In this document: in pieces, positions 1-64,000 of the stretch
Layout of the letters: each line of letters opens with the position of its first letter
Position numbering within the stretch: the first letter of the stretch is position 1
NCBI RefSeq assembly: GCF_000766945.1
Contig: NZ_ALBT01000058.1
Coordinates: 62,001 to 126,000 of the forward strand
From: Cellvibrio mixtus subsp. mixtus J3-8
Lineage (GTDB): Bacteria > Pseudomonadota > Gammaproteobacteria > Pseudomonadales > Cellvibrionaceae
DNA: 64,000 nucleotides
Reading direction: 5' to 3'
Program-made: the position numbers and the translations under genes
The notes under the pieces: model-generated
Database searches by the model: none
Seen by the model: the letters and a program-made list of their open reading frames with translations, nothing else
Told to the model about the DNA's origin: nothing

Positions 1-572
1 TCTTCTTCGCCGCCGCCGGCAAAGACGATATCTTGCTTGCCGAGCTGGATCAGCTCCATCGCATTGCCAACGCAATGGGCGCTGGTAGCACAGGCGGAGG
101 AGATTGAGTAGTTAACGCCTTTGATTTTGAACGGGGTCGCCAGGCATGCCGAGGTGGTGCTGCCCATCGTTTGTGTTACACGGTAAGGGCCAACACGTTT
201 TAACCCTTTTTCACGCAGGATATCGGCAGCTTCAACCAGATTCTTGGATGATGCGCCCCCGGAGCCCATGATGATACCTGTGCGCTCGCTGGAAACTTGT
301 TCTTCGCTCAGGCCTGAGTCGGCAATCGCTTGTTGCATGGAAAGATAGGCATAGGCTGCTGCATCGCCCATGAACCGCAGTACCTTGCGGTCAATCAGGT
401 CGGATAGATTGATATCAATGGAGCCAGCCACGTGGCTGCGAAACCCCATCTCTTTATAGGCTTCCTGAAATTTGATACCGGAACGGCCAGCGCGCAATGC
501 ATCCAACACGGCATTCTTATCATTGCCCAGGCAGGACACGATTCCCATACCGGTTACAACAACGCGTTTCAT
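1..572 (-). CDS. fabB: 3-oxoacyl-ACP synthase I FabB (partial, N-terminal part)
   Basis: Condensing enzyme that elongates unsaturated (and saturated) acyl-ACP in the cytosolic type II fatty acid pathway. The visible part begins [10 protein letters not shown] and is about 190 residues of a family usually near 400; the rest lies beyond position 1. The nucleophile motif [10 protein letters not shown] is present near positions 80-115. The start at 572 follows an AGAGGTAG ribosome-binding site. It lies 144 bases downstream of fabA in the same direction, the usual fabA-fabB order in gammaproteobacteria. The assignment is firm from sequence and context; only the truncation limits it. Confidence 0.95.
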
Positions 573-716
573 AGGCTACCTCTTACTTTTTTGCTACAGC
601 GCCTGAACAGCAGGTTTGAACAGAACTCTGGCGTAATTATCTGACGGGGTTATAAAACGGTGAGTATTATGCCACAGGAGCGTATGCGCTCACCGTCTAT
701 CATTATTTTATAAAGC

Positions 717-1241
717 TTAGAAGCTGTCGGTATTCTGGAACAGGCCGACGCGCAGGTCGTGGGCAAAATAGATGTCTTTGCCATCGCAGGAAACGCGTCC
801 GTCGGCAATACCCATGATGAGCTTGCGTTCAATGACGCGTTTTAAATTAATGTGATAGGTGATTTTCTTCGCCGTAGGCAGGATTTGGCCCGTGAATTTC
901 ACCTCGCCACAACCTAGCGCGCGACCACGACCGGGATTGCCTTTCCAGCCGAGGAAGAAGCCTACCAGCTGCCACATGGCGTCCAATCCCAAACAACCGG
1001 GCATCACCGGGTCGCCCGGGAAATGGCATTCGAAGAACCACAAGTCCGGGCTGATATCCAGTTCAGCCACGATCTCGCCCTTACCAAATTCACCGCCGGT
1101 TTGGCTGATGTGCACTACGCGATCCAGCATCAGCATGTTGGGTTTCGGTAGTTGTGCATTGCCCGGGCCAAACAATTTGCCGTCGCCACACAGGAGCAGG
1201 TCTTCGCGGCTGTAGGAGCTTTTGGGTTCAAAATTGGTCAT
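717..1241 (-). CDS. fabA: 3-hydroxydecanoyl-ACP dehydratase/isomerase FabA
   Basis: Dehydrates 3-hydroxydecanoyl-ACP and isomerises the trans-2 to the cis-3 product, the branch point to unsaturated fatty acids. It has 174 residues, the family length. The FabA core reads [20 protein letters not shown], with catalytic His73 and Asp87. The C-terminus [11 protein letters not shown] matches the family end. It is first in the fabA-fabB operon. No clear FabR or DesT operator was recognised in the 137-base upstream gap, although GCGCA-AAG-TGCGC (1292-1304) is a small perfect dyad there. If dehydration is needed in the ketosynthase cluster at 7.6-23 kb, FabA or FabZ might supply it, but nothing in the sequence shows that. 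Confidence 0.97.
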
Positions 1242-1378
1242 GGAATTTACTCATTCGATGTTAGCTGGGCGGGCCGGAAATTGCAGGTCCCGCGCAAAGT
1301 GCGCCATTCTAACCGCTGTGGCCCAGTTGTCCAGTTAAGGCGATGCCAGCCACCGCCTGTGGAAGATGGATTTGATGG

Positions 1379-2341
1379 CTAGAAACTGCGCGCCAGCGAG
1401 AATTCAGCCAGTTGTTTCATGGCTTGGGTGAAGCGGTTATCCGGCAGTTGTGCGAGTTGTGCAAGCGCGTCTCGCACTTGTTGCCTGGCGCAATCCAGCG
1501 TGTAGGTCATGCCGCCAGTGGCCTGGACAATTTCCAGGATCGCCGGGAGTTTGCTGGCGTCGCCATTGCGAATGGCGGTTGCAATCAGGTCCGCTTGCTC
1601 GGGCGTGCCCGTGCGCATGGCATGGATCAACGGCAATGTGGGCTTGCCTTCAGCCAGGTCGTCACCCACGTTTTTCCCGAGGGTTGCGGCATCGCCGGTG
1701 TAATCCAGCGCATCGTCCACTAATTGGAATGCAACGCCCACTTTACGACCATAAATGCCAAGTGCTTTACGTTGTGCGTCAGTTGCGCCGCAAGCGACGG
1801 CTGCCACTTCACAAGCGGCAGCGAAGAGGATGGCGGTTTTCTTGTCGATCACGCGGAAGTAGTTTTCCTCGTTTACGTTGGGATCTTTGGCGTTCACCAA
1901 TTGTTGCACTTCACCTTCGGCGATCACATTGGTGGTATCGCTGAGGATTGCCATAACATCCATATTGCCGATGCCCACCATCATCTGGAAGGCGCGCGAA
2001 TAGAGGAAGTCACCCACAAGCACACTGGGTGCATTGCCCCATTGGGCATTGGCGGTGGGGCGGCCACGCCGCAAGCTGGAGACATCAACGACATCGTCGT
2101 GCAACAGGGTGGCGGTATGGATAAATTCAATAATCGCTGCCAGCGACAAGTGATCCTTGCCCTGGTAGCCCAGCGCGTTAGCTGTGAGCAATACCAGCAA
2201 GGGGCGCAGGCGTTTGCCGCCAGCTTCCACCAGGTAATGGCCGATATTTTCTACCAGGCCCACGTCGGAATGGAGTTTGTCGATAATCAGTTGGTTAACC
2301 GCAGTGAAATCGTCTTTCACCGCCTCATGGAATGGCAGCAT
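1379..2341 (-). CDS. ispB: Octaprenyl diphosphate synthase IspB
   Basis: Trans-polyprenyl synthase that adds isopentenyl units to make the side chain of ubiquinone or menaquinone. It has 320 residues, close to E. coli IspB (323). The first aspartate-rich motif DDVVD is at residues 82-86 and the second, DDALD, at 209-213. GGKRLRP and the KNVGDDLAEGKPTLPLIHAM stretch are typical. The gene lies 93 bases downstream of the phosphopantetheinyl transferase and may share its transcript. It is not next to rplU-rpmA, its usual neighbour in many gammaproteobacteria. Confidence 0.95.
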   Translation of the reverse strand: MLPFHEAVKDDFTAVNQLIIDKLHSDVGLVENIGHYLVEAGGKRLRPLLVLLTANALGYQGKDHLSLAAIIEFIHTATLLHDDVVDVSSLRRGRPTANAQWGNAPSVLVGDFLYSRAFQMMVGIGNMDVMAILSDTTNVIAEGEVQQLVNAKDPNVNEENYFRVIDKKTAILFAAACEVAAVACGATDAQRKALGIYGRKVGVAFQLVDDALDYTGDAATLGKNVGDDLAEGKPTLPLIHAMRTGTPEQADLIATAIRNGDASKLPAILEIVQATGGMTYTLDCARQQVRDALAQLAQLPDNRFTQAMKQLAEFSLARSF

Positions 2342-2434
2342 GGAATCTTCTTATTTATCGGAGGTGTGATAATGGCGGCCATGCTAGCAGTGGAGACCTG
2401 AGAGTCAAGTAAAAAGCGTGTGCAGGCTTCCTGG

Positions 2435-3172
2435 TCAGGCCAGCGCTTGCAGTGGATCGAACCAGTAAGTTTGCGGTAGATCCCCACTGGCAGCGGCGAG
2501 CGCGCAATAACTGTCATCGGGTAGTTGCCATTGATGAAACTGCCATTTATCTGTGACCGATTGTGCCCGCAATCCGGGCGACAGGCTGACAGATATCCCA
2601 TTCTGTACATTAAAATTGAGGTTTTCCAGCCCGGCAGAAATACCCACTCCCATCGCTTTCAGGAGCGCTTCTTTCAATGTCCATAGCTGGTAAAAAAAGT
2701 GAAACTGGTCATCGCCCTGCCGCTGGCGCAGCTGCGTAAATTCATCCGGGTGATAGTAATTTTCAGCGATACCCAACAAGTCGCGCGAAGTGCGGATTTG
2801 CTCAATATCCACACCCAATTCCATATCTTGTGCCAGCGCGAGCACTGCCCAATTGGCGCTATGGCTTAAATTGAACCTGATCGAAATATTGGCGATGTAA
2901 GGTTTGCCTTTTTCGCCGCGGCTAAACACCAGTGATGCCGGCGCCTGCCGTAGATACTGCCCCAGCACTTTACGCAACAACCAGCGGCTGGCGATGTATT
3001 CATCTTTGCCGCGGATAAATTTTTGCGCGCGTTCGCGTTCATCGCTACTCATTAATAAGAATGCTTGCTCAGCCAGGGCATCGTTGAATTGGCGTACATC
3101 CAATAGCCACAAGTGGACGTGTCCTGATTGTAATAATTGTGGTGAGCGTTGGAGTTCAGGTAAAGGTTGCAT
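2435..3172 (-). CDS. 4'-phosphopantetheinyl transferase, Sfp/AcpT superfamily
   Basis: Transfers phosphopantetheine from CoA to the conserved serine of carrier proteins. It has 245 residues. The two Sfp-type signatures are present: GVDIEQI around residue 133 and, in the C-terminal half, FYQLWTLKEALLKAMG, i.e. WxxKEAxxK. Length and paired motifs indicate the Sfp class (secondary metabolism) and not the short AcpS class. The start is supported by AAGGA seven bases upstream. Its position 4.4 kb from a carrier-protein gene (7596) makes activation of that ACP a reasonable inference, but it is on the opposite strand and could serve several carrier proteins. Confidence 0.9.
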   Translation of the reverse strand: MQPLPELQRSPQLLQSGHVHLWLLDVRQFNDALAEQAFLLMSSDERERAQKFIRGKDEYIASRWLLRKVLGQYLRQAPASLVFSRGEKGKPYIANISIRFNLSHSANWAVLALAQDMELGVDIEQIRTSRDLLGIAENYYHPDEFTQLRQRQGDDQFHFFYQLWTLKEALLKAMGVGISAGLENLNFNVQNGISVSLSPGLRAQSVTDKWQFHQWQLPDDSYCALAAASGDLPQTYWFDPLQALA

Positions 3173-3517
3173 GAGGGATCCTTATGTAGGGCGCCCATGA
3201 TACGCAATCCTCCTTTATTCATGAATACATTGATGCACGCAAAAAAAATGCCTGTGCATCCTTCATGTGAGTCGCACTTTTTGGCGTTGTGAGCAACCGC
3301 GCAAATTGCATGGTTCGTGGTGAAAAGCCTTGGTTTTTTGATGCCAGGTTTGGCTGGCACGCGTTAGCCGAACGCCAAAATTTTCGTTCGCACCGTTTGT
3401 GCGAACGCTATTTATTTTTTTGCTTCCACACTAGTCCGGTTGTTTAGCTTCACCTGCTGTCGTGCAGGTGGGTATATCAATCGCTCGAATAACAATAGAC
3501 AGAGAGGCAAAATCCCC
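3173..3517. other. Intergenic region between divergent genes
   Basis: A 345-base gap between the divergently transcribed phosphopantetheinyl transferase and the di-haem protein, so it must hold promoters for both. The only strong structure is the hairpin at 3385-3407. No open reading frame with a convincing ribosome-binding site was seen. Confidence 0.5.
3385..3420 (+). terminator. Perfect 9-bp hairpin with T-rich tail
   Basis: CGTTCGCAC (3385-3393) pairs perfectly with GTGCGAACG (3399-3407) around a 5-base loop, followed by a run of T with few interruptions. It looks like an intrinsic terminator for plus-strand transcription, yet no plus-strand gene lies upstream. It may instead be a leader hairpin of the di-haem gene or a protein-binding dyad. 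Confidence 0.4.
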
Positions 3518-6106
3518 ATGTTAATTATCAACCCGATGCGGGCGTTGCAGCGCCTGTTAATGGCGGGGGCTGCATTCGCTTGTACCCTGCCTTTGACCAC
3601 TACTGCACTGGCACAAACGAATCTCGCATTAAACAAACCGGTGTCTGCCAGCAGCGAACTGCGCGCCGCAAAAGATGCCGTCGATGGCTCCGGCTACAGC
3701 CGCTGGGAATCCGCCCACGGTGTTAGCCCGAGCTGGATTACAGTGGATCTCGGCAGCGCCTCCAATCTGAGCCAGGTAGTTGTGGATTGGGAAGCTGCCA
3801 ATCCGGAGATTTACCAGGTGCAGGGCTCCAACAATAATTCGACCTGGACCAGCCTCGCGCAAAAGACTGGCGGCACCTTTGGCAACCGTACCGATACCTT
3901 TGCTGTGAGTGGCAGCTACCGTTACGTGCGTATCAATGCGACGAAACCGGCACCGGGCAATGCCTGGGGCTATTCGATTTTTGAACTGAAGGTATTTGGC
4001 AGTGGAACTAATGCGAGCAACAGTTCTTCATCGTCACGGTCATCGACGTTGAGTTCATCTTCATCCAGTCGCGCAGTGCCAGTGGGATACGTGCCATTGT
4101 TTCCCGAAGGCACCCAGGTCACTGAACAAATCCAGTATCGCGAAGCGGATGGAACGCTGGTGACCCTGATCGGTATGCGCTCTACTGAACGCCATGCGCG
4201 CGAACGCGGCGAAGCCTGGTTATCGCCCAATGAAGCGGACGGGCGTTACTTCACCTATCCACCGTTTTATTTCCAGAATCGCTCTTTCGGTTTGAAAGTG
4301 CGCGATACCATTCCGGCGGGTGGAAAAAATATCCGCATCACCATGCTGATTAACGAAGGCACTTTCTTCGGCACTACCTTCAGCGTGTTCCGCAATTCCA
4401 GCGATCCCACCGTGACGGAATTTGGCTGGGCACTGAACTACGGTTTCAACAACCTGAAAGAAGGCAACTTGCCGCGCTGCTTCGATGGCGGCAATGAAGA
4501 TTGTTATATGGACGTCGATTCCTATTGGAATACCGGTAAAGATCCGCATCGCCCGTTGGTAATGGGGGACCGTATCGAACTGGCGCCGGCACCGCGCCTG
4601 GTGGAGATGAGCGAATCCGATAACCGTGCGCGCGCTGATGGCGGCGGTTCCCGTTACTACTCCTTCGAGCAGCTTTATGTGGTGGGCGAGGGCGTGCGTC
4701 CCTGGTACGGCGTAGCGCCAAACCTGGATTCAGCACCAGTGCCAGAGGATGCCTTGCTCGGTGGTGAGACCAGTGTGTCCTACAACTATTCCGAAGAGCC
4801 TTATCGCGTGTTCCAGCAAATGGCGAACAATATCGGTATTCGCAATACCGATCGTTTCCTTAAAGGCCGCCGTTTGTTCCACACATCGTTTGCGAATGGC
4901 CAGCATTCGGAATTCCCGGCGCAGAACCCTGTTTTTTCCGAGCACGTGAATCAATTGGGCAGTAACTATAACGATGTGCGTTGTATCGCCTGCCACCAAT
5001 TGAACGGGCGCAGTAAAGCCGCTGTTGCCGGTGAGGCGCTGGATACGCTGTCAGTATTAACGGGCGCGCCGGGCAACCTGCCCGATCCAGCCTACGGCTT
5101 TAACGTCCTGCAAAAAGGTGCGGTAAACAATACGGTGAAACTGCAGCGCTACGATGTAACCCCGCGCTTCCTCAGTGATGGGACACGCGTGGATATGCAC
5201 AAACCGGTATATGAATTCACCGGGCCCGTGCCGCAGTTGTATTCAGTGCGGCAGGCACCGCAAGTGATTGGTGCAGGTTTGCTGGAAGCGATTCCGGAAG
5301 AAACCATTCTCGCCAATGTGGATGCCAACGATGCCGATGGCGATGGTGTACGCGGTAAAGCCAACTTCGTGAAAAACCCTGAAACCGGCGCGACCCAATT
5401 GGGCCGTTTTGGCTGGAAAGCAGCAAAGGTGAGTGTGCGCCATCAAGCGGCTGAAGCTTTTGTGCAGGATCTGGGGGTGACCTCACCGGTATATCCCGTT
5501 CGCTCTTGCCAGAAGACTGAAACCAATTGCCATCAAACCGGCGTTACCACCCATATATCCGAGTTGGAGTTGACCCGATTGACCAACTATTTGCAATTGC
5601 TCGGAGTGCCGGCGCAACGCAGTTACCGCAGTGGTTATCCGGCAGGTATGCGCGTATCGGTGGAGCACGATGTAAACCGGGAGCACATCGCCCGGGGCAA
5701 AACCGTGTTTGAAAATGCCAACTGTGTGGCCTGCCATAAAGCGACGCTGGTTACTGGCGATACCCATCCCTTCGCCGAATTGCGCAACCAGACTATTCGC
5801 CCGTACACCGATCTGTTGCTGCATGACATGGGCTCTGACCTGGCGGATTCCCTGCCGCAAGACGGCGCTCCGGCAACTATGTGGCGTACCGCGCCTTTGT
5901 GGGGATTGGGTAGCCTGAAGTATGTGCAAAGCGGAACTTCGGCTGGCAATGAAGCCAGTGTTCGCTACCTGCACGATGGCCGCGCGCACTCACTGGATGA
6001 GGCAATCCTGTGGCACGGCGGCGAAGCCACTAACAGCCGTTTGAAATATGAAGCCCTGTCCGTGGCCGATCGTACGGCGTTAAAAGCATTCCTCAACTCC
6101 CTATAA
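3518..6106 (+). CDS. Secreted discoidin-domain di-haem c oxidoreductase (DUF1111/DHOR-like)
   Basis: An 862-residue exported protein. The start at 3518 is chosen because GAGAGG lies 10 bases upstream and a Sec signal peptide ending ...TTTALA follows. Residues about 30-150 form an F5/8 type C (discoidin/CBM32-like) domain beginning NLALNKPVSAS. A poly-serine linker of the kind common in Cellvibrio secreted enzymes follows. The rest resembles di-haem oxidoreductases (putative peroxidases) with two haem-binding motifs, CIACH at 489-493 and CVACH at 736-740. The family oxidises or reduces substrates with c-type haems in the periplasm or outside the cell. Attachment to a sugar-binding-type domain suggests action near polysaccharide, which is inference. 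It is monocistronic, with a terminator directly after it. Confidence 0.82.
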   Translation: MLIINPMRALQRLLMAGAAFACTLPLTTTALAQTNLALNKPVSASSELRAAKDAVDGSGYSRWESAHGVSPSWITVDLGSASNLSQVVVDWEAANPEIYQVQGSNNNSTWTSLAQKTGGTFGNRTDTFAVSGSYRYVRINATKPAPGNAWGYSIFELKVFGSGTNASNSSSSSRSSTLSSSSSSRAVPVGYVPLFPEGTQVTEQIQYREADGTLVTLIGMRSTERHARERGEAWLSPNEADGRYFTYPPFYFQNRSFGLKVRDTIPAGGKNIRITMLINEGTFFGTTFSVFRNSSDPTVTEFGWALNYGFNNLKEGNLPRCFDGGNEDCYMDVDSYWNTGKDPHRPLVMGDRIELAPAPRLVEMSESDNRARADGGGSRYYSFEQLYVVGEGVRPWYGVAPNLDSAPVPEDALLGGETSVSYNYSEEPYRVFQQMANNIGIRNTDRFLKGRRLFHTSFANGQHSEFPAQNPVFSEHVNQLGSNYNDVRCIACHQLNGRSKAAVAGEALDTLSVLTGAPGNLPDPAYGFNVLQKGAVNNTVKLQRYDVTPRFLSDGTRVDMHKPVYEFTGPVPQLYSVRQAPQVIGAGLLEAIPEETILANVDANDADGDGVRGKANFVKNPETGATQLGRFGWKAAKVSVRHQAAEAFVQDLGVTSPVYPVRSCQKTETNCHQTGVTTHISELELTRLTNYLQLLGVPAQRSYRSGYPAGMRVSVEHDVNREHIARGKTVFENANCVACHKATLVTGDTHPFAELRNQTIRPYTDLLLHDMGSDLADSLPQDGAPATMWRTAPLWGLGSLKYVQSGTSAGNEASVRYLHDGRAHSLDEAILWHGGEATNSRLKYEALSVADRTALKAFLNSL

Positions 6107-6127
6107 GTGTTTGTTGTCTCCCCTTTG

Positions 6128-6148
6128 GCCCGCTTCGGCGGGCTTTTT
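6128..6148 (+). terminator. Intrinsic terminator of the di-haem gene
   Basis: GCCCGC and GCGGGC flank a TTCG loop, followed by five T residues, 22 bases after the stop codon. Confidence 0.9.
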
Positions 6149-6266
6149 AATGTTGTTCACTCTTGCACTATAGATGCGTACTCCCGTCAGACAAGCTTTG
6201 CGCCCGCCCAATAAATCAGCGACAATCCGCGCCCTCAAAAAAAACGAATCTATTCCTGGAGCCATC

Positions 6267-6764
6267 ATGCAAATCTCTGCCGACAAAGTTGTCAGCTTTC
6301 ATTACCGCCTGAACGAAACCGGTGGTGAGCAATTGGAAACCTCTTACGATGCAGATCCAACCCTGTATCTCCATGGCCACAACAACTTGCTACCGGTGTT
6401 GGAAAGCGCGCTGGAGGGTAAAGCCAAGGGTGATAAAGTGACCGTTAGCGTTACCCCTGAACAAGGTTATGGCGAACGTAAGGAAGGTGCGGTGCAACGT
6501 ATCCCGATTAAACATTTGCTCGACCACGAAAAAATCAAAAACAAATTAAAACCTGGCGTTAAAGTCGCTGTAAACACCCAACAGGGACCATGGGAAGCAA
6601 TCGTGTTGAAAGTCGGTAAGTTCAATGTGGATATCGATAGCAACCATCCATTGGCGGGTAAAAACCTGGAGTTTGAATTGGAAGTAGTTGATGTGCGCGA
6701 CGCATCGGAAGAAGAATTGGCGCACGGCCACGCTCATGGTGCCGGTGGCCATCACCACGATTAA
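6267..6764 (+). CDS. slyD: FKBP-type peptidyl-prolyl isomerase SlyD
   Basis: Cytosolic prolyl isomerase, chaperone and metallochaperone. It has 165 residues from the start at 6267, which has GGAG six bases upstream; the longer reading frame from 6174 lacks a site. The FKBP domain is split by the insert-in-flap chaperone domain as in SlyD, with the signatures VTVSVTPEQGYGER and FNVDIDSNHPLAGK. The C-terminal tail HGHAHGAGGHHHD is a short histidine-rich metal-binding tail. It stands alone between two terminators. Confidence 0.93.
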   Translation: MQISADKVVSFHYRLNETGGEQLETSYDADPTLYLHGHNNLLPVLESALEGKAKGDKVTVSVTPEQGYGERKEGAVQRIPIKHLLDHEKIKNKLKPGVKVAVNTQQGPWEAIVLKVGKFNVDIDSNHPLAGKNLEFELEVVDVRDASEEELAHGHAHGAGGHHHD

Positions 6765-6799
6765 TGGTGTGTTGTTGCGCAAACCACAAACACTCCGAA

Positions 6800-6833
6800 A
6801 AAAGCCCGCACAAAAATAGTGCGGGCTTTTTTT
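6800..6833 (+). terminator. Intrinsic terminator of slyD
   Basis: AGCCCGCAC (6803-6811) pairs with GTGCGGGCT (6819-6827) around a 7-base A-rich loop, with an A run before and a T run after. It may work in both directions. Confidence 0.92.
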
Positions 6834-6835
6834 AT

Positions 6836-6864
6836 ACAAATTGTTTTTATATAAAACAATTTGT
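6836..6864. repeat. 12-bp perfect inverted repeat, AT-rich
   Basis: Twelve bases at 6836-6847 (ACAAATTGTTTT) are perfectly repeated in inverse at 6853-6864, with a 5-base spacer TATAT. It lies just past the slyD terminator. It could be a second terminator, a protein-binding dyad or a cruciform site. Confidence 0.7.
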
Positions 6865-7395
6865 TAATTCAAAACTCCATTCTTTTATGTTGCTTGGCAC
6901 AATATTCTTTATGTTGATGTGATTTTTTTACATATTTGTCACACATTTTTTAACAAAATTTCAAAAATTTCTGTGATAATATTTTTCACTGAGCTCATTG
7001 GTCCAGAAGCGTTTTATTAACGCATGCGCAAATAAAATGTTGATTTTTGTTTTGCTCAAGGTGCTGAAAAAATAGCAGCATCGATTGGATTCATTACAGC
7101 ACATTGAATTATTTTTTAATGAATTGTTATTGGAAGTCTTAATCGCCAGGATGCGCCTCCGCAAGAAAATGTGGATTGGCGTAACGAATGCTAAAGATTT
7201 TTAGATAGGAAAATGTTGATTTAAAAGGATTGGGGAAAGCAACGTGAACCAAGGTTACATTCCTTGTTTTGTTAATAGTGTCTATTGTCATCTTCATGGC
7301 ATGGGGCTATTGGCAATAACCCTCTCTTACTGCAGCAAATTTTTCTGCTGGAAAAATTGTGCTGGTCCTTTATCTGTTTTCCTGAATATCCCGTG

Positions 7396-7475
7396 GCGAT
7401 TTCGATACAAACTATCGCTTGATGTGTTGGCAGTTTTTCGCTGCCGACGCTGATTCGATTCGCATTTCGGTGCGA
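7396..7475 (+). other. Three consecutive small hairpins, possible structured leader
   Basis: GCGAT/ATCGC (7396-7400, 7414-7418), a 7-bp stem (7427-7433 with 7441-7447, one G-T pair) and TCGCA/TGCGA (7460-7464, 7471-7475) follow each other within 80 bases. This ends about 120 bases before the ACP start. If the promoter lies upstream of 7390, they would form a structured 5' leader. No known riboswitch class was recognised. Confidence 0.3.
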
Positions 7476-7507
7476 TGATCTGTGCGTGTTCGGTGTAGTT
7501 GGAAAGT

Positions 7508-7522
7508 TGAACATTGTGTTCA
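7508..7522. promoter_or_regulatory. Palindrome TGAACA-N3-TGTTCA, candidate operator
   Basis: A perfect 6+3+6 dyad 74 bases upstream of the ACP start. A second dyad, CACTG-N6-CAGTG, lies at 7540-7555 and an extra CAGTG half at 7569-7573. The regulator is unknown; no dedicated regulator gene is visible in the cluster. Confidence 0.4.
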
Positions 7523-7595
7523 TGGTTACGGCATTAGGCCACTGTCTAAGCAGTGAATTTATTTTAAACAGTGCAATTATTTAAAGGAAATTAAG

Positions 7596-8165
7596 ATGAA
7601 AAACCCAATGACTCACGAATATTTTTTAACCGAAATCACACAAATGTTAGCGGATGTTCTCGGCCTTGAACCGGATGAAATTTCCCCTGACAGTGAAATG
7701 GTCAATGACCTGGGTGCGGAATCACTGGACTTTGTCGAGTTCAATGCAAACCTGGAAAAAAGATTTAATTTCGTGCTCCCCAAAAAAGGCGCGCTCTTGC
7801 AAGCCGGTAAAATCAGTGGCAGTCCCGAATTGTTTTACAGTTCCAAAACCGGCCTGACTAATGATGGTGTCGAGCTGTTAAAACAGTGTTTATCCCATTA
7901 CACCCATTTAAAAACCGGTGCGAGCATCAGCGATATTTTCAACTCAACGCGCGTCGTTAATATCGCCAGTTTGTGCCACAACCTCTTCAGCCAATACTTG
8001 CCTGCGTCGTGCCCGGATTGTGGCCATACCCATGCGCGCCTTTCACCGCAAGGGAAGCTGGTGTGCGAGCAATGCAGCACACCTGTGCGCCCCTTGCATG
8101 GCGATGAGGCAGAAGAGCAAGGCCTGCGTAAATACCTCGAGTTCACCTTGGCAGAGGCGGTGTAA
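7596..8165 (+). CDS. Acyl carrier protein with C-terminal zinc ribbon
   Basis: A 189-residue protein, far longer than a typical ACP (about 80). Residues about 7-75 are an ACP domain with the phosphopantetheine serine at Ser43 in GAESLDF. The middle part is unrecognised. Residues 139-160 form a four-cysteine zinc-ribbon-like element (CPDC at 139-142 and CEQC at 157-160). The start at 7596 has AAAGGA nine bases upstream. It is the first gene of the train, five bases before the first ketosynthase. It should carry the growing acyl chain for the cluster enzymes; the zinc ribbon may be a docking or protein-contact module, which is inference. Confidence 0.85.
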   Translation: MKNPMTHEYFLTEITQMLADVLGLEPDEISPDSEMVNDLGAESLDFVEFNANLEKRFNFVLPKKGALLQAGKISGSPELFYSSKTGLTNDGVELLKQCLSHYTHLKTGASISDIFNSTRVVNIASLCHNLFSQYLPASCPDCGHTHARLSPQGKLVCEQCSTPVRPLHGDEAEEQGLRKYLEFTLAEAV

Positions 8166-8170
8166 CCATC

Positions 8171-9445
8171 ATGGAACAGCGGGTGGTAGTAACAGGGATG
8201 GGACTTATTTGCGGCCAGGCAATGTCGGCTCCGGCATTGTTTGAACGCATTAAAACCTTGCAGTCATCTGTGCGCGTGCATCCGGGGTTGGCGGCTTACG
8301 GTGTTGCCAATGCGGCCTGTTCGTATGTGGATGAGGCGGTATTGGCCGGGTTAGCGGCGCGTTATGGCGCGGTTGCGTCGCGTTGCGGCCCGCCCGCATT
8401 ACTGGCGTTGCACGCGGCCGACCAGGCCGTCGCCAATGCCGGCCTGGATCTGGCGACCGTTGTGCGAAAAGGACTCTTCGCCGCGTGTAATAAGCAGTCC
8501 ATGGAAGCGGAAGATCTGCTGGTGCTGGCGCAGCACCTCGATCCCCACACCGATACTCTGAACCTGGATTTATACCTGGAACTGGAGCGCCATGATCCCT
8601 TGGCCTATTTCCACAAACGCCAGGACATGGGCGCGCTGGCGCTGGCAGAACGCTACGGTTTTGACGATGTGGTGATGACCCCCGGCGATGCCTGTGCTGC
8701 AGGTGGTATCTCCATCGGCACCGCTTATCGTTACATCGCCAGCGGTGAATTGGATGTAGCCCTCGCCGGTGCAGCGGAAACCATGTGCAACTACATGCCT
8801 ATGTTGTCATTCTCGGTATTAGGTGCGCTGGCACCACAGGGGTTAGTTAATCCCGGTGAAATCAGTCGGCCATTCGATAAGGCGCGTAGCGGTTTTGTCA
8901 TGGGGGATGGCAGCGCTTTCCTGGTGCTGGAATCCGAAGCCCATGCCCGGGCGCGCGGCGCCGTGATACTGGGTTACATCAGCGGTTTTGCCAAACAAAC
9001 CGAAGCCTGGCGGATTACCTCCAGCCCGCGCGACGGCTCCGATTACGCCCGGTGTATGCAGGCGGCAATCAGGGATGCAGGTTTGGCACTGGACGATATC
9101 GACCATATCAACGCCCACGGCACTTCCACCGAACAGAACGACAGTTGTGAAAGCCTGGCGATTAAAAAACTGTTTGCAGAGCGTACCGCGAAGATCCCGG
9201 TCACCTCGAATAAATCGGCCATTGGTCATTCGCTGGCGGCGAGCGGCGCGATAGAAGCGGCCATGTCGATCTTGTCACTGCAACACCAATTGCTGTTGCC
9301 AACATTAAATTACCAGGAACCGGATGATGACACGGCGGACATCCAGGTGGTGCGGCAAGCAACACCGGCGCCGCTTCGCCATGTGCTATCCAATTCCTTC
9401 GGTTTTGGTGGAGAGAATTCAGCGCTGGTGCTCAGTGCTGCCTGA
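8171..9445 (+). CDS. Beta-ketoacyl-ACP synthase, catalytically complete (KS1)
   Basis: FabF-like condensing enzyme of 424 residues that would catalyse decarboxylative chain extension on the cluster ACP. The full triad is present: Cys175 in GDACAAGG, His316 in NAHGTST and His353 in SAIGHSLAASG. The C-terminal SFGFGGENS is typical. It starts five bases after the ACP stop. The following gene is a ketosynthase-like protein without the triad, so the two probably form a KS/chain-length-factor heterodimer as in type II polyketide synthases. Chain length and starter cannot be read from the sequence. Confidence 0.9.
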   Translation: MEQRVVVTGMGLICGQAMSAPALFERIKTLQSSVRVHPGLAAYGVANAACSYVDEAVLAGLAARYGAVASRCGPPALLALHAADQAVANAGLDLATVVRKGLFAACNKQSMEAEDLLVLAQHLDPHTDTLNLDLYLELERHDPLAYFHKRQDMGALALAERYGFDDVVMTPGDACAAGGISIGTAYRYIASGELDVALAGAAETMCNYMPMLSFSVLGALAPQGLVNPGEISRPFDKARSGFVMGDGSAFLVLESEAHARARGAVILGYISGFAKQTEAWRITSSPRDGSDYARCMQAAIRDAGLALDDIDHINAHGTSTEQNDSCESLAIKKLFAERTAKIPVTSNKSAIGHSLAASGAIEAAMSILSLQHQLLLPTLNYQEPDDDTADIQVVRQATPAPLRHVLSNSFGFGGENSALVLSAA

Positions 9446-9533
9446 CCGGGTGGTGCCTGAATAGTGCCACCTGACGTTTATCAATAAGCCATGAACCATA
9501 AGGATCATGCAGTCGTAAAAAGGAAGATTGAAC

Positions 9534-10688
9534 GTGAAAGTATTTATTGAACCGGGCGCTGTGGTTTGTGCAGCGGCTACACGGGTGGATTTGCTCTGGC
9601 AATCCCTGGTGGATGGCACCGTTCCCAAAGAGCCTTTGCCTTGTCCCGCCTACGATACCTGGCCCTGGCCGGAGGTATACGCCACACCGGAACCGGGTGC
9701 ACTGGAACTGGGGGTGGACCGCAAAGTCCTGCGCACGATGGAAAAGCAGGCCAAGCTGGCGCTTTATGGCGCTTGCCTGTCGGCGGATGCCCGTGCGAGT
9801 TTGCAGGACAAGCATATTAGTCCGGCGCGGCGTGGGCTCTACCTCGCCATCCCTACGGTGGATGAATCAGTGCCGCCGTGGACCTTGCTGGAAACCTTGC
9901 ATGAAGAATCCGCACAACCGGCGCAACCCGCCGAGCTGAATTCCACCGAATTCCTGCTGCGCGAAATTCCCGCGTTCTTCGGGCTATCCACGCTTAACAG
10001 CAATACCTGTGCGCACATTTCTGCCCGCTTTGGGTTGATGGGTGCGATGGGGGCGTATTCGCCCTTTGCCGATGCGGCGTTCCAGGCATTGATCGATGCG
10101 GTGGAGTCTATCCGCAATGGCGAAAACCACTTGGCATTGGTCGGTGCAGTCAGCCCCAAGATCAACCCGCAATTGCTGGTGCAATACAACTATTGGGGAT
10201 GGGACCAAAAAGCCACCCGTATTCCCGCCGAGGCATCGGCCTTTGCCGTGGTCGGTGCGCAACCCCGGGCGACCAGTGTGAGCGGTTTCGCGCGCGGTTT
10301 TATTGCGGACCCGGCCCAGGCGATCAGTCAGCGTGCCGCCCTGTTGCAACAGGCATTGGGCAACGCGGGGTTAACGGTTAGCGATCTGGACTGGTTTATC
10401 GCCGGCGAAGATGACCTGGTGGAAAGCGCTGCCCTGGTATTGGCGGGCGCCTGCGCATCATTACCGTTTTTATTCAGCGAAGCATTTCTGGGTTACGCCG
10501 GTGCCGCCAACCCACTGCTAAACCTCAACCTGGCGCTGGCGGGTGTGCAACAGCAAATGCTGCTGGAAGGCGATTCGCGCCAGCCGCTGCAATGCTATTC
10601 GCGCAGCTTGCGCCATGTTGCCCTCAGTGCCGCTGGCCCTGAAGGCCAATATATCGTCGTCATTATCTCCAGGGAGGAAGCACTATGA
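9534..10688 (+). CDS. Ketosynthase-like protein lacking catalytic residues (chain-length-factor-like 1)
   Basis: A 384-residue thiolase-fold protein. The GTG start at 9534 is preferred over TTG at 9528 because AGGAAG lies seven bases upstream of it. The nucleophile region reads GAMGAYSPFADAAFQAL, with no cysteine at the active position. There is no HGT motif (WFIAGEDD instead) and the second histidine motif is LGYAGAAN (GH changed to GY). It overlaps the next gene by four bases (ATGA). By analogy with KS-beta subunits it should pair with KS1 and influence chain length; it cannot condense by itself in the normal way. Confidence 0.8.
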   Translation: MKVFIEPGAVVCAAATRVDLLWQSLVDGTVPKEPLPCPAYDTWPWPEVYATPEPGALELGVDRKVLRTMEKQAKLALYGACLSADARASLQDKHISPARRGLYLAIPTVDESVPPWTLLETLHEESAQPAQPAELNSTEFLLREIPAFFGLSTLNSNTCAHISARFGLMGAMGAYSPFADAAFQALIDAVESIRNGENHLALVGAVSPKINPQLLVQYNYWGWDQKATRIPAEASAFAVVGAQPRATSVSGFARGFIADPAQAISQRAALLQQALGNAGLTVSDLDWFIAGEDDLVESAALVLAGACASLPFLFSEAFLGYAGAANPLLNLNLALAGVQQQMLLEGDSRQPLQCYSRSLRHVALSAAGPEGQYIVVIISREEAL

Positions 10689-11971
10689 GCCAGCGTGTTG
10701 TAGTCACCGGTTTGGGTGTGGTTGGTCGCCTGGGTTTCCATTGGCGCGATTTCTGGAAGGCATTGCTCGCCGGCGAATCGGCAGTCGTACCCTGGCAACC
10801 GGGAGCGATTAGCGATTTCCCGGTGCGCTACGCCGCACCTGTTGACGATGCCGCATTTACCGCCGCATTTGCCGGCCTGGTTGAATCCCTGCCGCCCATG
10901 GAACGCCGCAGCCGCTTCGGTGCTATGGCTGCCTATGCCGCCATGCACGATGCCGGTCTGATTGATAAAGACCTGAGGCTGGGCGTCGCCGTAGGCTCCG
11001 GTATTCCCGAGCGCGATACGGCCGATATGCTGCTGGCGATGACCGATGCCGGCCCGAGCTGGGACGCATTCTATGCGCGCCGTGCGCAACTCAACCCCGC
11101 CTTGCGTGGCGGCAACGACCAACTGGCTGCGGTCATTGCGCGTCAGTTCAAGGCGCGTGGCCCGGTCCAAAACTTCAGTACTGCCTGTGCCGGTGCAGCC
11201 CACGCCATCGGTAGCAGCTTCCGCATGATCCGCAACGGCGAGATCAATTGCATGATCGCCGGCGGCGCCGATTCAGTGCTCAGCCCTATGACCATCACCG
11301 GTTTGCATTTGCTCGGCGCGCCTTCCGTGAATGAAGACCTGGGCGATAAACTCTGCCGTCCCTTCGATGAAGCCCGCTCCGGGTTTATCGCCGCTGAAGG
11401 CGGTGCCTTTGTGGTACTGGAAAGCCTGGACCATGCCCGTACACGCAATGCCACTATTTACGGTGAGGTGCTCGGCTTTGGCAGTTCGATGGATGCCTAC
11501 CGCGTTACTGCACCACATCCGGAGGGAAGGGGGGCCGCGCAATCCATGGAGAATGCCCTGCGCGATGCAGGTATTGCTCCGGGCGATATCGACTATATCA
11601 ATGCTCACGGCACATCTACACCCTTAAATGATCCTGCCGAGACAATGGCTATCAAACACGTATTTGCAGCGGGTGACCACTATCGCAAGCTCGCGGTTAG
11701 TGCGACCAAATCCCAGATTGGCCATTGGATTGCAGCCGCCGGGGCGCCGGAGTTTATTGCGACGTTGCTGGCCGCGCGCGACGGCATTGCGCCACCCACG
11801 CTCAACCTGGAAAACCCGGACCCCGCTTGCGACCTGGACTATGTTCCGCTACAGGCGCGCCCCATGAAAATCGGTGCGGCCTTATCCAACTCGTTCGGTT
11901 TTGGCGGGCTCAATGCATCGTTAATCGTTAAGCCCTACATCAAGGAGGATGCCCATGAATACCATGGATAA
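10685..11971 (+). CDS. Beta-ketoacyl-ACP synthase, catalytically complete (KS2)
   Basis: FabF-like condensing enzyme of 428 residues. The triad is intact: Cys168 in STACAGAAHAIG, His308 in NAHGTST and His347 in SQIGHWIAAAG. It is translationally coupled to the preceding KS-like gene (ATGA overlap) and overlaps the next gene by 17 bases. It differs clearly from KS1, so this is not a recent tandem duplication. It is most likely the active partner of the following triad-less protein, giving a second KS/chain-length-factor pair. Confidence 0.9.
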   Translation: MSQRVVVTGLGVVGRLGFHWRDFWKALLAGESAVVPWQPGAISDFPVRYAAPVDDAAFTAAFAGLVESLPPMERRSRFGAMAAYAAMHDAGLIDKDLRLGVAVGSGIPERDTADMLLAMTDAGPSWDAFYARRAQLNPALRGGNDQLAAVIARQFKARGPVQNFSTACAGAAHAIGSSFRMIRNGEINCMIAGGADSVLSPMTITGLHLLGAPSVNEDLGDKLCRPFDEARSGFIAAEGGAFVVLESLDHARTRNATIYGEVLGFGSSMDAYRVTAPHPEGRGAAQSMENALRDAGIAPGDIDYINAHGTSTPLNDPAETMAIKHVFAAGDHYRKLAVSATKSQIGHWIAAAGAPEFIATLLAARDGIAPPTLNLENPDPACDLDYVPLQARPMKIGAALSNSFGFGGLNASLIVKPYIKEDAHEYHG

Positions 11972-13238
11972 TTGCACCAGTGTTGTCATCACTGGCGCGG
12001 GTTGCCTGCTGCCGGGTTGCGATAGCCCGGCAGAGCTCTGGCAGCGCGCGCTGGAACAACGTTGCGCCACCGTTCCCTATGCGGATGACATGGTGCGCAG
12101 CGAACTGATCACCCGCTTCGGCCATATCAACACGCAGCAAAGCGCTGCGGCATTGGACGCGGTACCGTTCAAGCTGCGCCGCTACGCCACAGCGGCATCG
12201 CAATGGGGCATCAAAGCCACCAAAGATGCGCTGGTATCCGCCAACCTTGAACTGGCCAGCGTTGACGCTGAACGGGTTGGTGTATTCACCGCCCAGGCCG
12301 ACTATTGTTACCCCGCCGTACAATCGTTTATGACCGGGATTCGCCAGCAATACGAACAAGGCGAGCTGGATATTCCCGGCCTGACCCATGAATTCCTCAA
12401 TGCGCGGGGCATGGATTCATTCCTGTCGATTAAAGGCTTGTCCAACAATATGCTCGCCATCGCCAGCCTGGCGTTTGGTTCGCGTGGCGATTGCGGTGCC
12501 TATGTGCAAAACGCCAGCGCCACCCTGGCGGCATTGCGGAGCGCCATGATCAGCCTCAAACGTGGCGATAGCGACGTGGCATTGGTGATTTTTACCGGCA
12601 GCTACAACGAAGCCCTTACTCTGGCTGAACTCTTCCAGGCGCAACAACTTACTTCGGCCGGTGCGAGCAACGAATTCCGGCCGTTCGATCAAGCGCGCGA
12701 TGGCGGTATTGCCGGCGAAGGCGCTATCGCATTTGTACTGGAAACCGCCGCCCGTGCCCGGGCGCGTTCGGCCCCGGTGCTGGCAACTATCGACGGCATC
12801 AGCAACACCACCCGCTTCGAGCGCGATCCCTCGGCCTATCGCCGTTGCACAGATCGTTTATTGCAAAGTATTGGCCTCGATCTGGATTCGGTGGATGCCA
12901 TAGTCGCGCGCGGTCTGGGCAGCAAGGATGATGATGAGCAGGAGATCCAGCAGTTGGAACACCTGCTGGTCGACGGTCAGGCAATTCCGGTGACCTGCGC
13001 CTCTCCGATTACCGGTTTGGTACCGGCGTGCCCGGTGGATTTACTGCTGGCGCTGCAAATGCTGCAGCACCAGCAAATCCCGGCGATTGCGAACCTCACC
13101 CGCCCGGCGTCAACACGGGTGCCCTGGGTTTATCGCCAACCGCACACCAAAGCCATTGCGCGCGTGCTCAGCCTGGGCCGCTGTTACAGCGGTTTCCATT
13201 CGGCTGTTTCCCTCTCCCTGCCGTCCTTTATCGGGTAA
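11955..13238 (+). CDS. Ketosynthase-like protein lacking catalytic residues (chain-length-factor-like 2)
   Basis: A 427-residue thiolase-fold protein. The start at 11955 sits six bases after AAGGAGG (11942-11948); the in-frame ATG at 11949 is too close. At the nucleophile position it reads QNASATLAALRSAM with no cysteine. The HGT region is VARGLGSKDDDEQE and the GH region SPITGLVPACP, so both histidines are lost. It keeps the KS scaffold (ARDGGIAGEGAIAFVLE). It overlaps KS2 and is followed after five bases by the fusion enzyme. Predicted role: beta subunit of the KS2 pair. Confidence 0.8.
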   Translation: MNTMDNCTSVVITGAGCLLPGCDSPAELWQRALEQRCATVPYADDMVRSELITRFGHINTQQSAAALDAVPFKLRRYATAASQWGIKATKDALVSANLELASVDAERVGVFTAQADYCYPAVQSFMTGIRQQYEQGELDIPGLTHEFLNARGMDSFLSIKGLSNNMLAIASLAFGSRGDCGAYVQNASATLAALRSAMISLKRGDSDVALVIFTGSYNEALTLAELFQAQQLTSAGASNEFRPFDQARDGGIAGEGAIAFVLETAARARARSAPVLATIDGISNTTRFERDPSAYRRCTDRLLQSIGLDLDSVDAIVARGLGSKDDDEQEIQQLEHLLVDGQAIPVTCASPITGLVPACPVDLLLALQMLQHQQIPAIANLTRPASTRVPWVYRQPHTKAIARVLSLGRCYSGFHSAVSLSLPSFIG

Positions 13239-13243
13239 TTGCC

Positions 13244-16180
13244 ATGACCATTTATCAAACACCGCATTCGCAACAACCGTTGCCGCAAAAATCGCTCTAT
13301 CAAACGTTTGTGAAAACCCATTTAGCCAACTTGATGAACACTTTAGGCCTGGATATCCATTACACCCGGGCCCAAGGCGACTATTTATTTTATCGCGATG
13401 CACAAAACGTCGAAGTGCCGGTGCTGGATTTACTCGGCGGTTACGGCTCGCTGATTTTTGGCCATAATCATCCGCAGATTATTGCCGAAACCAAGCGCTT
13501 GCTCGACGCACAAGTGCCGGTGCATGCGCAATTTTCCTTGCGCGAAGGTTCAGGTGAGCTCGCGCGCAAATTGAATCAGGTTATGCAACGCGAACTGCAA
13601 AACGATGACGAGTTTGCGGTGACTTTCGCCAACAGTGGTGCCGAAGCCATTGAGGTGGCGATCAAGCACGCTGAATTGGAACGCGTACTCAAGCTGCAAG
13701 ATTTGCTCGACGAGGTCACCCTCAATATTGAAACTGTGCAGCGCGCCATTCGCGTTGGCGATGCCAAAATTCCGGAAAATATTTATCGCCACACATCGAT
13801 TCGCGAATACGTATTTGATGTGCGCAATTTTGAAGAATTAATTGTTGGCCTGGTCAATCACAACGCCACGCAATTAGTGAAACGCCCGATTTTCCTGGTG
13901 CTGGAAAAATCCTTCCACGGTAAATTAATTGGCAGTGTGCAATTAACCTACAACAAAAATTTCAGAAGGCCATTCCAGTATTTTGGTTTGAATACACGTT
14001 TTATTTCCCCGCGCGATCCGGAGCAGTTGGACCGGGTAATCAAGGAGGAACGTGTCGTTATTTTTGATCTGGCGATTGACAACGGCCAGGTGGCTATTGT
14101 TGAACGCGAACTGCCTATTTTCAGCGCATTTATTGTAGAACCGATTCAAGGCGAAGGTGGCGTAAATGTATTGGAAGCCGAATTTGCCCGGCGCGTACGC
14201 CGTGTGTGCAACCAATTGGACTGCCCGTTAATTATCGATGAAATCCAATCGGGCATGGGGCGCAGCGGCAGTTTCCTGGCTAGCACCCAAATTCCTTTAA
14301 AAGGCGATTACTACACCTTCTCCAAATCCCTCGGTGGTGGTATTGCCAAAGTGTCTGCAACCCTGATCAGAAAAAGCCGCTTGCGCAAAGAATTTAGTCT
14401 GGTGCACAGCTCCACCTTTGCAGAGGACGATCTCTCCTCCGGTATTGCATTAAAAGTATTGGCGATGCTGGATGATCCGGACTTGGGCGCCTACGAAAAA
14501 ATCCGCACCAGTAGCGCAGCATTGCGCGCTGCACTGGAACGCGTACAACAAAAATTCCCGCAAGTCATTCGCGATGTGCGCGGTATCGGTCTGTTTTTGG
14601 GCGTAGAATTTTTCGAACAAAAAAATGCCAGCTCGATTTTGTTTCGTGGTAGCAGCTACAACGATTCGTTCGGTTATTTGCTCGCGGGCTACCTGTTGCA
14701 CGAAGAGCGTATTCGTATTGCGCCACCGGGCAGCGCACCGAATGTATTACGCCTGGAACCATCGTTATTTTTAACCGATGCACAAATTGAGCATATCGAG
14801 CAGGCATTCACCCGTTTATGCCAAATTGTTGCTGCGCAAGATTCGTTGCACCTGGCATTTCCATTGACCGGTTCTGCACGTCAAAAACCGCGCGCCACCA
14901 TAGAAAATTTCCAGCAGGATTTCACCGCCAGTGTGACTACCCCGGCAGGCATGAACCTGACGCGCCCGGTGCGCAAAGTCGCGTTCATTAATCACCTGAT
15001 TACCCCGGAATTGCTCGCAGAAGTTGATCCATCATTGCAAGCACTCAGCAGCGACGAGTTGCGTCAATTTGTAGAACGCATGGAGCCCAACAAAAAGACG
15101 GCACCATTCCCGCCTGTGCGCATTCATTCGCCCCTCGGTGTAGCGGTGGATTTTTATTTATATCCACTCTGCGTAAGCTCGCATCAAATGGCGCGTTATT
15201 TAAGTGAAGGCAACCTGGATATTATTCGCGATGATATTAAAGATCGCATTAAAGCCGCGCAGACCGAGGGTTGTGAAATTGCCGGCCTGGGGATGTACAC
15301 CTCCATCGTTACCAACAATTGTACCTCCCTCAAAATTCCGGATATGGCACTTACTTCCGGCAATGCATTAACCATCGGCATGGCGCTGGAAGCGATCAAA
15401 CAAGCAGTGCCACGGCAATCATTAAAAATTAGTGATATGACGGTTGTAGTGGTCGGCGCTGCGGGCAATATTGCCTCCACCTATGCGTCGTTACTGAGCG
15501 AGAAAACCACGCACCTGATTTTGCTTGGCAGTGAGCGCAGCGGATCAATCAACCGTTTGCAACAAACGGCATACAGCATTTATGAAGATACCTGGCAGGA
15601 AATTATCAGCACTCCTCGCCATCAGTGGGGCGCCCTGGCAAAAGAATTAATTGCCGAAGCGTTTGTGCAGGAATGGTTTGAAAATAAAAATGCACCGGAA
15701 AAAAATATCGGTAAAACCATCGCCGCGAAATTGGTGGAGCACCATGGACAAGATCCTTTTATCACGGTATCAACCGATCTCAATCTAATTAAGCAAGGCC
15801 ACATTGTGTTGTGCTCCGCCAATGCTGCTGAAGCGTTTTTAGGTGCGGAGGATTTCCGGGAGAACGCGATCGTGTGCGATATCGCGGTGCCCAATAATGT
15901 GCGCGCCGATATTGTCTCTACACGCCCCGATGTGATTTACCAACAAGGTGGTGTAGTGGCGACACCCAATGGTGAAAGCTTGCATCCAACCGCGCGCGCG
16001 TTCCTCAAATCCGGGCAATTATTTGCGTGTATGGCGGAAACGGCAGTGCTTGGTTTGTCCGGTATTAATCGCCACTATTCGCACGGTGCTATTTCCAAAC
16101 AACAAGTACGCGAAATTCTCACGCTCGCCAAAGCGCACGGATTTTCGTTGGCAAGTTATAAAACCGGTAATTCGCTTTAA
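13244..16180 (+). CDS. Fusion of class III aminotransferase and acyl-ACP reductase-like domain
   Basis: A 978-residue two-domain enzyme. Residues about 20-535 are a class III PLP aminotransferase: FANSGAEAIEVA at 128-139, FIVEPIQGEGG, IIDEIQSGMGRSG with Asp332, and FSKSLGGG with PLP lysine 361. Residues about 575-978 resemble the long-chain acyl-ACP reductase (AAR) family: GLGMYTSIV at 681-689, a Rossmann motif VVVVGAAGNIAS at 734-745, and a late FACMAETAV stretch like the AAR FACFAE motif. AAR enzymes reduce acyl-ACP to aldehyde and class III aminotransferases can convert aldehydes to amines. The fusion would release the chain as an amine. That product is inference. The start at 13244 is five bases after the previous stop. 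Confidence 0.82.
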   Translation: MTIYQTPHSQQPLPQKSLYQTFVKTHLANLMNTLGLDIHYTRAQGDYLFYRDAQNVEVPVLDLLGGYGSLIFGHNHPQIIAETKRLLDAQVPVHAQFSLREGSGELARKLNQVMQRELQNDDEFAVTFANSGAEAIEVAIKHAELERVLKLQDLLDEVTLNIETVQRAIRVGDAKIPENIYRHTSIREYVFDVRNFEELIVGLVNHNATQLVKRPIFLVLEKSFHGKLIGSVQLTYNKNFRRPFQYFGLNTRFISPRDPEQLDRVIKEERVVIFDLAIDNGQVAIVERELPIFSAFIVEPIQGEGGVNVLEAEFARRVRRVCNQLDCPLIIDEIQSGMGRSGSFLASTQIPLKGDYYTFSKSLGGGIAKVSATLIRKSRLRKEFSLVHSSTFAEDDLSSGIALKVLAMLDDPDLGAYEKIRTSSAALRAALERVQQKFPQVIRDVRGIGLFLGVEFFEQKNASSILFRGSSYNDSFGYLLAGYLLHEERIRIAPPGSAPNVLRLEPSLFLTDAQIEHIEQAFTRLCQIVAAQDSLHLAFPLTGSARQKPRATIENFQQDFTASVTTPAGMNLTRPVRKVAFINHLITPELLAEVDPSLQALSSDELRQFVERMEPNKKTAPFPPVRIHSPLGVAVDFYLYPLCVSSHQMARYLSEGNLDIIRDDIKDRIKAAQTEGCEIAGLGMYTSIVTNNCTSLKIPDMALTSGNALTIGMALEAIKQAVPRQSLKISDMTVVVVGAAGNIASTYASLLSEKTTHLILLGSERSGSINRLQQTAYSIYEDTWQEIISTPRHQWGALAKELIAEAFVQEWFENKNAPEKNIGKTIAAKLVEHHGQDPFITVSTDLNLIKQGHIVLCSANAAEAFLGAEDFRENAIVCDIAVPNNVRADIVSTRPDVIYQQGGVVATPNGESLHPTARAFLKSGQLFACMAETAVLGLSGINRHYSHGAISKQQVREILTLAKAHGFSLASYKTGNSL

Positions 16181-16333
16181 TTCGAATACGACGCAAAAGT
16201 AAACGCCACTTTTTTTAACAACAAGTGATGTAGTGTGAATGTAAATTGGCTGGCTGATGTAAAAAATTTCAGTAAGCATCATGCAGTAGATACGATGTAG
16301 TAAACACCACGTAGTAAACAAAAGGAATTCAGT
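16181..16333 (+). other. Intra-operon gap with 10-bp direct repeats
   Basis: A 153-base gap inside the train, the longest in it. GTAGTAAACA occurs twice at 16297-16306 and 16311-16320 (period 14), just before the ribosome-binding site of the next gene. It may hold an internal promoter or a binding site. Confidence 0.4.
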
Positions 16334-17098
16334 ATGAAGGCTATCCGTAATAATGATTTAAATGAGCAAATCGCTTTGGTAACCGGTGCGAGCCGTGGTA
16401 TCGGTCGCGCTATCGCCGTGCAACTCGCACAGCAAGGTTGTCATGTGGTAATTAATTATCGCAACGACGAAGCCGGTGCAGCGCAAACCGCGGCTGCAAT
16501 CAGCGAATTGGGCCGCGAGGCATTATTAGTTCCCGCTGATGTTTCCAGCTACGCCGCGTGTGAAAATATGGTGGCTGCCGCGTTGGATAAATTTGGCCGC
16601 CTGGATGTATTGGTCAACAACGCCGGTATCACGCGCGATAATTTATTAGTCAGCCTGGAGCCGGAGGATATTCTATCCGTCATCAATACTAATTTGCTCG
16701 GCGTGATTTATCCCACCAAGGCCGTTGCCATGCAAATGATGCGTCAACGCTACGGGCGCATCGTCAATCTTTCTTCATCCGCTGCCTCCAAACCCGGCAA
16801 AGGGCAAAGCAATTACGCCGCTGCAAAAGGTGGTGTGGAAGCATTTACCAAGGCCATGGCGGTGGAATTGGCGCCGCGCAATATTTTGGTTAATGCAGTT
16901 GCACCCGGTGTGATAGTGACGGAAATGTCTGAACAAATTCGCGAATTGGGTGAAGAGGAAATTAAAGCGCGTTTGTTATTAAAACGTTATGCCGAAGCCG
17001 ATGAAGTTGCAGACCTGGTGTGCTGGCTTGCCAGCCCCGCTAACCAATACATGACCGGAGAGGTATTGCACCTCGACGGCGGTTTAAAAATGGCGTAA
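16334..17098 (+). CDS. SDR-family 3-oxoacyl-ACP reductase, FabG-like
   Basis: A 254-residue short-chain dehydrogenase of FabG type that would reduce the beta-keto group after each condensation, using NADPH. The cofactor motif TGASRGIGRA is at 17-26, VNNAG at 94-98 and the catalytic Ser148-Tyr161-Lys165 set in NLSSSAASK...NYAAAKGG. AAAGGA lies eight bases before the start. Overlap with the next gene (TAATG) indicates co-translation. A dedicated ketoreductase fits a reducing type II polyketide or fatty-acid-like pathway. Confidence 0.87.
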   Translation: MKAIRNNDLNEQIALVTGASRGIGRAIAVQLAQQGCHVVINYRNDEAGAAQTAAAISELGREALLVPADVSSYAACENMVAAALDKFGRLDVLVNNAGITRDNLLVSLEPEDILSVINTNLLGVIYPTKAVAMQMMRQRYGRIVNLSSSAASKPGKGQSNYAAAKGGVEAFTKAMAVELAPRNILVNAVAPGVIVTEMSEQIRELGEEEIKARLLLKRYAEADEVADLVCWLASPANQYMTGEVLHLDGGLKMA

Positions 17099-17880
17099 TG
17101 ATTATGAACTTTCAAACAAAAAACGCATTGATTACCGGCGCCGCCACTGGAATAGGCGCCGCCACTGCCAAACAATTTTGCCAGGAACAGATAGGCACAT
17201 TGATATTGCTGGATATCGCCGAACCTTTACTGCGGCAATTTGCAAAAGAATTGCGTGAAGCTTATCCACATACTTACATCATTACTTGCGTTGCCGATAT
17301 TTCCAATCAACAGAAATTGCATGAATCGCTCAAACCATTGCTGCAACAAGTGGAGCATATAGACATTCTGGTCAACAGCGCTGGTGTCGGTGATGAAAAC
17401 GAACCGGAAGAAAGTCAAATCTGGCACAAGGTACTCGGCATAAATTTGCACGGCACTTATTACACCAGCATTGAAGTGCTCGCGTTTATGCCTAATGGTG
17501 GGCGCATTATTAATGTGTCTTCTATTTTAGGGCGCGCAGGCAATGTGCGTAACACAGCCTATTGTACCTCCAAGCATGGGATACTGGGTTTCACCAAAAG
17601 CCTCGCGCTGGATTTGGCGCCGCGCAAAATTACCGTGAACGCAGTGTTACCCGGTTGGGTGGATACACCGATGTTGCGCCGCGAAATTGCATTGAATGCA
17701 GAAAAAATTGGCGCAGATCCGGAACAAATGTTGCGCACTGCCAAAAAGAAAATTCCTCTGAAACGCCTCACGCCCAGTGATGATGTAGCCAACCTGATTG
17801 CGTTTATCGCTTCCGCCGGTGCGGGCAGCATCACGGCGCAAAGTTTTACTATCGATGGTGGCTTCACATGCGGCGTTTAA
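17098..17880 (+). CDS. SDR-family oxidoreductase
   Basis: A 260-residue short-chain dehydrogenase. TGAATGIGAA is at 13-22, VNSAG (a variant of NNAG) around 92-96, and the catalytic Ser142, Tyr155 and Lys159 lie in NVSSILGR...AYCTSKHG. It may start at 17098 or, equally plausible, at ATG 17104; neither has a strong ribosome-binding site. It overlaps the DUF1302 gene by 13 bases. The substrate is unknown. In this context it could be a second ketoreductase or act on the released aldehyde or amine intermediate. Confidence 0.8.
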   Translation: MIMNFQTKNALITGAATGIGAATAKQFCQEQIGTLILLDIAEPLLRQFAKELREAYPHTYIITCVADISNQQKLHESLKPLLQQVEHIDILVNSAGVGDENEPEESQIWHKVLGINLHGTYYTSIEVLAFMPNGGRIINVSSILGRAGNVRNTAYCTSKHGILGFTKSLALDLAPRKITVNAVLPGWVDTPMLRREIALNAEKIGADPEQMLRTAKKKIPLKRLTPSDDVANLIAFIASAGAGSITAQSFTIDGGFTCGV

Positions 17881-19145
17881 TCCAATTCACATCGCTAGCG
17901 CTATTTACCAATGCTTGTGAATTGCAAGCATTGGAAGTGAGCGGCAATGCAGCGTTAAACCTTGCTGCGCACACTGCCGGTGCGGAACCGGATTTGAGTG
18001 AACAAGGCGGTCAACTTGTAGTGAAATTTACTGAAGACCGCGACGCATTTTCGTTGGTCGGCGAAGGCCGTGCGCGCTGGAATCATGCGTATGCAAATGA
18101 TTACAGCGAAGCGGCGCGCGACGATTACGAATGGAGCGCTGACTGGCGCGAACTGTATATCGCCAAAGATGTTAACCAATGGAATATCAGCCTTGGCATG
18201 CAACAGGTGGTGTGGGGCAAGGCAGACAACCTGCGTGTGCTGGACCAGGTTAACCCGCTCGATTACCGCGATTTTGTGTTGCCGGATTTAAATGATTACC
18301 GCAAACCGTTATGGATGGCCAAAGGTGAAGGTTATGTGGGCGATTGGTCGGTGCAAACATTTTATATTCCCTGGTTTGAACCTAACGATCAGGCGACACC
18401 TGGCAGTGAGTATGAATTTATTGCGATAGATCCTGAGCTCTTGCAAAGTTTCACATTGTTGCCAGAAAAAAAACCGGCACACACCGTTGATAATGGTGAA
18501 GCCGGTGTGCAAATCGCACGCAGTTTTTCCGGGCTGGATATAAATTTTTCCATCTTCCATACCTGGGATGACAACCCGGTGTATCGCCAGCAATATGCGA
18601 TTGATGCCAGCGGTGAATTCATTGCTGAATTGCAACCGGAATATCACCGTCAATTGCATTTAGGTGTAGCGGCTGCATATTCATTAGCGAACGGTTTTGT
18701 ATTGCGCACAGAGTGGCTGGTTATTCCCGACAGTGTTTATATGTTGAATGTAGCAGACATTAACGGCGGATTAATTGAAGAAACCACGGTGAATGCATTG
18801 CTCGGTCTGGATTATTCCTGGCGCGACTGGTTGTTCTCGATGCAAGCCAATGATCGTTATATCGATAACTGGACCAATGAATTTGCCAGCGCAGAACATC
18901 AACCCCTGGTTACCTTTTCCGCTACCGGGCAAAGTTTTTCCGGCCGTCTGGAATCGCGTATTGCAATTGCGCGTTTTACCGACGAGTCCAATGATCAATT
19001 ATTGCAAATTCGCACCAGCTGGCGGCCAGACGATTATTGGGCCTACACACTGGGCGCGGATTATTTTAGCGGGCCAGCACAAGGCACCTTCGGCCAGTTT
19101 GCGCATAAAGATCGCGTATGGATAAAAGTGCAACGTTATTTTTAA
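17868..19145 (+). CDS. DUF1302-like outer-membrane protein
   Basis: A 425-residue exported protein with an N-terminal hydrophobic signal region (first ~22 residues). Aromatic-rich alternating segments and the passage MQQVVWGKADNLRVLDQVNPLDYRDF resemble the DUF1302 family, predicted outer-membrane beta-barrels often found with RND/MMPL exporters. The end KVQRYF, with terminal phenylalanine, fits a beta-barrel insertion signal. It starts inside the preceding gene. Likely role: outer-membrane component for the product of this cluster; inference from position before the LolA-like and RND genes. Confidence 0.72.
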   Translation: MRRLIQFTSLALFTNACELQALEVSGNAALNLAAHTAGAEPDLSEQGGQLVVKFTEDRDAFSLVGEGRARWNHAYANDYSEAARDDYEWSADWRELYIAKDVNQWNISLGMQQVVWGKADNLRVLDQVNPLDYRDFVLPDLNDYRKPLWMAKGEGYVGDWSVQTFYIPWFEPNDQATPGSEYEFIAIDPELLQSFTLLPEKKPAHTVDNGEAGVQIARSFSGLDINFSIFHTWDDNPVYRQQYAIDASGEFIAELQPEYHRQLHLGVAAAYSLANGFVLRTEWLVIPDSVYMLNVADINGGLIEETTVNALLGLDYSWRDWLFSMQANDRYIDNWTNEFASAEHQPLVTFSATGQSFSGRLESRIAIARFTDESNDQLLQIRTSWRPDDYWAYTLGADYFSGPAQGTFGQFAHKDRVWIKVQRYF

Positions 19146-19185
19146 TTTTTTTAATAGTTATTATGGATTTTACAAGGAGCTTGTC

Positions 19186-20004
19186 ATGAAATTTTTATCC
19201 ATTGCGGCAGCAGGCATTAGCCTGTGCTTCATGTCCGCCACACAAGTGGCCGCCGTGACTGCCGATGATATTCTCTCCCAGGTGCGCAACCGCCCCGATG
19301 GTGTAGATACATTTGCCAATGCCAGTTTGGTATTGATAGAAAAAAATGGCAGCAAGCGCGTACGCGATTTGTTGTTCCTGCAAAAAGATTACGGCAAGGA
19401 CGACAAGCTCACCCTGAGCTTTACCACGCCTGCGGATGTGAAAGGCGTGGTATTGCAAAGCATTAACTACGATGAATCGGTGCAAAAAGAAGATGATCAA
19501 TGGATGTATCTGCCAGCGTTCCGCCAGATCCGTCGCATTGCCGCAACAGACAAACGCGGTTCTTTTATGGGTAGCCAATTTTCCTACATCGACCTGGATA
19601 AATTGCGTGTGACGGATTATCGCCAGACATTGGTGCGCGAAGAAAAAATCAATGAGCGCGATTGCTATGTAATTGAGCGCATACCATCGTCGCTGGAAGT
19701 GGTGAATCGCACCGGTTATCACAAGGTAAATGTATGGGTGGACAAGGATTCATCGGTGGTGGTGAAGCAAGTGTATTTCGATGCAAAGGGAATTCCGTTC
19801 AAAGAATTCTTTGCAAAAAAATTGGAACAAGTGCAAAACATCTGGACCGTTACCCACAGCGAAATGCGCGATCTGGTCAATGGCCGCACGTCGGAATTAA
19901 TTTTCAGCGGGGTGCGTTATGACGTAGGGCTGGATGACAGTTTGTTTCAACACAATATTATGAAAACAGGAGTGAAAAATGGAAACTTACCTCAAGTTCG
20001 TTGA
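19186..20004 (+). CDS. LolA-like periplasmic outer-membrane lipoprotein-sorting protein
   Basis: A 272-residue protein with a Sec signal peptide (first ~23 residues) and a fold of the LolA_like (outer-membrane lipoprotein-sorting) type, seen in DQWMYLPAFRQIRRIAATDKRGSF-like sequence around residues 105-130. AAGGAG is six bases upstream of the start. It overlaps the exporter gene by 26 bases. LolA-like proteins of this type travel with MMPL/RND exporters and are thought to carry lipophilic molecules across the periplasm. Here it would take the product from the exporter to the outer membrane. Confidence 0.75.
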   Translation: MKFLSIAAAGISLCFMSATQVAAVTADDILSQVRNRPDGVDTFANASLVLIEKNGSKRVRDLLFLQKDYGKDDKLTLSFTTPADVKGVVLQSINYDESVQKEDDQWMYLPAFRQIRRIAATDKRGSFMGSQFSYIDLDKLRVTDYRQTLVREEKINERDCYVIERIPSSLEVVNRTGYHKVNVWVDKDSSVVVKQVYFDAKGIPFKEFFAKKLEQVQNIWTVTHSEMRDLVNGRTSELIFSGVRYDVGLDDSLFQHNIMKTGVKNGNLPQVR

Positions 20005-22606
20005 TCGTTGGTCGCGTGCGATTATTTTCGTACTCTTTTCGATCACCCTGTTTTTTGCATTGCAGTTGGGCAATTTGACCAATGACAGCAATCCTTATCT
20101 ATTGCCGGAAAACCATCCAGCGCGCAAATCCATTCTGGATATGCAGCAGGAATTCAGCGGCACTTTTGATGCAGCGATGGTGGTTGTACATAACAAACAG
20201 GATATTTTTAATCGCACTACATTGGATGCGGTTTATGAACTGACCACTGAATTTCGCAAATTAATGTTAGCCACCGACGCCGATGCGCAATACTTGCAAC
20301 AGCTGGCTGATAAGTACAGTGCGCAGGTGCCGGAGTTTCGCACACTGAGTGAATCCATTGTGCGCGATGGATTGGCTCAAAGTGATTTTTTTGCGGCGGA
20401 TGAATTGCTGCAAAAAACCAGGCATCTTTCACTGACCCATACCGAAGCTGCATTCCTTGCGTATTTGCCGCGCCGCTTGAACCCGATCAAGGAAATGGCA
20501 GGCCTGGCAGCATCGGATAACATTATCACTGAAGATGGTACGCTAAAAATATTCAAAAGCCTGCACGATAAGGAAGTGCCTGCCGAGCAAATCAAACGCG
20601 AGGTAATGGGCAATGAATTGATGGTAAACAGCGTGTTCTCGGCAGATAACAAATCCACCATGATTACTGTGGAATTATTTGTAAAGCAGGATGACGCCGA
20701 TGGGCAGGTGCGTGCTTATGAAGCAATCAAACAATTAATTGAGGATTACCGCGCGCGCCATCCGGAGTTTACCGATGAAGTTTATATTGCCGGTGTGCCC
20801 ATTTTTATCGCTGAGCAAAAAAAATTAACAGATGCCGATCTGGGCACGCTGTTACCGGTTGTACTGTTAATTGTGGGTACAATCCTGGTGGTATTTTTCC
20901 GTCGCCCCATGGGGTTTTTGTTGCCGATGCTCAACGTCATTATGTGCACCATCTGGACGCTGGGGATGATGAGTTTGATGCGCGAGCCGATGGATTTGGT
21001 AACCAGTGCCTTGCCGGTATTTTTAATTACCATTTGCGGTGCTGACGCTATCCACATGATGAACGAATATTACACGCACCATAATTCCGGTTTGCCGCCG
21101 CGCGAAGCGGTTAAAAAATCCTTGCGTGCCATGTTTTCGCCGATCGTCCTTACCACTGTCACCACAGTTGCGGGATTTCTATTTTCCACCTCGACCAATA
21201 TTTCCAGTATTCAATCGTTTGGCATTTATATGGCGGTTGGTTTGGTGACGGCGCAAATTATTTCGCTGCTATTAATCCCTGCCTGGTTGAACTTAACCAA
21301 AGGCCAGCGCCAACCCGATGCGCAAAAAGAATCCGGACGTGAATACCTGGGTGAAGCATTGGCAACATTCTTCGGTGCGATGATTCGTCGCCGCCGTTTA
21401 TCACTCGTCGTATTTGCAGTAGTGATGCTGGGCTGCGGTGCAATGGCCACGCGTATTGTGGTGGAGGACGCAGGTTCGGATTATTTTGCGGCGGATAATA
21501 AATTCCGTATTTCTGATGAGTTTGTTAATTCTCATATTGCCGGGACCAGTCCAGGCTGGGTGGAAATAAAAGGCGTTGGGCCCAATGCTATTTTGAATGT
21601 CGACACCGTTGCCTTTATCGATAAACTGGATAAATTTTTATTAACCCAGCAAAACGTAACTTATACCTATTCCATCGCCACTTACATTAAACGTATGAAC
21701 CTGGCGTTGCACGATATGGACCCGGCATTCAATCGTTTGCCGAATAAAATCGAACAAGTCAGTTCAATTGATCCTGACACCAACCAAACCATTGTTGAGG
21801 AAATCAGTGGCGATGAAGTGGTATCACAATTGGTGCTGCTTTACGAAAATGGCGGCGGCAGTGATCTGAACAACGTGCTCACACGCGATTTTTCCAAAGC
21901 GGCAGTGTTATTTACGATGAATACCACACGGGCAACTGAATATCAGGTATTGCTGGATAATCTGAATGCATGGATCGCGGCGAACAAACCTGCCAATGTG
22001 GAACTGCAAGTGGCTGGGACTCCTGTGATCTGGACCGGTGTGTTGCACGAGATTATTAAAGGCCAATTTACCAGTTTTGTGTTGGCATTCAGTTCCATCT
22101 GCCTGGTATTGATGTTGTGGTTGCGCTCTGCGCGTTTGGGTTTGCTGACTGCGTTGCCGCTCGCGGCAACCATGGTCAGTTATTACGGCATAATGGCGGC
22201 GTTGGGAATTGAATTGAATATTGGCACTGCTCTGATTTCATTTATAGTGGTCGGTATTGTGGACTATTCCGTTCACTACTTGCATCGTGTGAAAGAACAT
22301 TTCGCCAGCTCTGACAGTATTGATGAATCACTGCTGTATGCCATTCGCCATTCAGGCTCATCGATTGTTTTTAACGTTGCGCTGTTTTCGTTGGGTTTCC
22401 TCACATTATTATTTTCACAATTTACGCCGATTGCGCATCTTGGTGGGCTGGTGGCATTAGCATTGACAATCAGCGGTTTTATGTCGATCTTCCTGATCTC
22501 GATGCTGGCACCCTGGTTTATGCGCAAGGAGCCGCAAGCAGAAAATAGTGAGGCAATTGAAAACCCTCTTTTCATAAAAGCAGCAAAAACAAGTGAGTAT
22601 TCATGA
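19979..22606 (+). CDS. RND-superfamily (MMPL-type) exporter
   Basis: An 875-residue inner-membrane protein with two repeats, each of one transmembrane helix, a large periplasmic domain, and five more helices. Helices are seen near residues 14-32, 290-440 (five), about 462-480 and 685-850. The motif GIVDYSVHYLHR carries the aspartate expected in the proton-relay helix of this family. AGGAGTG lies just upstream of the start, within the LolA-like gene. It is a single-component lipid or hydrophobic-compound exporter like those in aryl polyene and hopanoid loci, driven by proton motive force. It is followed by an ATGA overlap. Confidence 0.85.
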   Translation: METYLKFVDRWSRAIIFVLFSITLFFALQLGNLTNDSNPYLLPENHPARKSILDMQQEFSGTFDAAMVVVHNKQDIFNRTTLDAVYELTTEFRKLMLATDADAQYLQQLADKYSAQVPEFRTLSESIVRDGLAQSDFFAADELLQKTRHLSLTHTEAAFLAYLPRRLNPIKEMAGLAASDNIITEDGTLKIFKSLHDKEVPAEQIKREVMGNELMVNSVFSADNKSTMITVELFVKQDDADGQVRAYEAIKQLIEDYRARHPEFTDEVYIAGVPIFIAEQKKLTDADLGTLLPVVLLIVGTILVVFFRRPMGFLLPMLNVIMCTIWTLGMMSLMREPMDLVTSALPVFLITICGADAIHMMNEYYTHHNSGLPPREAVKKSLRAMFSPIVLTTVTTVAGFLFSTSTNISSIQSFGIYMAVGLVTAQIISLLLIPAWLNLTKGQRQPDAQKESGREYLGEALATFFGAMIRRRRLSLVVFAVVMLGCGAMATRIVVEDAGSDYFAADNKFRISDEFVNSHIAGTSPGWVEIKGVGPNAILNVDTVAFIDKLDKFLLTQQNVTYTYSIATYIKRMNLALHDMDPAFNRLPNKIEQVSSIDPDTNQTIVEEISGDEVVSQLVLLYENGGGSDLNNVLTRDFSKAAVLFTMNTTRATEYQVLLDNLNAWIAANKPANVELQVAGTPVIWTGVLHEIIKGQFTSFVLAFSSICLVLMLWLRSARLGLLTALPLAATMVSYYGIMAALGIELNIGTALISFIVVGIVDYSVHYLHRVKEHFASSDSIDESLLYAIRHSGSSIVFNVALFSLGFLTLLFSQFTPIAHLGGLVALALTISGFMSIFLISMLAPWFMRKEPQAENSEAIENPLFIKAAKTSEYS

Positions 22607-23181
22607 CTAAAAATATTGTGGTGATTCTCGGGCATCCCGATTCCAACAGCTATTGCGGTTCATTGGCCGAATCCTATACGCAAACGGCGCGAGCAAACGG
22701 CCACAACGTAAAGTTATTCAAATTGGGTGACGCGAATTTTGATCCCGTTTTACACCACGGTTATAACCAGCGGCAGGAACTGGAACCTGACCTGGTGGAA
22801 ATGCGCGAGGCCATTTTATGGGCTTCGCACATTGTGTTTGTTTATCCCATTTGGTGGGGTTCCATTCCCGCTTTGTTGAAAGGTTTTTTTGATCGGACAT
22901 TCTTGCCCGGTTTTGCGTTTCGCTACCGCGAGAATTCTGTGTGGTGGGATAGGTTGCTTGCAGGGAGAAGTGCGCATTTGATTGTGACTATGGATACACC
23001 GCCCTGGTATTACCGCTGGATTTATAAAATGCCGGGGCACAATCAAATGAAAATTACCATTCTCGAATGGTGTGGTATCAAGCCCGTCAAAATCAGTGCG
23101 TTTGGCCCGGTGCGCAATTCAACCGACCAACAACGCGAAAAATGGCGGCAAGCGGTAATTAAATACGCCGGGCGTATTTAG
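22603..23181 (+). CDS. Flavodoxin-fold NAD(P)H oxidoreductase
   Basis: A 192-residue protein of the MdaB/KefF/NQO1-like family of FMN or FAD quinone reductases. The N-terminal VILGHPDSNSYCGSLAES and YPIWWGSIPALLKGFFDR are the flavin- and nucleotide-binding signatures. It overlaps the exporter gene by four bases, so it is part of the same train. Its substrate is unknown. It may reduce a quinone or unsaturated product of the cluster, or protect against redox stress. Confidence 0.8.
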   Translation: MTKNIVVILGHPDSNSYCGSLAESYTQTARANGHNVKLFKLGDANFDPVLHHGYNQRQELEPDLVEMREAILWASHIVFVYPIWWGSIPALLKGFFDRTFLPGFAFRYRENSVWWDRLLAGRSAHLIVTMDTPPWYYRWIYKMPGHNQMKITILEWCGIKPVKISAFGPVRNSTDQQREKWRQAVIKYAGRI

Positions 23182-23226
23182 GATTTTTCACTCAATCATT
23201 AAATGAATCCAAGGCAGGGTTTAATC

Positions 23227-25905
23227 ATGCGTGTTAGTCAGAAACACTTATTTAAAATATCGATGGCATTGCTCAGTGCTTTTTTTTCCTGCACTCCGGC
23301 TGCCGCCACTCCTCCCACCAGTTCATTCGTTGCCTTTGAAAGTGGCCATGTACGGCCACTGGCAATATCGAACGATAAATCCCTGGTTTTTGCGGTGAAT
23401 ACGCCGGATAACCGTCTGGAAATTTTACGTGCGGAATCCGATCGCCTTGTGCATTTGCATTCGGTTCCCGTGGGAATGGAGCCGGTATCGGTAGCCGTAC
23501 GCAATAAAAATGAAGTATGGGTTGTCAATCATTTATCCGACAGCATCAGCATTGTGCGTCTCGATCAGGGCAAGCCGCGCGTAACGCAAACATTATTGGT
23601 TGGCGATGAACCGCGCGATATTGTGTTTGCCGGGAAAAATAAAAACCGCGCGTTTATTACCACCGCGCATCGCGGCCAGAATGCACCTTTTGATCCGCAA
23701 TTAAAAAAAGCCGGTGTTGGCCGTGCTGACGTGTGGGTATTTGATGCAACCGATCCCGGTGAAGGCTTGGGTGGAAAGCCGCTTACTATTTTAAGTTTGT
23801 TTGGCGACACGCCGCGCGCATTGGCAACCAGCAAAGATGGTTCAAAAGTGTATGCCGCCGTTTTCAATTCCGGTAACCAGACGACCGTATTGCAAGGTGA
23901 TTTACCGAATGGTGGTTTGCCCAAAGCATCGCCCCATATAAATACTGCCGGTGAGCAGGCAGTATCCACTGGTGTAATTGTGAAATTCAACGGTAAGGAT
24001 TGGGTGGATTCGGGGAATCCGCTGACGGGCGAAGCGCCGAAAATCTGGAACGACCGAGTCCGTTTTTCATTGCCGGACAACGACGTATTTGTGATCGATG
24101 CCGATGCGAAATTGCCAAGGAAAATTACAGAATACAAAGGTGTTGGGACGACCTTGTTTAATATGGTTGTAAATCCTAAAACCGGTACGCTGTATGTTTC
24201 CAACACTGAAGCGCGCAACAATATTCGTTTTGAGGGGCCGGGTTCCATTTCATCAACTGTGCGCGGCAATTTTGTGCAGAGCCGTATCACTGTGATTGAT
24301 GATGGCAAAGTGTTGCCGCGCCATTTGAACAAACATATTAAATCCTACGATAAACCTGTCGGCACAGAAACAGAGCGGCAGTTAAGTTTGGCCACACCAT
24401 TGGAAATGGTGATTTCCAATGATGGAAAAAAACTATACCTTGCTGGTTTTGGTTCGCAAAAAATTGGTATTTATTCCACTGATGAATTGAAATCCGATAG
24501 TTTTACGCCGTCACTAAACCAGCAAATTAATTTGAGTGGTGGTGGTCCGAGCGGTTTGGTCTTGGATGATGACAATCAACGCTTGTTTGTCATTACGCGT
24601 TTTGATAATTCGGTCGCTATGATCAATACCAAAAACCGTAAGGAAATTGCCAAGCTCGCGCTTTACAATCCGGAGCCGCAAACTATTGTCGATGGGCGAA
24701 AATTTTTATATGACGCAGCGCTTACATCCAGTCGCGGTGATTCTTCCTGTGCAGGTTGCCATGTCTTTGGCGATATGGATCACTTGTCCTGGGATTTGGG
24801 AAATCCCGATGCATTAATTGCCAATAACCCGCGCAAGTATGTTCCGCTCTTTGACGCATTCCCGGAATTTACCACGCCGTATTTCAATCCGATGAAAGGC
24901 CCGATGGGAACGCAAAGTTTCCGTGGCATGGCGGGCAACGGACCGATGCATTGGCGCGGTGACCGCACCGGTATTACGCACGATGCTGATGAAACATTGG
25001 AAGAGCAGGCCTTTGAAGATTTCAATGTTGCATTCCAGGGATTATTAGGACGCGCGACACCGCTCACCGATGAAGAAATTGATGCGTTCGCGAAATTTGC
25101 CATGCAGTTAACCTATCCACCAACCCCTATTCGCCGTTTGGATAATGTGCTAACGCCAAGCCAGGCTGCCGGCGAAGAAACCTTCCGCAATTTTCTTAGC
25201 ACTGGTCCAGGGCTGATGTCCTGTAATGATTGCCACACCGTGGATATTGCAGCCGGCAAATTTGGTACATCCGGTTTAATGGCGGTGGAAGGTGGTGGCC
25301 TTGCTGAGAACTTTAAAACACCGCATCTGCGCAACGCCTATCAAAAAGTGGGAATGTTTGGCAGCACCGGTAGCCCGAATGACGGCTATCCATTTACCGG
25401 TGAACAAATTCGCGGCTTCGGTTACCAAAGTGATGGCAGTATCGATTCGGTCAGCGAATTCCTTACACTGGAATTCAATTTGTTCCAGTTTGAAACGGAA
25501 ACCGATAAACAAAATGTGGTGGATTTTGTTTTGAGTATGGTGGGTGAGATGGCACCGGTTGTTGGCCAGCAAGTTACGCTCAACTACAAAAATGTTTTTA
25601 ACAAGGCCACGCGCGATCGGATAGAACTTATGTTCGCAGCTGCGCAAGTAAAAACACCGCGCCCTGAATGTGATTTGATCGTTAAGGGAGAACTGCTTGG
25701 GCAATCTGTGGGTGGCTTGTTAAAAGATAATGGCAAATTTGCATTGGATAGTCGCAAATCTCCGCCGCTCAGTTTGGCCACCCTCATGTACGCCTCGGCC
25801 GTTAAGGGCAACACGTTGACCTTTACCTGCGCACCACCCGGCTCGGGTTACCGCATGGCCCTGGATCGCGATGAAGATGGTGTTCTGGACGGCGATGAGC
25901 GTTAA
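23227..25905 (+). CDS. Secreted beta-propeller di-haem cytochrome c (MauG/peroxidase-like)
   Basis: An 892-residue exported protein; the start at 23227 is preferred because an AGGCAGGG stretch precedes it and the signal peptide (ending ...PAAATP) begins there. The N-terminal half has YVTN-type beta-propeller repeats (for example VSVAVRNKNEVWVVNHLSDSI). The C-terminal half has haem motifs CAGCH at 508-512 and CNDCH at 666-670. The protein ends in a calcium-loop-like DRDEDGVLDGDE. It starts 45 bases after the flavodoxin-fold gene with a terminator after it, so it may end the cluster transcript. A role in oxidising the cluster product is possible but unsupported. Confidence 0.78.
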   Translation: MRVSQKHLFKISMALLSAFFSCTPAAATPPTSSFVAFESGHVRPLAISNDKSLVFAVNTPDNRLEILRAESDRLVHLHSVPVGMEPVSVAVRNKNEVWVVNHLSDSISIVRLDQGKPRVTQTLLVGDEPRDIVFAGKNKNRAFITTAHRGQNAPFDPQLKKAGVGRADVWVFDATDPGEGLGGKPLTILSLFGDTPRALATSKDGSKVYAAVFNSGNQTTVLQGDLPNGGLPKASPHINTAGEQAVSTGVIVKFNGKDWVDSGNPLTGEAPKIWNDRVRFSLPDNDVFVIDADAKLPRKITEYKGVGTTLFNMVVNPKTGTLYVSNTEARNNIRFEGPGSISSTVRGNFVQSRITVIDDGKVLPRHLNKHIKSYDKPVGTETERQLSLATPLEMVISNDGKKLYLAGFGSQKIGIYSTDELKSDSFTPSLNQQINLSGGGPSGLVLDDDNQRLFVITRFDNSVAMINTKNRKEIAKLALYNPEPQTIVDGRKFLYDAALTSSRGDSSCAGCHVFGDMDHLSWDLGNPDALIANNPRKYVPLFDAFPEFTTPYFNPMKGPMGTQSFRGMAGNGPMHWRGDRTGITHDADETLEEQAFEDFNVAFQGLLGRATPLTDEEIDAFAKFAMQLTYPPTPIRRLDNVLTPSQAAGEETFRNFLSTGPGLMSCNDCHTVDIAAGKFGTSGLMAVEGGGLAENFKTPHLRNAYQKVGMFGSTGSPNDGYPFTGEQIRGFGYQSDGSIDSVSEFLTLEFNLFQFETETDKQNVVDFVLSMVGEMAPVVGQQVTLNYKNVFNKATRDRIELMFAAAQVKTPRPECDLIVKGELLGQSVGGLLKDNGKFALDSRKSPPLSLATLMYASAVKGNTLTFTCAPPGSGYRMALDRDEDGVLDGDER

Positions 25906-25959
25906 TAGAAAGTAGTTTCTTGCAATACTGGTTGGTGAATATCAACCAAAGCTAATACT

Positions 25960-25995
25960 AGCCCGCTGGTTTTATCGCCATGCGGGCTTTGTTTT
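25960..25995 (+). terminator. Terminator after the beta-propeller cytochrome gene
   Basis: AGCCCGC (25960-25966) pairs with GCGGGCT (25982-25988), loop 15 bases, followed by TTGTTTTG. A smaller hairpin, TGGTTG/CAACCA (25929-25948), precedes it. Possible end of the 15-18 kb transcript. Confidence 0.7.
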
Positions 25996-26109
25996 GTTGA
26001 AAAGTGTAAAAAATAAGGCAACGTTGTCAGGATGGCTTGCAGTAACAGGTTTGGGTCCGTTATTGTCGGCTGGTTCTATAATTTTTATAAATTACGACGG
26101 GCTAACATC

Positions 26110-27393
26110 ATGAGTTCTCCAACCTCAATTCCGGGGCATGGCAACGGGTTATCTAATAATCCATCTAATAACGAGCTATCGGGTAACGGGCAACCTGGCC
26201 GTGCGTTGCCTAATCGCGTGTTATCCATCGATGTCTTTCGCGGCATCATCATTTTTACCATGGTATTTGTTAACGAGCTGGCAGGTGTTGCGGATATTCC
26301 GCAGTGGATGAAGCATCTTCCTGCGGACGTTGACGGCATGACATTTGTGGATCTGGTTTTCCCGGCGTTTTTATTTATCGTCGGTATGTCTATTCCGTTT
26401 GCAATCCAGGCGCGCGCTAATAAAGGCGATTCATCGCTGGAAATTTTTAAACACATTGTGCTGCGCAGTGTCGGGTTGATCGTGATTGGGGTGTTTATGG
26501 TTAATACCGAATCCGGTTATGACGCGGCGGCGATGAGTATCTCCATGCCGCTGTGGTCGTTGCTGATGTTTATTTATGTCTTGCTGATCTGGTCGAATTA
26601 TCCCAAAACTATTTCACCTGCGATTGCGCTGGGTGCAAAGTTAATTGGTGTTGCCGGTTTAATCATGTTGTGGTGGTTGTATAAAGGCACCGCGAGTGCC
26701 GGTATGACACCGCAGTGGTGGGGAATCCTCGGGTTAATTGGTTGGGCCTATTTAATTGCGGGCACAATTTTTTTGTTGTGCCGCAATATTATTTCTGCAT
26801 CCGCGCGCGTATTAACACTGGCGATTATTGCGTTAGTTTTACTCGGATTGTTTGCGATCTCATTTAAAGCTGATACAACCACTGCGCCGCTACTTGCACT
26901 GATAAAAGAGCAGGGCGGTAATTACACCCACGCTGCGATTGTGTTGGCTGGCGTTATCCTGTCGCAATTATTTTATGCCCCGCAATTTGCTACAAAGAAA
27001 GCTGGATATTATTGGTTGTTTACCGCGGTAGCGGGATTGCTGGCGCTTGCAAGCTGGCAGTTTTTTCCGATCTCTAAAATTTGGTCTACCCCGAGTTGGG
27101 GCTTGTTTAGCGTGTTTTTCTGCTGTGCAATTTTTGGTGCGGTGTATTGGTTGGTGGATGTAAAACAACAATATGCCTGGACCAAATTCTTTGAACCTTC
27201 CGCAACCAATCCTCTGCTGGTTTATATTTTGCCGTACATTTTGTTTGCATTAAGCGGGATTGTCGGCTTTCATTTTCGTCCGGAAATGTTTGATGCGGGT
27301 GTGCCGGGAATTATCTGGAGTTTGTTTTTTTCGTGCGTGATTATGTTGATTGGTGCTGGCCTTACACGGATGGGATTGCGCGTTAAGCTTTAA
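26110..27393 (+). CDS. DUF5009/heparan-alpha-glucosaminide N-acetyltransferase-like membrane protein
   Basis: A 427-residue polytopic inner-membrane protein with about 11 predicted helices. The motif RVLSIDVFRGIIIFTMVFVNE near the N-terminus and PAFLFIVGMSIPFA are hallmarks of the HGSNAT-like family, which in animals acetylates terminal glucosamine of heparan sulphate across the membrane. Bacterial members occur in polysaccharide-utilisation regions; their substrates are mostly unknown. The start at 26110 is the first methionine before a Ser/Asn/Gly-rich cytoplasmic tail; the ribosome-binding site is weak. It is monocistronic. Confidence 0.78.
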   Translation: MSSPTSIPGHGNGLSNNPSNNELSGNGQPGRALPNRVLSIDVFRGIIIFTMVFVNELAGVADIPQWMKHLPADVDGMTFVDLVFPAFLFIVGMSIPFAIQARANKGDSSLEIFKHIVLRSVGLIVIGVFMVNTESGYDAAAMSISMPLWSLLMFIYVLLIWSNYPKTISPAIALGAKLIGVAGLIMLWWLYKGTASAGMTPQWWGILGLIGWAYLIAGTIFLLCRNIISASARVLTLAIIALVLLGLFAISFKADTTTAPLLALIKEQGGNYTHAAIVLAGVILSQLFYAPQFATKKAGYYWLFTAVAGLLALASWQFFPISKIWSTPSWGLFSVFFCCAIFGAVYWLVDVKQQYAWTKFFEPSATNPLLVYILPYILFALSGIVGFHFRPEMFDAGVPGIIWSLFFSCVIMLIGAGLTRMGLRVKL

Positions 27394-27434
27394 TCTACGG
27401 TTGTGTAAATGTTTTTGATCGCGCTTTGTAGCAC

Positions 27435-27536
27435 GTTCGTGGTCCGGTTCATTGTTTCAAAAACGCATCCATCCATGGAGCTTCCTTTCGCCATCCATGG
27501 CTCTAGGACTTTGAAACAATGAACCGGACCACGAAC
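27435..27536. repeat. 27-bp perfect inverted repeat with 48-base spacer
   Basis: Bases 27435-27461 (GTTCGTGGTCCGGTTCATTG...) are exactly repeated in inverse at 27510-27536. The spacer 27462-27509 contains CATCCATGG twice. It lies between two convergent genes. The stem is far longer than a normal terminator and lacks a T tail, so it may be a small mobile-type repeat (MITE/REP-like). It could also stop transcription from both sides. No second copy was seen in this window. Confidence 0.85.
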
Positions 27537-27564
27537 TCACATTCGAGTAATTTCCGGCAACAGA

Positions 27565-28374
27565 TTAATCCCATTCAGGCGCAAACCCGGGGTTAGCAAC
27601 CCTGTCACCACTATCCAGTTCCGTAATCGCTTTTATTTCCTCATCGGTTAATTTGATGTTCGTCGCATGTAAATTACTCTGCAAATTTTCGCGTTTGGTC
27701 GACGATGGAATCACCGCAAAACCTTGCTGTAAAGACCATGCCAGTGCGATTTGCGCCGGCGTCGCTTTATGGGCTTCCGCAATCTTTTGGATAACCGGCT
27801 CGTGTAACACCTTGCCGACAGCGAGCGGCATGTAAGCTGTAATATGAATGCCTTGTTCGCGCAAAAAATGAATCAATTTGCGATTCTGCAAAAACGGATG
27901 CACTTCAATCTGGTTGGTAGCAATTTCATTGGCGCCAATGATGTTAATCGCTTCCTGCGTATGTTTGATGGTGAAATTGGAAATGCCGATTAATTCGGTT
28001 AAGCCTTCTTTTTTTGCTTGCAGTAATTGCTCCAGGTAAACCGCCGCTGGAATTTCATTGTTGGGCGACGGCCAGTGGATCAGCGTGAGATTCACGCGTT
28101 CCAGCTGCAATTTTTGCAAACTTTCTTTCAGGCTGGGAATTAATTTTCCTTCGGCAAAACGATCCGTCCAGATTTTGGTGGTAACAAATAATTCATTTGC
28201 AGAAACTTTGCTGGCTTTGATTGCTTTGCCGACATCGGCTTCGTTGTCATAAGCTTGCGCGGTATCGATATTGCGATAGCCGAGTTCAATGCCGTTATAA
28301 ACCGCATCAAATGCTTGCTGGTCTTTCAAGCGGAATGTGCCCAGGCCGAATGGTGGAATATTTGCGGTGCTCAT
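27565..28374 (-). CDS. dkgB: 2,5-diketo-D-gluconate reductase B-like aldo/keto reductase
   Basis: A 269-residue NADPH-dependent aldo/keto reductase. It is close to E. coli DkgB (267) through the whole length, for example LIPSLKESLQKL, LTLIHWPSPN, IPSSTKRENLQSNL and the C-terminal FAPEWD. The catalytic set Asp37, Tyr42, Lys67, His100 is present. Family members reduce 2,5-diketogluconate, methylglyoxal and other aldehydes in the cytosol. It is 51 bases downstream of the MFS gene in the same direction and is probably co-transcribed. Confidence 0.9.
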   Translation of the reverse strand: MSTANIPPFGLGTFRLKDQQAFDAVYNGIELGYRNIDTAQAYDNEADVGKAIKASKVSANELFVTTKIWTDRFAEGKLIPSLKESLQKLQLERVNLTLIHWPSPNNEIPAAVYLEQLLQAKKEGLTELIGISNFTIKHTQEAINIIGANEIATNQIEVHPFLQNRKLIHFLREQGIHITAYMPLAVGKVLHEPVIQKIAEAHKATPAQIALAWSLQQGFAVIPSSTKRENLQSNLHATNIKLTDEEIKAITELDSGDRVANPGFAPEWD

Positions 28375-28425
28375 AATGTATCCCCGTAAAAATATTTTGA
28401 GATGATGCTAAAAAAGTAATCGATA

Positions 28426-29637
28426 TTAATGAGAGCTGACAGCGAGGTTCTCCGGTAAATCACCGGGTAATGGGTTGGCTTTGTCGAGCTTGCCGCTCCA
28501 GCGTGTTAACAAAATGGCGCACACGACAACCATTGCGCCGATCCAGGGGGTGTGTTGCAGACCCCAGCTATCGACAATCAATCCACCGGCCCATGCACCC
28601 AATGCGATTCCCAAATTAAACGCAGCGATATTCAAGCCTGATGCAACATCAATTGCATGGGGCGTGTGATGCGCGGCTTGCTGTACTACATAAACTTGCA
28701 ATCCCGGCACATTACCGAATGCAAATGCGCCCCATATTAAAACGGTTGCCACTGCAAACCATGGATTCGCAGCAGTAAATGTAAATACAAACAGCACTAA
28801 CGCCAATCCGGCAAAAATAATTTGCAGTGCAGGAATCGGACCTTTTTGATCGGCGAGTTTTCCGCCCCAAATATTTCCCACTGCCACAGAGAAGCCATAC
28901 ACCAGTAAAACCAGAGCGACACTGCTATTACTCAAGCCGGTGATTTGCTCCAGGATCGGCGCGAGGAAGGTAAACGCAATAAAAGTACCGCCATAACCCA
29001 CCGCCGTCATTGCATAGACCAATAACAAGCGCGGTTGTTTTAACACCTGTAACTGTTGCAAAACCGACGCCGGCTTGTTGTGTTGCAAGGTGCGTGGAAT
29101 AAATAACAAGCTTGTAATAAATGCGATTACACCTAACGCGGACACGGCTAAAAATGTTGCGCGCCAACCAAAATGCTGGCCAATAAAAGTGCCCAATGGA
29201 ACACCGGTCACCAACGCCACCGTAAGGCCGGAAAACATAATCGCAATCGCGCTGGCCGCTTTATCTTTAGCCACTAAATTGGTGGCAATCGTTGCGCCTA
29301 TTGAAAAGAAAACACCGTGCGCGAGGCCCGTTAGAATTCGTGCAATCACCAACGATTCATAACCCGGTGCTTGCCAGGCAACCAGGTTGCCCAGCGTGAA
29401 TAACAACATCAAACCCAGCAGCAACCATTTGCGTGGTAATTGGCCGGTGAGCGCGGTTAACACCGGTGCACCGACCGCAACACCAAGGGCATAAAGGCTG
29501 ACGAGTAACCCTGCTGGCGGCAGGCTGACTTGTAGATCGGCGGCAATGGTCGGGATCAAACCGACGATCACAAACTCGGTGGTGCCTATGGCAAAAGCGC
29601 TGATGGTCAGCGCCAGCAAGGCGATGGGAATACGCAT
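28426..29637 (-). CDS. MFS transporter, DHA1/AraJ-YdhP type
   Basis: A 403-residue inner-membrane protein with 12 predicted helices. The start MRIPIALLALTISAFAIGTTEFVIVGL and the loop motif GQLPRKWLLLG belong to the DHA1 drug:proton antiporter group, including AraJ, YdhP and NepI. It would export small molecules such as sugars, nucleosides or drugs in exchange for protons. It is first in an operon with dkgB and divergent from a LysR gene with 115 bases between, which probably controls it. Confidence 0.87.
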   Translation of the reverse strand: MRIPIALLALTISAFAIGTTEFVIVGLIPTIAADLQVSLPPAGLLVSLYALGVAVGAPVLTALTGQLPRKWLLLGLMLLFTLGNLVAWQAPGYESLVIARILTGLAHGVFFSIGATIATNLVAKDKAASAIAIMFSGLTVALVTGVPLGTFIGQHFGWRATFLAVSALGVIAFITSLLFIPRTLQHNKPASVLQQLQVLKQPRLLLVYAMTAVGYGGTFIAFTFLAPILEQITGLSNSSVALVLLVYGFSVAVGNIWGGKLADQKGPIPALQIIFAGLALVLFVFTFTAANPWFAVATVLIWGAFAFGNVPGLQVYVVQQAAHHTPHAIDVASGLNIAAFNLGIALGAWAGGLIVDSWGLQHTPWIGAMVVVCAILLTRWSGKLDKANPLPGDLPENLAVSSH

Positions 29638-29686
29638 AAATCTTTCCTCAATAACGATTAATCAATGATGGTCGCTATTGTGGTGG

Positions 29687-29743
29687 GTTGATATTTGCAG
29701 AAAAATAGCCTTATATGCATAAGATTTTTGCGAAAAAATCAAC
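29687..29743. promoter_or_regulatory. LysR-type regulatory dyad between divergent genes
   Basis: CTTAT-ATGC-ATAAG (29710-29723) is a compact dyad holding a T-N10-A element of LysR type. Outer arms GTTGAT (29687-29692) and ATCAAC (29738-29743) are centred on almost the same point, with A/T-tract similarity between them. The placement between the MFS and LysR genes fits shared control by the LysR protein. Confidence 0.5.
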
Positions 29744-29755
29744 AATGAGGCAATG

Positions 29756-30655
29756 ATGAAAACAACACTCGATGAAATGCAGGCGTTTGTGCGCGTAGTA
29801 GATACCGGATCGATCACTGCCGCTGCCGATCAACTGGGGCAAACGGTATCCGCATTGAGTCGCGCGCTGGCGCGCCTGGAAGAAAAACTGGAAGTCACCT
29901 TGATGCGCCGGACCACACGCCGCTTGGAATTAACCGAAGAAGGTCAGGTATTTCTCGCGCAAACGCGCAAAATTATTAGCGCGGTGGAAGAAGCAGAAGA
30001 GCAGATGGAAATTCGCCGCAAGTTACCGGCGGGTTTATTACGCGTTAACGCCGCATCGCCATTTATGTTGCATGTGCTTGTGCCATTGGTGCGCGGCTTT
30101 CGCCAACGTTATCCCGATATAGAACTCGAATTAAATACCAATGATCAAATTATCGATCTACTGGAACATCGCACCGATATCGCTATTCGCATCGGCGCGC
30201 TTGGTGATTCCAGTTTGCATGCGCGGCCATTGATGACGAATCGTTTGCGTATTCTCGCCAGCCCTGGTTATGTGCGTGAAATGGGTGAGCCCAAATCTCC
30301 CGGGGGGTTATTGTCGCACCGCTTGCTGGGTTTTTCGCGGCCTGAATCCTTGAATGCGTGGCCATTGCGAAGCGCACAAGGCGATAGATTTATTATTGCA
30401 CCGCAGGTGCTCGCATCAAGCGGGGAAACATTGCGGCAATTGGCGTTGGCCGGTGAAGGTATTGTTTGCCTGGCGGATTTTATGACGAGCGAAGATAGAA
30501 AAAAAGGAAACCTGGTTCAGGTATTGGAAGGTGATACGGTAGAGGTATTACAGCCGGTAAATGCAGTCTATTATCGCAATACGGCACTGGCTTCACGCAT
30601 TTCCTGCTTCCTGGACTATGTGAGCGAACAGGTGGGGAAACAAAAAATAAATTAA
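29756..30655 (+). CDS. LysR-family transcriptional regulator
   Basis: A 299-residue regulator. The N-terminal winged helix-turn-helix reads MQAFVRVVDTGSITAAADQLGQTVSALSRALARLEEKL. The C-terminal part is the type 2 periplasmic-binding-like effector domain. ATG 29756 has GAGG six bases upstream; ATG 29753 is an alternative three bases upstream of it. It is divergent from the MFS/dkgB operon, the classical arrangement for a regulator acting on its neighbour. The inducer is unknown. Confidence 0.9.
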   Translation: MKTTLDEMQAFVRVVDTGSITAAADQLGQTVSALSRALARLEEKLEVTLMRRTTRRLELTEEGQVFLAQTRKIISAVEEAEEQMEIRRKLPAGLLRVNAASPFMLHVLVPLVRGFRQRYPDIELELNTNDQIIDLLEHRTDIAIRIGALGDSSLHARPLMTNRLRILASPGYVREMGEPKSPGGLLSHRLLGFSRPESLNAWPLRSAQGDRFIIAPQVLASSGETLRQLALAGEGIVCLADFMTSEDRKKGNLVQVLEGDTVEVLQPVNAVYYRNTALASRISCFLDYVSEQVGKQKIN

Positions 30656-30693
30656 TTCTCCTTAATTAATTTTCTATCGCGGATAGTTGAAAA

Positions 30694-31338
30694 TTATTTG
30701 TCACCGCCAGAGCAAGGCCAAGTGGGTTTTGCGCTAAACCAGAATTCCGGTTTCAAACCAATCAGGCGATAAATTGCCGTTGGCAAATCACTGCGCACAT
30801 TATCAATATTGCGGGTCACGCGTGCGTGCGTAATCAGGCCTTGCACATACTGCTGCATCAAGCGCGCGGTTTGTTCGATATCTTTTTGTTCACACAAATA
30901 ATTGCCGCTCAGCAAGCTGCGCACCAGTGCCTGATTGTATTTTGCGCCGCGCTCCGTCATCAGCTGCAAGGTTTCAGTAATGCGCGGCTCACTACAACCC
31001 GCCTGCATACCCGCACTGAAAAAAGCGCACCCGGGAACGTTGTCTTTATCTTCGCCCACTTTGTTTACGTAAATAAATTGCAACCAGTTTTCCAATTGCT
31101 CAAGCGGTGTGTTGATGGGCGAGAGCATGCAATCCATATCCTGGCGAATTTTTTCCCAGTGGTGGCTGGTTGCTTCGCAGAACAATTCGGCTTTGGATTC
31201 AAAATGGTGATAGAAACTTCCCTTGGTGACGCCTGCTTGCTTGCAGATTTCATTTACACCCACAGCGCTGTAATTGCTGGTCCAGATCAGGTCCAGCGCG
31301 GTTTCCAGTAGCAGTGTTCGGGTATCAGGGGCGTTCAT
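30694..31338 (-). CDS. TetR-family repressor of the adjacent RND efflux operon
   Basis: A 214-residue regulator with the TetR helix-turn-helix in VNEICKQAGVTKGSFYHHFESKAELF near residues 28-53 and a helical ligand domain. It is divergent from the three-gene efflux operon. Its own promoter and the efflux promoter each carry an ATACC-N4-GGTAT dyad in the -35/-10 spacer, indicating repression of both with release by an efflux substrate. This inference is well supported by the shared dyads. Confidence 0.9.
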   Translation of the reverse strand: MNAPDTRTLLLETALDLIWTSNYSAVGVNEICKQAGVTKGSFYHHFESKAELFCEATSHHWEKIRQDMDCMLSPINTPLEQLENWLQFIYVNKVGEDKDNVPGCAFFSAGMQAGCSEPRITETLQLMTERGAKYNQALVRSLLSGNYLCEQKDIEQTARLMQQYVQGLITHARVTRNIDNVRSDLPTAIYRLIGLKPEFWFSAKPTWPCSGGDK

Positions 31339-31381
31339 AAACAGGGTTACTCAAAAAAGTGGGCGTACAAATGTTGTGGTT

Positions 31382-31410
31382 ATTATGATACCGGGTGGTA
31401 TGTTTTTCAA
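31382..31410 (-). promoter_or_regulatory. tetR promoter with repressor dyad in the spacer
   Basis: Reading the minus strand: TTGAAA (31405-31410), 17-base spacer, CATAAT (31382-31387). The spacer contains ATACC-N4-GGTAT (31388-31401 region), the same dyad as in the efflux promoter. The start codon lies about 40 bases downstream. Confidence 0.65.
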
Positions 31411-31560
31411 TCGCATACTCGGGCTTTAAACCGTCGGTACGGGAAAGATAGCGCTTTGGAAAAAATCCTGCAACCCGATAAGTCTGTTGATTTTATTGAT
31501 GTTTTGAGCGGTTTAGGCATCTGCATTTGCACTGGGAAACAATGGAAATAAAAAATTCTG

Positions 31561-31590
31561 TTGACCAGCATACCAACCGGTATGTATAGT
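31561..31590 (+). promoter_or_regulatory. Efflux operon promoter with repressor dyad in the spacer
   Basis: TTGACC (31561-31566), 18-base spacer, TATAGT (31585-31590). The spacer contains CATACC-AACC-GGTATG (31569-31584), a perfect 6+4+6 dyad. It would give a leader of about 85 bases before the adaptor gene. Confidence 0.7.
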
Positions 31591-31682
31591 TTGCCGAAAT
31601 GTCCGGTTCAACCTCTCCGTTCTGGTATTCCCCCAAGGGAGCTTAACTCGTCATTGATTTGCAAGAGCAACAGGAGCCCATC

Positions 31683-32864
31683 ATGTCTAGCACAATACTA
31701 TCTCGCAAAGTTATTACTTACGCTGCAATCGCCATACTGACAGGTATTGCCAGTGTCCATTATGTATCTGGTGTCGTTGCGGCAACTCCCGCAGCCGTAC
31801 CACCCGCCCCGGCGGTTGATGTTGTTGTTTTACAGCCCCAGGAAATCCGTTCCTGGGCTGGCTTTTCCGGTCGCCTGGCGCCGGTAGAGAGCGCAGCGAT
31901 CAAACCGCTGGTTAGCGGCACTATCCAGAAGGTGTTGTTCACCGAAGGTCAACAGGTGAAAAAAGGTGAGCCGTTATTTGTAATTGATCCGCGTCCGCAC
32001 CAGGCATCGGTGCAGCGTGCACAAGCGCAATTGGCGACCGCCCAATCGCGCGCCAAGCTCGCGCAGGATGAACTGACCCGTGCCGAACAATTAATCGGTG
32101 CAAAACTGGTATCGCAAAGTGTTTACGATTCTGCCCTGAGCGCCCATCAGGTTGCCCAGGCCGACGTAAAGCAAGCCGATGCCGCATTGAACCAGGCAAA
32201 ACTTGATTTGGAATATGCGCACATCAGCGCACCGATTTCCGGTCGTGTTGGCCGCGCTGAACTCACCGTCGGTAACGTAGTGGAAGCCGGTGTAAATGCA
32301 CCCGTGCTGACGCAAATTGTTGCCAACGACAAACTCTACGCTGAATTCAATGTTGATGAAGCGACTTACGTGCAGTTGGTGCGCAACACCAAAGATGTTC
32401 AAGCGATGCCAGTAGAGCTGAGCCTTGCCGGTGATACGAAATCTGCATATGAAGGCCACATTTATGCGTTTGATAATCGTCTGGATACCAACAGCGGCAC
32501 TATTCGCGCCCGCGCAATTTTTGACAACAAAGATGGCGCACTGACCGCAGGAATGTTTGCCAATGTGCGTTTGGGGTCGGCGGAAAAAGTTCAGGCGTTA
32601 TTAGTGCCTGAACGCGCAATCGGGACCAACCAAAGTAAAAAATATGTGTTGGTGGTGGATGAAACCAACACCGCCAATTATCGCGAAGTGACCCTTGGCG
32701 ATCATTACGAAAGCCAGCGGGTTATTCAGGTTGGGGTGAATGCCGGTGAAAAAGTAATTGTGAATGGCCTTTCTCATGTGCGACCGAAAAGTGTCGTGAA
32801 TCCCACCGTTGCAGTAACCAAAAAATCAGAGGAAGAAGATACGCGGGTTGCGTCAATTCATTAG
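31683..32864 (+). CDS. RND efflux periplasmic adaptor (MexE/AcrA-like)
   Basis: A 393-residue membrane fusion protein. The start at 31683 has AGGAG six bases upstream. An N-terminal signal/anchor (residues about 12-30) is followed by a lipoyl domain half, a coiled-coil hairpin (AQLATAQSRAKLAQDELTRAEQL), the second lipoyl half and a beta-barrel. It links the inner-membrane pump to the outer-membrane channel. It is first of three genes, 150 bases before the pump. Confidence 0.92.
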   Translation: MSSTILSRKVITYAAIAILTGIASVHYVSGVVAATPAAVPPAPAVDVVVLQPQEIRSWAGFSGRLAPVESAAIKPLVSGTIQKVLFTEGQQVKKGEPLFVIDPRPHQASVQRAQAQLATAQSRAKLAQDELTRAEQLIGAKLVSQSVYDSALSAHQVAQADVKQADAALNQAKLDLEYAHISAPISGRVGRAELTVGNVVEAGVNAPVLTQIVANDKLYAEFNVDEATYVQLVRNTKDVQAMPVELSLAGDTKSAYEGHIYAFDNRLDTNSGTIRARAIFDNKDGALTAGMFANVRLGSAEKVQALLVPERAIGTNQSKKYVLVVDETNTANYREVTLGDHYESQRVIQVGVNAGEKVIVNGLSHVRPKSVVNPTVAVTKKSEEEDTRVASIH

Positions 32865-32922
32865 TCTGATTGGTTTCCTGACATTCTGTAACACGATTTA
32901 ATTTTTGAAAGAGCACAGCGAG

Positions 32923-32945
32923 GCACCGGTAAATTTTACCGGTGC
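32923..32945 (+). other. Strong hairpin between adaptor and pump genes
   Basis: GCACCGGTAA pairs perfectly with TTACCGGTGC around a 3-base loop, with no T run after it. It lies 58 bases after the adaptor stop. Probably an mRNA-stability or attenuation element tuning pump expression relative to the adaptor, not a terminator. Confidence 0.55.
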
Positions 32946-33014
32946 TCTCCAAACTCATCCCATTAAAACCCCGGTCTCTATAAGACCCTGGCCATAAAAG
33001 CTGGCAGGTACACC

Positions 33015-36000
33015 ATGAACATATCCAGATTTTTTGTGGATCGCCCCATTTTTGCCGGTGTGATTTCACTCCTGATTTTTATCGCTGGCTTCATCGCCAT
33101 GTTTCAATTACCGATTTCGGAATACCCTGATGTCTCTCCGCCTTCGGTGGTCGTTAATGCATCTTATCCCGGTGCAAACCCGAAAGTAATTGCGGAAACC
33201 GTTGCAACGCCATTGGAGGAGCAGCTCGCCGGCACTGAAAATATGTTGTACATGTTTTCGCAAGCGACTACTGATGGTCGTTTAACCTTGACCGTGACCT
33301 TCCGTATCGGCACCGACCCTGACCTTGCACAACAAATGGTGCAAAACCGTATTTCACAAGCATTGCCGCGTTTGCCTGATGTAACGCGCCAGCGCGGTGT
33401 GACCGTAGTAAAAAGCTCGCCGGATTTAACCATGGTGGTGCATTTAATTTCGCCGGATAAAAGTTACGACGAACTTTATCTGCGCAACTATGCGTTGATG
33501 AATATTAAAGACGAACTCGCCAAAGTGCAGGGCGTTGGTATGGTACGCCTGTTTGGCTCGGGCGATTACGCGATGCGTATCTGGTTGAATCCGGAAAAAA
33601 TCGCCGAGAAAAATCTCACCGCCAATGAAGTGGTCAATGCAATTCGCGAGCAAAACGTGCAGGTTGCTGCCGGTATTATCGGTGGTGCGCCGGTGACTGA
33701 CCTCGTGGATGTGCAATTACCGGTTAATGCCAAAGGTCGTTTGGATAATCCCGAAGAATTCGGTGAAATTATTATTCGCGCCGGCAGTAATGGTGAAATC
33801 ACGCGCTTGAAAGATGTTGCGCGTGTGGAAATGGGCGCGTCCGAATTTGCGTTGAACTCCATGCTTGATAGTCAGCCTGCGGTTGCTATCCCCATTTTCC
33901 AGGCACCCGGTGCCAACGCGATTCAAATTTCCGATAACGTTCGTGCCACTATGGCGGAATTAAAAAAACGCTTTCCGGAAGGTGTGGATTACCACGTTGT
34001 TTATGACCCGACGATTTTCGTAAAAAGTTCGATCAAAGCAGTAATTAAAACCCTGGCCGAAGCGCTCGCATTGGTAGTAGTGGTGGTGATCCTGTTTTTG
34101 CAAACCTGGCGCGCGTCGATTATTCCGTTGCTGGCCGTTCCGGTTTCAATTATCGGTACCTTTGCGTTGATGTGGGCGTTCGGATTTTCCATCAATACGC
34201 TCTCGCTGTTTGGCTTGGTATTGGCAATCGGTATCGTGGTGGATGATGCGATTGTGGTGGTGGAAAACGTTGAGCGGAATATCGAAGAAGGCTTAACACC
34301 CATCGCGGCAACTTATAAAGCGATGCAGGAAGTGAGCGGGCCGATTATTGCCATTTCATTAACGCTGATTGCGGTATTTGTACCTATTGCCTTCGTTAGT
34401 GGTTTGACGGGGCAGTTCTACAAACAATTTGCGTTGACGATTGCGATTTCTACGGTGATTTCTGCAATTAACTCGCTGACCTTAAGCCCGGCGTTAGCAG
34501 CGTTGTTATTAAAAGGCCACAACGAACCCAAGGATCGCCTGACCATTGGTATGGATAAAATATTTGGCCGTTTCTTCGCATGGTTCAATCGCAGCTTTGC
34601 GCGTGCATCCGGAAATTATTCAACCAAAGTTGGAAAAATTCTTGGCCGCAAAATGGCTGCTGTAGGTGTGTATGCGATTTTGCTTGGCATTGCGGTGGTG
34701 GGTTTCAATATTATCCCGAAAGGCTTTGTGCCTGCGCAGGATAAACAATACCTGATCGCGTTCGCGCAATTGCCTGACGGTGCAACCCTGGATCGCACTG
34801 AAAAAGTGATTCGTGAGATGGGGGAAATCGGTTTGGCCGAAGCGGGTGTAGAAAATGCAGTGCAATTCCCGGGCTTGAGTATTAATGGTTTCACCAACAG
34901 CTCCAGTGCCGGCATTGTGTTTTTCCCGTTAAAAGATTTCGACCAACGTAAAAGCGATGATCTTTCTGCGGCGGCAATTTCGCAAAAACTGCAAATGAAA
35001 TTTGGTGGCATCGAAGAGGCATTTATTGCAATTTTCCCTCCACCACCCGTGCGCGGTTTAGGGACGACAGGCGGATTTAAATTGCAAATTGAAGATCGCG
35101 CCGGTTTAGGTTACGAGAAGCTTGCGGAAGTTGTTGCGCAAGTGCAGCAAAAAGCCATGCAGCGCCCTGAGTTGGCGAGCGTGTTCTCCAACTACAAAAT
35201 CAACGTGCCGCAATTGTATGCTGATGTGGATCGCACCAAGGCCAAACAGCTGGGATTAAACGTAAAAGAAATTTTTGACACCATGCAGGTTTATCTGGGC
35301 TCGCTCTACGTCAATGATTTCAACCAGTTTGGTCGCACTTATCAAGTCATCGCACAAGCGGATGCGCCTTATCGCAACACGCCGGAAGATGCGTTGAATT
35401 TAAAAGTGCGTAATGCGCAAGGCGACATGGTGCCGTTAGGTGCAGTATTAACGATGAAAGAAAGCTACGGCCCTGAAAGTGCGGCGCATTACAACGGTTA
35501 TTTGGCGGCGGATATAAATGGCAATGCAGCGCCCGGTTATTCCAGCGGTCAAGCGCAAGATGCCATCGCTGAAATCCTGGATGAAGTATTGCCTGCAGGT
35601 ATTGTGTATGAATGGACTGATTTGACCTATCAGGAAGTGTTGGCTGGCAATACTGCAATTTATATTTTGCCATTGTGTTTGTTGCTGGTGTTTTTAGTGT
35701 TGGCTGCGCAATACGAAAGTCTGGCATTGCCATTGGTAGTAGTGACTATTGTTCCGCTGTCGATTTTGTCTGCACTGTTCGGTGTGTGGGTGAGCAATGG
35801 CGATAACAACATCTTTACGCAAATCAGTTTGTTTGTGCTTGCCGGCCTCGCCAGCAAGAACGCGATTTTGATTGTGGAATTTGCGCGGGAGTTGGAAATT
35901 CGCGGCATGCAAACCTATGAAGCTGCCATTACCGCCAGCCGCATGCGTTTGCGTCCGATATTGATGACTTCCTTCGCTTTTATTATGGGTGTGTTGCCGA

Positions 36001-36221
36001 TGGTGTTCTCAACCGGTGCCGGTGCAGAAATGCGTAGCGTAATGGGAATCGCGGTGTTCTCCGGTATGTTGGGTGTGACTTTCTTTGGATTGTTCTTTAC
36101 CCCGATGTTCTATGTGTTGTTGCGCAAGCTGGAAGGTAACCGTAAATATCATCACCACGATGAGACCGCCGGAAACTTTCAACAGCAATCAGCAATTACC
36201 CATCACGAGGTGAAAGCATGA
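33015..36221 (+). CDS. RND efflux inner-membrane pump, HAE1 family (MexF/AcrB-like)
   Basis: A 1068-residue proton-driven multidrug pump with the usual 12-helix, two-repeat layout. MNISRFFVDRPIFAGVISLLIFIAGFIAMFQLPISEYP at the start, GIVVDDAIVVVENVERN with the proton-relay aspartates in helix 4, and two large periplasmic domains are present. The N-terminal region is closer to MexF than to AcrB by eye. The length is normal. Its stop overlaps the start of the outer-membrane gene. Substrates cannot be predicted. Confidence 0.94.
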   Translation: MNISRFFVDRPIFAGVISLLIFIAGFIAMFQLPISEYPDVSPPSVVVNASYPGANPKVIAETVATPLEEQLAGTENMLYMFSQATTDGRLTLTVTFRIGTDPDLAQQMVQNRISQALPRLPDVTRQRGVTVVKSSPDLTMVVHLISPDKSYDELYLRNYALMNIKDELAKVQGVGMVRLFGSGDYAMRIWLNPEKIAEKNLTANEVVNAIREQNVQVAAGIIGGAPVTDLVDVQLPVNAKGRLDNPEEFGEIIIRAGSNGEITRLKDVARVEMGASEFALNSMLDSQPAVAIPIFQAPGANAIQISDNVRATMAELKKRFPEGVDYHVVYDPTIFVKSSIKAVIKTLAEALALVVVVVILFLQTWRASIIPLLAVPVSIIGTFALMWAFGFSINTLSLFGLVLAIGIVVDDAIVVVENVERNIEEGLTPIAATYKAMQEVSGPIIAISLTLIAVFVPIAFVSGLTGQFYKQFALTIAISTVISAINSLTLSPALAALLLKGHNEPKDRLTIGMDKIFGRFFAWFNRSFARASGNYSTKVGKILGRKMAAVGVYAILLGIAVVGFNIIPKGFVPAQDKQYLIAFAQLPDGATLDRTEKVIREMGEIGLAEAGVENAVQFPGLSINGFTNSSSAGIVFFPLKDFDQRKSDDLSAAAISQKLQMKFGGIEEAFIAIFPPPPVRGLGTTGGFKLQIEDRAGLGYEKLAEVVAQVQQKAMQRPELASVFSNYKINVPQLYADVDRTKAKQLGLNVKEIFDTMQVYLGSLYVNDFNQFGRTYQVIAQADAPYRNTPEDALNLKVRNAQGDMVPLGAVLTMKESYGPESAAHYNGYLAADINGNAAPGYSSGQAQDAIAEILDEVLPAGIVYEWTDLTYQEVLAGNTAIYILPLCLLLVFLVLAAQYESLALPLVVVTIVPLSILSALFGVWVSNGDNNIFTQISLFVLAGLASKNAILIVEFARELEIRGMQTYEAAITASRMRLRPILMTSFAFIMGVLPMVFSTGAGAEMRSVMGIAVFSGMLGVTFFGLFFTPMFYVLLRKLEGNRKYHHHDETAGNFQQQSAITHHEVKA

Positions 36222-37663
36222 AACGAAAAGTATTGATTAAAGTATTCAGTGTGGCGTTGTTACCCTTGATGATCAGTGCATGCAGCGGATTTAAATCGGT
36301 TGAAAACGCGCAACAACTCGCACAATTGCCAGCAACTCCGGCGGCATTTAATTTGCCGCAGGGAGTCAGTGCAGAAAAGCCGGTCGCTGATTGGTGGGCG
36401 CAGTTGCATGACGTGCAATTAAATCAATTGATTGCGGATTCATTACAGCGCAATCACAGCATCCGTATCGCACAGGCATCGTTGGAAGAGTCGCGCGCAT
36501 ATTTACGCAACAGCAGGCTGGATCGCTATCCGACTGTTGAAGCTAATGCAAGTGGCACCCGCCAGCGCCAAAGTGTAGATATCAGTGGTGATGCCAATGC
36601 TCCGATTACGGAAACCTATCAAGCAGGTTTTGGTGCAAGTTGGGAGCTGGATATTTTTGGCCGTGTGCGCAACGGCGTGAAATTATCCAAAGCGCAAGTT
36701 GCCGCGCGTAAAGCAGATTTGCAAGCCGCACAAGTGAGTGTAGCGGCGGAAGTTGCCAGCGCGTATATCAGTTTGCGTGGTAATCAATATTTATTGGATG
36801 TGGCCGAACGCAACGCCAAAAACCAACAGGAATCCTTGCAGCTAACGCAGCGGTTTGAAGAAGTGGGGCGCGGTGACCAATTGGATGTGGCACGCGCAGA
36901 AGCACAGCTCGAATTAACGCGCGCAACCATTCCCGCATTACAAGCGCAAGTCAACACAGCGCTCAATCGCATTGGCGTATTAACCGGTACACCAACAGAG
37001 CAATTAAAAACATCGCTCGCGGAAGTGAAATCACTACCGGAAATTCCAGCCTCATTTGCGGTGGGAAATCCCGCGGATTTATTAAAGCGTCGCCCGGATA
37101 TTCGCCGTGCGGAACAAGCGTTGGCGGGATCGGTTGCTGAATACAATATTCGCGTGGCGGATTTATATCCCGGTATCAGTTTTACCGGTGGCCTCGGATA
37201 TCTCTCTACGGATTGGGAGCGTTTGGGGAATCGGGAAACTGAAACATTTTCTTTTACACCGCGAATCCATTGGGCCGCGTTTAACCTTGGTCGCGTCGAT
37301 GCGCAAATTGATGCTGCTGATGCCCGCACGCATCAACGCATTGCAGAATTTGAGCAGCGCGTGTTGGTAGCATTGGAAGAAACCGATAATGCATTGCAAA
37401 ATTTTGCACGTGAAGAGGAGCGCCGCACCGGATTGCAGCGCGCACTGTCCGCCAGCAACCAAGCGGCATTTTTTGCGCGGAAAAAGTTTGAAGTAGGTAG
37501 CAGCGATTTTCTCACGGTATTGGATGCTGAACGTTCACAGCTAAACGTAAGTGCGCAATTAGCGCAGAGCGATATGCAAGTGCTGTTGAACCTGGTTGCG
37601 GTGTATAAAACCCTGGGTGGTGGTTGGGAGTTGCAACAGAATCCGGTGGCGAGTAATCCTTAA
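36218..37663 (+). CDS. Outer-membrane efflux lipoprotein, NodT/OprN type
   Basis: A 481-residue TolC-superfamily channel. A lipoprotein signal with lipobox ISAC (lipidated Cys22) is followed by two OEP repeats, with DWWAQLHDVQLNQLIADSL and WELDIFGRVRNGVKLSKAQ in the first repeat and RRPDIRRAEQALAGS in the second. It is coupled to the pump by an ATGA overlap. It completes the tripartite efflux system, so no external channel is needed. Confidence 0.93.
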   Translation: MKRKVLIKVFSVALLPLMISACSGFKSVENAQQLAQLPATPAAFNLPQGVSAEKPVADWWAQLHDVQLNQLIADSLQRNHSIRIAQASLEESRAYLRNSRLDRYPTVEANASGTRQRQSVDISGDANAPITETYQAGFGASWELDIFGRVRNGVKLSKAQVAARKADLQAAQVSVAAEVASAYISLRGNQYLLDVAERNAKNQQESLQLTQRFEEVGRGDQLDVARAEAQLELTRATIPALQAQVNTALNRIGVLTGTPTEQLKTSLAEVKSLPEIPASFAVGNPADLLKRRPDIRRAEQALAGSVAEYNIRVADLYPGISFTGGLGYLSTDWERLGNRETETFSFTPRIHWAAFNLGRVDAQIDAADARTHQRIAEFEQRVLVALEETDNALQNFAREEERRTGLQRALSASNQAAFFARKKFEVGSSDFLTVLDAERSQLNVSAQLAQSDMQVLLNLVAVYKTLGGGWELQQNPVASNP

Positions 37664-37896
37664 GTCATCATTGATTCCGTGCGTATTGTCTTGTGTTTCT
37701 GGTTATTGTTTTTATTTTGGAAAACCGACTCTTTAAGCCCTTCATTGTAAAGAGTTGCTCTTTGCCTGCCGTGTTGCTCCTACCCCTTGGGTCTTGCACG
37801 AGCGGGCTTTTTTATGTCGCTTTTTATGAGCAGGTGAAATTCTGTTAAGCTGTCGGCGTCCAATAATTAAATTGTTATTTATCCGTGGAAAATCCT

Positions 37897-38337
37897 ATGA
37901 GCAGTATTCAAATCAATTGCCCACATTGTTTTGCTACCAACCGCCTGCCGGGCGAACGTTTGGAAGACAAGCCTAATTGCGGTAAATGCAAACGCCCGCT
38001 ATTCAGTGGCAAATCGATGGAATTAAATCCCGGCAATGTCGCGCACACCCTGGAGGGTAATGATATTCCAGTGCTGGTGGATTGCTGGGCTCCCTGGTGT
38101 GGCCCGTGTCAGGGTTTTGCGCCGGTATTTGAAGAAGCGGCGGCACGAATGGAGCCCTACATTCGCTTCGTTAAACTCAATACGGAAGACGTACCGAGTA
38201 TCGGTCAGCGCTGGAATATTCGCAGTATTCCGACCTTGATTTTGTTTCACCATGGAAAAGAAGTGCAGCGTGTGTCCGGGGCTTTACCCATGCCGCAATT
38301 AATGCGCTGGCTGCATGAATCGGGGTTGTTTGGTTAA
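37897..38337 (+). CDS. trxC: Thioredoxin 2 (TrxC)
   Basis: A 146-residue cytosolic thioredoxin with the N-terminal zinc finger of TrxC (CPHC near residue 8 and CGKC near residue 28). The active site WCGPC lies in DCWAPWCGPCQGFAPVF. The start at 37897 has a GGA seven bases upstream; the upstream GTG at 37885 lacks one. It reduces disulphides and helps in oxidative stress. It has its own bidirectional terminator. Confidence 0.93.
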   Translation: MSSIQINCPHCFATNRLPGERLEDKPNCGKCKRPLFSGKSMELNPGNVAHTLEGNDIPVLVDCWAPWCGPCQGFAPVFEEAAARMEPYIRFVKLNTEDVPSIGQRWNIRSIPTLILFHHGKEVQRVSGALPMPQLMRWLHESGLFG

Positions 38338-38370
38338 TCAGGTGTTCACATAAAAGTCGCAGCGAAAAGT

Positions 38371-38407
38371 AAAAAAATAAGAGCCCGGAGTGGGCCCTTA
38401 TTTTTTT
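38371..38407. terminator. Bidirectional terminator between trxC and the TonB receptor
   Basis: An A-rich run, AAG, a G/C stem (GCCC with GGGC), then CTT and a T run mirror each other around a GGAGT loop, giving a stem with poly-A/poly-T flanks in both directions. It serves the two convergent genes. Confidence 0.92.
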
Positions 38408-38412
38408 GGTAA

Positions 38413-41355
38413 TTATAATTTTCCGCTGATAGTAATCCCCGCCCAGCGCGGAGTACTGGGAATGGCAATATTCCACAAGGGTTGGTAACCGTATTCCTCG
38501 TCAAATAAATTCTTTACTACCAAACTGATCTGGAATTTTTCATCGCTGGTGCCGTAACCCACACCGATATCAGTAAGCCCGTAGCTATCTACTTTGCTGT
38601 AACGCGATAATGCCGGGTCGGTGAGATAATTGCTGGTGTAGTTGTAATTAGCATTGGCGAAAATTTCGCGCTTGTTAGTGAAGCTCCAGGTATGTTCTAC
38701 AAACGCATTGAAACTGGTTGGCCCGACACCGGGTAAGCGGCGGCCACTAATATCATAATAGGGTGTGTTAGTTCCCCCAAGCTCGAGTGGCTTGCCGGCT
38801 TCTTTAAAATCTTCGTAGCGTGAATCATTGTAAGCGCCGGACAAGCGAATACTGGTGTTATTAATGTTATAGGCAATATCCAGTTCGATCCCTTTTGCGC
38901 TAACTTCAGGCACATTGCCAATCGCGGTGATATACACATTATTGCCATCGTTATTAACGCGGGTTTGCACTTCATCAAATACAAAGCGATTGGCAATGTA
39001 ATCAGTGATTTCCTGGTAAAACACCGTGGTGTTTACCACCAGTGTTTGATCGAGGAAAACAGATTTTAAACCCAGCTCAAAGGTTTCATTTTTTTCGGCC
39101 TTGACCGGGTAGGATGTTCCGCCAAGTTTGGTGGCGCCAACAATTTGTGATACGCCAGCTTTCTCCCCATGTTGCCAGGAAATATAACCGGTATGGTTCG
39201 GGGTAAATGCATAACTCGGGCTCAGGTGTGTGGTGTAAAGTGTATCGTTAAATGGTTCGGCGGCCGTTGAATTGTACAGCGTGCTGAGGCGTCCAAAACG
39301 AATAGCTTTTGCATAGGCCAACTGGCGCGCTTGCGCGCCGGTTAAATCACCATAACTTGCCACACCAAAATATTTTTTTGCTGCAGCATCGGCTAATGCT
39401 CGCTGCTCCGGTGTGTTGCCCGGTGATAGGAAACCAATATTGGTTGAACTGGCTGCGCTGATTTTCCCTGAATAAAGTGTTCCCGTCGTGGTTGAATCAA
39501 AGCCGCCAAGCTGCACATTATTAACCGTTGCCGGATTTAATTCCGGTGCGACACCCTGGTTGTAAATTAAATTGTAGTTTTCATCATTGCGCCTTTCTTC
39601 ATCAGAAATGCGCAAGCCAACATCGACGATAAATTTTTCGGTAGCCTGCCATTGCAAATTGCCGTAAAGGCCCAGAGACCTGTCTTCTTTTTCGGCATAG
39701 GTATTGGAGGCTAAGTCATTTAACGAATTGCTCAATAAATATCGGCCATTGCCATCAATATCCAGCGCATCATATTGGGCCTTGCTCGCGTAGTAGGCGC
39801 CGGCATCATTGCCGAATTTATTGCCGCGACCGAAACCACCGTTGGTTTTAAACACATCCGCAAAAAATACGCCGGCTTGATAATTAATACTGGCGTCGGA
39901 CTTGTGTGTTAATCGAAATTCCTGCGTAGTTTGTTTGAAATATCCAAGGCCGGATGATGGCCCGACCAGAATATCGAACGGCGTTGGTAAACTGAAATTG
40001 GGGCTACCAAAATCAAAATGGTAATCGCGCCAACCGGTGATGGATTTCAATTGGTAATTATCCACTGTCCAATCCAGGTGCAACGCAACACCTTTGCTGT
40101 CATTGGCGATAGGATAATGCTCCGCACGATAGGATTTATGTAAATAAGTACCATCGTAACTGTAACCGGGATTCTGTGAAAACCAGCGGCGAGTGAGTTT
40201 GCCGGTGTCCTGGTTATCCTGATTTACTTTGCGATCATTGTAAGTAATTTTTCCGGTAGCGGGATCGAGTGAGTCATAATAATCCGGTATCGCGCGCGGT
40301 AAAAAACCACCGTTAGATGAAATGCCATATTCTTTGCTATTGGGTGTGACATCAATGCTTAAGCGCGCACTGAAATTCTCGCTTGGTGTTAATAAAAATT
40401 GTACCTTGCCGAAGGTGCGATCAATATTGCCGTAAGTAACCTCGTTACCACCGTTACTGGCCGTGTGGTAATAATAATTTTCAAACGCGCCGTCCGATTG
40501 TTCGCGATAAAACGTACCGCGCCACGCAAGCACATTTTCAATAATAGGCCCACCAATCACTCCGCGGGTAATGATGCTATTCAGCTGGCCAAATGTGAGG
40601 GAGCCTTCCGCTTCCGGTTCGAATGAAGGGGCTTTGGTTTTAAACGAAATTTTTCCGAGGCTGGCGGTATATCCGCCGCGAGTTCCTTGCGGGCCGCGCG
40701 CAACATCCACAGAATCGAGATCATAATAACTGTTGAACACTGCCATGTTGGAAAGGATAAACGGAACATCGTCAACAGTAGTATTAACACTCCCGTCAAA
40801 ACCCAATGCACCGCCGCTACCCAAATAGCCGACGCCGCGCACGGCTAGTGCCGTGGTAGTAGGGTTGGTACTGGAACCGCCCCATTTCACATTGCCGATG
40901 CGTTTTAAAATATCGCGGTAATTTGATGTTTGTTGTTTGGTAAGTTCTTCACCGGCCACTATCGAAATAGATGCAGGAACTTCTTTCACTGTCTGCAATG
41001 GTGGAATTTTTTTTCTGGATGTCACCGTAACTTTTCCGAGTCTGGTTTGGTTAGCCCCTTGGTTGGTTGCTTCGCCATGTTGGGCTGCTTGTGCAAGCGT
41101 AGTCGAGGGCAATATCAATTGTTCAGTAACATCCGTTGTTTTTTCATTGGTGGTGGATTGTTCTGCTATTGCAAATTGAATGAATAAAGGAATAAGGCCG
41201 AATGCGATCCATTTCGCCTTATGGGTTCCTGCACGTTTGTTTGTATGTGCAAGTGGTCGCTCTATCGAAACAGGTAAGAATTGGTTTGTTTTTTTATTGG
41301 AGGGAAAAAATGTAAATAAATAATCCACGAAAAATTTTATGGCTTTAATCGGCAT
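38413..41355 (-). CDS. TonB-dependent outer-membrane receptor
   Basis: A 980-residue receptor. The plug region with VPASISIVAGEELTKQQ, ALAVRGVG and VARGPQGTRGG lies near residues 115-250, followed by a 22-strand barrel. Strands with paired aromatic residues are visible to the C-terminus (ITISGKL). The hydrophobic signal (residues 48-64, cleavage after AIA) is preceded by an unusually long 47-residue N-terminal extension; the start has AAGGT upstream and no internal methionine offers an alternative. It imports a large substrate (sugar oligomer, siderophore or cofactor). No regulator or SusD-like partner is adjacent. Confidence 0.9.
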   Translation of the reverse strand: MPIKAIKFFVDYLFTFFPSNKKTNQFLPVSIERPLAHTNKRAGTHKAKWIAFGLIPLFIQFAIAEQSTTNEKTTDVTEQLILPSTTLAQAAQHGEATNQGANQTRLGKVTVTSRKKIPPLQTVKEVPASISIVAGEELTKQQTSNYRDILKRIGNVKWGGSSTNPTTTALAVRGVGYLGSGGALGFDGSVNTTVDDVPFILSNMAVFNSYYDLDSVDVARGPQGTRGGYTASLGKISFKTKAPSFEPEAEGSLTFGQLNSIITRGVIGGPIIENVLAWRGTFYREQSDGAFENYYYHTASNGGNEVTYGNIDRTFGKVQFLLTPSENFSARLSIDVTPNSKEYGISSNGGFLPRAIPDYYDSLDPATGKITYNDRKVNQDNQDTGKLTRRWFSQNPGYSYDGTYLHKSYRAEHYPIANDSKGVALHLDWTVDNYQLKSITGWRDYHFDFGSPNFSLPTPFDILVGPSSGLGYFKQTTQEFRLTHKSDASINYQAGVFFADVFKTNGGFGRGNKFGNDAGAYYASKAQYDALDIDGNGRYLLSNSLNDLASNTYAEKEDRSLGLYGNLQWQATEKFIVDVGLRISDEERRNDENYNLIYNQGVAPELNPATVNNVQLGGFDSTTTGTLYSGKISAASSTNIGFLSPGNTPEQRALADAAAKKYFGVASYGDLTGAQARQLAYAKAIRFGRLSTLYNSTAAEPFNDTLYTTHLSPSYAFTPNHTGYISWQHGEKAGVSQIVGATKLGGTSYPVKAEKNETFELGLKSVFLDQTLVVNTTVFYQEITDYIANRFVFDEVQTRVNNDGNNVYITAIGNVPEVSAKGIELDIAYNINNTSIRLSGAYNDSRYEDFKEAGKPLELGGTNTPYYDISGRRLPGVGPTSFNAFVEHTWSFTNKREIFANANYNYTSNYLTDPALSRYSKVDSYGLTDIGVGYGTSDEKFQISLVVKNLFDEEYGYQPLWNIAIPSTPRWAGITISGKL

Positions 41356-41715
41356 ATAACTACCTTGTGATCGGACGATGATGTTGAATAACTCGCATCC
41401 CTTTAAGGCGATATGTGTGCCAGAGTTTTTTACGGTGTAGCAGAATGTTTATTTTTGAAATGGCTTGTTGTTTTTAAAGCGGCACGCATGGCAGCTTTTT
41501 GGCGTTATTCGCGTTTGTGTTTTATCCAGTGCAGCGAGCTTTGCTGAAATCAACAGGGAAAATTAATACTGCATTTTCTGTCGCTAGAGGAATCGGTGTT
41601 GCCTGTGCTGCAATAAATATGGTCGGGTGGGGGTTACTGTTTGAATTAATTCAGTATTGCTGAAAAGTGGAGAGCGTGGAATAACATCCCTGTCGTGCAG
41701 TATGTGGTGTAGCGG
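41356..41715. other. Intergenic region upstream of the TonB receptor
   Basis: 360 bases between the receptor start and the end of the Crp/Fnr gene, both on the minus strand. It should hold the receptor promoter. No strong dyad, terminator or small gene was recognised. Confidence 0.4.
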
Positions 41716-42396
41716 TTACCAGTAACGTGGCAATGGCTTTTTAATTTCGATATAGCCAGAGCATTGCTCGATATATTCGCCAATCAACAATTGCTTCATA
41801 ATCCGGCTCACCATTTCGCGCGATGAGCCAACCATATTGGCAATGTCCTGGTGGGTAACTTTAGGGTTGTGAATGCGTTTGTTGTCGTCGCTTAACTTTT
41901 CCAGTGCTGCGCTTACGCGACCATAGACATCTAATAGCGCCATATCTTTTACACTATCGGTGAGTTCACGCACGCGACGTGTGACTTCGATCAGGAGTAA
42001 CATCGCGAATTCGGGATGTTTGCGAATTAATTCCTGCACGCTGGCGCGCGACACCAGAATAATTTCGCAATCGCTGATAGTCATGACAGATGCTGAACGA
42101 GGTTTTCCATCAATGAGTGATAACTCGCCAAAATATTCGCCTTCGTGTAAGTAATTCAGATTGACCTGGCGGCCATCTTCATTATTCAAATAGCAGCTAA
42201 CGGTGCCTTTCCGAATAATGTATAAATGAGTGGATTCATCGCCTTCCGTGACCAGTACGGTGTTCTTGGGGTATTTGCGCTGTACGCTGAGTTTTTCCAG
42301 TTCCGTGAGAAAATGCGGTGGTACATCGGCAAACAAGCTGACGTTCTCTAACATGGCAATGGCTTCTTGGAATAGTTGATTGGCGATGGCAATCAT
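41716..42396 (-). CDS. Crp/Fnr-family cyclic-nucleotide-binding regulator
   Basis: A 226-residue regulator. The cyclic-nucleotide domain contains GEYFGELSLIDGKPRSASVMT, with the Glu and Arg that contact cyclic nucleotide in Crp. The C-terminal winged helix reads THQDIANMVGSSREMVSRIMKQL. No iron-sulphur cysteines of the Fnr type are seen at the N-terminus, so a cAMP or cGMP ligand is more likely. ATG 42354 is an alternative start. It is divergent from a class III nucleotide cyclase, suggesting a signal-maker and receptor pair. Confidence 0.88.
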   Translation of the reverse strand: MIAIANQLFQEAIAMLENVSLFADVPPHFLTELEKLSVQRKYPKNTVLVTEGDESTHLYIIRKGTVSCYLNNEDGRQVNLNYLHEGEYFGELSLIDGKPRSASVMTISDCEIILVSRASVQELIRKHPEFAMLLLIEVTRRVRELTDSVKDMALLDVYGRVSAALEKLSDDNKRIHNPKVTHQDIANMVGSSREMVSRIMKQLLIGEYIEQCSGYIEIKKPLPRYW

Positions 42397-42448
42397 AACC
42401 CCATGTCTTAAGCGAGAGCCAATTTTGGCGCCAAAGTCTTCAAAAACT

Positions 42449-42464
42449 TGTGGATTGTCTCACG
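42449..42464. promoter_or_regulatory. CRP-like site between the regulator and cyclase genes
   Basis: TGTGG-ATTGTC-TCACG matches the Crp consensus TGTGA-N6-TCACA at 8 of 10 fixed positions with the correct spacing. It lies 53 bases upstream of the regulator start and 142 bases upstream of the cyclase start, so autoregulation is plausible. Confidence 0.4.
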
Positions 42465-42605
42465 TTACTGATCCGGCGTTGTCGATTGGTTGTTATTGTC
42501 ACCAAAACACACAATAATCGCGCCTTTATTTGCCCGCATTTTGTGGCAAGGATCATAATTTTATCCCAACCATTAATCGCTAGCGCACGGAGAGCTGACT
42601 GCACC

Positions 42606-44819
42606 ATGGTCGCCGATTCTATCCAGCATTGTGAACAAACATTGATGTTCACCGACATTGTCGGCTACTCACGCCTTATGGGGCGCAATGAGTCGCTGGC
42701 GGTGGAAATGTTGGGGGATTATCGCAAAATTTTGCTCTCACACATCGAAGCACAAGGCGGGCAATTGGTGGAATTTGTGGGCGACGCAGTTTTTGCGCGT
42801 TTTGATACGGCAGTAGCAGCGGTATCGGCTGCTATAGCCATCCAGCAACATTTGCTCGCGTTTAATGAAGCGCGCGATAAAAAACTCCCGCGCCTGCAAA
42901 CGCGCATCGGTTTAAACAAAGGTGAGGTAATGCTGCGCGATGGTGCAGTGTTTGGCGATAGCGTCAACATCGCCGCGCGATTGGAACCGCTTGCTGTTGC
43001 TGATGGTATTTGTATTTCACAAAGTGTTTATGACGAAGTTCGCTTTTCACTGTCTGCACCAGCTAAACGCCTGGGTGCGCAATCGTTAAAAAATATCCAG
43101 CAAAAAATCCGTGTCTATTTAATCAAACCCGCCGGCATCAACTGGCGTGATCACCTGCATTATTTTTTGCGCGGCCTGAATCGAAAAATTGTCGCCTATC
43201 GTTACCCGATCGCCGCCACCGTACTGGCACTCATCGCCGCTGGCATCTACTTTATTCCGCGCTGGTTAGTTCCGGGTTATGCGGCCAACTATGTAGAAAT
43301 CGCCGATTTTAAAAACCTGATGAATGAAAAAGGCGATGCGGATTATTTCTCCGCCGGAATCACCGAAGCCGTCCGCTCGCAACTCGCGGATATGCGCGAT
43401 GTATATATCGTCGATGCCAAAGAAGGTATTCACGCCCCTATAAGATTGGAAGGCAGCGTACAAAAGCTCGGCGACAATTTACGCATCGCCTATCGATTAT
43501 TCCGCCGCAAAGACAACGTACAAATCGCCGGCGGAAAGTTGGATGGAACCTATCAGGATATTTTTATTTTGCAGGATCGTTTGGTGGGGGAGATTGCGCG
43601 TTATCTTGCTGATGAATTTCAATTGCAGAACTTTAGGCCGGCGCCGTTAAGGCTGACTAATGATATTACGGCATATGATTTTTATTTGAAGGGGTTGGAT
43701 TTTTTGAATGGCGAACTATCACACGAAAAAGCAGATGAAGCCATCGCGAATTTTCAGACAGCACTAATTCACGATAAAAAATTTTCCCTCGCCAATGCCG
43801 GCCTATGTGAGGCTTATTGGAAAAAATATGAAATAACAAATTTATCTTCGTGGCTCAATGACGCCGAAAAAAATTGCCTCATTGCTATTCAAATTGATTC
43901 AAAGGTTTCAAAAGCATATAAAGCTTTAGGTGGTATTTATAGGGATACAGGTAGATTTTCCGAGGCGATTGAATACTTGGATCAAGCTATTGAAATTAAT
44001 AAAGAAGATGTTACTGCTTACGTTGCGTTGGCTTCTACTCTGTTTGCTATGGGAGATCGTAAAAAGGCAGAGGAGTTATATTCTGAAACAATTAAAAATA
44101 ACCCCAAAAATTGGAGGGGTTTTTCAGGCTATGCTTACTATCTAAGTCGAATTGGTAGGCACTTGGATGCCATTGAAAATCACAAACATGTTCTAAAGAT
44201 ACTTCCTGAAAATGTTATTGCCTTGAATAACATAGCAGTAAATTATTATTATTTGAATGATTTTTCATCATCTGCTGAATATTTTTCCAAAGCGGCTGAT
44301 ATTGAACCTTCTGGAACTGTTTTCATTAATACCGGAACTGTGTTTTATGTTGACAAAAACTTTGAAAAAGCGGCTTTTTATTATGCAAAAGCGTTAGAAC
44401 TTGAGCCAAATAATTATCAATATATGGCATATCTCGGTGATGCTTTTAAGTTTATGCCATTAAAGAAGCACTTGGCCGCCAAATGCTTTGATGATGTTAT
44501 AAAGTATGCCAACTCTGAGATAGATGTGAATAGTAATATAGAAAAGCCTTATCAGTATCTTGCAAGAGCATACGCATATTTAGGTGAAATAAAAAAAGCT
44601 AAAGAGTACATGCTTATTGCAGATAACCTCGGAGGAAACAATACAGAATCATATTATTCGCATTTACGAATAGCTGTATTGGAGCAAGATGAGAAAAATA
44701 TTGTTGAATATGCAAATAAACTATTGAGCAATGAATATACTCTTGGGTTGCTTCTTGCAGATCCTGATTTTGTTCTTCTAAATGAGGATAGAATAAAAAA
44801 ATTATTAATTTTAAAGTGA
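42606..44819 (+). CDS. Class III adenylate/guanylate cyclase with membrane helix and TPR repeats
   Basis: A 737-residue signalling enzyme. Residues about 10-170 form the cyclase domain with metal aspartates Asp17 (MFTDIVGYSRLMG) and Asp60 (EFVGDAVFARF) and the GDSVNIAARLEP segment. One transmembrane helix follows near 200-220, then a TolB/FlgO-like segment (ITEAVRSQLADM... and LEGSVQKLGDNLRIAYRLF) and about eight TPR repeats. It makes cAMP or cGMP in the cytosol; the TPRs probably sense protein partners. The start at 42606 has GGAGAG upstream. From about 43700 the DNA becomes AT-rich (20 G/C of 60 at 44701-44760, against 30 of 60 at 42841-42900), so the C-terminal part may have a different history. 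Confidence 0.85.
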   Translation: MVADSIQHCEQTLMFTDIVGYSRLMGRNESLAVEMLGDYRKILLSHIEAQGGQLVEFVGDAVFARFDTAVAAVSAAIAIQQHLLAFNEARDKKLPRLQTRIGLNKGEVMLRDGAVFGDSVNIAARLEPLAVADGICISQSVYDEVRFSLSAPAKRLGAQSLKNIQQKIRVYLIKPAGINWRDHLHYFLRGLNRKIVAYRYPIAATVLALIAAGIYFIPRWLVPGYAANYVEIADFKNLMNEKGDADYFSAGITEAVRSQLADMRDVYIVDAKEGIHAPIRLEGSVQKLGDNLRIAYRLFRRKDNVQIAGGKLDGTYQDIFILQDRLVGEIARYLADEFQLQNFRPAPLRLTNDITAYDFYLKGLDFLNGELSHEKADEAIANFQTALIHDKKFSLANAGLCEAYWKKYEITNLSSWLNDAEKNCLIAIQIDSKVSKAYKALGGIYRDTGRFSEAIEYLDQAIEINKEDVTAYVALASTLFAMGDRKKAEELYSETIKNNPKNWRGFSGYAYYLSRIGRHLDAIENHKHVLKILPENVIALNNIAVNYYYLNDFSSSAEYFSKAADIEPSGTVFINTGTVFYVDKNFEKAAFYYAKALELEPNNYQYMAYLGDAFKFMPLKKHLAAKCFDDVIKYANSEIDVNSNIEKPYQYLARAYAYLGEIKKAKEYMLIADNLGGNNTESYYSHLRIAVLEQDEKNIVEYANKLLSNEYTLGLLLADPDFVLLNEDRIKKLLILK

Positions 44820-44838
44820 AACTAAGGAGTGTGTTGTT

Positions 44839-45342
44839 ATGAAAGTAAAAAGTAAGTTATGTGTTGTATCAATTTTGTTTATGTTTGCAGGGTGTGTATC
44901 TGCAGTTGATAATACTGTTTCCTCAGTTGACAAGAGCGTCGTTTCAGCTGTTGATCGAGGGGCAGCGTCGTTAACTAGGGCAAAATTGCCGGTAAGCACT
45001 GCGTTAAAAGGCACAAATACGGCTGTTGTTGGGATTGCTATTGATAAAGACGGAATGCCTTTAGAAACTGTTAGAGAGATTGTTTTGAAACCAGGGCAAA
45101 GAGCAATTTTTGCTGGGCCGGACGATTTTCAGATAATATTTAAAGATAAAAAAATTCCTGAAAAGAAAACACTATATAGATCAGCTAATGGTGTTGTGAC
45201 TGTGGATGTTCCTAAAGATATATTGGACAGGCCTGAATTCAGAGAAGAGTTCGCCAAAACCAAGCAAGTCAGATTTAATTATGCTATACGAATTAAGGAT
45301 CGTGAGCTCGACCCCCCATTTATTATTAAACGTGATGATTAA
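44839..45342 (+). CDS. Predicted lipoprotein, function unknown
   Basis: A 167-residue protein with a lipoprotein signal (lipobox FAGC, Cys19). The first part has a degenerate Val-Asp-rich repeat (AVDNTVSSVDKSVVSAVDRG). The rest is a soluble domain with no recognised family. AAGGAG is about nine bases upstream, and it lies 19 bases after the cyclase gene, ending at a terminator, so it is probably co-transcribed. It shares the AT-rich composition of the cyclase TPR region. It may be an envelope partner of the cyclase; that is inference. Confidence 0.7.
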   Translation: MKVKSKLCVVSILFMFAGCVSAVDNTVSSVDKSVVSAVDRGAASLTRAKLPVSTALKGTNTAVVGIAIDKDGMPLETVREIVLKPGQRAIFAGPDDFQIIFKDKKIPEKKTLYRSANGVVTVDVPKDILDRPEFREEFAKTKQVRFNYAIRIKDRELDPPFIIKRDD

Positions 45343-45352
45343 TTTTTATTGA

Positions 45353-45376
45353 AAGCCGGCGCCAGCCGGCTTTTTT
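45353..45376 (+). terminator. Terminator after the lipoprotein gene
   Basis: AAGCCGGC and GCCGGCTT form an 8-bp stem around the loop GCCA, followed by TTTT. Confidence 0.93.
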
Positions 45377-45381
45377 ACCCC

Positions 45382-45398
45382 ATGTGAATAAGTCACAT
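45382..45398. promoter_or_regulatory. Dyad ATGTGA-N5-TCACAT
   Basis: A perfect 6+5+6 dyad, close to a Crp site but with a spacer one base shorter than the standard N6. It is just downstream of the terminator at 45353-45376. Confidence 0.4.
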
Positions 45399-45649
45399 CC
45401 CCCCCTTACAAAACCGCACATATTTTTCATCAGGATCACTATATCTTAGCCATCAGTAGCAGGGCGTCAGCAAGGATAAGCGAGCGGAATAGGTATTCCG
45501 ATATTCAAGGACAAGACGCTGCTTGCAGCAAAACCGAAGGTGGCAAGGACGCATATCAGGCATTACGCCTCCCCCAATCGCCTTGAGTTTTGCGGCAGGT
45601 ATTCAGCCATGCGGCAGGGCGCCCGGCTACATTATCATCAGCTAAATTC

Positions 45650-45665
45650 ATGTGAATATTTCACA
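45650..45665. promoter_or_regulatory. Second dyad ATGTGA-N5-TCACA
   Basis: It shares CATGTGAATA with the site at 45382 and has the same N5 spacing. It lies about 130 bases before the start of the 45796 gene. Confidence 0.4.
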
Positions 45666-45795
45666 GCCTTTCGTTAGTAATGTCGTTATTCTGGCCACCG
45701 TATCACGCAATGGCAGGTTGATTGGCATCACCACCGGCATGGTATCAAGGATACAGATCTAGCGTTTAATCAGGGTGAAAAAAGGAGTTACGCGA

Positions 45796-46164
45796 ATGGT
45801 CCCTCACTCTCTCATTGTCTGCGCGTTACTCAATTTTTCACTGGCTGCTCAGGCCGGTACGGTTCCATTGGATGTGAACCCTGCCGAAGTCACGGCAGCA
45901 TTAGATGCGGTCTTGCACAAGGATGTGGGGCTTCAGCAAGGAGGAGTTACTGGCAGGGATGTCGCAGAAGCTCAAGTTAATAAGGAAGATTGCAAAACCG
46001 CTGACCATTGTAGCGACTCCACTGATAATCCCCCCAAAATTCATACCCTGCATGAATGGTTTGCGGTGCCGCAAAATTCTTCGGAGGCGAATCCTCTGAT
46101 TGCGATCCTGTTGATATTTATCGCCACCTTTTTTTACCTGCGGCGCTCTCCCTCTACCAAGTAG
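45796..46164 (+). CDS. Small exported protein with C-terminal membrane anchor, function unknown
   Basis: A 122-residue protein. The start at 45796 follows AAAGGAG with a 9-base spacer. A signal peptide (to about AAQAG) is followed by a polar region with two cysteines, then VPQNSSEANP, a transmembrane helix (LIAILLIFIATFFYL) and RRSPSTK. The C-terminal order of short Val-Pro motif, helix and Arg-Arg is like PEP-CTERM or GlyGly-CTERM sorting tails but does not match either consensus. No family was recognised. Confidence 0.6.
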   Translation: MVPHSLIVCALLNFSLAAQAGTVPLDVNPAEVTAALDAVLHKDVGLQQGGVTGRDVAEAQVNKEDCKTADHCSDSTDNPPKIHTLHEWFAVPQNSSEANPLIAILLIFIATFFYLRRSPSTK

Positions 46165-46371
46165 CTGTTCTTGCCGCGACTACATCATTTTCAGTTCATA
46201 TATCAGTGCGTTTCATTTCACTTGCTGATTCATTCGCTGTGATTTTGTTTTTGCCTGCTGTGAACAAAGATGGTGCAATTTTCAAATTTGAAAAAATGCG
46301 TGTCGCAGAAATAAACTACTGCTAGGATTATTGACATAACCACACCCTGGAAAAAATAAGGGGAGGGCGTT

Positions 46372-47262
46372 ATGTGTGGCCGTTCAAGCGGTGTTTTGCA
46401 ATTTATTGTGTCCCTGTTTTTAACTACGGTTTGGCTTGCGCCTGTCGCGTTGGCGGGGGAGCCGTTGTTAGTGAAATATATTGGTAACAACACCTCGATT
46501 AACGAGGATTATTACCTGGCCCTTATCTCTGCAGCACTCAAGGTGACTGAATCAACCCATGGTCCTTTCAAATTGATGTATGCGCAGGAACAAATCAGTT
46601 CCGAGCGCAAACATGATTTGCTGGTATTGGGTGATAAAGTCAATGTGGATCGCCTGGTGGGATTTCCGACAATGAATGGCGCACGTAAAGGATTGATTCG
46701 TGTGGGTGTTCCGATCCTGAATGGTTTTATGGGATACCGGATTCTATTAATTCGCAACGAAAACCAGCCGCTATTCTCCAACATTAAATCCAGCGATGAA
46801 TTGCGAAAACTGCCAATGGGTTTTGGTAAGGGCTGGGAAGGGCATGTATATAAACACAATGGCTTTTCTGTCGCCGAAGCGTTAACGATGCCAATGTTAC
46901 TCAAAATGCTGGCAGGTAAACGTTATTATTTTGTGCCGCTCAGTGCGATTGAAATTGATGACCATTATGAAATTGATGGCGCATTGGTAAGGAGTCTGGT
47001 TCCGGAAAAGTCCTTACTGATTTATATGCCGTTGCCAGTCTATTTTTATGTGAGCCCTGCTGCACCGGAATTGGCTGATCGCTTAACGTTGGGTTTGAAT
47101 TACCTGAGCGCAAGCGGACTGATGGGAAAAATATTTACTGATCATTTTGGCGAACGTTTAAAACGCCTGCATCTCGCTGATCGACAGTTGATTGAATTAT
47201 CCAATCCGGATGACGACGGTAGTTTAGGTGTGCCTGATCACAGGCGGCTCCAGCTTTTTTGA
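46372..47262 (+). CDS. Periplasmic solute-binding-like protein, function unknown
   Basis: A 296-residue exported protein with a signal peptide ending near ALAGEP. The rest resembles the type 2 periplasmic-binding fold (segments such as SSDELRKLPMGFGKGWEGHVYK and MLLKMLAGKRYYFVPLSAIEID). In stand-alone form this fold is common in sensors or in orphan binding proteins. No permease or sensor kinase is adjacent. GGGAGGGC precedes the start. The 207-base gap upstream shows nothing recognisable. Confidence 0.6.
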   Translation: MCGRSSGVLQFIVSLFLTTVWLAPVALAGEPLLVKYIGNNTSINEDYYLALISAALKVTESTHGPFKLMYAQEQISSERKHDLLVLGDKVNVDRLVGFPTMNGARKGLIRVGVPILNGFMGYRILLIRNENQPLFSNIKSSDELRKLPMGFGKGWEGHVYKHNGFSVAEALTMPMLLKMLAGKRYYFVPLSAIEIDDHYEIDGALVRSLVPEKSLLIYMPLPVYFYVSPAAPELADRLTLGLNYLSASGLMGKIFTDHFGERLKRLHLADRQLIELSNPDDDGSLGVPDHRRLQLF

Positions 47263-47425
47263 TAATAATTTTTATTTGCGATTTTTCCAGGGCGATATTC
47301 AAGAACTCTGCCGGTGGCATTTGTCATATCGCTGTTTAGTTTTGTTAACAGGTCTTTCTTTCCATTAATTCCGGTGGGATTATCGTTTGGTTAAGCACCG
47401 CAGCCGACGTTAAGGATGCCTGTGT

Positions 47426-48466
47426 ATGTCCAATCATTTCTTTCATTTGTTATCGCGTTGGTTGCCGTTAAAAGAGCAGGCCAATTGGGTGCTGGGGGCG
47501 GTCATTCAAACGCGAGGTTCTGTTTATCGCAAAACCGGTGCGTTAATGCTGCTGAGTGATGCCGGGCATCAATTTGGCTTGCTAAGCGGCGGCTGCATAG
47601 AGTCAGATTTGCTATTGCAAGCGCGCAAGGTAATTGCGTTGGGAAAATCGCGACGTGTTATTTACGATGCAAGCGATGAGGATAATATTGCCTGGCGCTT
47701 GGGCATTGGTTGTGGCGGTGCCGCTGAAATTTTGTTGCATCCGTGCAATACACAAAACAATTATTTATTACTTGCCGAGATATTTTCCTGTTTACAGCAG
47801 CATCAAGCGTGTGAGTACTCTGTACAACTGGATTTTTCGACGGCAAGTTTTACGGCTTGCATGCGTGATTTTACACTGCGCCGCGCCGGTTATTTGCAAT
47901 CGGGCGTCCACCAGCAATTAACAACCACCATCAATCCATTGCCGCATTTGCTAGTGCTGGGGAATGGTGTGGATATGATTCCTTTATGCCAACTCGCGCT
48001 TGCATTGGGGTGGCGAGTCTCTTTGGCCGATCAACGCCTGACACCGCAAAAGCGCGAAAATTTTCCTGAAAATATTTCAGCACTTACACAATCTGTTGAA
48101 AATATTTCTGCTGAATATTTGCAGCAAGTAGATGCCATCGTTATCGCGCATCACAATATAAATCTGGATGCTGCCGCAATTGCCAATTTGCAAACACGTG
48201 ATTTGCAAAACCCTTATATCGGATTGCTTGGCCCTGCACACCGCAAAGCGGAAGTGCTTGCGCTTGCCGGATTGGTTGACGCGCAATTGCGTTATCCCAT
48301 CGCTGGTCCGATGGGGCTAGCCTTGGGTGGGGATTTGCCGGAAAGCATTGCGTTATCGGTGTTGGCGGAATGTCATGCGCGTTTATTTGGTAGCAGCGCG
48401 TTGCCGCTGGGTGTATTTGCCGCGCCGGATCAAGCACTACCTTTGCCCAGCCTTGTAAATAATTAG
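47426..48466 (+). CDS. xdhC: XdhC/CoxI-family molybdenum-enzyme maturation protein
   Basis: A 346-residue protein that binds molybdenum cofactor, helps its sulphuration and inserts it into xanthine-dehydrogenase-type enzymes. VLGAVIQTRGSVYRKTGALMLL and GLLSGGCIESDLL are the conserved N-terminal XdhC motifs; a Rossmann-type half follows (LLVLGNGVDMIPL). AAGGA precedes the start. It is first of a four-gene module ending in the two structural subunits, which it should mature. Confidence 0.88.
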   Translation: MSNHFFHLLSRWLPLKEQANWVLGAVIQTRGSVYRKTGALMLLSDAGHQFGLLSGGCIESDLLLQARKVIALGKSRRVIYDASDEDNIAWRLGIGCGGAAEILLHPCNTQNNYLLLAEIFSCLQQHQACEYSVQLDFSTASFTACMRDFTLRRAGYLQSGVHQQLTTTINPLPHLLVLGNGVDMIPLCQLALALGWRVSLADQRLTPQKRENFPENISALTQSVENISAEYLQQVDAIVIAHHNINLDAAAIANLQTRDLQNPYIGLLGPAHRKAEVLALAGLVDAQLRYPIAGPMGLALGGDLPESIALSVLAECHARLFGSSALPLGVFAAPDQALPLPSLVNN

Positions 48467-48482
48467 TACAAGGAAATATTTT

Positions 48483-49076
48483 ATGACGATTGATTGCATC
48501 ATTCTTGCTGCCGGTGCAGCGACACGTTTCGGCAGTTGTAAGTTGGTTACCGATTATCGAGGCCAGCCGCTAATCAGTTATGTCATTGAAACGGCGAAAG
48601 CAGTGGCGCCAGAGCGAATTATTATTGTGACCGGGGCCAGTCACGAACAATTGGTAAGCCATAGTGATCGCCTGCATGTTGATGCTCCGGGTGTCGAATT
48701 AGCCTATTGCGCTGATTGGCAAATGGGAATGGGACATTCGCTGGCTCATGGTGTAAGCCAACTGGAGAATGATAAACCGGTTTTGGTATTGTTGGGTGAT
48801 CAGCCGCGCATCAGCTGTGATGATGTCAAGCGTTTATATCGCTTATGGAACAGTAGTCCAAGCCAAATTATTTGTGCAAGTTTTGCCGATACATTGGGTG
48901 TGCCGGCAATTTTTCCAGCAAGTTTCAAAACGCATTTACGCAACTGTGTGGGTGACCGTGGTGCGAAACAATTGCTATTCAATTACGCGCAACACGTAGT
49001 TGCTGTGCATATTCCTTCTGCGGAATTCGATATAGATACACCCGCAGATTTGCAGCGTGAATTAGCAATAATCTAA
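48483..49076 (+). CDS. mocA: MobA/MocA-like molybdenum cofactor nucleotidyltransferase
   Basis: A 197-residue cytosolic nucleotidyltransferase with the LAAGAATRFG motif at 8-17 and LGDQPRIS later. MocA-type enzymes add CMP to molybdopterin for xanthine-oxidase-family enzymes. The neighbouring xdhC and hydroxylase genes make the MocA assignment more likely than MobA. It lies 16 bases after xdhC. Confidence 0.82.
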   Translation: MTIDCIILAAGAATRFGSCKLVTDYRGQPLISYVIETAKAVAPERIIIVTGASHEQLVSHSDRLHVDAPGVELAYCADWQMGMGHSLAHGVSQLENDKPVLVLLGDQPRISCDDVKRLYRLWNSSPSQIICASFADTLGVPAIFPASFKTHLRNCVGDRGAKQLLFNYAQHVVAVHIPSAEFDIDTPADLQRELAII

Positions 49077-49143
49077 ATAAAAATATTTATACATAACCTT
49101 GGCCGAAAGATATTTCACTGAATTTTATTCGCAGGAGTCTCCT

Positions 49144-49629
49144 ATGATTTCGCTCACGATTAACGGTAAAAAACAGGAATTGGATATAGACCCGGATACT
49201 CCGCTGTTGTGGGTGTTGCGCGATGAATTACACATGACCGGTACCAAGCTTGGCTGCGGTATGGCGTTATGCGGCGCGTGCACCGTGCATATGGATGGCA
49301 CCCCCGTGCGTTCTTGCAGCATACCGGTGTCCGCCGTAGCAAATGCAAATATTCAAACGATCGAAGGTATGAATTCTGTTGCCTTTCAAGCGGTGCAAAA
49401 AGCCTGGCGCGATCTGGATGTAGTGCAATGCGGTTATTGCCAGTCCGGACAAATTATGTCGGCAACTGCTTTATTACAAACCAATAAAAAACCAACTGAC
49501 GAACAAATCGACGCGGCAATGTCGGGCAACCTTTGCCGTTGTGCTACCTATCATCGTATCCGCAATGCAATTCACCAGGCGGCCGATGCAATCGGTAAAA
49601 CTGCAAGCACAGTCGGAGGAAAAGCCTGA
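49144..49629 (+). CDS. iorA: 2Fe-2S small subunit of molybdenum hydroxylase (IorA-like)
   Basis: A 161-residue protein with a plant-type cluster (Cys38, 43, 46, 58) and a second, C-terminal cluster (Cys96, 99, 131, 133, in CGYCQSGQ and CRCATYHRI). It passes electrons from the molybdenum site of the large subunit. The start at 49144 follows AGGAG by six bases. It shares one base with the large-subunit gene (TGATG). The isoquinoline 1-oxidoreductase group is suggested; aldehyde dehydrogenase is an alternative. Confidence 0.88.
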   Translation: MISLTINGKKQELDIDPDTPLLWVLRDELHMTGTKLGCGMALCGACTVHMDGTPVRSCSIPVSAVANANIQTIEGMNSVAFQAVQKAWRDLDVVQCGYCQSGQIMSATALLQTNKKPTDEQIDAAMSGNLCRCATYHRIRNAIHQAADAIGKTASTVGGKA

Positions 49630-51812
49630 TGAACTTCCTCAATAAGCAATTCGCAACAATCGATAAAAATTCCCCGCTGGAATTATCGCGCCGTCAATTT
49701 TTACAAGCGACCGGTGTTGGTGGCGGTTTATTGGTCGGCAGTGGTTTTATTTCCTTAACAATTCCCGCCGATGCCGCGACGGTGAGTGATGCACCGGTGT
49801 TTAACGCATTTCTGAAAATTACACCGGATAACAACGTGATTGTGGCAATCAAGCATATGGATATGGGGCAGGGTGTGAGCACCGGATTGACAACGCTAAT
49901 AGCTGAAGAGCTGGGCGCGCGCTGGGACCAAATTCAATTTGAGTTTGCACCGGCAGATGCGACGCGTTACAACAATTTATTCTGGGGGCCAACGCAAGGT
50001 ACTGGTGGATCATCGTCTATCGCAAACTCCTGGCAACAATTGCGCACTGCGGGCGCTGCTGCGCGCGAAATGTTGCAAGCTGCTGCAGCTGCGGAATGGA
50101 AAGTTCCACAGGCTGAAGTGCAAATCAAAAATGGTGTGGTTAGCCACGGCAAGCACTCCAGTGAATTTGGTGTGTTGGTGGCCACGGCTTCAACCTTGCC
50201 CGCGCCGCAAAAACCGGTTTTAAAAGATCCAAAGGATTTCCAATTAATCGGCAAAAAAATTCCGCGCAAAGATAGTGCAGATAAAACCAACGGCACTGCT
50301 ATTTATACGCAGGATATCCAATTGCCCGGCATGCTAACGGCGCTGGTAGCTTACCCTCCGCAACTATTTGGCAAGGCGAAAAAAGTAGATGTAGCCAAAG
50401 CCAAAGCATCCCCCGGTGTTATTGCGGTGGTGGAAATCCCGCGCGGCGTTGCAGTTGTTGCCGAAAATTTCTGGGCGGCGAATAAAGCGCGAAAATTATT
50501 GGCAATTGAATGGGATTTATCGGCATGTGAAACCCGCAGTAGTGATGAATTGTTTGCCGCTTGTCATGAAGCCGCCAGTAAGACTGGCCATATCGTCAAA
50601 AATACAGGCGATGCGTCAGCTGCATTAAAAAAATCTGAACAGGTTATCGAAGCCAAATACGAAATTCCCTATCTTGCACACGCTGCTATTGAGCCATTGA
50701 ATTGTGTTGTCAAAGTGGATAAAAACCAATGTGAAATGTGGTTCGCCAGCCAAATGCCGACCATCGACCAAATGGAAGTTGGCAAAGTCACCGGTTTAAA
50801 ACCGGAACAAGTAAAAATTAATTCACTATATGCCGGTGGCAGTTTTGGTCGCCGTGCTTGCGCCGGTGATTATGTAGTGGATGCTGCGCAGATCGCCAAA
50901 CAACTTCCTGGCCGCGCGATAAAAATGGTGTGGACGCGCGAAGATGAAATTCTCAACGCGCGTTATCGCCCTATGGCGGTTCATCATCTTCGCGGTGCAG
51001 TATCGCCCGATGGAAAAGCGCTTGCATGGCAACACCATGCTGTTGCGCAATCCATTATGCGTGGCACGCCCTTTGAAGGAATGATTCAAGGCCCACTCGA
51101 TAATAGTATTGTCGAAGGCGTTAACGACATGCATTACGCCATTCCCAATCTGCAAGTTCAGGGCACAGAAATTCCCATTAAAATTTCTACGTTGTGGTGG
51201 CGTTCGGTGGGGCATTCCGGCAATGCATTTGTTATCGAAACATTTATCGATCAACTCGCAAAATCCGCAAAAAAAGATCCGGTAGCTTTCCGACGTGAAT
51301 TGTTAGCCAATGAACCGCGTGCGTTAGGTGTATTAAACCTTGCCGCTGAAAAAGCCAATTGGGGGAAGCCTCTGGCTGCGGGTGTTTCGCGCGGTATTGC
51401 TGTGCATAAATCCTTTGGAACCTGGGTGGCGCAAGTTGCCGAAGTGCGCATCAATGCCGATAAAACATTTAACGTCGAGCGCGTAGTTTGTGCTGTGGAT
51501 TGTGGTGTCGCAGTAAATCCGGATGTCATTGCCGCGCAAATGGAAGGTGGTATTGGTATGGGATTAAGTGCTGCATTGGGCGAAGCCATCACGTTGAAAA
51601 ATGGCGTCGTTGAACAAACTAATTACCACACTTACACCCCGCTGCGAATTGATTCGATGCCAAAAGTGGAAGTGCATATTGTTCCATCCGCAGAAGCTCC
51701 CACTGGTGTAGGTGAGCCTGGCTTGCCGCCGATTGCGGGTGCTGTTGGTAATGCGTTGTTTGCGGCTACTGGCAAGCCGGTGACTAAATTGCCGTTGGGG
51801 AATAAGGTTTAA
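49629..51812 (+). CDS. iorB: Molybdopterin large subunit, isoquinoline 1-oxidoreductase/aldehyde dehydrogenase type
   Basis: A 727-residue catalytic subunit. A Tat signal with Arg21-Arg22 ([11 protein letters not shown]) indicates export as a folded complex with the small subunit. The molybdopterin-binding segments [17 protein letters not shown] and [19 protein letters not shown] and the catalytic glutamate in [10 protein letters not shown] are present. There is no cytochrome gene in the module, although family members often use one. The true substrate (aldehyde or N-heterocycle) is unknown. Confidence 0.87.
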
Positions 51813-51825
51813 TTTGCCGAGCCGC

Positions 51826-51921
51826 AGCCCGTGTGGAGTGAAACGCATTATGGGTTGTTCTAATGCATGGGCGTTTTATGAAAACGAAATCCCGTATTGC
51901 GTTAGACTCCATACGGGCTAC
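51826..51921. repeat. REP-like pair (inverted doublet) with GTAG signature
   Basis: On the minus strand, GTAGCCCGTATGGAGTC... (from 51921 downwards) forms a hairpin by CCCGTAT pairing with ATACGGG (51893-51917). This GTAG-plus-hairpin form is typical of RAYT-associated REP elements. A diverged inverted partner begins at 51826; 13 of the first 14 bases match. It lies between the molybdenum module and the minus-strand acetyltransferase. No RAYT transposase is in the window. Confidence 0.75.
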
Positions 51922-51951
51922 ATTGTAAAACGATATTGTTAACGAAAGTAT

Positions 51952-52440
51952 TCAGGTTTTTATTTCTTTTGAATATCTGGCAGCTGTGAATTGATTTATT
52001 ATTTTAATGTCAATTAGTTGAAAGTTATTACTTTGATAAAAATTATGCAAAGGTTCTCTGTCATCACAATCCAGCCGCAACCATGTTAATCCGCGTTTAG
52101 TTGCTTCCTGCTCTGCTAATCTAATTAATTCGGTTCCTTTATTGAAGCCTTTATGTTTGGGATGAATGGCGAGTTTGTGCAAGAACAAGCTATCTCGACT
52201 CGTGAGCTCTGGCCAGAAATAAGGATCTATCTCCTGTAGGAATATTACTCCTTCAAGTGTTCCCTGATTTTTAACCAGATAAAGCTCATTGTCTTTGTAT
52301 TGTTTTTTCAAGCCATCCAGCGTTAGTTGGCTTTCATTCCATAGTGTTAGGTGTTGATGATTTAAATTTTCCATAACATCGAGTAATAGCTTTGATGCGG
52401 CTTGCCAATCTTTGATGGTTTTTGCTTGTTCAAGATACAT
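51952..52440 (-). CDS. GNAT-family N-acetyltransferase
   Basis: A 162-residue acetyl-CoA-dependent acetyltransferase. The core motif LHKLAIHPKHKGFNKGTELIRLAE carries a variant of the R/QxxGxG/A acetyl-CoA loop. The C-terminal LRLDCDDREPLHNFYQSNNF is typical. The substrate is unknown. It lies 24 bases after the methyltransferase stop on the same strand. Confidence 0.8.
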   Translation of the reverse strand: MYLEQAKTIKDWQAASKLLLDVMENLNHQHLTLWNESQLTLDGLKKQYKDNELYLVKNQGTLEGVIFLQEIDPYFWPELTSRDSLFLHKLAIHPKHKGFNKGTELIRLAEQEATKRGLTWLRLDCDDREPLHNFYQSNNFQLIDIKIINQFTAARYSKEIKT

Positions 52441-52464
52441 TTTGGTTTTATCTATATTAAAAAA

Positions 52465-53079
52465 TTACTTTTTTGATTTTTGCAGGACAACGCCTAATCG
52501 TCCTTTGTCCCTTTTTCCATCCGGAGTATTGAGCAGGATACTTTTGATGACGTTCAACCCTAATTCTGAGCAGTGTTGCAAGAGCTGGTTTACGGTAAAT
52601 GAATCATAGAAAAATGTGTGGCCAAACATTTGATCTGTGAATGGAGGAATATCATTTTCTGATCCGCCACTTGAAAGTATAAGCATTCCTTTTGGTTTCA
52701 ATGATGCAGCGGCTTTGCGCAGTAAGGTTAGCTGGTTCGCCCTTGGCAAATGAAACAGGGAATCCCATATGACAATTCCATCATAACTATCTGCAGGTTC
52801 AAAGTCTTCAAGATCACTCAATATCCACTCATGTTCTGGCAGCGTATTTCGTGCATAGCCTAATAATTTTTCTGAACGATCTATGCCCACTATTTTGTGT
52901 CCGCCGGTTGCAAGTAATGTAGCGATAGGGGCTCCGTGGCCGCAACCTAAATCCAGTATTTTGCTATTGATAGGAAGGGTGCCCAGAAATAATTCGAACA
53001 ACTCCCGGTCTTTTGGTGGAAGTGCCTTTCTTGCGTGAAGCCAATGTCTTTCGATGGAGTCGTAATCATTTATTTTCAT
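52465..53079 (-). CDS. Class I SAM-dependent methyltransferase
   Basis: A 204-residue cytosolic methyltransferase. Motif I is ILDLGCGHGAPIATLL and motif II IVGIDRSEKLLGYAR. The substrate is unrecognised. It precedes the GNAT gene in a probable two-gene operon. Both are moderately AT-rich compared with the ketosynthase cluster. Confidence 0.82.
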   Translation of the reverse strand: MKINDYDSIERHWLHARKALPPKDRELFELFLGTLPINSKILDLGCGHGAPIATLLATGGHKIVGIDRSEKLLGYARNTLPEHEWILSDLEDFEPADSYDGIVIWDSLFHLPRANQLTLLRKAAASLKPKGMLILSSGGSENDIPPFTDQMFGHTFFYDSFTVNQLLQHCSELGLNVIKSILLNTPDGKRDKGRLGVVLQKSKK

Positions 53080-53282
53080 AATGCATCACTTATATTTATT
53101 TATAAGCATGTTAAAAAACAAAGGGATAGGAATTTGATGAATTTTATGATCCCCAGGCCAGGGTGTCGTTGATTAAATAATAGAGGTACTTTTTTATGCA
53201 CATAACGCATTGGAGGTTAGATGTTACTACTTTACGACCTTAACGCGATGTTGATTTATATTTTGACGTTATCCATTTTTAT

Positions 53283-54062
53283 TTACGCATTAATTTTTTC
53301 TTCGGCGCGCAGTGTCAATACTTCAAAACCATCGGCGGTGACTGCAATGGTGTGTTCCCATTGCGCAGAAAGTTTTTTATCGCGCGTGATTACTGTCCAG
53401 CCATCGCGTTTTACTTTTACTTTGGCGGTGCCTTGATTAAGCATGGGTTCTATTGTGAACGTCATACCTTCGCGTAGCACGACACCGGAATTTGGTGTGC
53501 CATGATGCAATACATGCGGTGCTTCATGCATTTCCCGCCCAATACCGTGGCCACAATATTCGCGCACGACGGAGTAACCATTCGCTGCTGCGTGTAATTC
53601 AATTGCATGGCCAATATCGCCAAGGGTTGCGCCCGGTTTTACGGCGCGGATACCTTTCCATAATGCTTCATAAGTGCTATCGACTAAATGTTTTGCCTGC
53701 GCTGAAACATTGCCAACCATATACATTTTGCTCGAGTCGGCAACAAAGCCGTTTTTTTCCAGCGTGATATCCACATTAATAATATCGCCCGCCTTTAAAA
53801 ATTGCGTGGGCGATGGCATGCCATGGCAAACAACATCATTGATGGATGTATTCAAAGAGTAAGGATAATTGTATTGGCCTTTACTGGCGGGCCGTGCATG
53901 CAGATGATTGATTATAAAATCTTCGACCCGGTCATTGATTTCCATTGTCGATATGCCAGGCACGACCAGCGGATTAAGGAAATCAAATACCCTTGCAAGC
54001 AGGCGCCCTGATTCGCGCATAAGCGCCAGTTCGCTGTTGTGTTTGAGGATGATGTCACTCAT
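53283..54062 (-). CDS. map: Type I methionine aminopeptidase
   Basis: A 259-residue metallopeptidase that removes the N-terminal methionine of nascent proteins. All five metal ligands are present: Asp98, Asp109, His172, Glu205, Glu236. It is preceded by a ParD-like gene whose end it overlaps by eight bases. It is not next to rpsB, where the housekeeping map gene usually lies, so this may be a second copy. Confidence 0.92.
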   Translation of the reverse strand: MSDIILKHNSELALMRESGRLLARVFDFLNPLVVPGISTMEINDRVEDFIINHLHARPASKGQYNYPYSLNTSINDVVCHGMPSPTQFLKAGDIINVDITLEKNGFVADSSKMYMVGNVSAQAKHLVDSTYEALWKGIRAVKPGATLGDIGHAIELHAAANGYSVVREYCGHGIGREMHEAPHVLHHGTPNSGVVLREGMTFTIEPMLNQGTAKVKVKRDGWTVITRDKKLSAQWEHTIAVTADGFEVLTLRAEEKINA

Positions 54063-54255
54063 CAGCGACAGGCTCGCCAGTGGCCAGGCGCAATTGTTCG
54101 CGCAGGATTTCGGTGTAAGTCAGCGTGGGATTGGTTTCGGCCAACATGCCGATTTTGATCCAGAATTCAGCCTGGGAATTAATGGACCTAACCATGGCCG
54201 AGCTGGCTTTACGGATATCCTCATGCAACTCATCGCTGATTTTCACAATGCCCAT
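54055..54255 (-). CDS. ParD-like antitoxin-family protein
   Basis: A 66-residue protein starting MGIVKISDELHEDIRKASSAMVRSIN, with a ribbon-helix-helix-like N-terminus. ATG 54255 has GAGG seven bases upstream and matches the usual family start; ATG 54267 lacks a site. It is followed directly, with overlap, by map and not by a ParE toxin. This family is often found next to map; its role there is not clear to me. Confidence 0.8.
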   Translation of the reverse strand: MGIVKISDELHEDIRKASSAMVRSINSQAEFWIKIGMLAETNPTLTYTEILREQLRLATGEPVADE

Positions 54256-54289
54256 AAAATGCCTCAATATGCAAAATATATATGTATCG

Positions 54290-54304
54290 TATATGAATCA
54301 TATA
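54290..54304. promoter_or_regulatory. Palindrome upstream of the ParD-like gene
   Basis: TATATGA-A-TCATATA is a perfect 7+1+7 dyad 35 bases before the start codon, in a region of TATG-rich repeats. A site of autoregulation by the ribbon-helix-helix protein is likely. Confidence 0.5.
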
Positions 54305-54338
54305 TTGAAGTCTATAGTGAGGGCGCTGCACTGAAATC

Positions 54339-55274
54339 CTAAGGGTTGCCGACGTGCACTACGATTTTCCCTACTGCTCGCCCTGATTCGCTTAAAGCTT
54401 GTGCCTTGGCGATATCTGACAGGGCAAATTCGGCCCCGATAATCGGGCGAATTTTTCCGGCGTCTACCAGGGTGGCGAGTTCCTTGAGTACGGCTGCATC
54501 GGGCTTGATAAAGACAAATGCGCTGCGGGCGTTATGGGCTGCGGCCTGTTCTACCGATGGTGGATTTACGATAGAAACCAGTATTCCGTTAGGCTTAAGT
54601 ACTTGCCAGGATTTCTGCTGTATCTCTCCACCCAGGGAATCAAAAACAATATCAACATCCGTTACCATTTTTTCAAATGACTGTGTGCGATAATCAATGA
54701 TTTCATCGGCCCCGAGTGATTTAACCAGTGCACTATTTTTTGCAGAGGTTGTCGCAATAACATAAGCACCACGTGCTTTTGCCAATTGCACCGCGAGTGA
54801 GCCGACGCCGCCGGACGCAGCGTGAATTAAAACACGATCCCCATTTTTTATTCCGGCCGCTTTAATTAATACATCCCACGCGGTAATGCCGGCGAGTGGT
54901 AAAGACGCGGCGCTCGAGTGAGAAATTGTGGCAGGTTTAAACGCAACTTCATTTGCGTCGATGGAAATATACTCGGCATAGGTTCCAGCGCGCAAAATAT
55001 CAGGGCGAGAATAAACTGCATCACCCGGTTTAAATTGGGTAACAGCTTTCCCCACCGATTCCACTACACCGGAAACATCCCAACCTAAAATAATCGGAAA
55101 GTGATAAGGCAGCATTTCTTTGAGGTAGCCTTCGCGAATTTTCCAGTCAACAGGGTTCACCGAGGTGGCTACTACACGTACCAGAACATCATTGTCCCCC
55201 GGTTGCGGCACCGGCGCGTCTTCAACTGTTAATTGATCTTGCCCGCCATATGCATAAATTCTTACCGCTTTCAT
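54339..55274 (-). CDS. Zinc-independent MDR-family NADP oxidoreductase (quinone reductase-like)
   Basis: A 311-residue medium-chain dehydrogenase/reductase. The N-terminal VRVVATSVNPVDWKIREG and the nucleotide motif ASGGVGSLAVQLAKARGA are conserved. The catalytic zinc ligands of alcohol dehydrogenases are missing, as in quinone oxidoreductases. It probably reduces quinones or enones using NADPH. It stands alone; the upstream gap contains nothing certain. Confidence 0.85.
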   Translation of the reverse strand: MKAVRIYAYGGQDQLTVEDAPVPQPGDNDVLVRVVATSVNPVDWKIREGYLKEMLPYHFPIILGWDVSGVVESVGKAVTQFKPGDAVYSRPDILRAGTYAEYISIDANEVAFKPATISHSSAASLPLAGITAWDVLIKAAGIKNGDRVLIHAASGGVGSLAVQLAKARGAYVIATTSAKNSALVKSLGADEIIDYRTQSFEKMVTDVDIVFDSLGGEIQQKSWQVLKPNGILVSIVNPPSVEQAAAHNARSAFVFIKPDAAVLKELATLVDAGKIRPIIGAEFALSDIAKAQALSESGRAVGKIVVHVGNP

Positions 55275-55411
55275 TTTTAATTCCTCGCAATGGATATGTT
55301 GTGTAATAACATCAATTTACATTAGCGGTGATTGTCAATAACGACAAATTGCAATAACAAAAAATAAAATGGAGAACCCTGTTGAGCCAAAAGTTGTTGA
55401 GTCAAAAATAA

Positions 55412-56479
55412 CTACCAGACTTTTCTGGACTTCAAGTGCGCAATCAGCAAATCAGCTACTAACTTGTCATCTTTGGCAGACGGATGATAGTGGCAGCCTT
55501 CATAATCCAGGCCGGTAAAAATAATCGAATCGATGTTTTTCATGCCGGCGGCCTTCACTTGCGCAAGCACTTTTCCAACCTGGTTGGCAATTTCACCTTC
55601 AGCTTTGTCTGATGCCATCAGCACAAATTGTGCTTTGGGATTTTTACGTTGCAAAGCGTTAATAAATTCAACGTATTTATTGATGTAATCTTGCTGCAAT
55701 TCTTCGCGCGTTTTCCAGCGTTCGCCGTTGTTGAGCTTTGTGGAGAAATCATTGGTGCCTAAGCCGATCACAATCACTTGTGGTTGCCAGGTACTGGTGT
55801 AAATGTAGTTGTTGCTGTGCAAGGTAAAAGGATAAAGGCCAATCAAACTTTTATCTGGCGATGTGCCATTGTAATTGCGCACAATACCGAAACCGGATGA
55901 GGCATTGATTTGGTAATCCGCATTGAAATGTTTTGCGGTAATGGGGCCGAAGGAAAGTTGGGAATTGGTTGTCTTGAATAATTCTTCATTATTACATTCG
56001 CGGCTGGGTGAAGTATTGCCGTAACCGACCGTAAATGAATCGCCGATAAATTCAATCTGGCGTTTTCTGTTGGGTAATGCGGCTGGTTTGTCGTCGCTGA
56101 AAAAACCAAGGAAGCGCCCTGTACTGGATTGTGTTTCAGTAATTTTTTCCAGACGCACTTTGTGTGTGCCCGCAGTCAAGCCGGGCACCACATAATCCTG
56201 TACACCAGGTTTATTAATCACAACAGGTGTCCCATCATCCACAATTAATTGGAAAATGTTTTGGTCATCATTAAATTTCAGCGTGAGTGAGTCACCTTTA
56301 AACGCGGTTTCAAAATAAATTGCGGGCCAGGAATATTCGTAGGCTTTGCTGCCATCTGCAACGGTAGTTTCCAATACCCGTCCACCGACATGTGTGGGCA
56401 GTTGTTGTAACCCCGTAGCCATACTGAGTTGTGGAAGTGTCAATGCTGTTAATAGCAGGGCGGTTTTTGTCAGGTTCAT
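55412..56479 (-). CDS. CE2-like secreted acetyl esterase (SGNH fold)
   Basis: A 355-residue exported protein with a signal peptide (cleavage near SMA, residue 21). An N-terminal jelly-roll domain (about 25-130) precedes an SGNH hydrolase with nucleophile Ser148 in FIGDSFTVGYG and GTNDFS at 241-246. The catalytic His is His332 in GCHYHPS. This two-domain layout is typical of carbohydrate esterase family 2, which removes acetyl groups from xylan or mannan. The residue two before the His is His330 and not the Asp often present there. It has no enzyme neighbours for the same glycan. Confidence 0.82.
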   Translation of the reverse strand: MNLTKTALLLTALTLPQLSMATGLQQLPTHVGGRVLETTVADGSKAYEYSWPAIYFETAFKGDSLTLKFNDDQNIFQLIVDDGTPVVINKPGVQDYVVPGLTAGTHKVRLEKITETQSSTGRFLGFFSDDKPAALPNRKRQIEFIGDSFTVGYGNTSPSRECNNEELFKTTNSQLSFGPITAKHFNADYQINASSGFGIVRNYNGTSPDKSLIGLYPFTLHSNNYIYTSTWQPQVIVIGLGTNDFSTKLNNGERWKTREELQQDYINKYVEFINALQRKNPKAQFVLMASDKAEGEIANQVGKVLAQVKAAGMKNIDSIIFTGLDYEGCHYHPSAKDDKLVADLLIAHLKSRKVW

Positions 56480-56540
56480 AGTTATCCTCGAGGTTTGTTG
56501 TTATTAATTTTTTGCGCGTTAATTGTAGCGCGCTATTACG

Positions 56541-56567
56541 AAAATAAAAAACGCCGCAGTTGCGGCG
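56541..56567 (-). terminator. Terminator of the GMC operon
   Basis: CGCCGC and GCGGCG (56552-56567) form a 6-bp stem with loop AGTT; on the minus strand it is followed by TTTTTTATTTT. It separates the operon from the CE2-like gene. Confidence 0.88.
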
Positions 56568-56602
56568 CCTTTTATGCAGTAAAACATTATCTCACAGAAG
56601 AA

Positions 56603-57466
56603 TTATTTGGTTTCCGCAATAATTTTTTGCAAGCCTTTTAATGATGCCTCAACACTTTGCATTGGTGTCAAACCTTCCGGGTAGGATTCTTGTTCAACTA
56701 CCAGCCACAAGGTGCCCCCCACCGTTCTGTTGGCATTAATCAGGGCTTTCCAATCAGTAGTGTCTTTACCGATGATCGGGTCCTCTTTATTGCCTTTTTC
56801 CGGAGCAGATGCTTTGTAATGCGTGGTGATGGTACGGCCCGGGTAGGCTTTTACGAAATCAACCGGATCTTTGCCGGCAACTTCAGTCCAACCCACATCT
56901 TGTTGCAGGATAACGGCGTGCTCGGTATTTTTTCCAATGACATCCCAAGGCGTTTTACCTTTTTCGCCCAGCATTTCCGGCTTGTGGTTGTGATAACCGG
57001 TGTGCATGCCGTGTGGAGCCAGTTTTTTCTGTACAGCTTCGAGATCTGCAGCAACAGCTTTGGCACCTTCCGGTGTAAATGCGCGCTCATCCATTGGAAT
57101 AATTAAATATTTACAGTCAATCGCTTTGTAGAACGCTACGGTCGCGTCGAAATTTTCGGGCGATAATTTATCGAAATGAACGTGCGCGCCCGATGCTTTC
57201 AAACCGGTTTTTTCCAAAAACGCTTTCAACCCTTTTGGATCATTGGCGTAAGGGCCGAAGTTACCGGCAAATTCTACGCCCTGGAAACCCATGGCTTTAA
57301 GTTTTTTCAGTGTGCCTTCAAAGTCTTTGGCAACATCATCTTTAATTGACCAGAGTTGCACACTTAATTGCGGTGATGTTGGTGCAACATCGGCAGCAAA
57401 TGTCGAAATGCTGACGCTGGCAAGTGCTGCCATTGTGATTGCCTTTATTGTTGTAGACAGTTTCAT
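56603..57466 (-). CDS. Periplasmic sugar phosphate isomerase/epimerase-like TIM-barrel protein
   Basis: A 287-residue exported protein with a signal peptide (MKLSTTIKAITMAALASVSI..., cleavage near FAAD). The rest is a xylose-isomerase-like AP endonuclease-2-type barrel with metal-ligand candidates in GVEFAG, GYHNHKPEM, LQQDVGWTE and VVEQESYP. Export rules out a sugar-phosphate substrate in the usual cytosolic sense. In operon with the GMC enzyme it probably acts on a 3-keto-sugar or its glycoside, as proposed for similar periplasmic members. Confidence 0.78.
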   Translation of the reverse strand: MKLSTTIKAITMAALASVSISTFAADVAPTSPQLSVQLWSIKDDVAKDFEGTLKKLKAMGFQGVEFAGNFGPYANDPKGLKAFLEKTGLKASGAHVHFDKLSPENFDATVAFYKAIDCKYLIIPMDERAFTPEGAKAVAADLEAVQKKLAPHGMHTGYHNHKPEMLGEKGKTPWDVIGKNTEHAVILQQDVGWTEVAGKDPVDFVKAYPGRTITTHYKASAPEKGNKEDPIIGKDTTDWKALINANRTVGGTLWLVVEQESYPEGLTPMQSVEASLKGLQKIIAETK

Positions 57467-57526
57467 GGTGAGTTCCTTTGTTAAATGTTTAATAGTGGTT
57501 GTGTCACTGTTTGGGTGTCAGGTTTT

Positions 57527-59266
57527 TTAGATTTTACCTTGCTTTAATTGTGTGACGGCGTAATCCGCTGCGCGCGCAGTCAACGCCATATAGGTCAGCG
57601 ATGGGTTTTGCGATGCACAGGATGCCATGCTGGCACCATCGGTCACGAATAAATTGGGAACATCGTGCGCCTGGTTCCAACCATTGAGTATTGATGTCTT
57701 TGGATCTTTACCCATGCGTGCAGTTCCCATCTCGTGGATAGATAAACCGGGAGCCCATTGGCCTTTCTCTAACGCGCGAATTTCTTTCCTCACTTCTTTC
57801 ACGCCAATAGCTTCCAGAATTTCCGCGCAGGTATCTGCAATATCGTGGAAAATTTTAATATCGTTTTCGCCATAGCTACAATCGATATAAAGTTGCGGCA
57901 TGCCCCATTTGTCTTTCAATGTTGGGTGTAATGAAACCTGGTTTTCGTAGCGTGGTAACATCTCGCCAGAGCCCCCCAAATGGAAATACCAACTGCCGGC
58001 ATTGCGAATGGATTTTTTGAAATCCGCCCCGAAACCATCTTGCTGTGCGAATGCTTCCCATGGTGTACGTTGGGCGCCGCCAGTGAGCATATAACCGCGC
58101 AAAAACTTACTGTTTTTTTCGGTGATATTGCGGAAGGGCGCCATCGCCAAACCGGTTGGACGACGACCGGAATAATATTCCTCTTCAAAACCTTCCACTC
58201 GACCGCTTGCACCGGCAGTGTAAAGGTGATCCATTAAATAGTGACCCAATACACCGGAAGAGTTGGCGATACCATTAGGGAATGTTTCGCTTTTTGAATT
58301 GAGCATAATTTGCGTTGTGCCCAGCGTAGATGCGCACAGGAAAATAACTTTTGCAAAATATTCGCGCGTTTCCATAGTCTCTGAATCAATCACACGTACA
58401 CCGGTAGCGCGATTGGTTTTGGGATCATAAATCACGCTATGCACAATGCTATTGGTCGCGATTTTCAAATTATTGGTTTTCAGTGCAGCGGGCAAGGTTG
58501 AACTTTGCGTGGAAAAATAAGCGCCGAATGAACACCCTTTTTGACATTCATTGCGCGCCTGGCACGGTGCGCGGCCCTGTTCAAGATGGTGTTGTGCCGG
58601 TACAGATAAATGCGCGGTGCGGCCAATAAATAATTTGCGCGTGCTCCATTTGGATTCAATGCGCTTTTTCATTTCTTTTTCCACCGCGTTCATTTCAAAC
58701 GGCGGTAAAAATTTGCTATCCGGTAATGCCGGGTTATTTTCTACCGAGCCGCTGATACCGGCGTGGGTCTCGACATAGTCGTACCACTTTTCAACATCGT
58801 TGTAGCGAATAGGCCAATCAGTACCCTGTCCATCGCGCGCGTTGGCGGTGAAGTCGTATTCACTCCAGCGATAGGATTGGCGGTGCCACAACAGCGATTT
58901 TCCGCCCAGCTGGTTGCCGCGAATCCAGTCGAAGGGTTTATCTTTTGGGGTCGCGTAGGGATAGTCTTTATCGTTGCCAAAAAAATGTTTGGTGGCATCG
59001 TTAAAGGCATAACATTTTTTCTGGATGTAATGCTGTTCTTCAACAACATTGCGCTCGATTTTTCCGCGGAACGGCATCTCCCAGGGCTTAACACCTTCGC
59101 CGACATAATCTTTACGGTGTTCCACCGGGCGACCGCGTTCTACGATGAGGGTCTTCAAACCTTTTTCAGTTAATTCCTTTGCAGCCCAGCCACCGGAAAT
59201 ACCGGAGCCAACCACAATTGCATCAAAAATTTCTTTGGTATTGGTGATATAAACATTGTCGCTCAT
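57527..59266 (-). CDS. GMC-family FAD oxidoreductase, glucoside 3-dehydrogenase/gluconate dehydrogenase-like catalytic subunit
   Basis: A 579-residue flavoprotein. The FAD motif VVGSGISGGWAAKEL is at 18-32. The catalytic histidine lies in SIHEMGTARMG and the partner Asn in CASQNPSLTYMAL. It has no signal peptide; the adjacent Tat-signal subunit probably carries it out as a folded complex. This layout is typical of membrane-associated sugar dehydrogenases that pass electrons to a cytochrome c. Oxidation of a sugar at C3 is the best guess, from the neighbouring TIM-barrel gene. It lies 60 bases before that gene. Confidence 0.85.
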   Translation of the reverse strand: MSDNVYITNTKEIFDAIVVGSGISGGWAAKELTEKGLKTLIVERGRPVEHRKDYVGEGVKPWEMPFRGKIERNVVEEQHYIQKKCYAFNDATKHFFGNDKDYPYATPKDKPFDWIRGNQLGGKSLLWHRQSYRWSEYDFTANARDGQGTDWPIRYNDVEKWYDYVETHAGISGSVENNPALPDSKFLPPFEMNAVEKEMKKRIESKWSTRKLFIGRTAHLSVPAQHHLEQGRAPCQARNECQKGCSFGAYFSTQSSTLPAALKTNNLKIATNSIVHSVIYDPKTNRATGVRVIDSETMETREYFAKVIFLCASTLGTTQIMLNSKSETFPNGIANSSGVLGHYLMDHLYTAGASGRVEGFEEEYYSGRRPTGLAMAPFRNITEKNSKFLRGYMLTGGAQRTPWEAFAQQDGFGADFKKSIRNAGSWYFHLGGSGEMLPRYENQVSLHPTLKDKWGMPQLYIDCSYGENDIKIFHDIADTCAEILEAIGVKEVRKEIRALEKGQWAPGLSIHEMGTARMGKDPKTSILNGWNQAHDVPNLFVTDGASMASCASQNPSLTYMALTARAADYAVTQLKQGKI

Positions 59267-59329
59267 GGAGTTTTCTTCGCAAGAAAGGGTAAATAAAAAG
59301 TGGTAATTAATCGGGCATGCGCAAATTAT

Positions 59330-59968
59330 TTACTGCGGCAGTGCCCAGGCTTTACCAATCTCTTTAAATTTAAAGTTACCTTTGTAACCACCGGGAATGG
59401 CGAGGTAGGCCAGTTCCTGGGTTGCGCCAATTTCCGACGTGTAGTAACCAAACAGCACCAGGGCCTTCAATTGTTTGAAGCCATTGCGGTCAGTCTGGTT
59501 AAAGCCGTTTTTGGCTTGCTCCATGTTGTTGAGTAATTCGGTTTGCTGTTCTTTGGTAAGCAGCAGGAAGGGTTTTTGCGCATTTGCTTGTGCGCTGTCG
59601 TCAATGCGCTTGAGCATAGTGAGCAAATCTTGCTGCTCCTCTTTGCTCGCACAATAAACCACGTAGTGATTAATAAAATCATGGACACCAGCGGCAATTG
59701 CACCGGGAGTATCGGTAGTGGGAATAATGATTTCGCCCAGTTCGCGTACCAGTGCGAGCTGGCTTTTATTGAACAGGGTTTTAGTGCTGCGATTCATATC
59801 CGTCGGCGGTGTTACCACTGCCGCTAATGCCGAGAGTGAACTGGCGGACAATGCCAGGCCACACATCAGGGCTAATTGTTTAATCGCATTACGACGGGAT
59901 TGATCCATTTCCTGTGGTAAATCCAGATCCTCCGCGACCGAGGGGATGAGCTGAGTGGGGTTGTTCAT
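59330..59968 (-). CDS. Gluconate 2-dehydrogenase subunit 3-family protein with Tat signal
   Basis: A 212-residue small subunit. Twin arginines at 25-26 (QSRRNAIKQLALMCG) precede a hydrophobic stretch ending ALA, a Tat signal. The rest (ELGEIIIPTTDTPGAIAAGVHDFINH) is the conserved subunit 3 core. It should fold with the GMC subunit and carry it across the membrane. It is first of three genes. The usual cytochrome c subunit is missing here; another cytochrome elsewhere must take the electrons. Confidence 0.87.
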   Translation of the reverse strand: MNNPTQLIPSVAEDLDLPQEMDQSRRNAIKQLALMCGLALSASSLSALAAVVTPPTDMNRSTKTLFNKSQLALVRELGEIIIPTTDTPGAIAAGVHDFINHYVVYCASKEEQQDLLTMLKRIDDSAQANAQKPFLLLTKEQQTELLNNMEQAKNGFNQTDRNGFKQLKALVLFGYYTSEIGATQELAYLAIPGGYKGNFKFKEIGKAWALPQ

Positions 59969-60339
59969 TAGGAGCCTCTATTTTAAAGCGTCTGTCTTTT
60001 AGCGCGCCTATTTTTTAACGCGCCTATCTTTATTGTTGTGTACCGCTCAATTGCTGTCAGGTGCATGGGCAAACACGGGATATCTGCCCGCTCTTTTTAG
60101 GCGGGCTTGCGCTCAAGTCTAGTAGCCGACATGGTTAAGAGGGGTCAATATTTGTAAATATGGAAACGGTTACTCGCGCTTTTTACGCGAATTTTCGTGA
60201 ACATACTGCGGTTTAGAATGCTTTGGCTGGAGATCACTTTTTGCTTACGCAAAACAGAATAAGGTGCTTACGCAAAACAGCATAAGAGCGTGGGTAATAA
60301 TCAACCTGAAGTAAAATTTTTTGGGGTGGCGATGAGAAC
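59969..60339. other. 371-base intergenic region with hairpin and 23-base tandem repeat
   Basis: It should contain the promoter of the minus-strand GMC operon. GCCCGC/GCGGGC (60086-60091, 60101-60106) form a terminator-like hairpin. A 22-base unit starting TGCTTACGCAAAACAG occurs at 60242-60263 and again at 60265-60286 with one mismatch. GCGCCTA also occurs twice near 60000-60030. No gene is seen. Confidence 0.6.
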
Positions 60340-61089
60340 TCATCCAGCCTGGTGCGATGTTAACCAGCTTGCAAGGTTCGCACTTAACCAGGCGGGATCG
60401 TCCATGGGAATGTCGTGACCGGCTGAGCTGTGGAGTTTGAGCGGCCACTGAAAACGTTGGGCCAGGTCCTCGCTGGCTTTGACCGAAACAAAACCATCTC
60501 CCTGGCTGGCGATGACCAATCCTTTCACGGTGCAACTTGCTTGTGGACGAAAACGTGCGGCAGCAGTGAGCATGGTGATGATAGTCGCGCGTGTTACCGG
60601 GCGCTGCTGTTGGATGCTTAGCCATTGCTGCAAGTGCGCCGCAAAATGTTGACGTTCATTGCTGACTTTGCGTAGCACCAGGCGCTCACGCAATGCGGCA
60701 GGTAATAACAGGGCCATTAAAATAGGTAGCCAAACGCGCGGACGCAATCGCCATTGCAGCGGTTGATCGCCGGCACTGGAGTTAATGAGTGTTACGCTGG
60801 CAAGTTGTTCGGGAAATTGTTGGGCCCAATTGAGTGCGATCATGCCGCCCATGGAAATCCCGACAACATGTACCGGGCCGGTAATTTTTTGCGCGGCAAG
60901 TTGCATGCGCGCGTAGTCAGTCATGGCGGGAATTGAATCCAGTGCAGTTTGGCGATAGCGTGTACCGCAGCCCGGAAAATCGATGCAATGGATTTGATAG
61001 CCCTCGCCCAATGCATTGCGCAATTGTTCGGGGAATTGCATCCAGTGGGCCGCTTCGCGCGCAAGGCCGCGCAATAAAATAACGTGCAT
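60340..61089 (-). CDS. Alpha/beta-fold hydrolase
   Basis: A 249-residue cytosolic hydrolase. The nucleophile elbow is GISMGG with Ser79; the oxyanion region is LLRGLAREAAHW and the late histidine lies in SSAGHDIPMDDP. The family covers esterases, lipases and C-C hydrolases; the substrate is unknown. AAGGAA precedes the start. It lies 28 bases after the M14 peptidase gene and is probably co-transcribed. Confidence 0.83.
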   Translation of the reverse strand: MHVILLRGLAREAAHWMQFPEQLRNALGEGYQIHCIDFPGCGTRYRQTALDSIPAMTDYARMQLAAQKITGPVHVVGISMGGMIALNWAQQFPEQLASVTLINSSAGDQPLQWRLRPRVWLPILMALLLPAALRERLVLRKVSNERQHFAAHLQQWLSIQQQRPVTRATIITMLTAAARFRPQASCTVKGLVIASQGDGFVSVKASEDLAQRFQWPLKLHSSAGHDIPMDDPAWLSANLASWLTSHQAG

Positions 61090-61117
61090 GGATTTTTCCT
61101 TATTATGTTATATGCAG

Positions 61118-62275
61118 TTAGCGAAACCAGAGGCTGTTCGCTGTTTGGCTTAATATCCCGCGTTGCTTTTCATCTGGCAACCAGTTTCGATAATTAAGTG
61201 TGGCGGCGAGCATAAAATCCAGCAGGAGCAGATGGCTGCGCAATACGCGCGCATGGCGATGCTGCATTTGCGGGTTAAATAAGCCGGCCATATTAAAAAT
61301 CTGGCGCGGGCGTTTTTTAATCCAGGCCCAGGAGCCCATCTCCAGCGTTAGCGGTAAAAAATGCGCTTGCTGCTGCGCCCGCGATTGCAAATAAAAATAA
61401 TCCCACAAATCCCCGTGCGATAAATAATGAACCGATTGCGGTTCAAAGACATACGTGTGGTTAGGGTAGGTACGCTCCCATAGCATTTTGAGCGCGACGT
61501 AATCGGCAATATTATGAATCGGTTTTTTGCGATAGGCGTAGGGAAACCAGAGCTGGTCGCGCATGCCGAAACCTGAATGCAAATCCACCACCAATGCAAA
61601 CGGGCGATTTAAAATTCGCGCGTGCATCAATTTTTCCAGCGCAATATTTTCCGCTTCCATAGGCCCGTTTTTACGCCCGCGATACCAGGGTAAAAACGGG
61701 CCCAAACGATGACCGCCACCCAGCAGGGGGACATCACCGTCGGCATTGATGGGCGCATTGCGATTGAGATCGACACCGTTGCCGTTGCTGCGCTGGTTTA
61801 AATACATTCCCACCGGATTCAAAATGGGCATCAACACCAATTGCACTTGTGCGAGTTGTTGTTGCAGGTGTGAATCCCAATTCAATCGCTCCAGCAGGGT
61901 TTGCAGCCAGGCAATTAGTACCTGGCTGCCAATGCGTTCCAGGCCGTGCATGCCGCCGGTTAATAATAATGCAGGAGCGGTGTTGGCGCTGCTGCCGAGG
62001 GTGAGTGAATAGAGTGGGAATTCGCGGTGCCGGGCCTGCAAGGTTAATTCATTGCGCGCGTGAAGGTGTTGCGGATATTGGCGAATCAAGCGCTCAAGTT
62101 GCAAGAGTTCGGGAATTTTTTGTTTGAAGTCGCGGCGTAGTTCGGCGCTGCGCAGGCTGGATTGATCGGGTGTCGATGCAGGTTCCGGTAGCGGGGCTAA
62201 CGCGTCTGTTGATACGTTCGTGGTAGACGGTTCCGCGACAGGATCTGTTATGTAATTGGGTTCATCAGTATTCAT
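61118..62275 (-). CDS. M14-family zinc carboxypeptidase-like protein
   Basis: A 385-residue protein. ATG 62275 is preferred over the TTG at 62293. Zinc ligands are seen in GGMHGLERIG (HxxE) and DLHSGFG, and the general-base Glu in LTLEMGSW. Substrate-binding Arg/Asn are probably in VDLNRNAP. No signal peptide is present, so it acts in the cytosol. Related stand-alone M14 proteins cleave peptidoglycan-type or modified peptides; the substrate here is unknown. It shares an operon with the hydrolase. Confidence 0.82.
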   Translation of the reverse strand: MNTDEPNYITDPVAEPSTTNVSTDALAPLPEPASTPDQSSLRSAELRRDFKQKIPELLQLERLIRQYPQHLHARNELTLQARHREFPLYSLTLGSSANTAPALLLTGGMHGLERIGSQVLIAWLQTLLERLNWDSHLQQQLAQVQLVLMPILNPVGMYLNQRSNGNGVDLNRNAPINADGDVPLLGGGHRLGPFLPWYRGRKNGPMEAENIALEKLMHARILNRPFALVVDLHSGFGMRDQLWFPYAYRKKPIHNIADYVALKMLWERTYPNHTYVFEPQSVHYLSHGDLWDYFYLQSRAQQQAHFLPLTLEMGSWAWIKKRPRQIFNMAGLFNPQMQHRHARVLRSHLLLLDFMLAATLNYRNWLPDEKQRGILSQTANSLWFR

Positions 62276-62381
62276 GTATACCGCCGCTAGCAATGGCTGA
62301 CGAGCTGAGCATAGCGGCTTTTTGTTGTGTGTATTCTTACACTTTTATGAAACCCTGGTTGAGCTGTTAGCGTGGCCTGGT

Positions 62382-64000
62382 TTAATTCCACACCAGATCG
62401 TCGCGGGCGTGCGCGATGACTGTCAACTCATTGTTCTCAATCATGTGTTGTAGATTACCGCTGATATTCTGGTGTAAGTCATTAGCCCGGGTTGTCGTGT
62501 TCGCGGTCAGGCCGACGCTACGGTTGCGCCCGGATTTTTTTGCAGCGTAAAGCGCATGGTCGGCAACATCGATTACTTGCTCCCAGGTGAGCGCCATCGG
62601 CGCTTCGCGCAGGAACGGGAAGCAGGCGAAACCGATGGAGCAGGTTTTTTTCAAATCGGAGCCATCGGGTAATTTAAAGGTGTGTTCTGCAATCGCGGTG
62701 CGAATGCGCTCGGCCATGAGCGGTGCATCTTCGCGATCCGCAAAGCGGCTGACAATTAAAAATTCTTCGCCGCCCCAACGCACAACACAATCCGATTCAC
62801 GACAGGTGTGGGTCAGCAGGTCGGATAATTGAATTAATAATTGGTCGCCGGCGTTGTGTCCGTAAATATCATTAACCGATTTAAAATGGTCTACATCCAA
62901 AATAAAAAAAGTAAGGTCGGGTGTAGGTTTTTTTCGCGGCTCTTTAGAAAAGTTTGCGTTGTATTCGCGCTGGACTTTGGCGGTGTCCATCGGCATTAGT
63001 TTTTGCAAATAGCGGCGATTGCTCAAGCCGGTTAATGGATCGGACAAACTGATCGCTTCCAATTGCGCGTAGGCATTTTCGAGCTCGCCATTTTTGTTGC
63101 GCAATTCTGCTGTGCGCTCGGCAACTTTTTGCTCCAGCTCACGGCTGATATTGCGCGCAGCAATGACTTTTAAATGCTGGTTGCGCACGAACAGCAAGAG
63201 TAATCCTAAAATGATGGCTACATAAATGCTGTAAGCCCACCAGGTTTTCCACGGCGGCGGCAATACAATAAGTTTGATGCTGTGCCCCTGCTCATTCCAC
63301 ACTCCATCATTGTTGCTGGCGCGTACGCGGAATTGATAGGTGCCTGCGGGCAGGTTGGTGTAAAGCGCAGTGCGTTGGTTGCCTACGGCGCGCCATTGGT
63401 CATCGAAGCCTTCAAGCATATAGGCGTACATATTTTTTTCCGGCTCGCGATAATTCAGCGCGGCAAAGCTAAATGAAATCATCGACTGCGTGTAATCCAG
63501 GGTGATGGATGCTGTTTGGTTGATTGAGCTGGTCAATAGTTTATCCGGGCCATTCACTTTTACTTTTTCAGTGAAGAGCCGGAAATCGGTAAACGCGATG
63601 GCTGGTGCAATTTCATTTTGATGGTTGTCGAGCCGATCAACATCAAAAAAATAAAGTCCGGTGCGCGCACCAAATACCATCGCACCGGAGCGTGTTGCTA
63701 ATGCGGCATTAGTGGCAACACCACCGATGAGTTCACCATTAATCCGCGTGTAATTTTTTACGGCTAGCGTCTCCGGATTAAAACGCACAATACCGTTATT
63801 GGTGCCCAACCATAAATTGCCGTGCTGGTCTTCAATAATCGCGCGAATGCCCTGATCGGCAAAACCATTGCGCGAGTCATACAGCGTGAAATCATCGCTG
63901 TGCGGGTTATACAAATGCAAACCCATATCGGTACCAAACCAAAGTCGCCCTTTGCTATCTTCGCGAATGGAAATGACTGAACCATTGGCCAAACTGCGCG
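62382..64000 (-). CDS. Sensor diguanylate cyclase with Reg_prop propeller and Y_Y_Y domain (partial)
   Basis: The C-terminal part (about 540 residues) of a larger protein that runs past position 64000; the reading frame stays open to the end. Reg_prop propeller blades (ISIREDSKGRLWFGTDMGLHLY) are followed by a Y_Y_Y domain, one transmembrane helix (AYSIYVAIILGLLLLFV), a coiled coil and a GGDEF domain. The signature is GGEEF, so the enzyme should be active. RESD lies before it in the RxxD-x5 position of the inhibitory site, so product feedback is likely. It makes c-di-GMP in response to a periplasmic signal, often sugar-related in this architecture. Confidence 0.9.
   Translation of the reverse strand, partial: RSLANGSVISIREDSKGRLWFGTDMGLHLYNPHSDDFTLYDSRNGFADQGIRAIIEDQHGNLWLGTNNGIVRFNPETLAVKNYTRINGELIGGVATNAALATRSGAMVFGARTGLYFFDVDRLDNHQNEIAPAIAFTDFRLFTEKVKVNGPDKLLTSSINQTASITLDYTQSMISFSFAALNYREPEKNMYAYMLEGFDDQWRAVGNQRTALYTNLPAGTYQFRVRASNNDGVWNEQGHSIKLIVLPPPWKTWWAYSIYVAIILGLLLLFVRNQHLKVIAARNISRELEQKVAERTAELRNKNGELENAYAQLEAISLSDPLTGLSNRRYLQKLMPMDTAKVQREYNANFSKEPRKKPTPDLTFFILDVDHFKSVNDIYGHNAGDQLLIQLSDLLTHTCRESDCVVRWGGEEFLIVSRFADREDAPLMAERIRTAIAEHTFKLPDGSDLKKTCSIGFACFPFLREAPMALTWEQVIDVADHALYAAKKSGRNRSVGLTANTTTRANDLHQNISGNLQHMIENNELTVIAHARDDLVWN

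Follow-up and report, generated by a model that had tools for sequence, protein, structure and literature searches.

Gene content and layout of the operon

The window analysed here is a 64,000-nucleotide stretch of a Cellvibrio mixtus subsp. mixtus J3-8 contig, and its plus strand carries a train of twelve genes spanning positions 7596-23181. The inventory given in an earlier note on this DNA is confirmed, as every gene that it named lies on the plus strand at its coordinates. The operon and its neighbours are as follows.

window edge to 572, minus strand: ketosynthase, upstream of the operon
717-1241, minus strand: FabA-domain gene, upstream of the operon
2435-3172, minus strand: 4'-phosphopantetheinyl transferase (PF01648), divergent upstream neighbour
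7596-8165, plus strand: acyl carrier protein (ACP), KecA-like, 189 aa, PP-binding domain at residues 13-62 (PF00550, E 2e-10)
8171-9445, plus strand: KS1, KecB-like, active-type ketosynthase (PF00109/PF02801)
9528-10688, plus strand: CLF1, KecC-like, inactive ketosynthase homologue with a TTG start (PF00109, 28.4 bits)
10685-11971, plus strand: KS2, KecD-like, active-type ketosynthase (PF00109/PF02801)
11949-13238, plus strand: CLF2, KecE-like, inactive ketosynthase homologue (PF00109, 73.1 bits)
13244-16180, plus strand: fusion of a class III transaminase (PF00202) and an acyl-ACP (thioester) reductase, KecF-like, 978 aa counted from the first ATG within a longer frame
16334-17098, plus strand: KR, KecG-like, FabG-type beta-ketoacyl-ACP reductase (best PDB match 9NG1)
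17098-17880, plus strand: SDR2, KecH-like, second SDR (PF13561)
17868-19145, plus strand: outer-membrane beta-barrel-like protein, KecI-like, without a Pfam match
19186-20004, plus strand: LolA-like periplasmic protein, KecJ-like (PF17131, E 3.6e-54)
19979-22606, plus strand: MMPL/RND-family transporter, KecK-like (TIGR00921 and other MMPL-family models, all below their cut-offs)
22603-23181, plus strand: flavodoxin-fold NAD(P)H oxidoreductase (NF007280, 70.9 bits, below the cut-off of 162)
23203-25905, plus strand: beta-propeller and di-haem cytochrome-like protein (PF10282, 39.2 bits; CCP_MauG below cut-off)

The tight packing noted earlier is also borne out, with six of the 11 junctions overlapping, two separated by 5 bp, and the others by 40, 82, and 153 bp, and none of the 11 core reading frames is interrupted in the window. 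Pfam and NCBIfam scans, each covering ten of the twelve operon proteins and together all twelve, revealed no acyltransferase, dehydratase, thioesterase, or CoA ligase, in agreement with the earlier note. Chance is an implausible account of such an arrangement, because the Pseudomonas family and Photobacterium retain the gene order with proteins that are 25-55% identical.

The role of the genes flanking this core is graded. The flavodoxin-fold reductase gene overlaps the pump gene by 4 bp, and 13 of the 16 Pseudomonas-family loci have a homologue next to the cluster. Although the kecA-kecK gene list in PMC6498172 does not include it, this twelfth gene is likely a partner of the pathway. The phosphopantetheinyl transferase, which is also found near the cluster in L058 (a contig shared with L009), is a possible activator of the ACP. 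Membership of the cytochrome-like gene, a Cellvibrio-only neighbour that also follows the flavodoxin-fold reductase in L010 (84%), is doubtful.

Kinship with the koreenceine clusters

Koreenceines are small nitrogen-ring antibiotics, of which koreenceines A-C are C14 tetrahydropyridines with ions at m/z 208.2067, 210.2224, and 226.2171, and deletion of kecA-kecK in Pseudomonas koreensis abolishes koreenceines A-D (PMC6498172). The published order of this cluster (strain CI12; MIBiG BGC0001987, cited in PMC11888242) is ACP, KS, CLF, KS, CLF, fusion, two reductases, two membrane proteins, and a drug-transporter homologue (PMC6498172), and the same 11 genes stand in the same order in the window. 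A dehydratase or enoyl reductase is not encoded in the Cellvibrio operon, nor named in that published list. The Cellvibrio operon differs from kecA-kecK in holding the flavodoxin-fold reductase, followed by the cytochrome-like gene. Thus, where the earlier note knew of no described cluster of this make-up and proposed a new class of pathway, kecA-kecK arranges the same genes identically and has known products, which is the finding that the note itself named as refuting its proposal, and a new class is ruled out.

The tie to a named cluster is through that gene list, by which P. koreensis was compared, and through the sequence of PP_2783. In the PDB the window KR is matched best by 9NG1 (E 5e-73, 54% identity), which is PP_2783 of the P. 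putida KT2440 koreenceine cluster (PMC12490732), and the KRs of two Pseudomonas-family loci (L132 and L135) are 96% identical to it. The KT2440 genes PP_2777-PP_2787 (14.7 kb) resemble the window in carrying an ACP, four KS-family genes, a transaminase fusion, and reductases, and the transaminase of PP_2782 has been tested in vitro (PMC10829540, PMC12490732); one Cellvibrio is named among comparable clusters in a 2024 paper (PMC10829540). Against the NF053542 FlxB model the KR scored 241.6 bits, below the cut-off of 340. Across the core, identities to Pseudomonas-family copies range from 25 to 55% per protein, e.g., 48-53% for SDR2 (16 copies), 46-48% for the MMPL transporter, and 29-31% for the outer-membrane-like protein, whose strand-rich model (mean pLDDT only 57) is too weak for a fold search. 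For CLF1 they are only 25-28%, for CLF2 30-34%, and for the ACP 34-39%.

Alignment of 20 clusters revealed that the Cys-His-His residues of both KS1 and KS2 are kept in 20/20, while a Cys occupies the catalytic column of CLF1 and of CLF2 in 0/20. One of the 16 Pseudomonas-family loci, L132, carries an internal stop in CLF2, which was entered as X in the per-protein alignments and the 20-cluster tally and kept unmodified in a shorter alignment, with no base altered. C-terminally the ACP is extended by a stretch carrying two CxxC pairs, both present in 18 of the 20 clusters, and this extended form is common to the window operon and its kec-type relatives; an unusual predicted structure has been remarked on for the KT2440 ACP (PMC12490732). 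The AlphaFold model of the window ACP (mean pLDDT 84) had no PDB match at E < 0.001 (best E 0.07), and the matches listed are mostly ACPs aligned over ~50-120 columns, leaving the tail unaccounted for.

The fusion enzyme joins an N-terminal transaminase to a C-terminal acyl-ACP reductase, and its PLP Lys, GAAGN, and ACMAE motifs are conserved in the alignment. In a tree of 33 fusions, where long branches were flagged, the 19 kec-type sequences including that of the window form one clade with support of 100/100, apart from the 14 other transaminase-reductase fusions (L010 was excluded because its frame is broken in the draft genome, and the L057 row is one of two pieces). Co-occurrence of the fusion with KS/CLF pairs, a check suggested in the earlier note, holds in kec-type loci but fails around the others, as KS/CLF genes were absent in all 14.

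Aryl polyene and flexirubin clusters have KS/CLF pairing, a FabG-type reductase, and LolA-like and MMPL export, and the aryl polyene clusters are marked by a dehydratase, a starter ligase, and an ammonia lyase. None of these three marks was found in the Pfam and NCBIfam scans of the twelve operon proteins, and unlike those clusters the window operon would release an amine or imine via its fusion enzyme. TamH of the Pseudoalteromonas tunicata tambjamine pathway resembles the window fusion in starting with a class III transaminase and ending with an acyl-ACP reductase, and it acts on acyl-ACP as the fusion would, but is supplied by the adenylating ligase-ACP TamA rather than by KS/CLF pairs; the same scans detected no TamA-like protein among the twelve, which sets the operon apart from tambjamine clusters. 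The window fusion fell short of the threshold of the prodigiosin PigE model NF053554 (308 bits, cut-off 850), with the best stretch in the transaminase half, and PigE has the opposite domain order. For the transaminase domain the nearest PDB structure is CrmG (5dds, E 7.6e-124), and CrmG and coelimycin-type transaminases of Streptomyces type I PKS alkaloid pathways are closely related to it. Streptomyces plasmid transaminases reach up to 47% identity over 53% of the query, CrmG-type Streptomyces proteins are shorter and match the transaminase half only, and in Streptomyces sp. RerS4 a type I PKS adjoins the transaminase gene.

The koreenceine match is easily overlooked; related literature leads to tambjamine, zeamine, and aryl polyene, and the available text of a type II PKS catalogue (PMC10132072) contains no match for aminotransferase, koreenceine, or alkaloid.

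Proposed pathway and alternative products

The operon is a real, complete-looking pathway and a distant relative of Pseudomonas kec, and we consider it very probable that it represents the koreenceine family in Cellvibrio and works as proposed for kec. We infer each reaction, substrate, chain length, and the export route by analogy. Fatty acid synthesis would supply the ACP with a medium-chain acyl starter, which KS1/CLF1 and KS2/CLF2 would extend by malonyl units, probably two. The two SDRs would act as reductases on the last beta-keto group, while enzymes of fatty acid synthesis would be recruited for dehydration and enoyl reduction. Within the fusion, the C-terminal domain would then convert the thioester to an aldehyde and the N-terminal domain would aminate that aldehyde. 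Attack of the amine on the ketone still left in the chain would form a tetrahydropyridine, a cyclic imine that may be exported by the MMPL pump together with the LolA-like and outer-membrane proteins. The earlier note had a dedicated ACP serving two KS/CLF pairs, followed by release through reduction, amination, and export. This logic had already been proposed for koreenceine (PMC6498172), and the catalytic residues that it requires are present, but novelty as a class is not supported. By analogy with kec, the product is most likely a koreenceine-like cyclic imine (tetrahydropyridine alkaloid) and not the linear fatty amine that the note envisaged.

The starter and chain length may differ from those of Pseudomonas-family products because the identities of CLF1, CLF2, and the ACP are low, and chain length and tailoring may differ because the core as a whole is so diverged. 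A divergent kec lineage with another chain length set by the diverged CLFs and a piperidine (coniine-type) ring formed via the flavodoxin-fold reductase is a tentative, rather unlikely extension of this idea.

If reduction were complete, or proceeded without dehydration, the ring could not close for want of a ketone, and the product would be a linear fatty amine or amino-polyol that is exported as such; TamH, of the same domain order, does work with the TamA cascade to turn acyl-ACP into a linear C12 amine (PMC9594044), and the operon encodes two SDRs and no dehydratase, but kec, which the operon matches in its entirety, yields mainly cyclic imines, and we regard this outcome as improbable. 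An amine-bearing envelope lipid, placed in the outer membrane by the LolA-like and MMPL proteins, with no secreted antibiotic, is suggested by the LolA-like and MMPL genes that adjoin KS/CLF-free transaminase-reductase fusions in L054, L055, and L099; it is a distinctly remote prospect, since koreenceines were obtained from culture extracts and inhibit Bacteroidetes (PMC6498172), and Pfam and NCBIfam scans of the cluster proteins detected no glycosyl- or acyltransferase. Silence or decay of the cluster in J3-8 is harder still to credit: among 21 genomes of the genus only 3, the window's included, proved to carry it, which marks it as dispensable, but the 11 core frames are open and the examined catalytic residues are kept.

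Distribution and implications

Each of the 16 fetched Pseudomonas-family loci whose fusion match exceeded 1000 bits has the identical 11-gene order, which recurs on a Photobacterium plasmid (L093) and is absent from five other fetched Pseudomonas-family loci with weaker fusion matches; in one search, 10 of the 15 strong fusion matches were fetched and one of the nine weaker ones (G466) was inspected. A 12-base Vibrio replication motif picked out no Vibrionaceae among the sampled genomes. Searches with the reductase domain gave matches in 7 of 369 class genomes and 7 of 398 phylum genomes, the window's own counted in each, and no KS/CLF or ACP genes lay around the matches at 6 of 6 other class and 4 of 6 other phylum loci. 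A fusion-profile search of one Pseudomonas-family genus (25 genomes) was negative, and a CLF1 profile built from the Cellvibrio copies, weak for copies only 25-28% alike, found no further full-length copy in 293 genomes of the order.

Koreenceine-type pathways therefore comprise at least three deep lineages (the Pseudomonas family, Cellvibrio, and Photobacterium), and because the gene order is unbroken in all three, an old, possibly mobile antibiotic pathway is indicated. Comparison of these lineages singles out the catalytic residues and the 11-gene core as its essential parts, along with the cysteine-bearing ACP tail except in Photobacterium.

Gene content and kinship to koreenceine clusters

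The window corresponds to G000:C10:62001-126000 of a Cellvibrio genome. The operon at 7596-23181 comprises twelve consecutive genes, all on the plus strand, with 11 junctions of which six overlap, two have 5-bp gaps, and the rest have gaps of 40, 82, and 153 bp. Domain searches identified four ketosynthase (KS)-family proteins and two SDRs, together with an ACP, a class III transaminase, a transporter of the MMPL family, and one protein each resembling LolA and NAD(P)H oxidoreductases, which bears out the tight gene train and domain names of the earlier note.

Features of the operon
7596-22606, plus strand: core resembling kecA-kecK
13244-16180, plus strand: KecF-like class III transaminase with putative C-terminal reductase (the fusion), 978 aa
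16334-17098, plus strand: KecG-like FabG-type reductase (KR)
17868-19145, plus strand: protein with no Pfam match and a strand-rich, weak predicted model

The C-terminal half of the fusion gave no confident Pfam domain and was assigned as an acyl-ACP (thioester) reductase on the basis of its motifs and its relationship to fusions of the TamH and KecF types, rather than by a family model. The nearest PDB entry to the transaminase half was CrmG (5dds, E 7.6e-124).

Such an assemblage had been proposed as a possible new class of pathway, which proved wrong, as 7596-22606 matches, gene for gene, the published gene list of the koreenceine (kec) cluster of Pseudomonas koreensis, in which kecA-kecK run as ACP, KS, CLF (the inactive partner), KS, CLF, aminotransferase-acyl-ACP reductase fusion, two reductases, two membrane proteins, and a transporter homologue (PMC6498172). 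A cluster of this kind is also described as PP_2777-2787 of P. putida KT2440 (PMC10829540, PMC12490732), and the top PDB match of the window KR was 9NG1, the structure of PpFabG4 (PP_2783) from that koreenceine-matching cluster (PMC12490732). MIBiG entry BGC0001987 is cited together with a family of 664 members in five genera, 99.39% of them Pseudomonas (PMC11888242). Table 1 of PMC10829540 gives lineages of 230 comparable clusters, including Cellvibrio (1) and Photobacterium (3). Among the koreenceine papers listed, which take in few subscription titles, PMC10829540 was the only one found to place a kec-type cluster in Cellvibrio.

Conservation across relatives

A fusion profile search (E <= 1e-60) matched 10 of 148 genomes in one family, six of them strongly (over 1000 bits), and 24 of 199 genomes in one large genus of that family, 15 of them strongly; surroundings were fetched for all six and for ten of the 15. 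We infer that this family includes Pseudomonas, because the KRs of two of its loci match P. putida 9NG1 at 96% identity. All 16 fetched loci with a strong fusion carry the 11 genes in unchanged order, with one internal stop in CLF2 of locus L132, and KS/CLF genes were absent from five further loci of the family in which the fusion was weaker or the match PigE-like (L069, L070, L117, L118, L119). The same 11 genes in the same order occur in a plasmid record of Photobacterium sp. DA100 (L093), where CLF2 is shorter (295 aa vs 429).

Identity of the window proteins to the 16 family copies ranged from 25-28% (CLF1) to 53-55% (KS2), and was 44-46% for the fusion. In a tree of 33 fusions, 19 kec-type sequences formed one clade (support 100/100, with a long-branch warning from the tool), within which Cellvibrio, Photobacterium, and the Pseudomonas family lie on separate branches. 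The nearest records found were metagenome-assembled Cellvibrio sp. UBA7671 and UBA8526 (fusions 82-84% identical), and a fusion of about 80% or more identity was found in 3/21 genomes of the genus, the window's own counted; in one of the three, G002, it lies in two pieces, 83% and 79% identical.

Catalytic residues were tallied over 20 clusters, namely the window, two from Cellvibrio, one from Photobacterium, and 16 from the Pseudomonas family. By alignment, Cys-His-His was present in KS1 and KS2 of every cluster, and a cysteine at the catalytic column was found in none of the 20 for either CLF1 or CLF2, whose exact column is uncertain since the CLFs are strongly diverged. The PLP lysine motif and the nucleotide motif GAAGN of the fusion were present in 20/20, and ACMAE in 19, the exception being Cellvibrio locus L010 with a broken frame. 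On our own motif reading, the ACMAE cysteine is probably the counterpart of the reductase cysteine known in TamH and in cyanobacterial acyl-ACP reductase (PMC9594044).

The window ACP, at 189 aa, has a tail with two CxxC pairs, which may bind metal; both pairs recur in 18 of the 20 clusters, being missing from Photobacterium and from L010, where the ACP is cut at the contig end. The predicted structure of the KT2440 ACP has been remarked on as unusual (PMC12490732).

Neighboring genes and other transaminase-reductase fusions

In the window, the genes for the pump and the flavodoxin-fold reductase share 4 bp, and a homologue of the reductase adjoins the cluster in 13 of the 16 fetched Pseudomonas-family loci; none was seen in the Photobacterium stretch. 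Such reductases are common, with matches in 76/119 genomes of the large genus (E <= 1e-45). Among the thirteen genomes of that genus with both a strong kec-type fusion and a reductase match, the two lie ~7 kb apart by coordinates in 11, and on different contigs in one; in the remaining one the distance is hidden by a contig end at the fusion. This placement fits either a functional partner or an insertion site in common. Directly after the operon, 23203-25905 encodes a 900-aa beta-propeller and di-haem cytochrome-like protein that is kept in L010 at 84% and was seen in no other fetched cluster stretch. Separately, 3440-6106 of the window encodes a di-haem oxidoreductase (PF06537) that begins with a galactose-binding-like domain of the F5/8 type C family.

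Fusions were also observed in other settings. On plasmids of Rhodobacterales, the fusion is directly flanked by a small protein of the VPLPA-CTERM type, an exosortase substrate (L096 10511-11245, L098 12739-13455, L138 10764-11456; in part by record annotation). These are all three of the Rhodobacterales records whose query cover reaches 96% or more among the 15 matches listed; in L099 and L100, of lower query cover, the surroundings are different. Speculatively, a fusion-made lipid amine could serve as the nucleophile in exosortase sorting; VPLPA-CTERM and aminotransferase were not found jointly in any of the papers listed. Fusions adjoin LolA-like and MMPL genes, with KS/CLF genes absent, in L054 (3706-13710), L055 (5483-15408), and L099 (6633-14041). 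Two flanking open reading frames in L054 and L055 resemble, by eye, acyl-activating ligases, which suggests an amine pathway fed by a ligase and served by an exporter of the same kind. Within the window's genus, locus L056 (9370-17724, genome G018) holds a distinct transaminase-reductase fusion that shares 25% identity with the one in the window, together with an MMPL pump of 29% identity to the window pump; no KS/CLF genes were found nearby. In L053 (4758-12916) and L057 (7423-12903, fusion split across two open reading frames), fusions adjoin long frames resembling PEP-synthase N-terminal domains by eye. Elsewhere in the window's own genome (G000), KS domains at C1:274938-275684, C1:832072-846159, and C20:5220-5969 lie in open frames of 5361, 5726, and 3115 codons, and such very long frames probably mark further large polyketide pathways.

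Proposed pathway and product

In P. koreensis, deletion of the kec cluster abolished koreenceines A-D, of which A-C are tetrahydropyridine-type alkaloids and D is N-(4-chlorobutyl)-3-hydroxydecanamide, with C14 formulas given for all four; in the route proposed, a C10 starter is extended with two malonyl units to a triketide that undergoes reduction, aldehyde release, transamination, and spontaneous ring closure (PMC6498172). By analogy, the operon ACP would receive a medium-chain acyl chain supplied by fatty acid synthesis, which the two KS/CLF pairs would extend. After partial reduction, the chain would be released as an aldehyde, whose amination would lead to cyclization to an imine and finally its export. 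A phosphopantetheinyl transferase is encoded at 2435-3172 and may activate the ACP; one is also close to the cluster in fetched locus L058. The operon encodes neither a dehydratase nor an enoyl reductase, and both are likewise unnamed in the published kec gene list (PMC6498172). Housekeeping enzymes could supply these steps; on the opposite strand, 6.4 kb upstream of the operon, there is also a gene with a FabA domain.

The earlier note had envisaged chain building by two KS/CLF pairs on a dedicated ACP, reductive release, amination, and export of a fatty amine. That mechanism is largely right. Judged against kec, a cyclic imine resembling the koreenceines is the more likely product.
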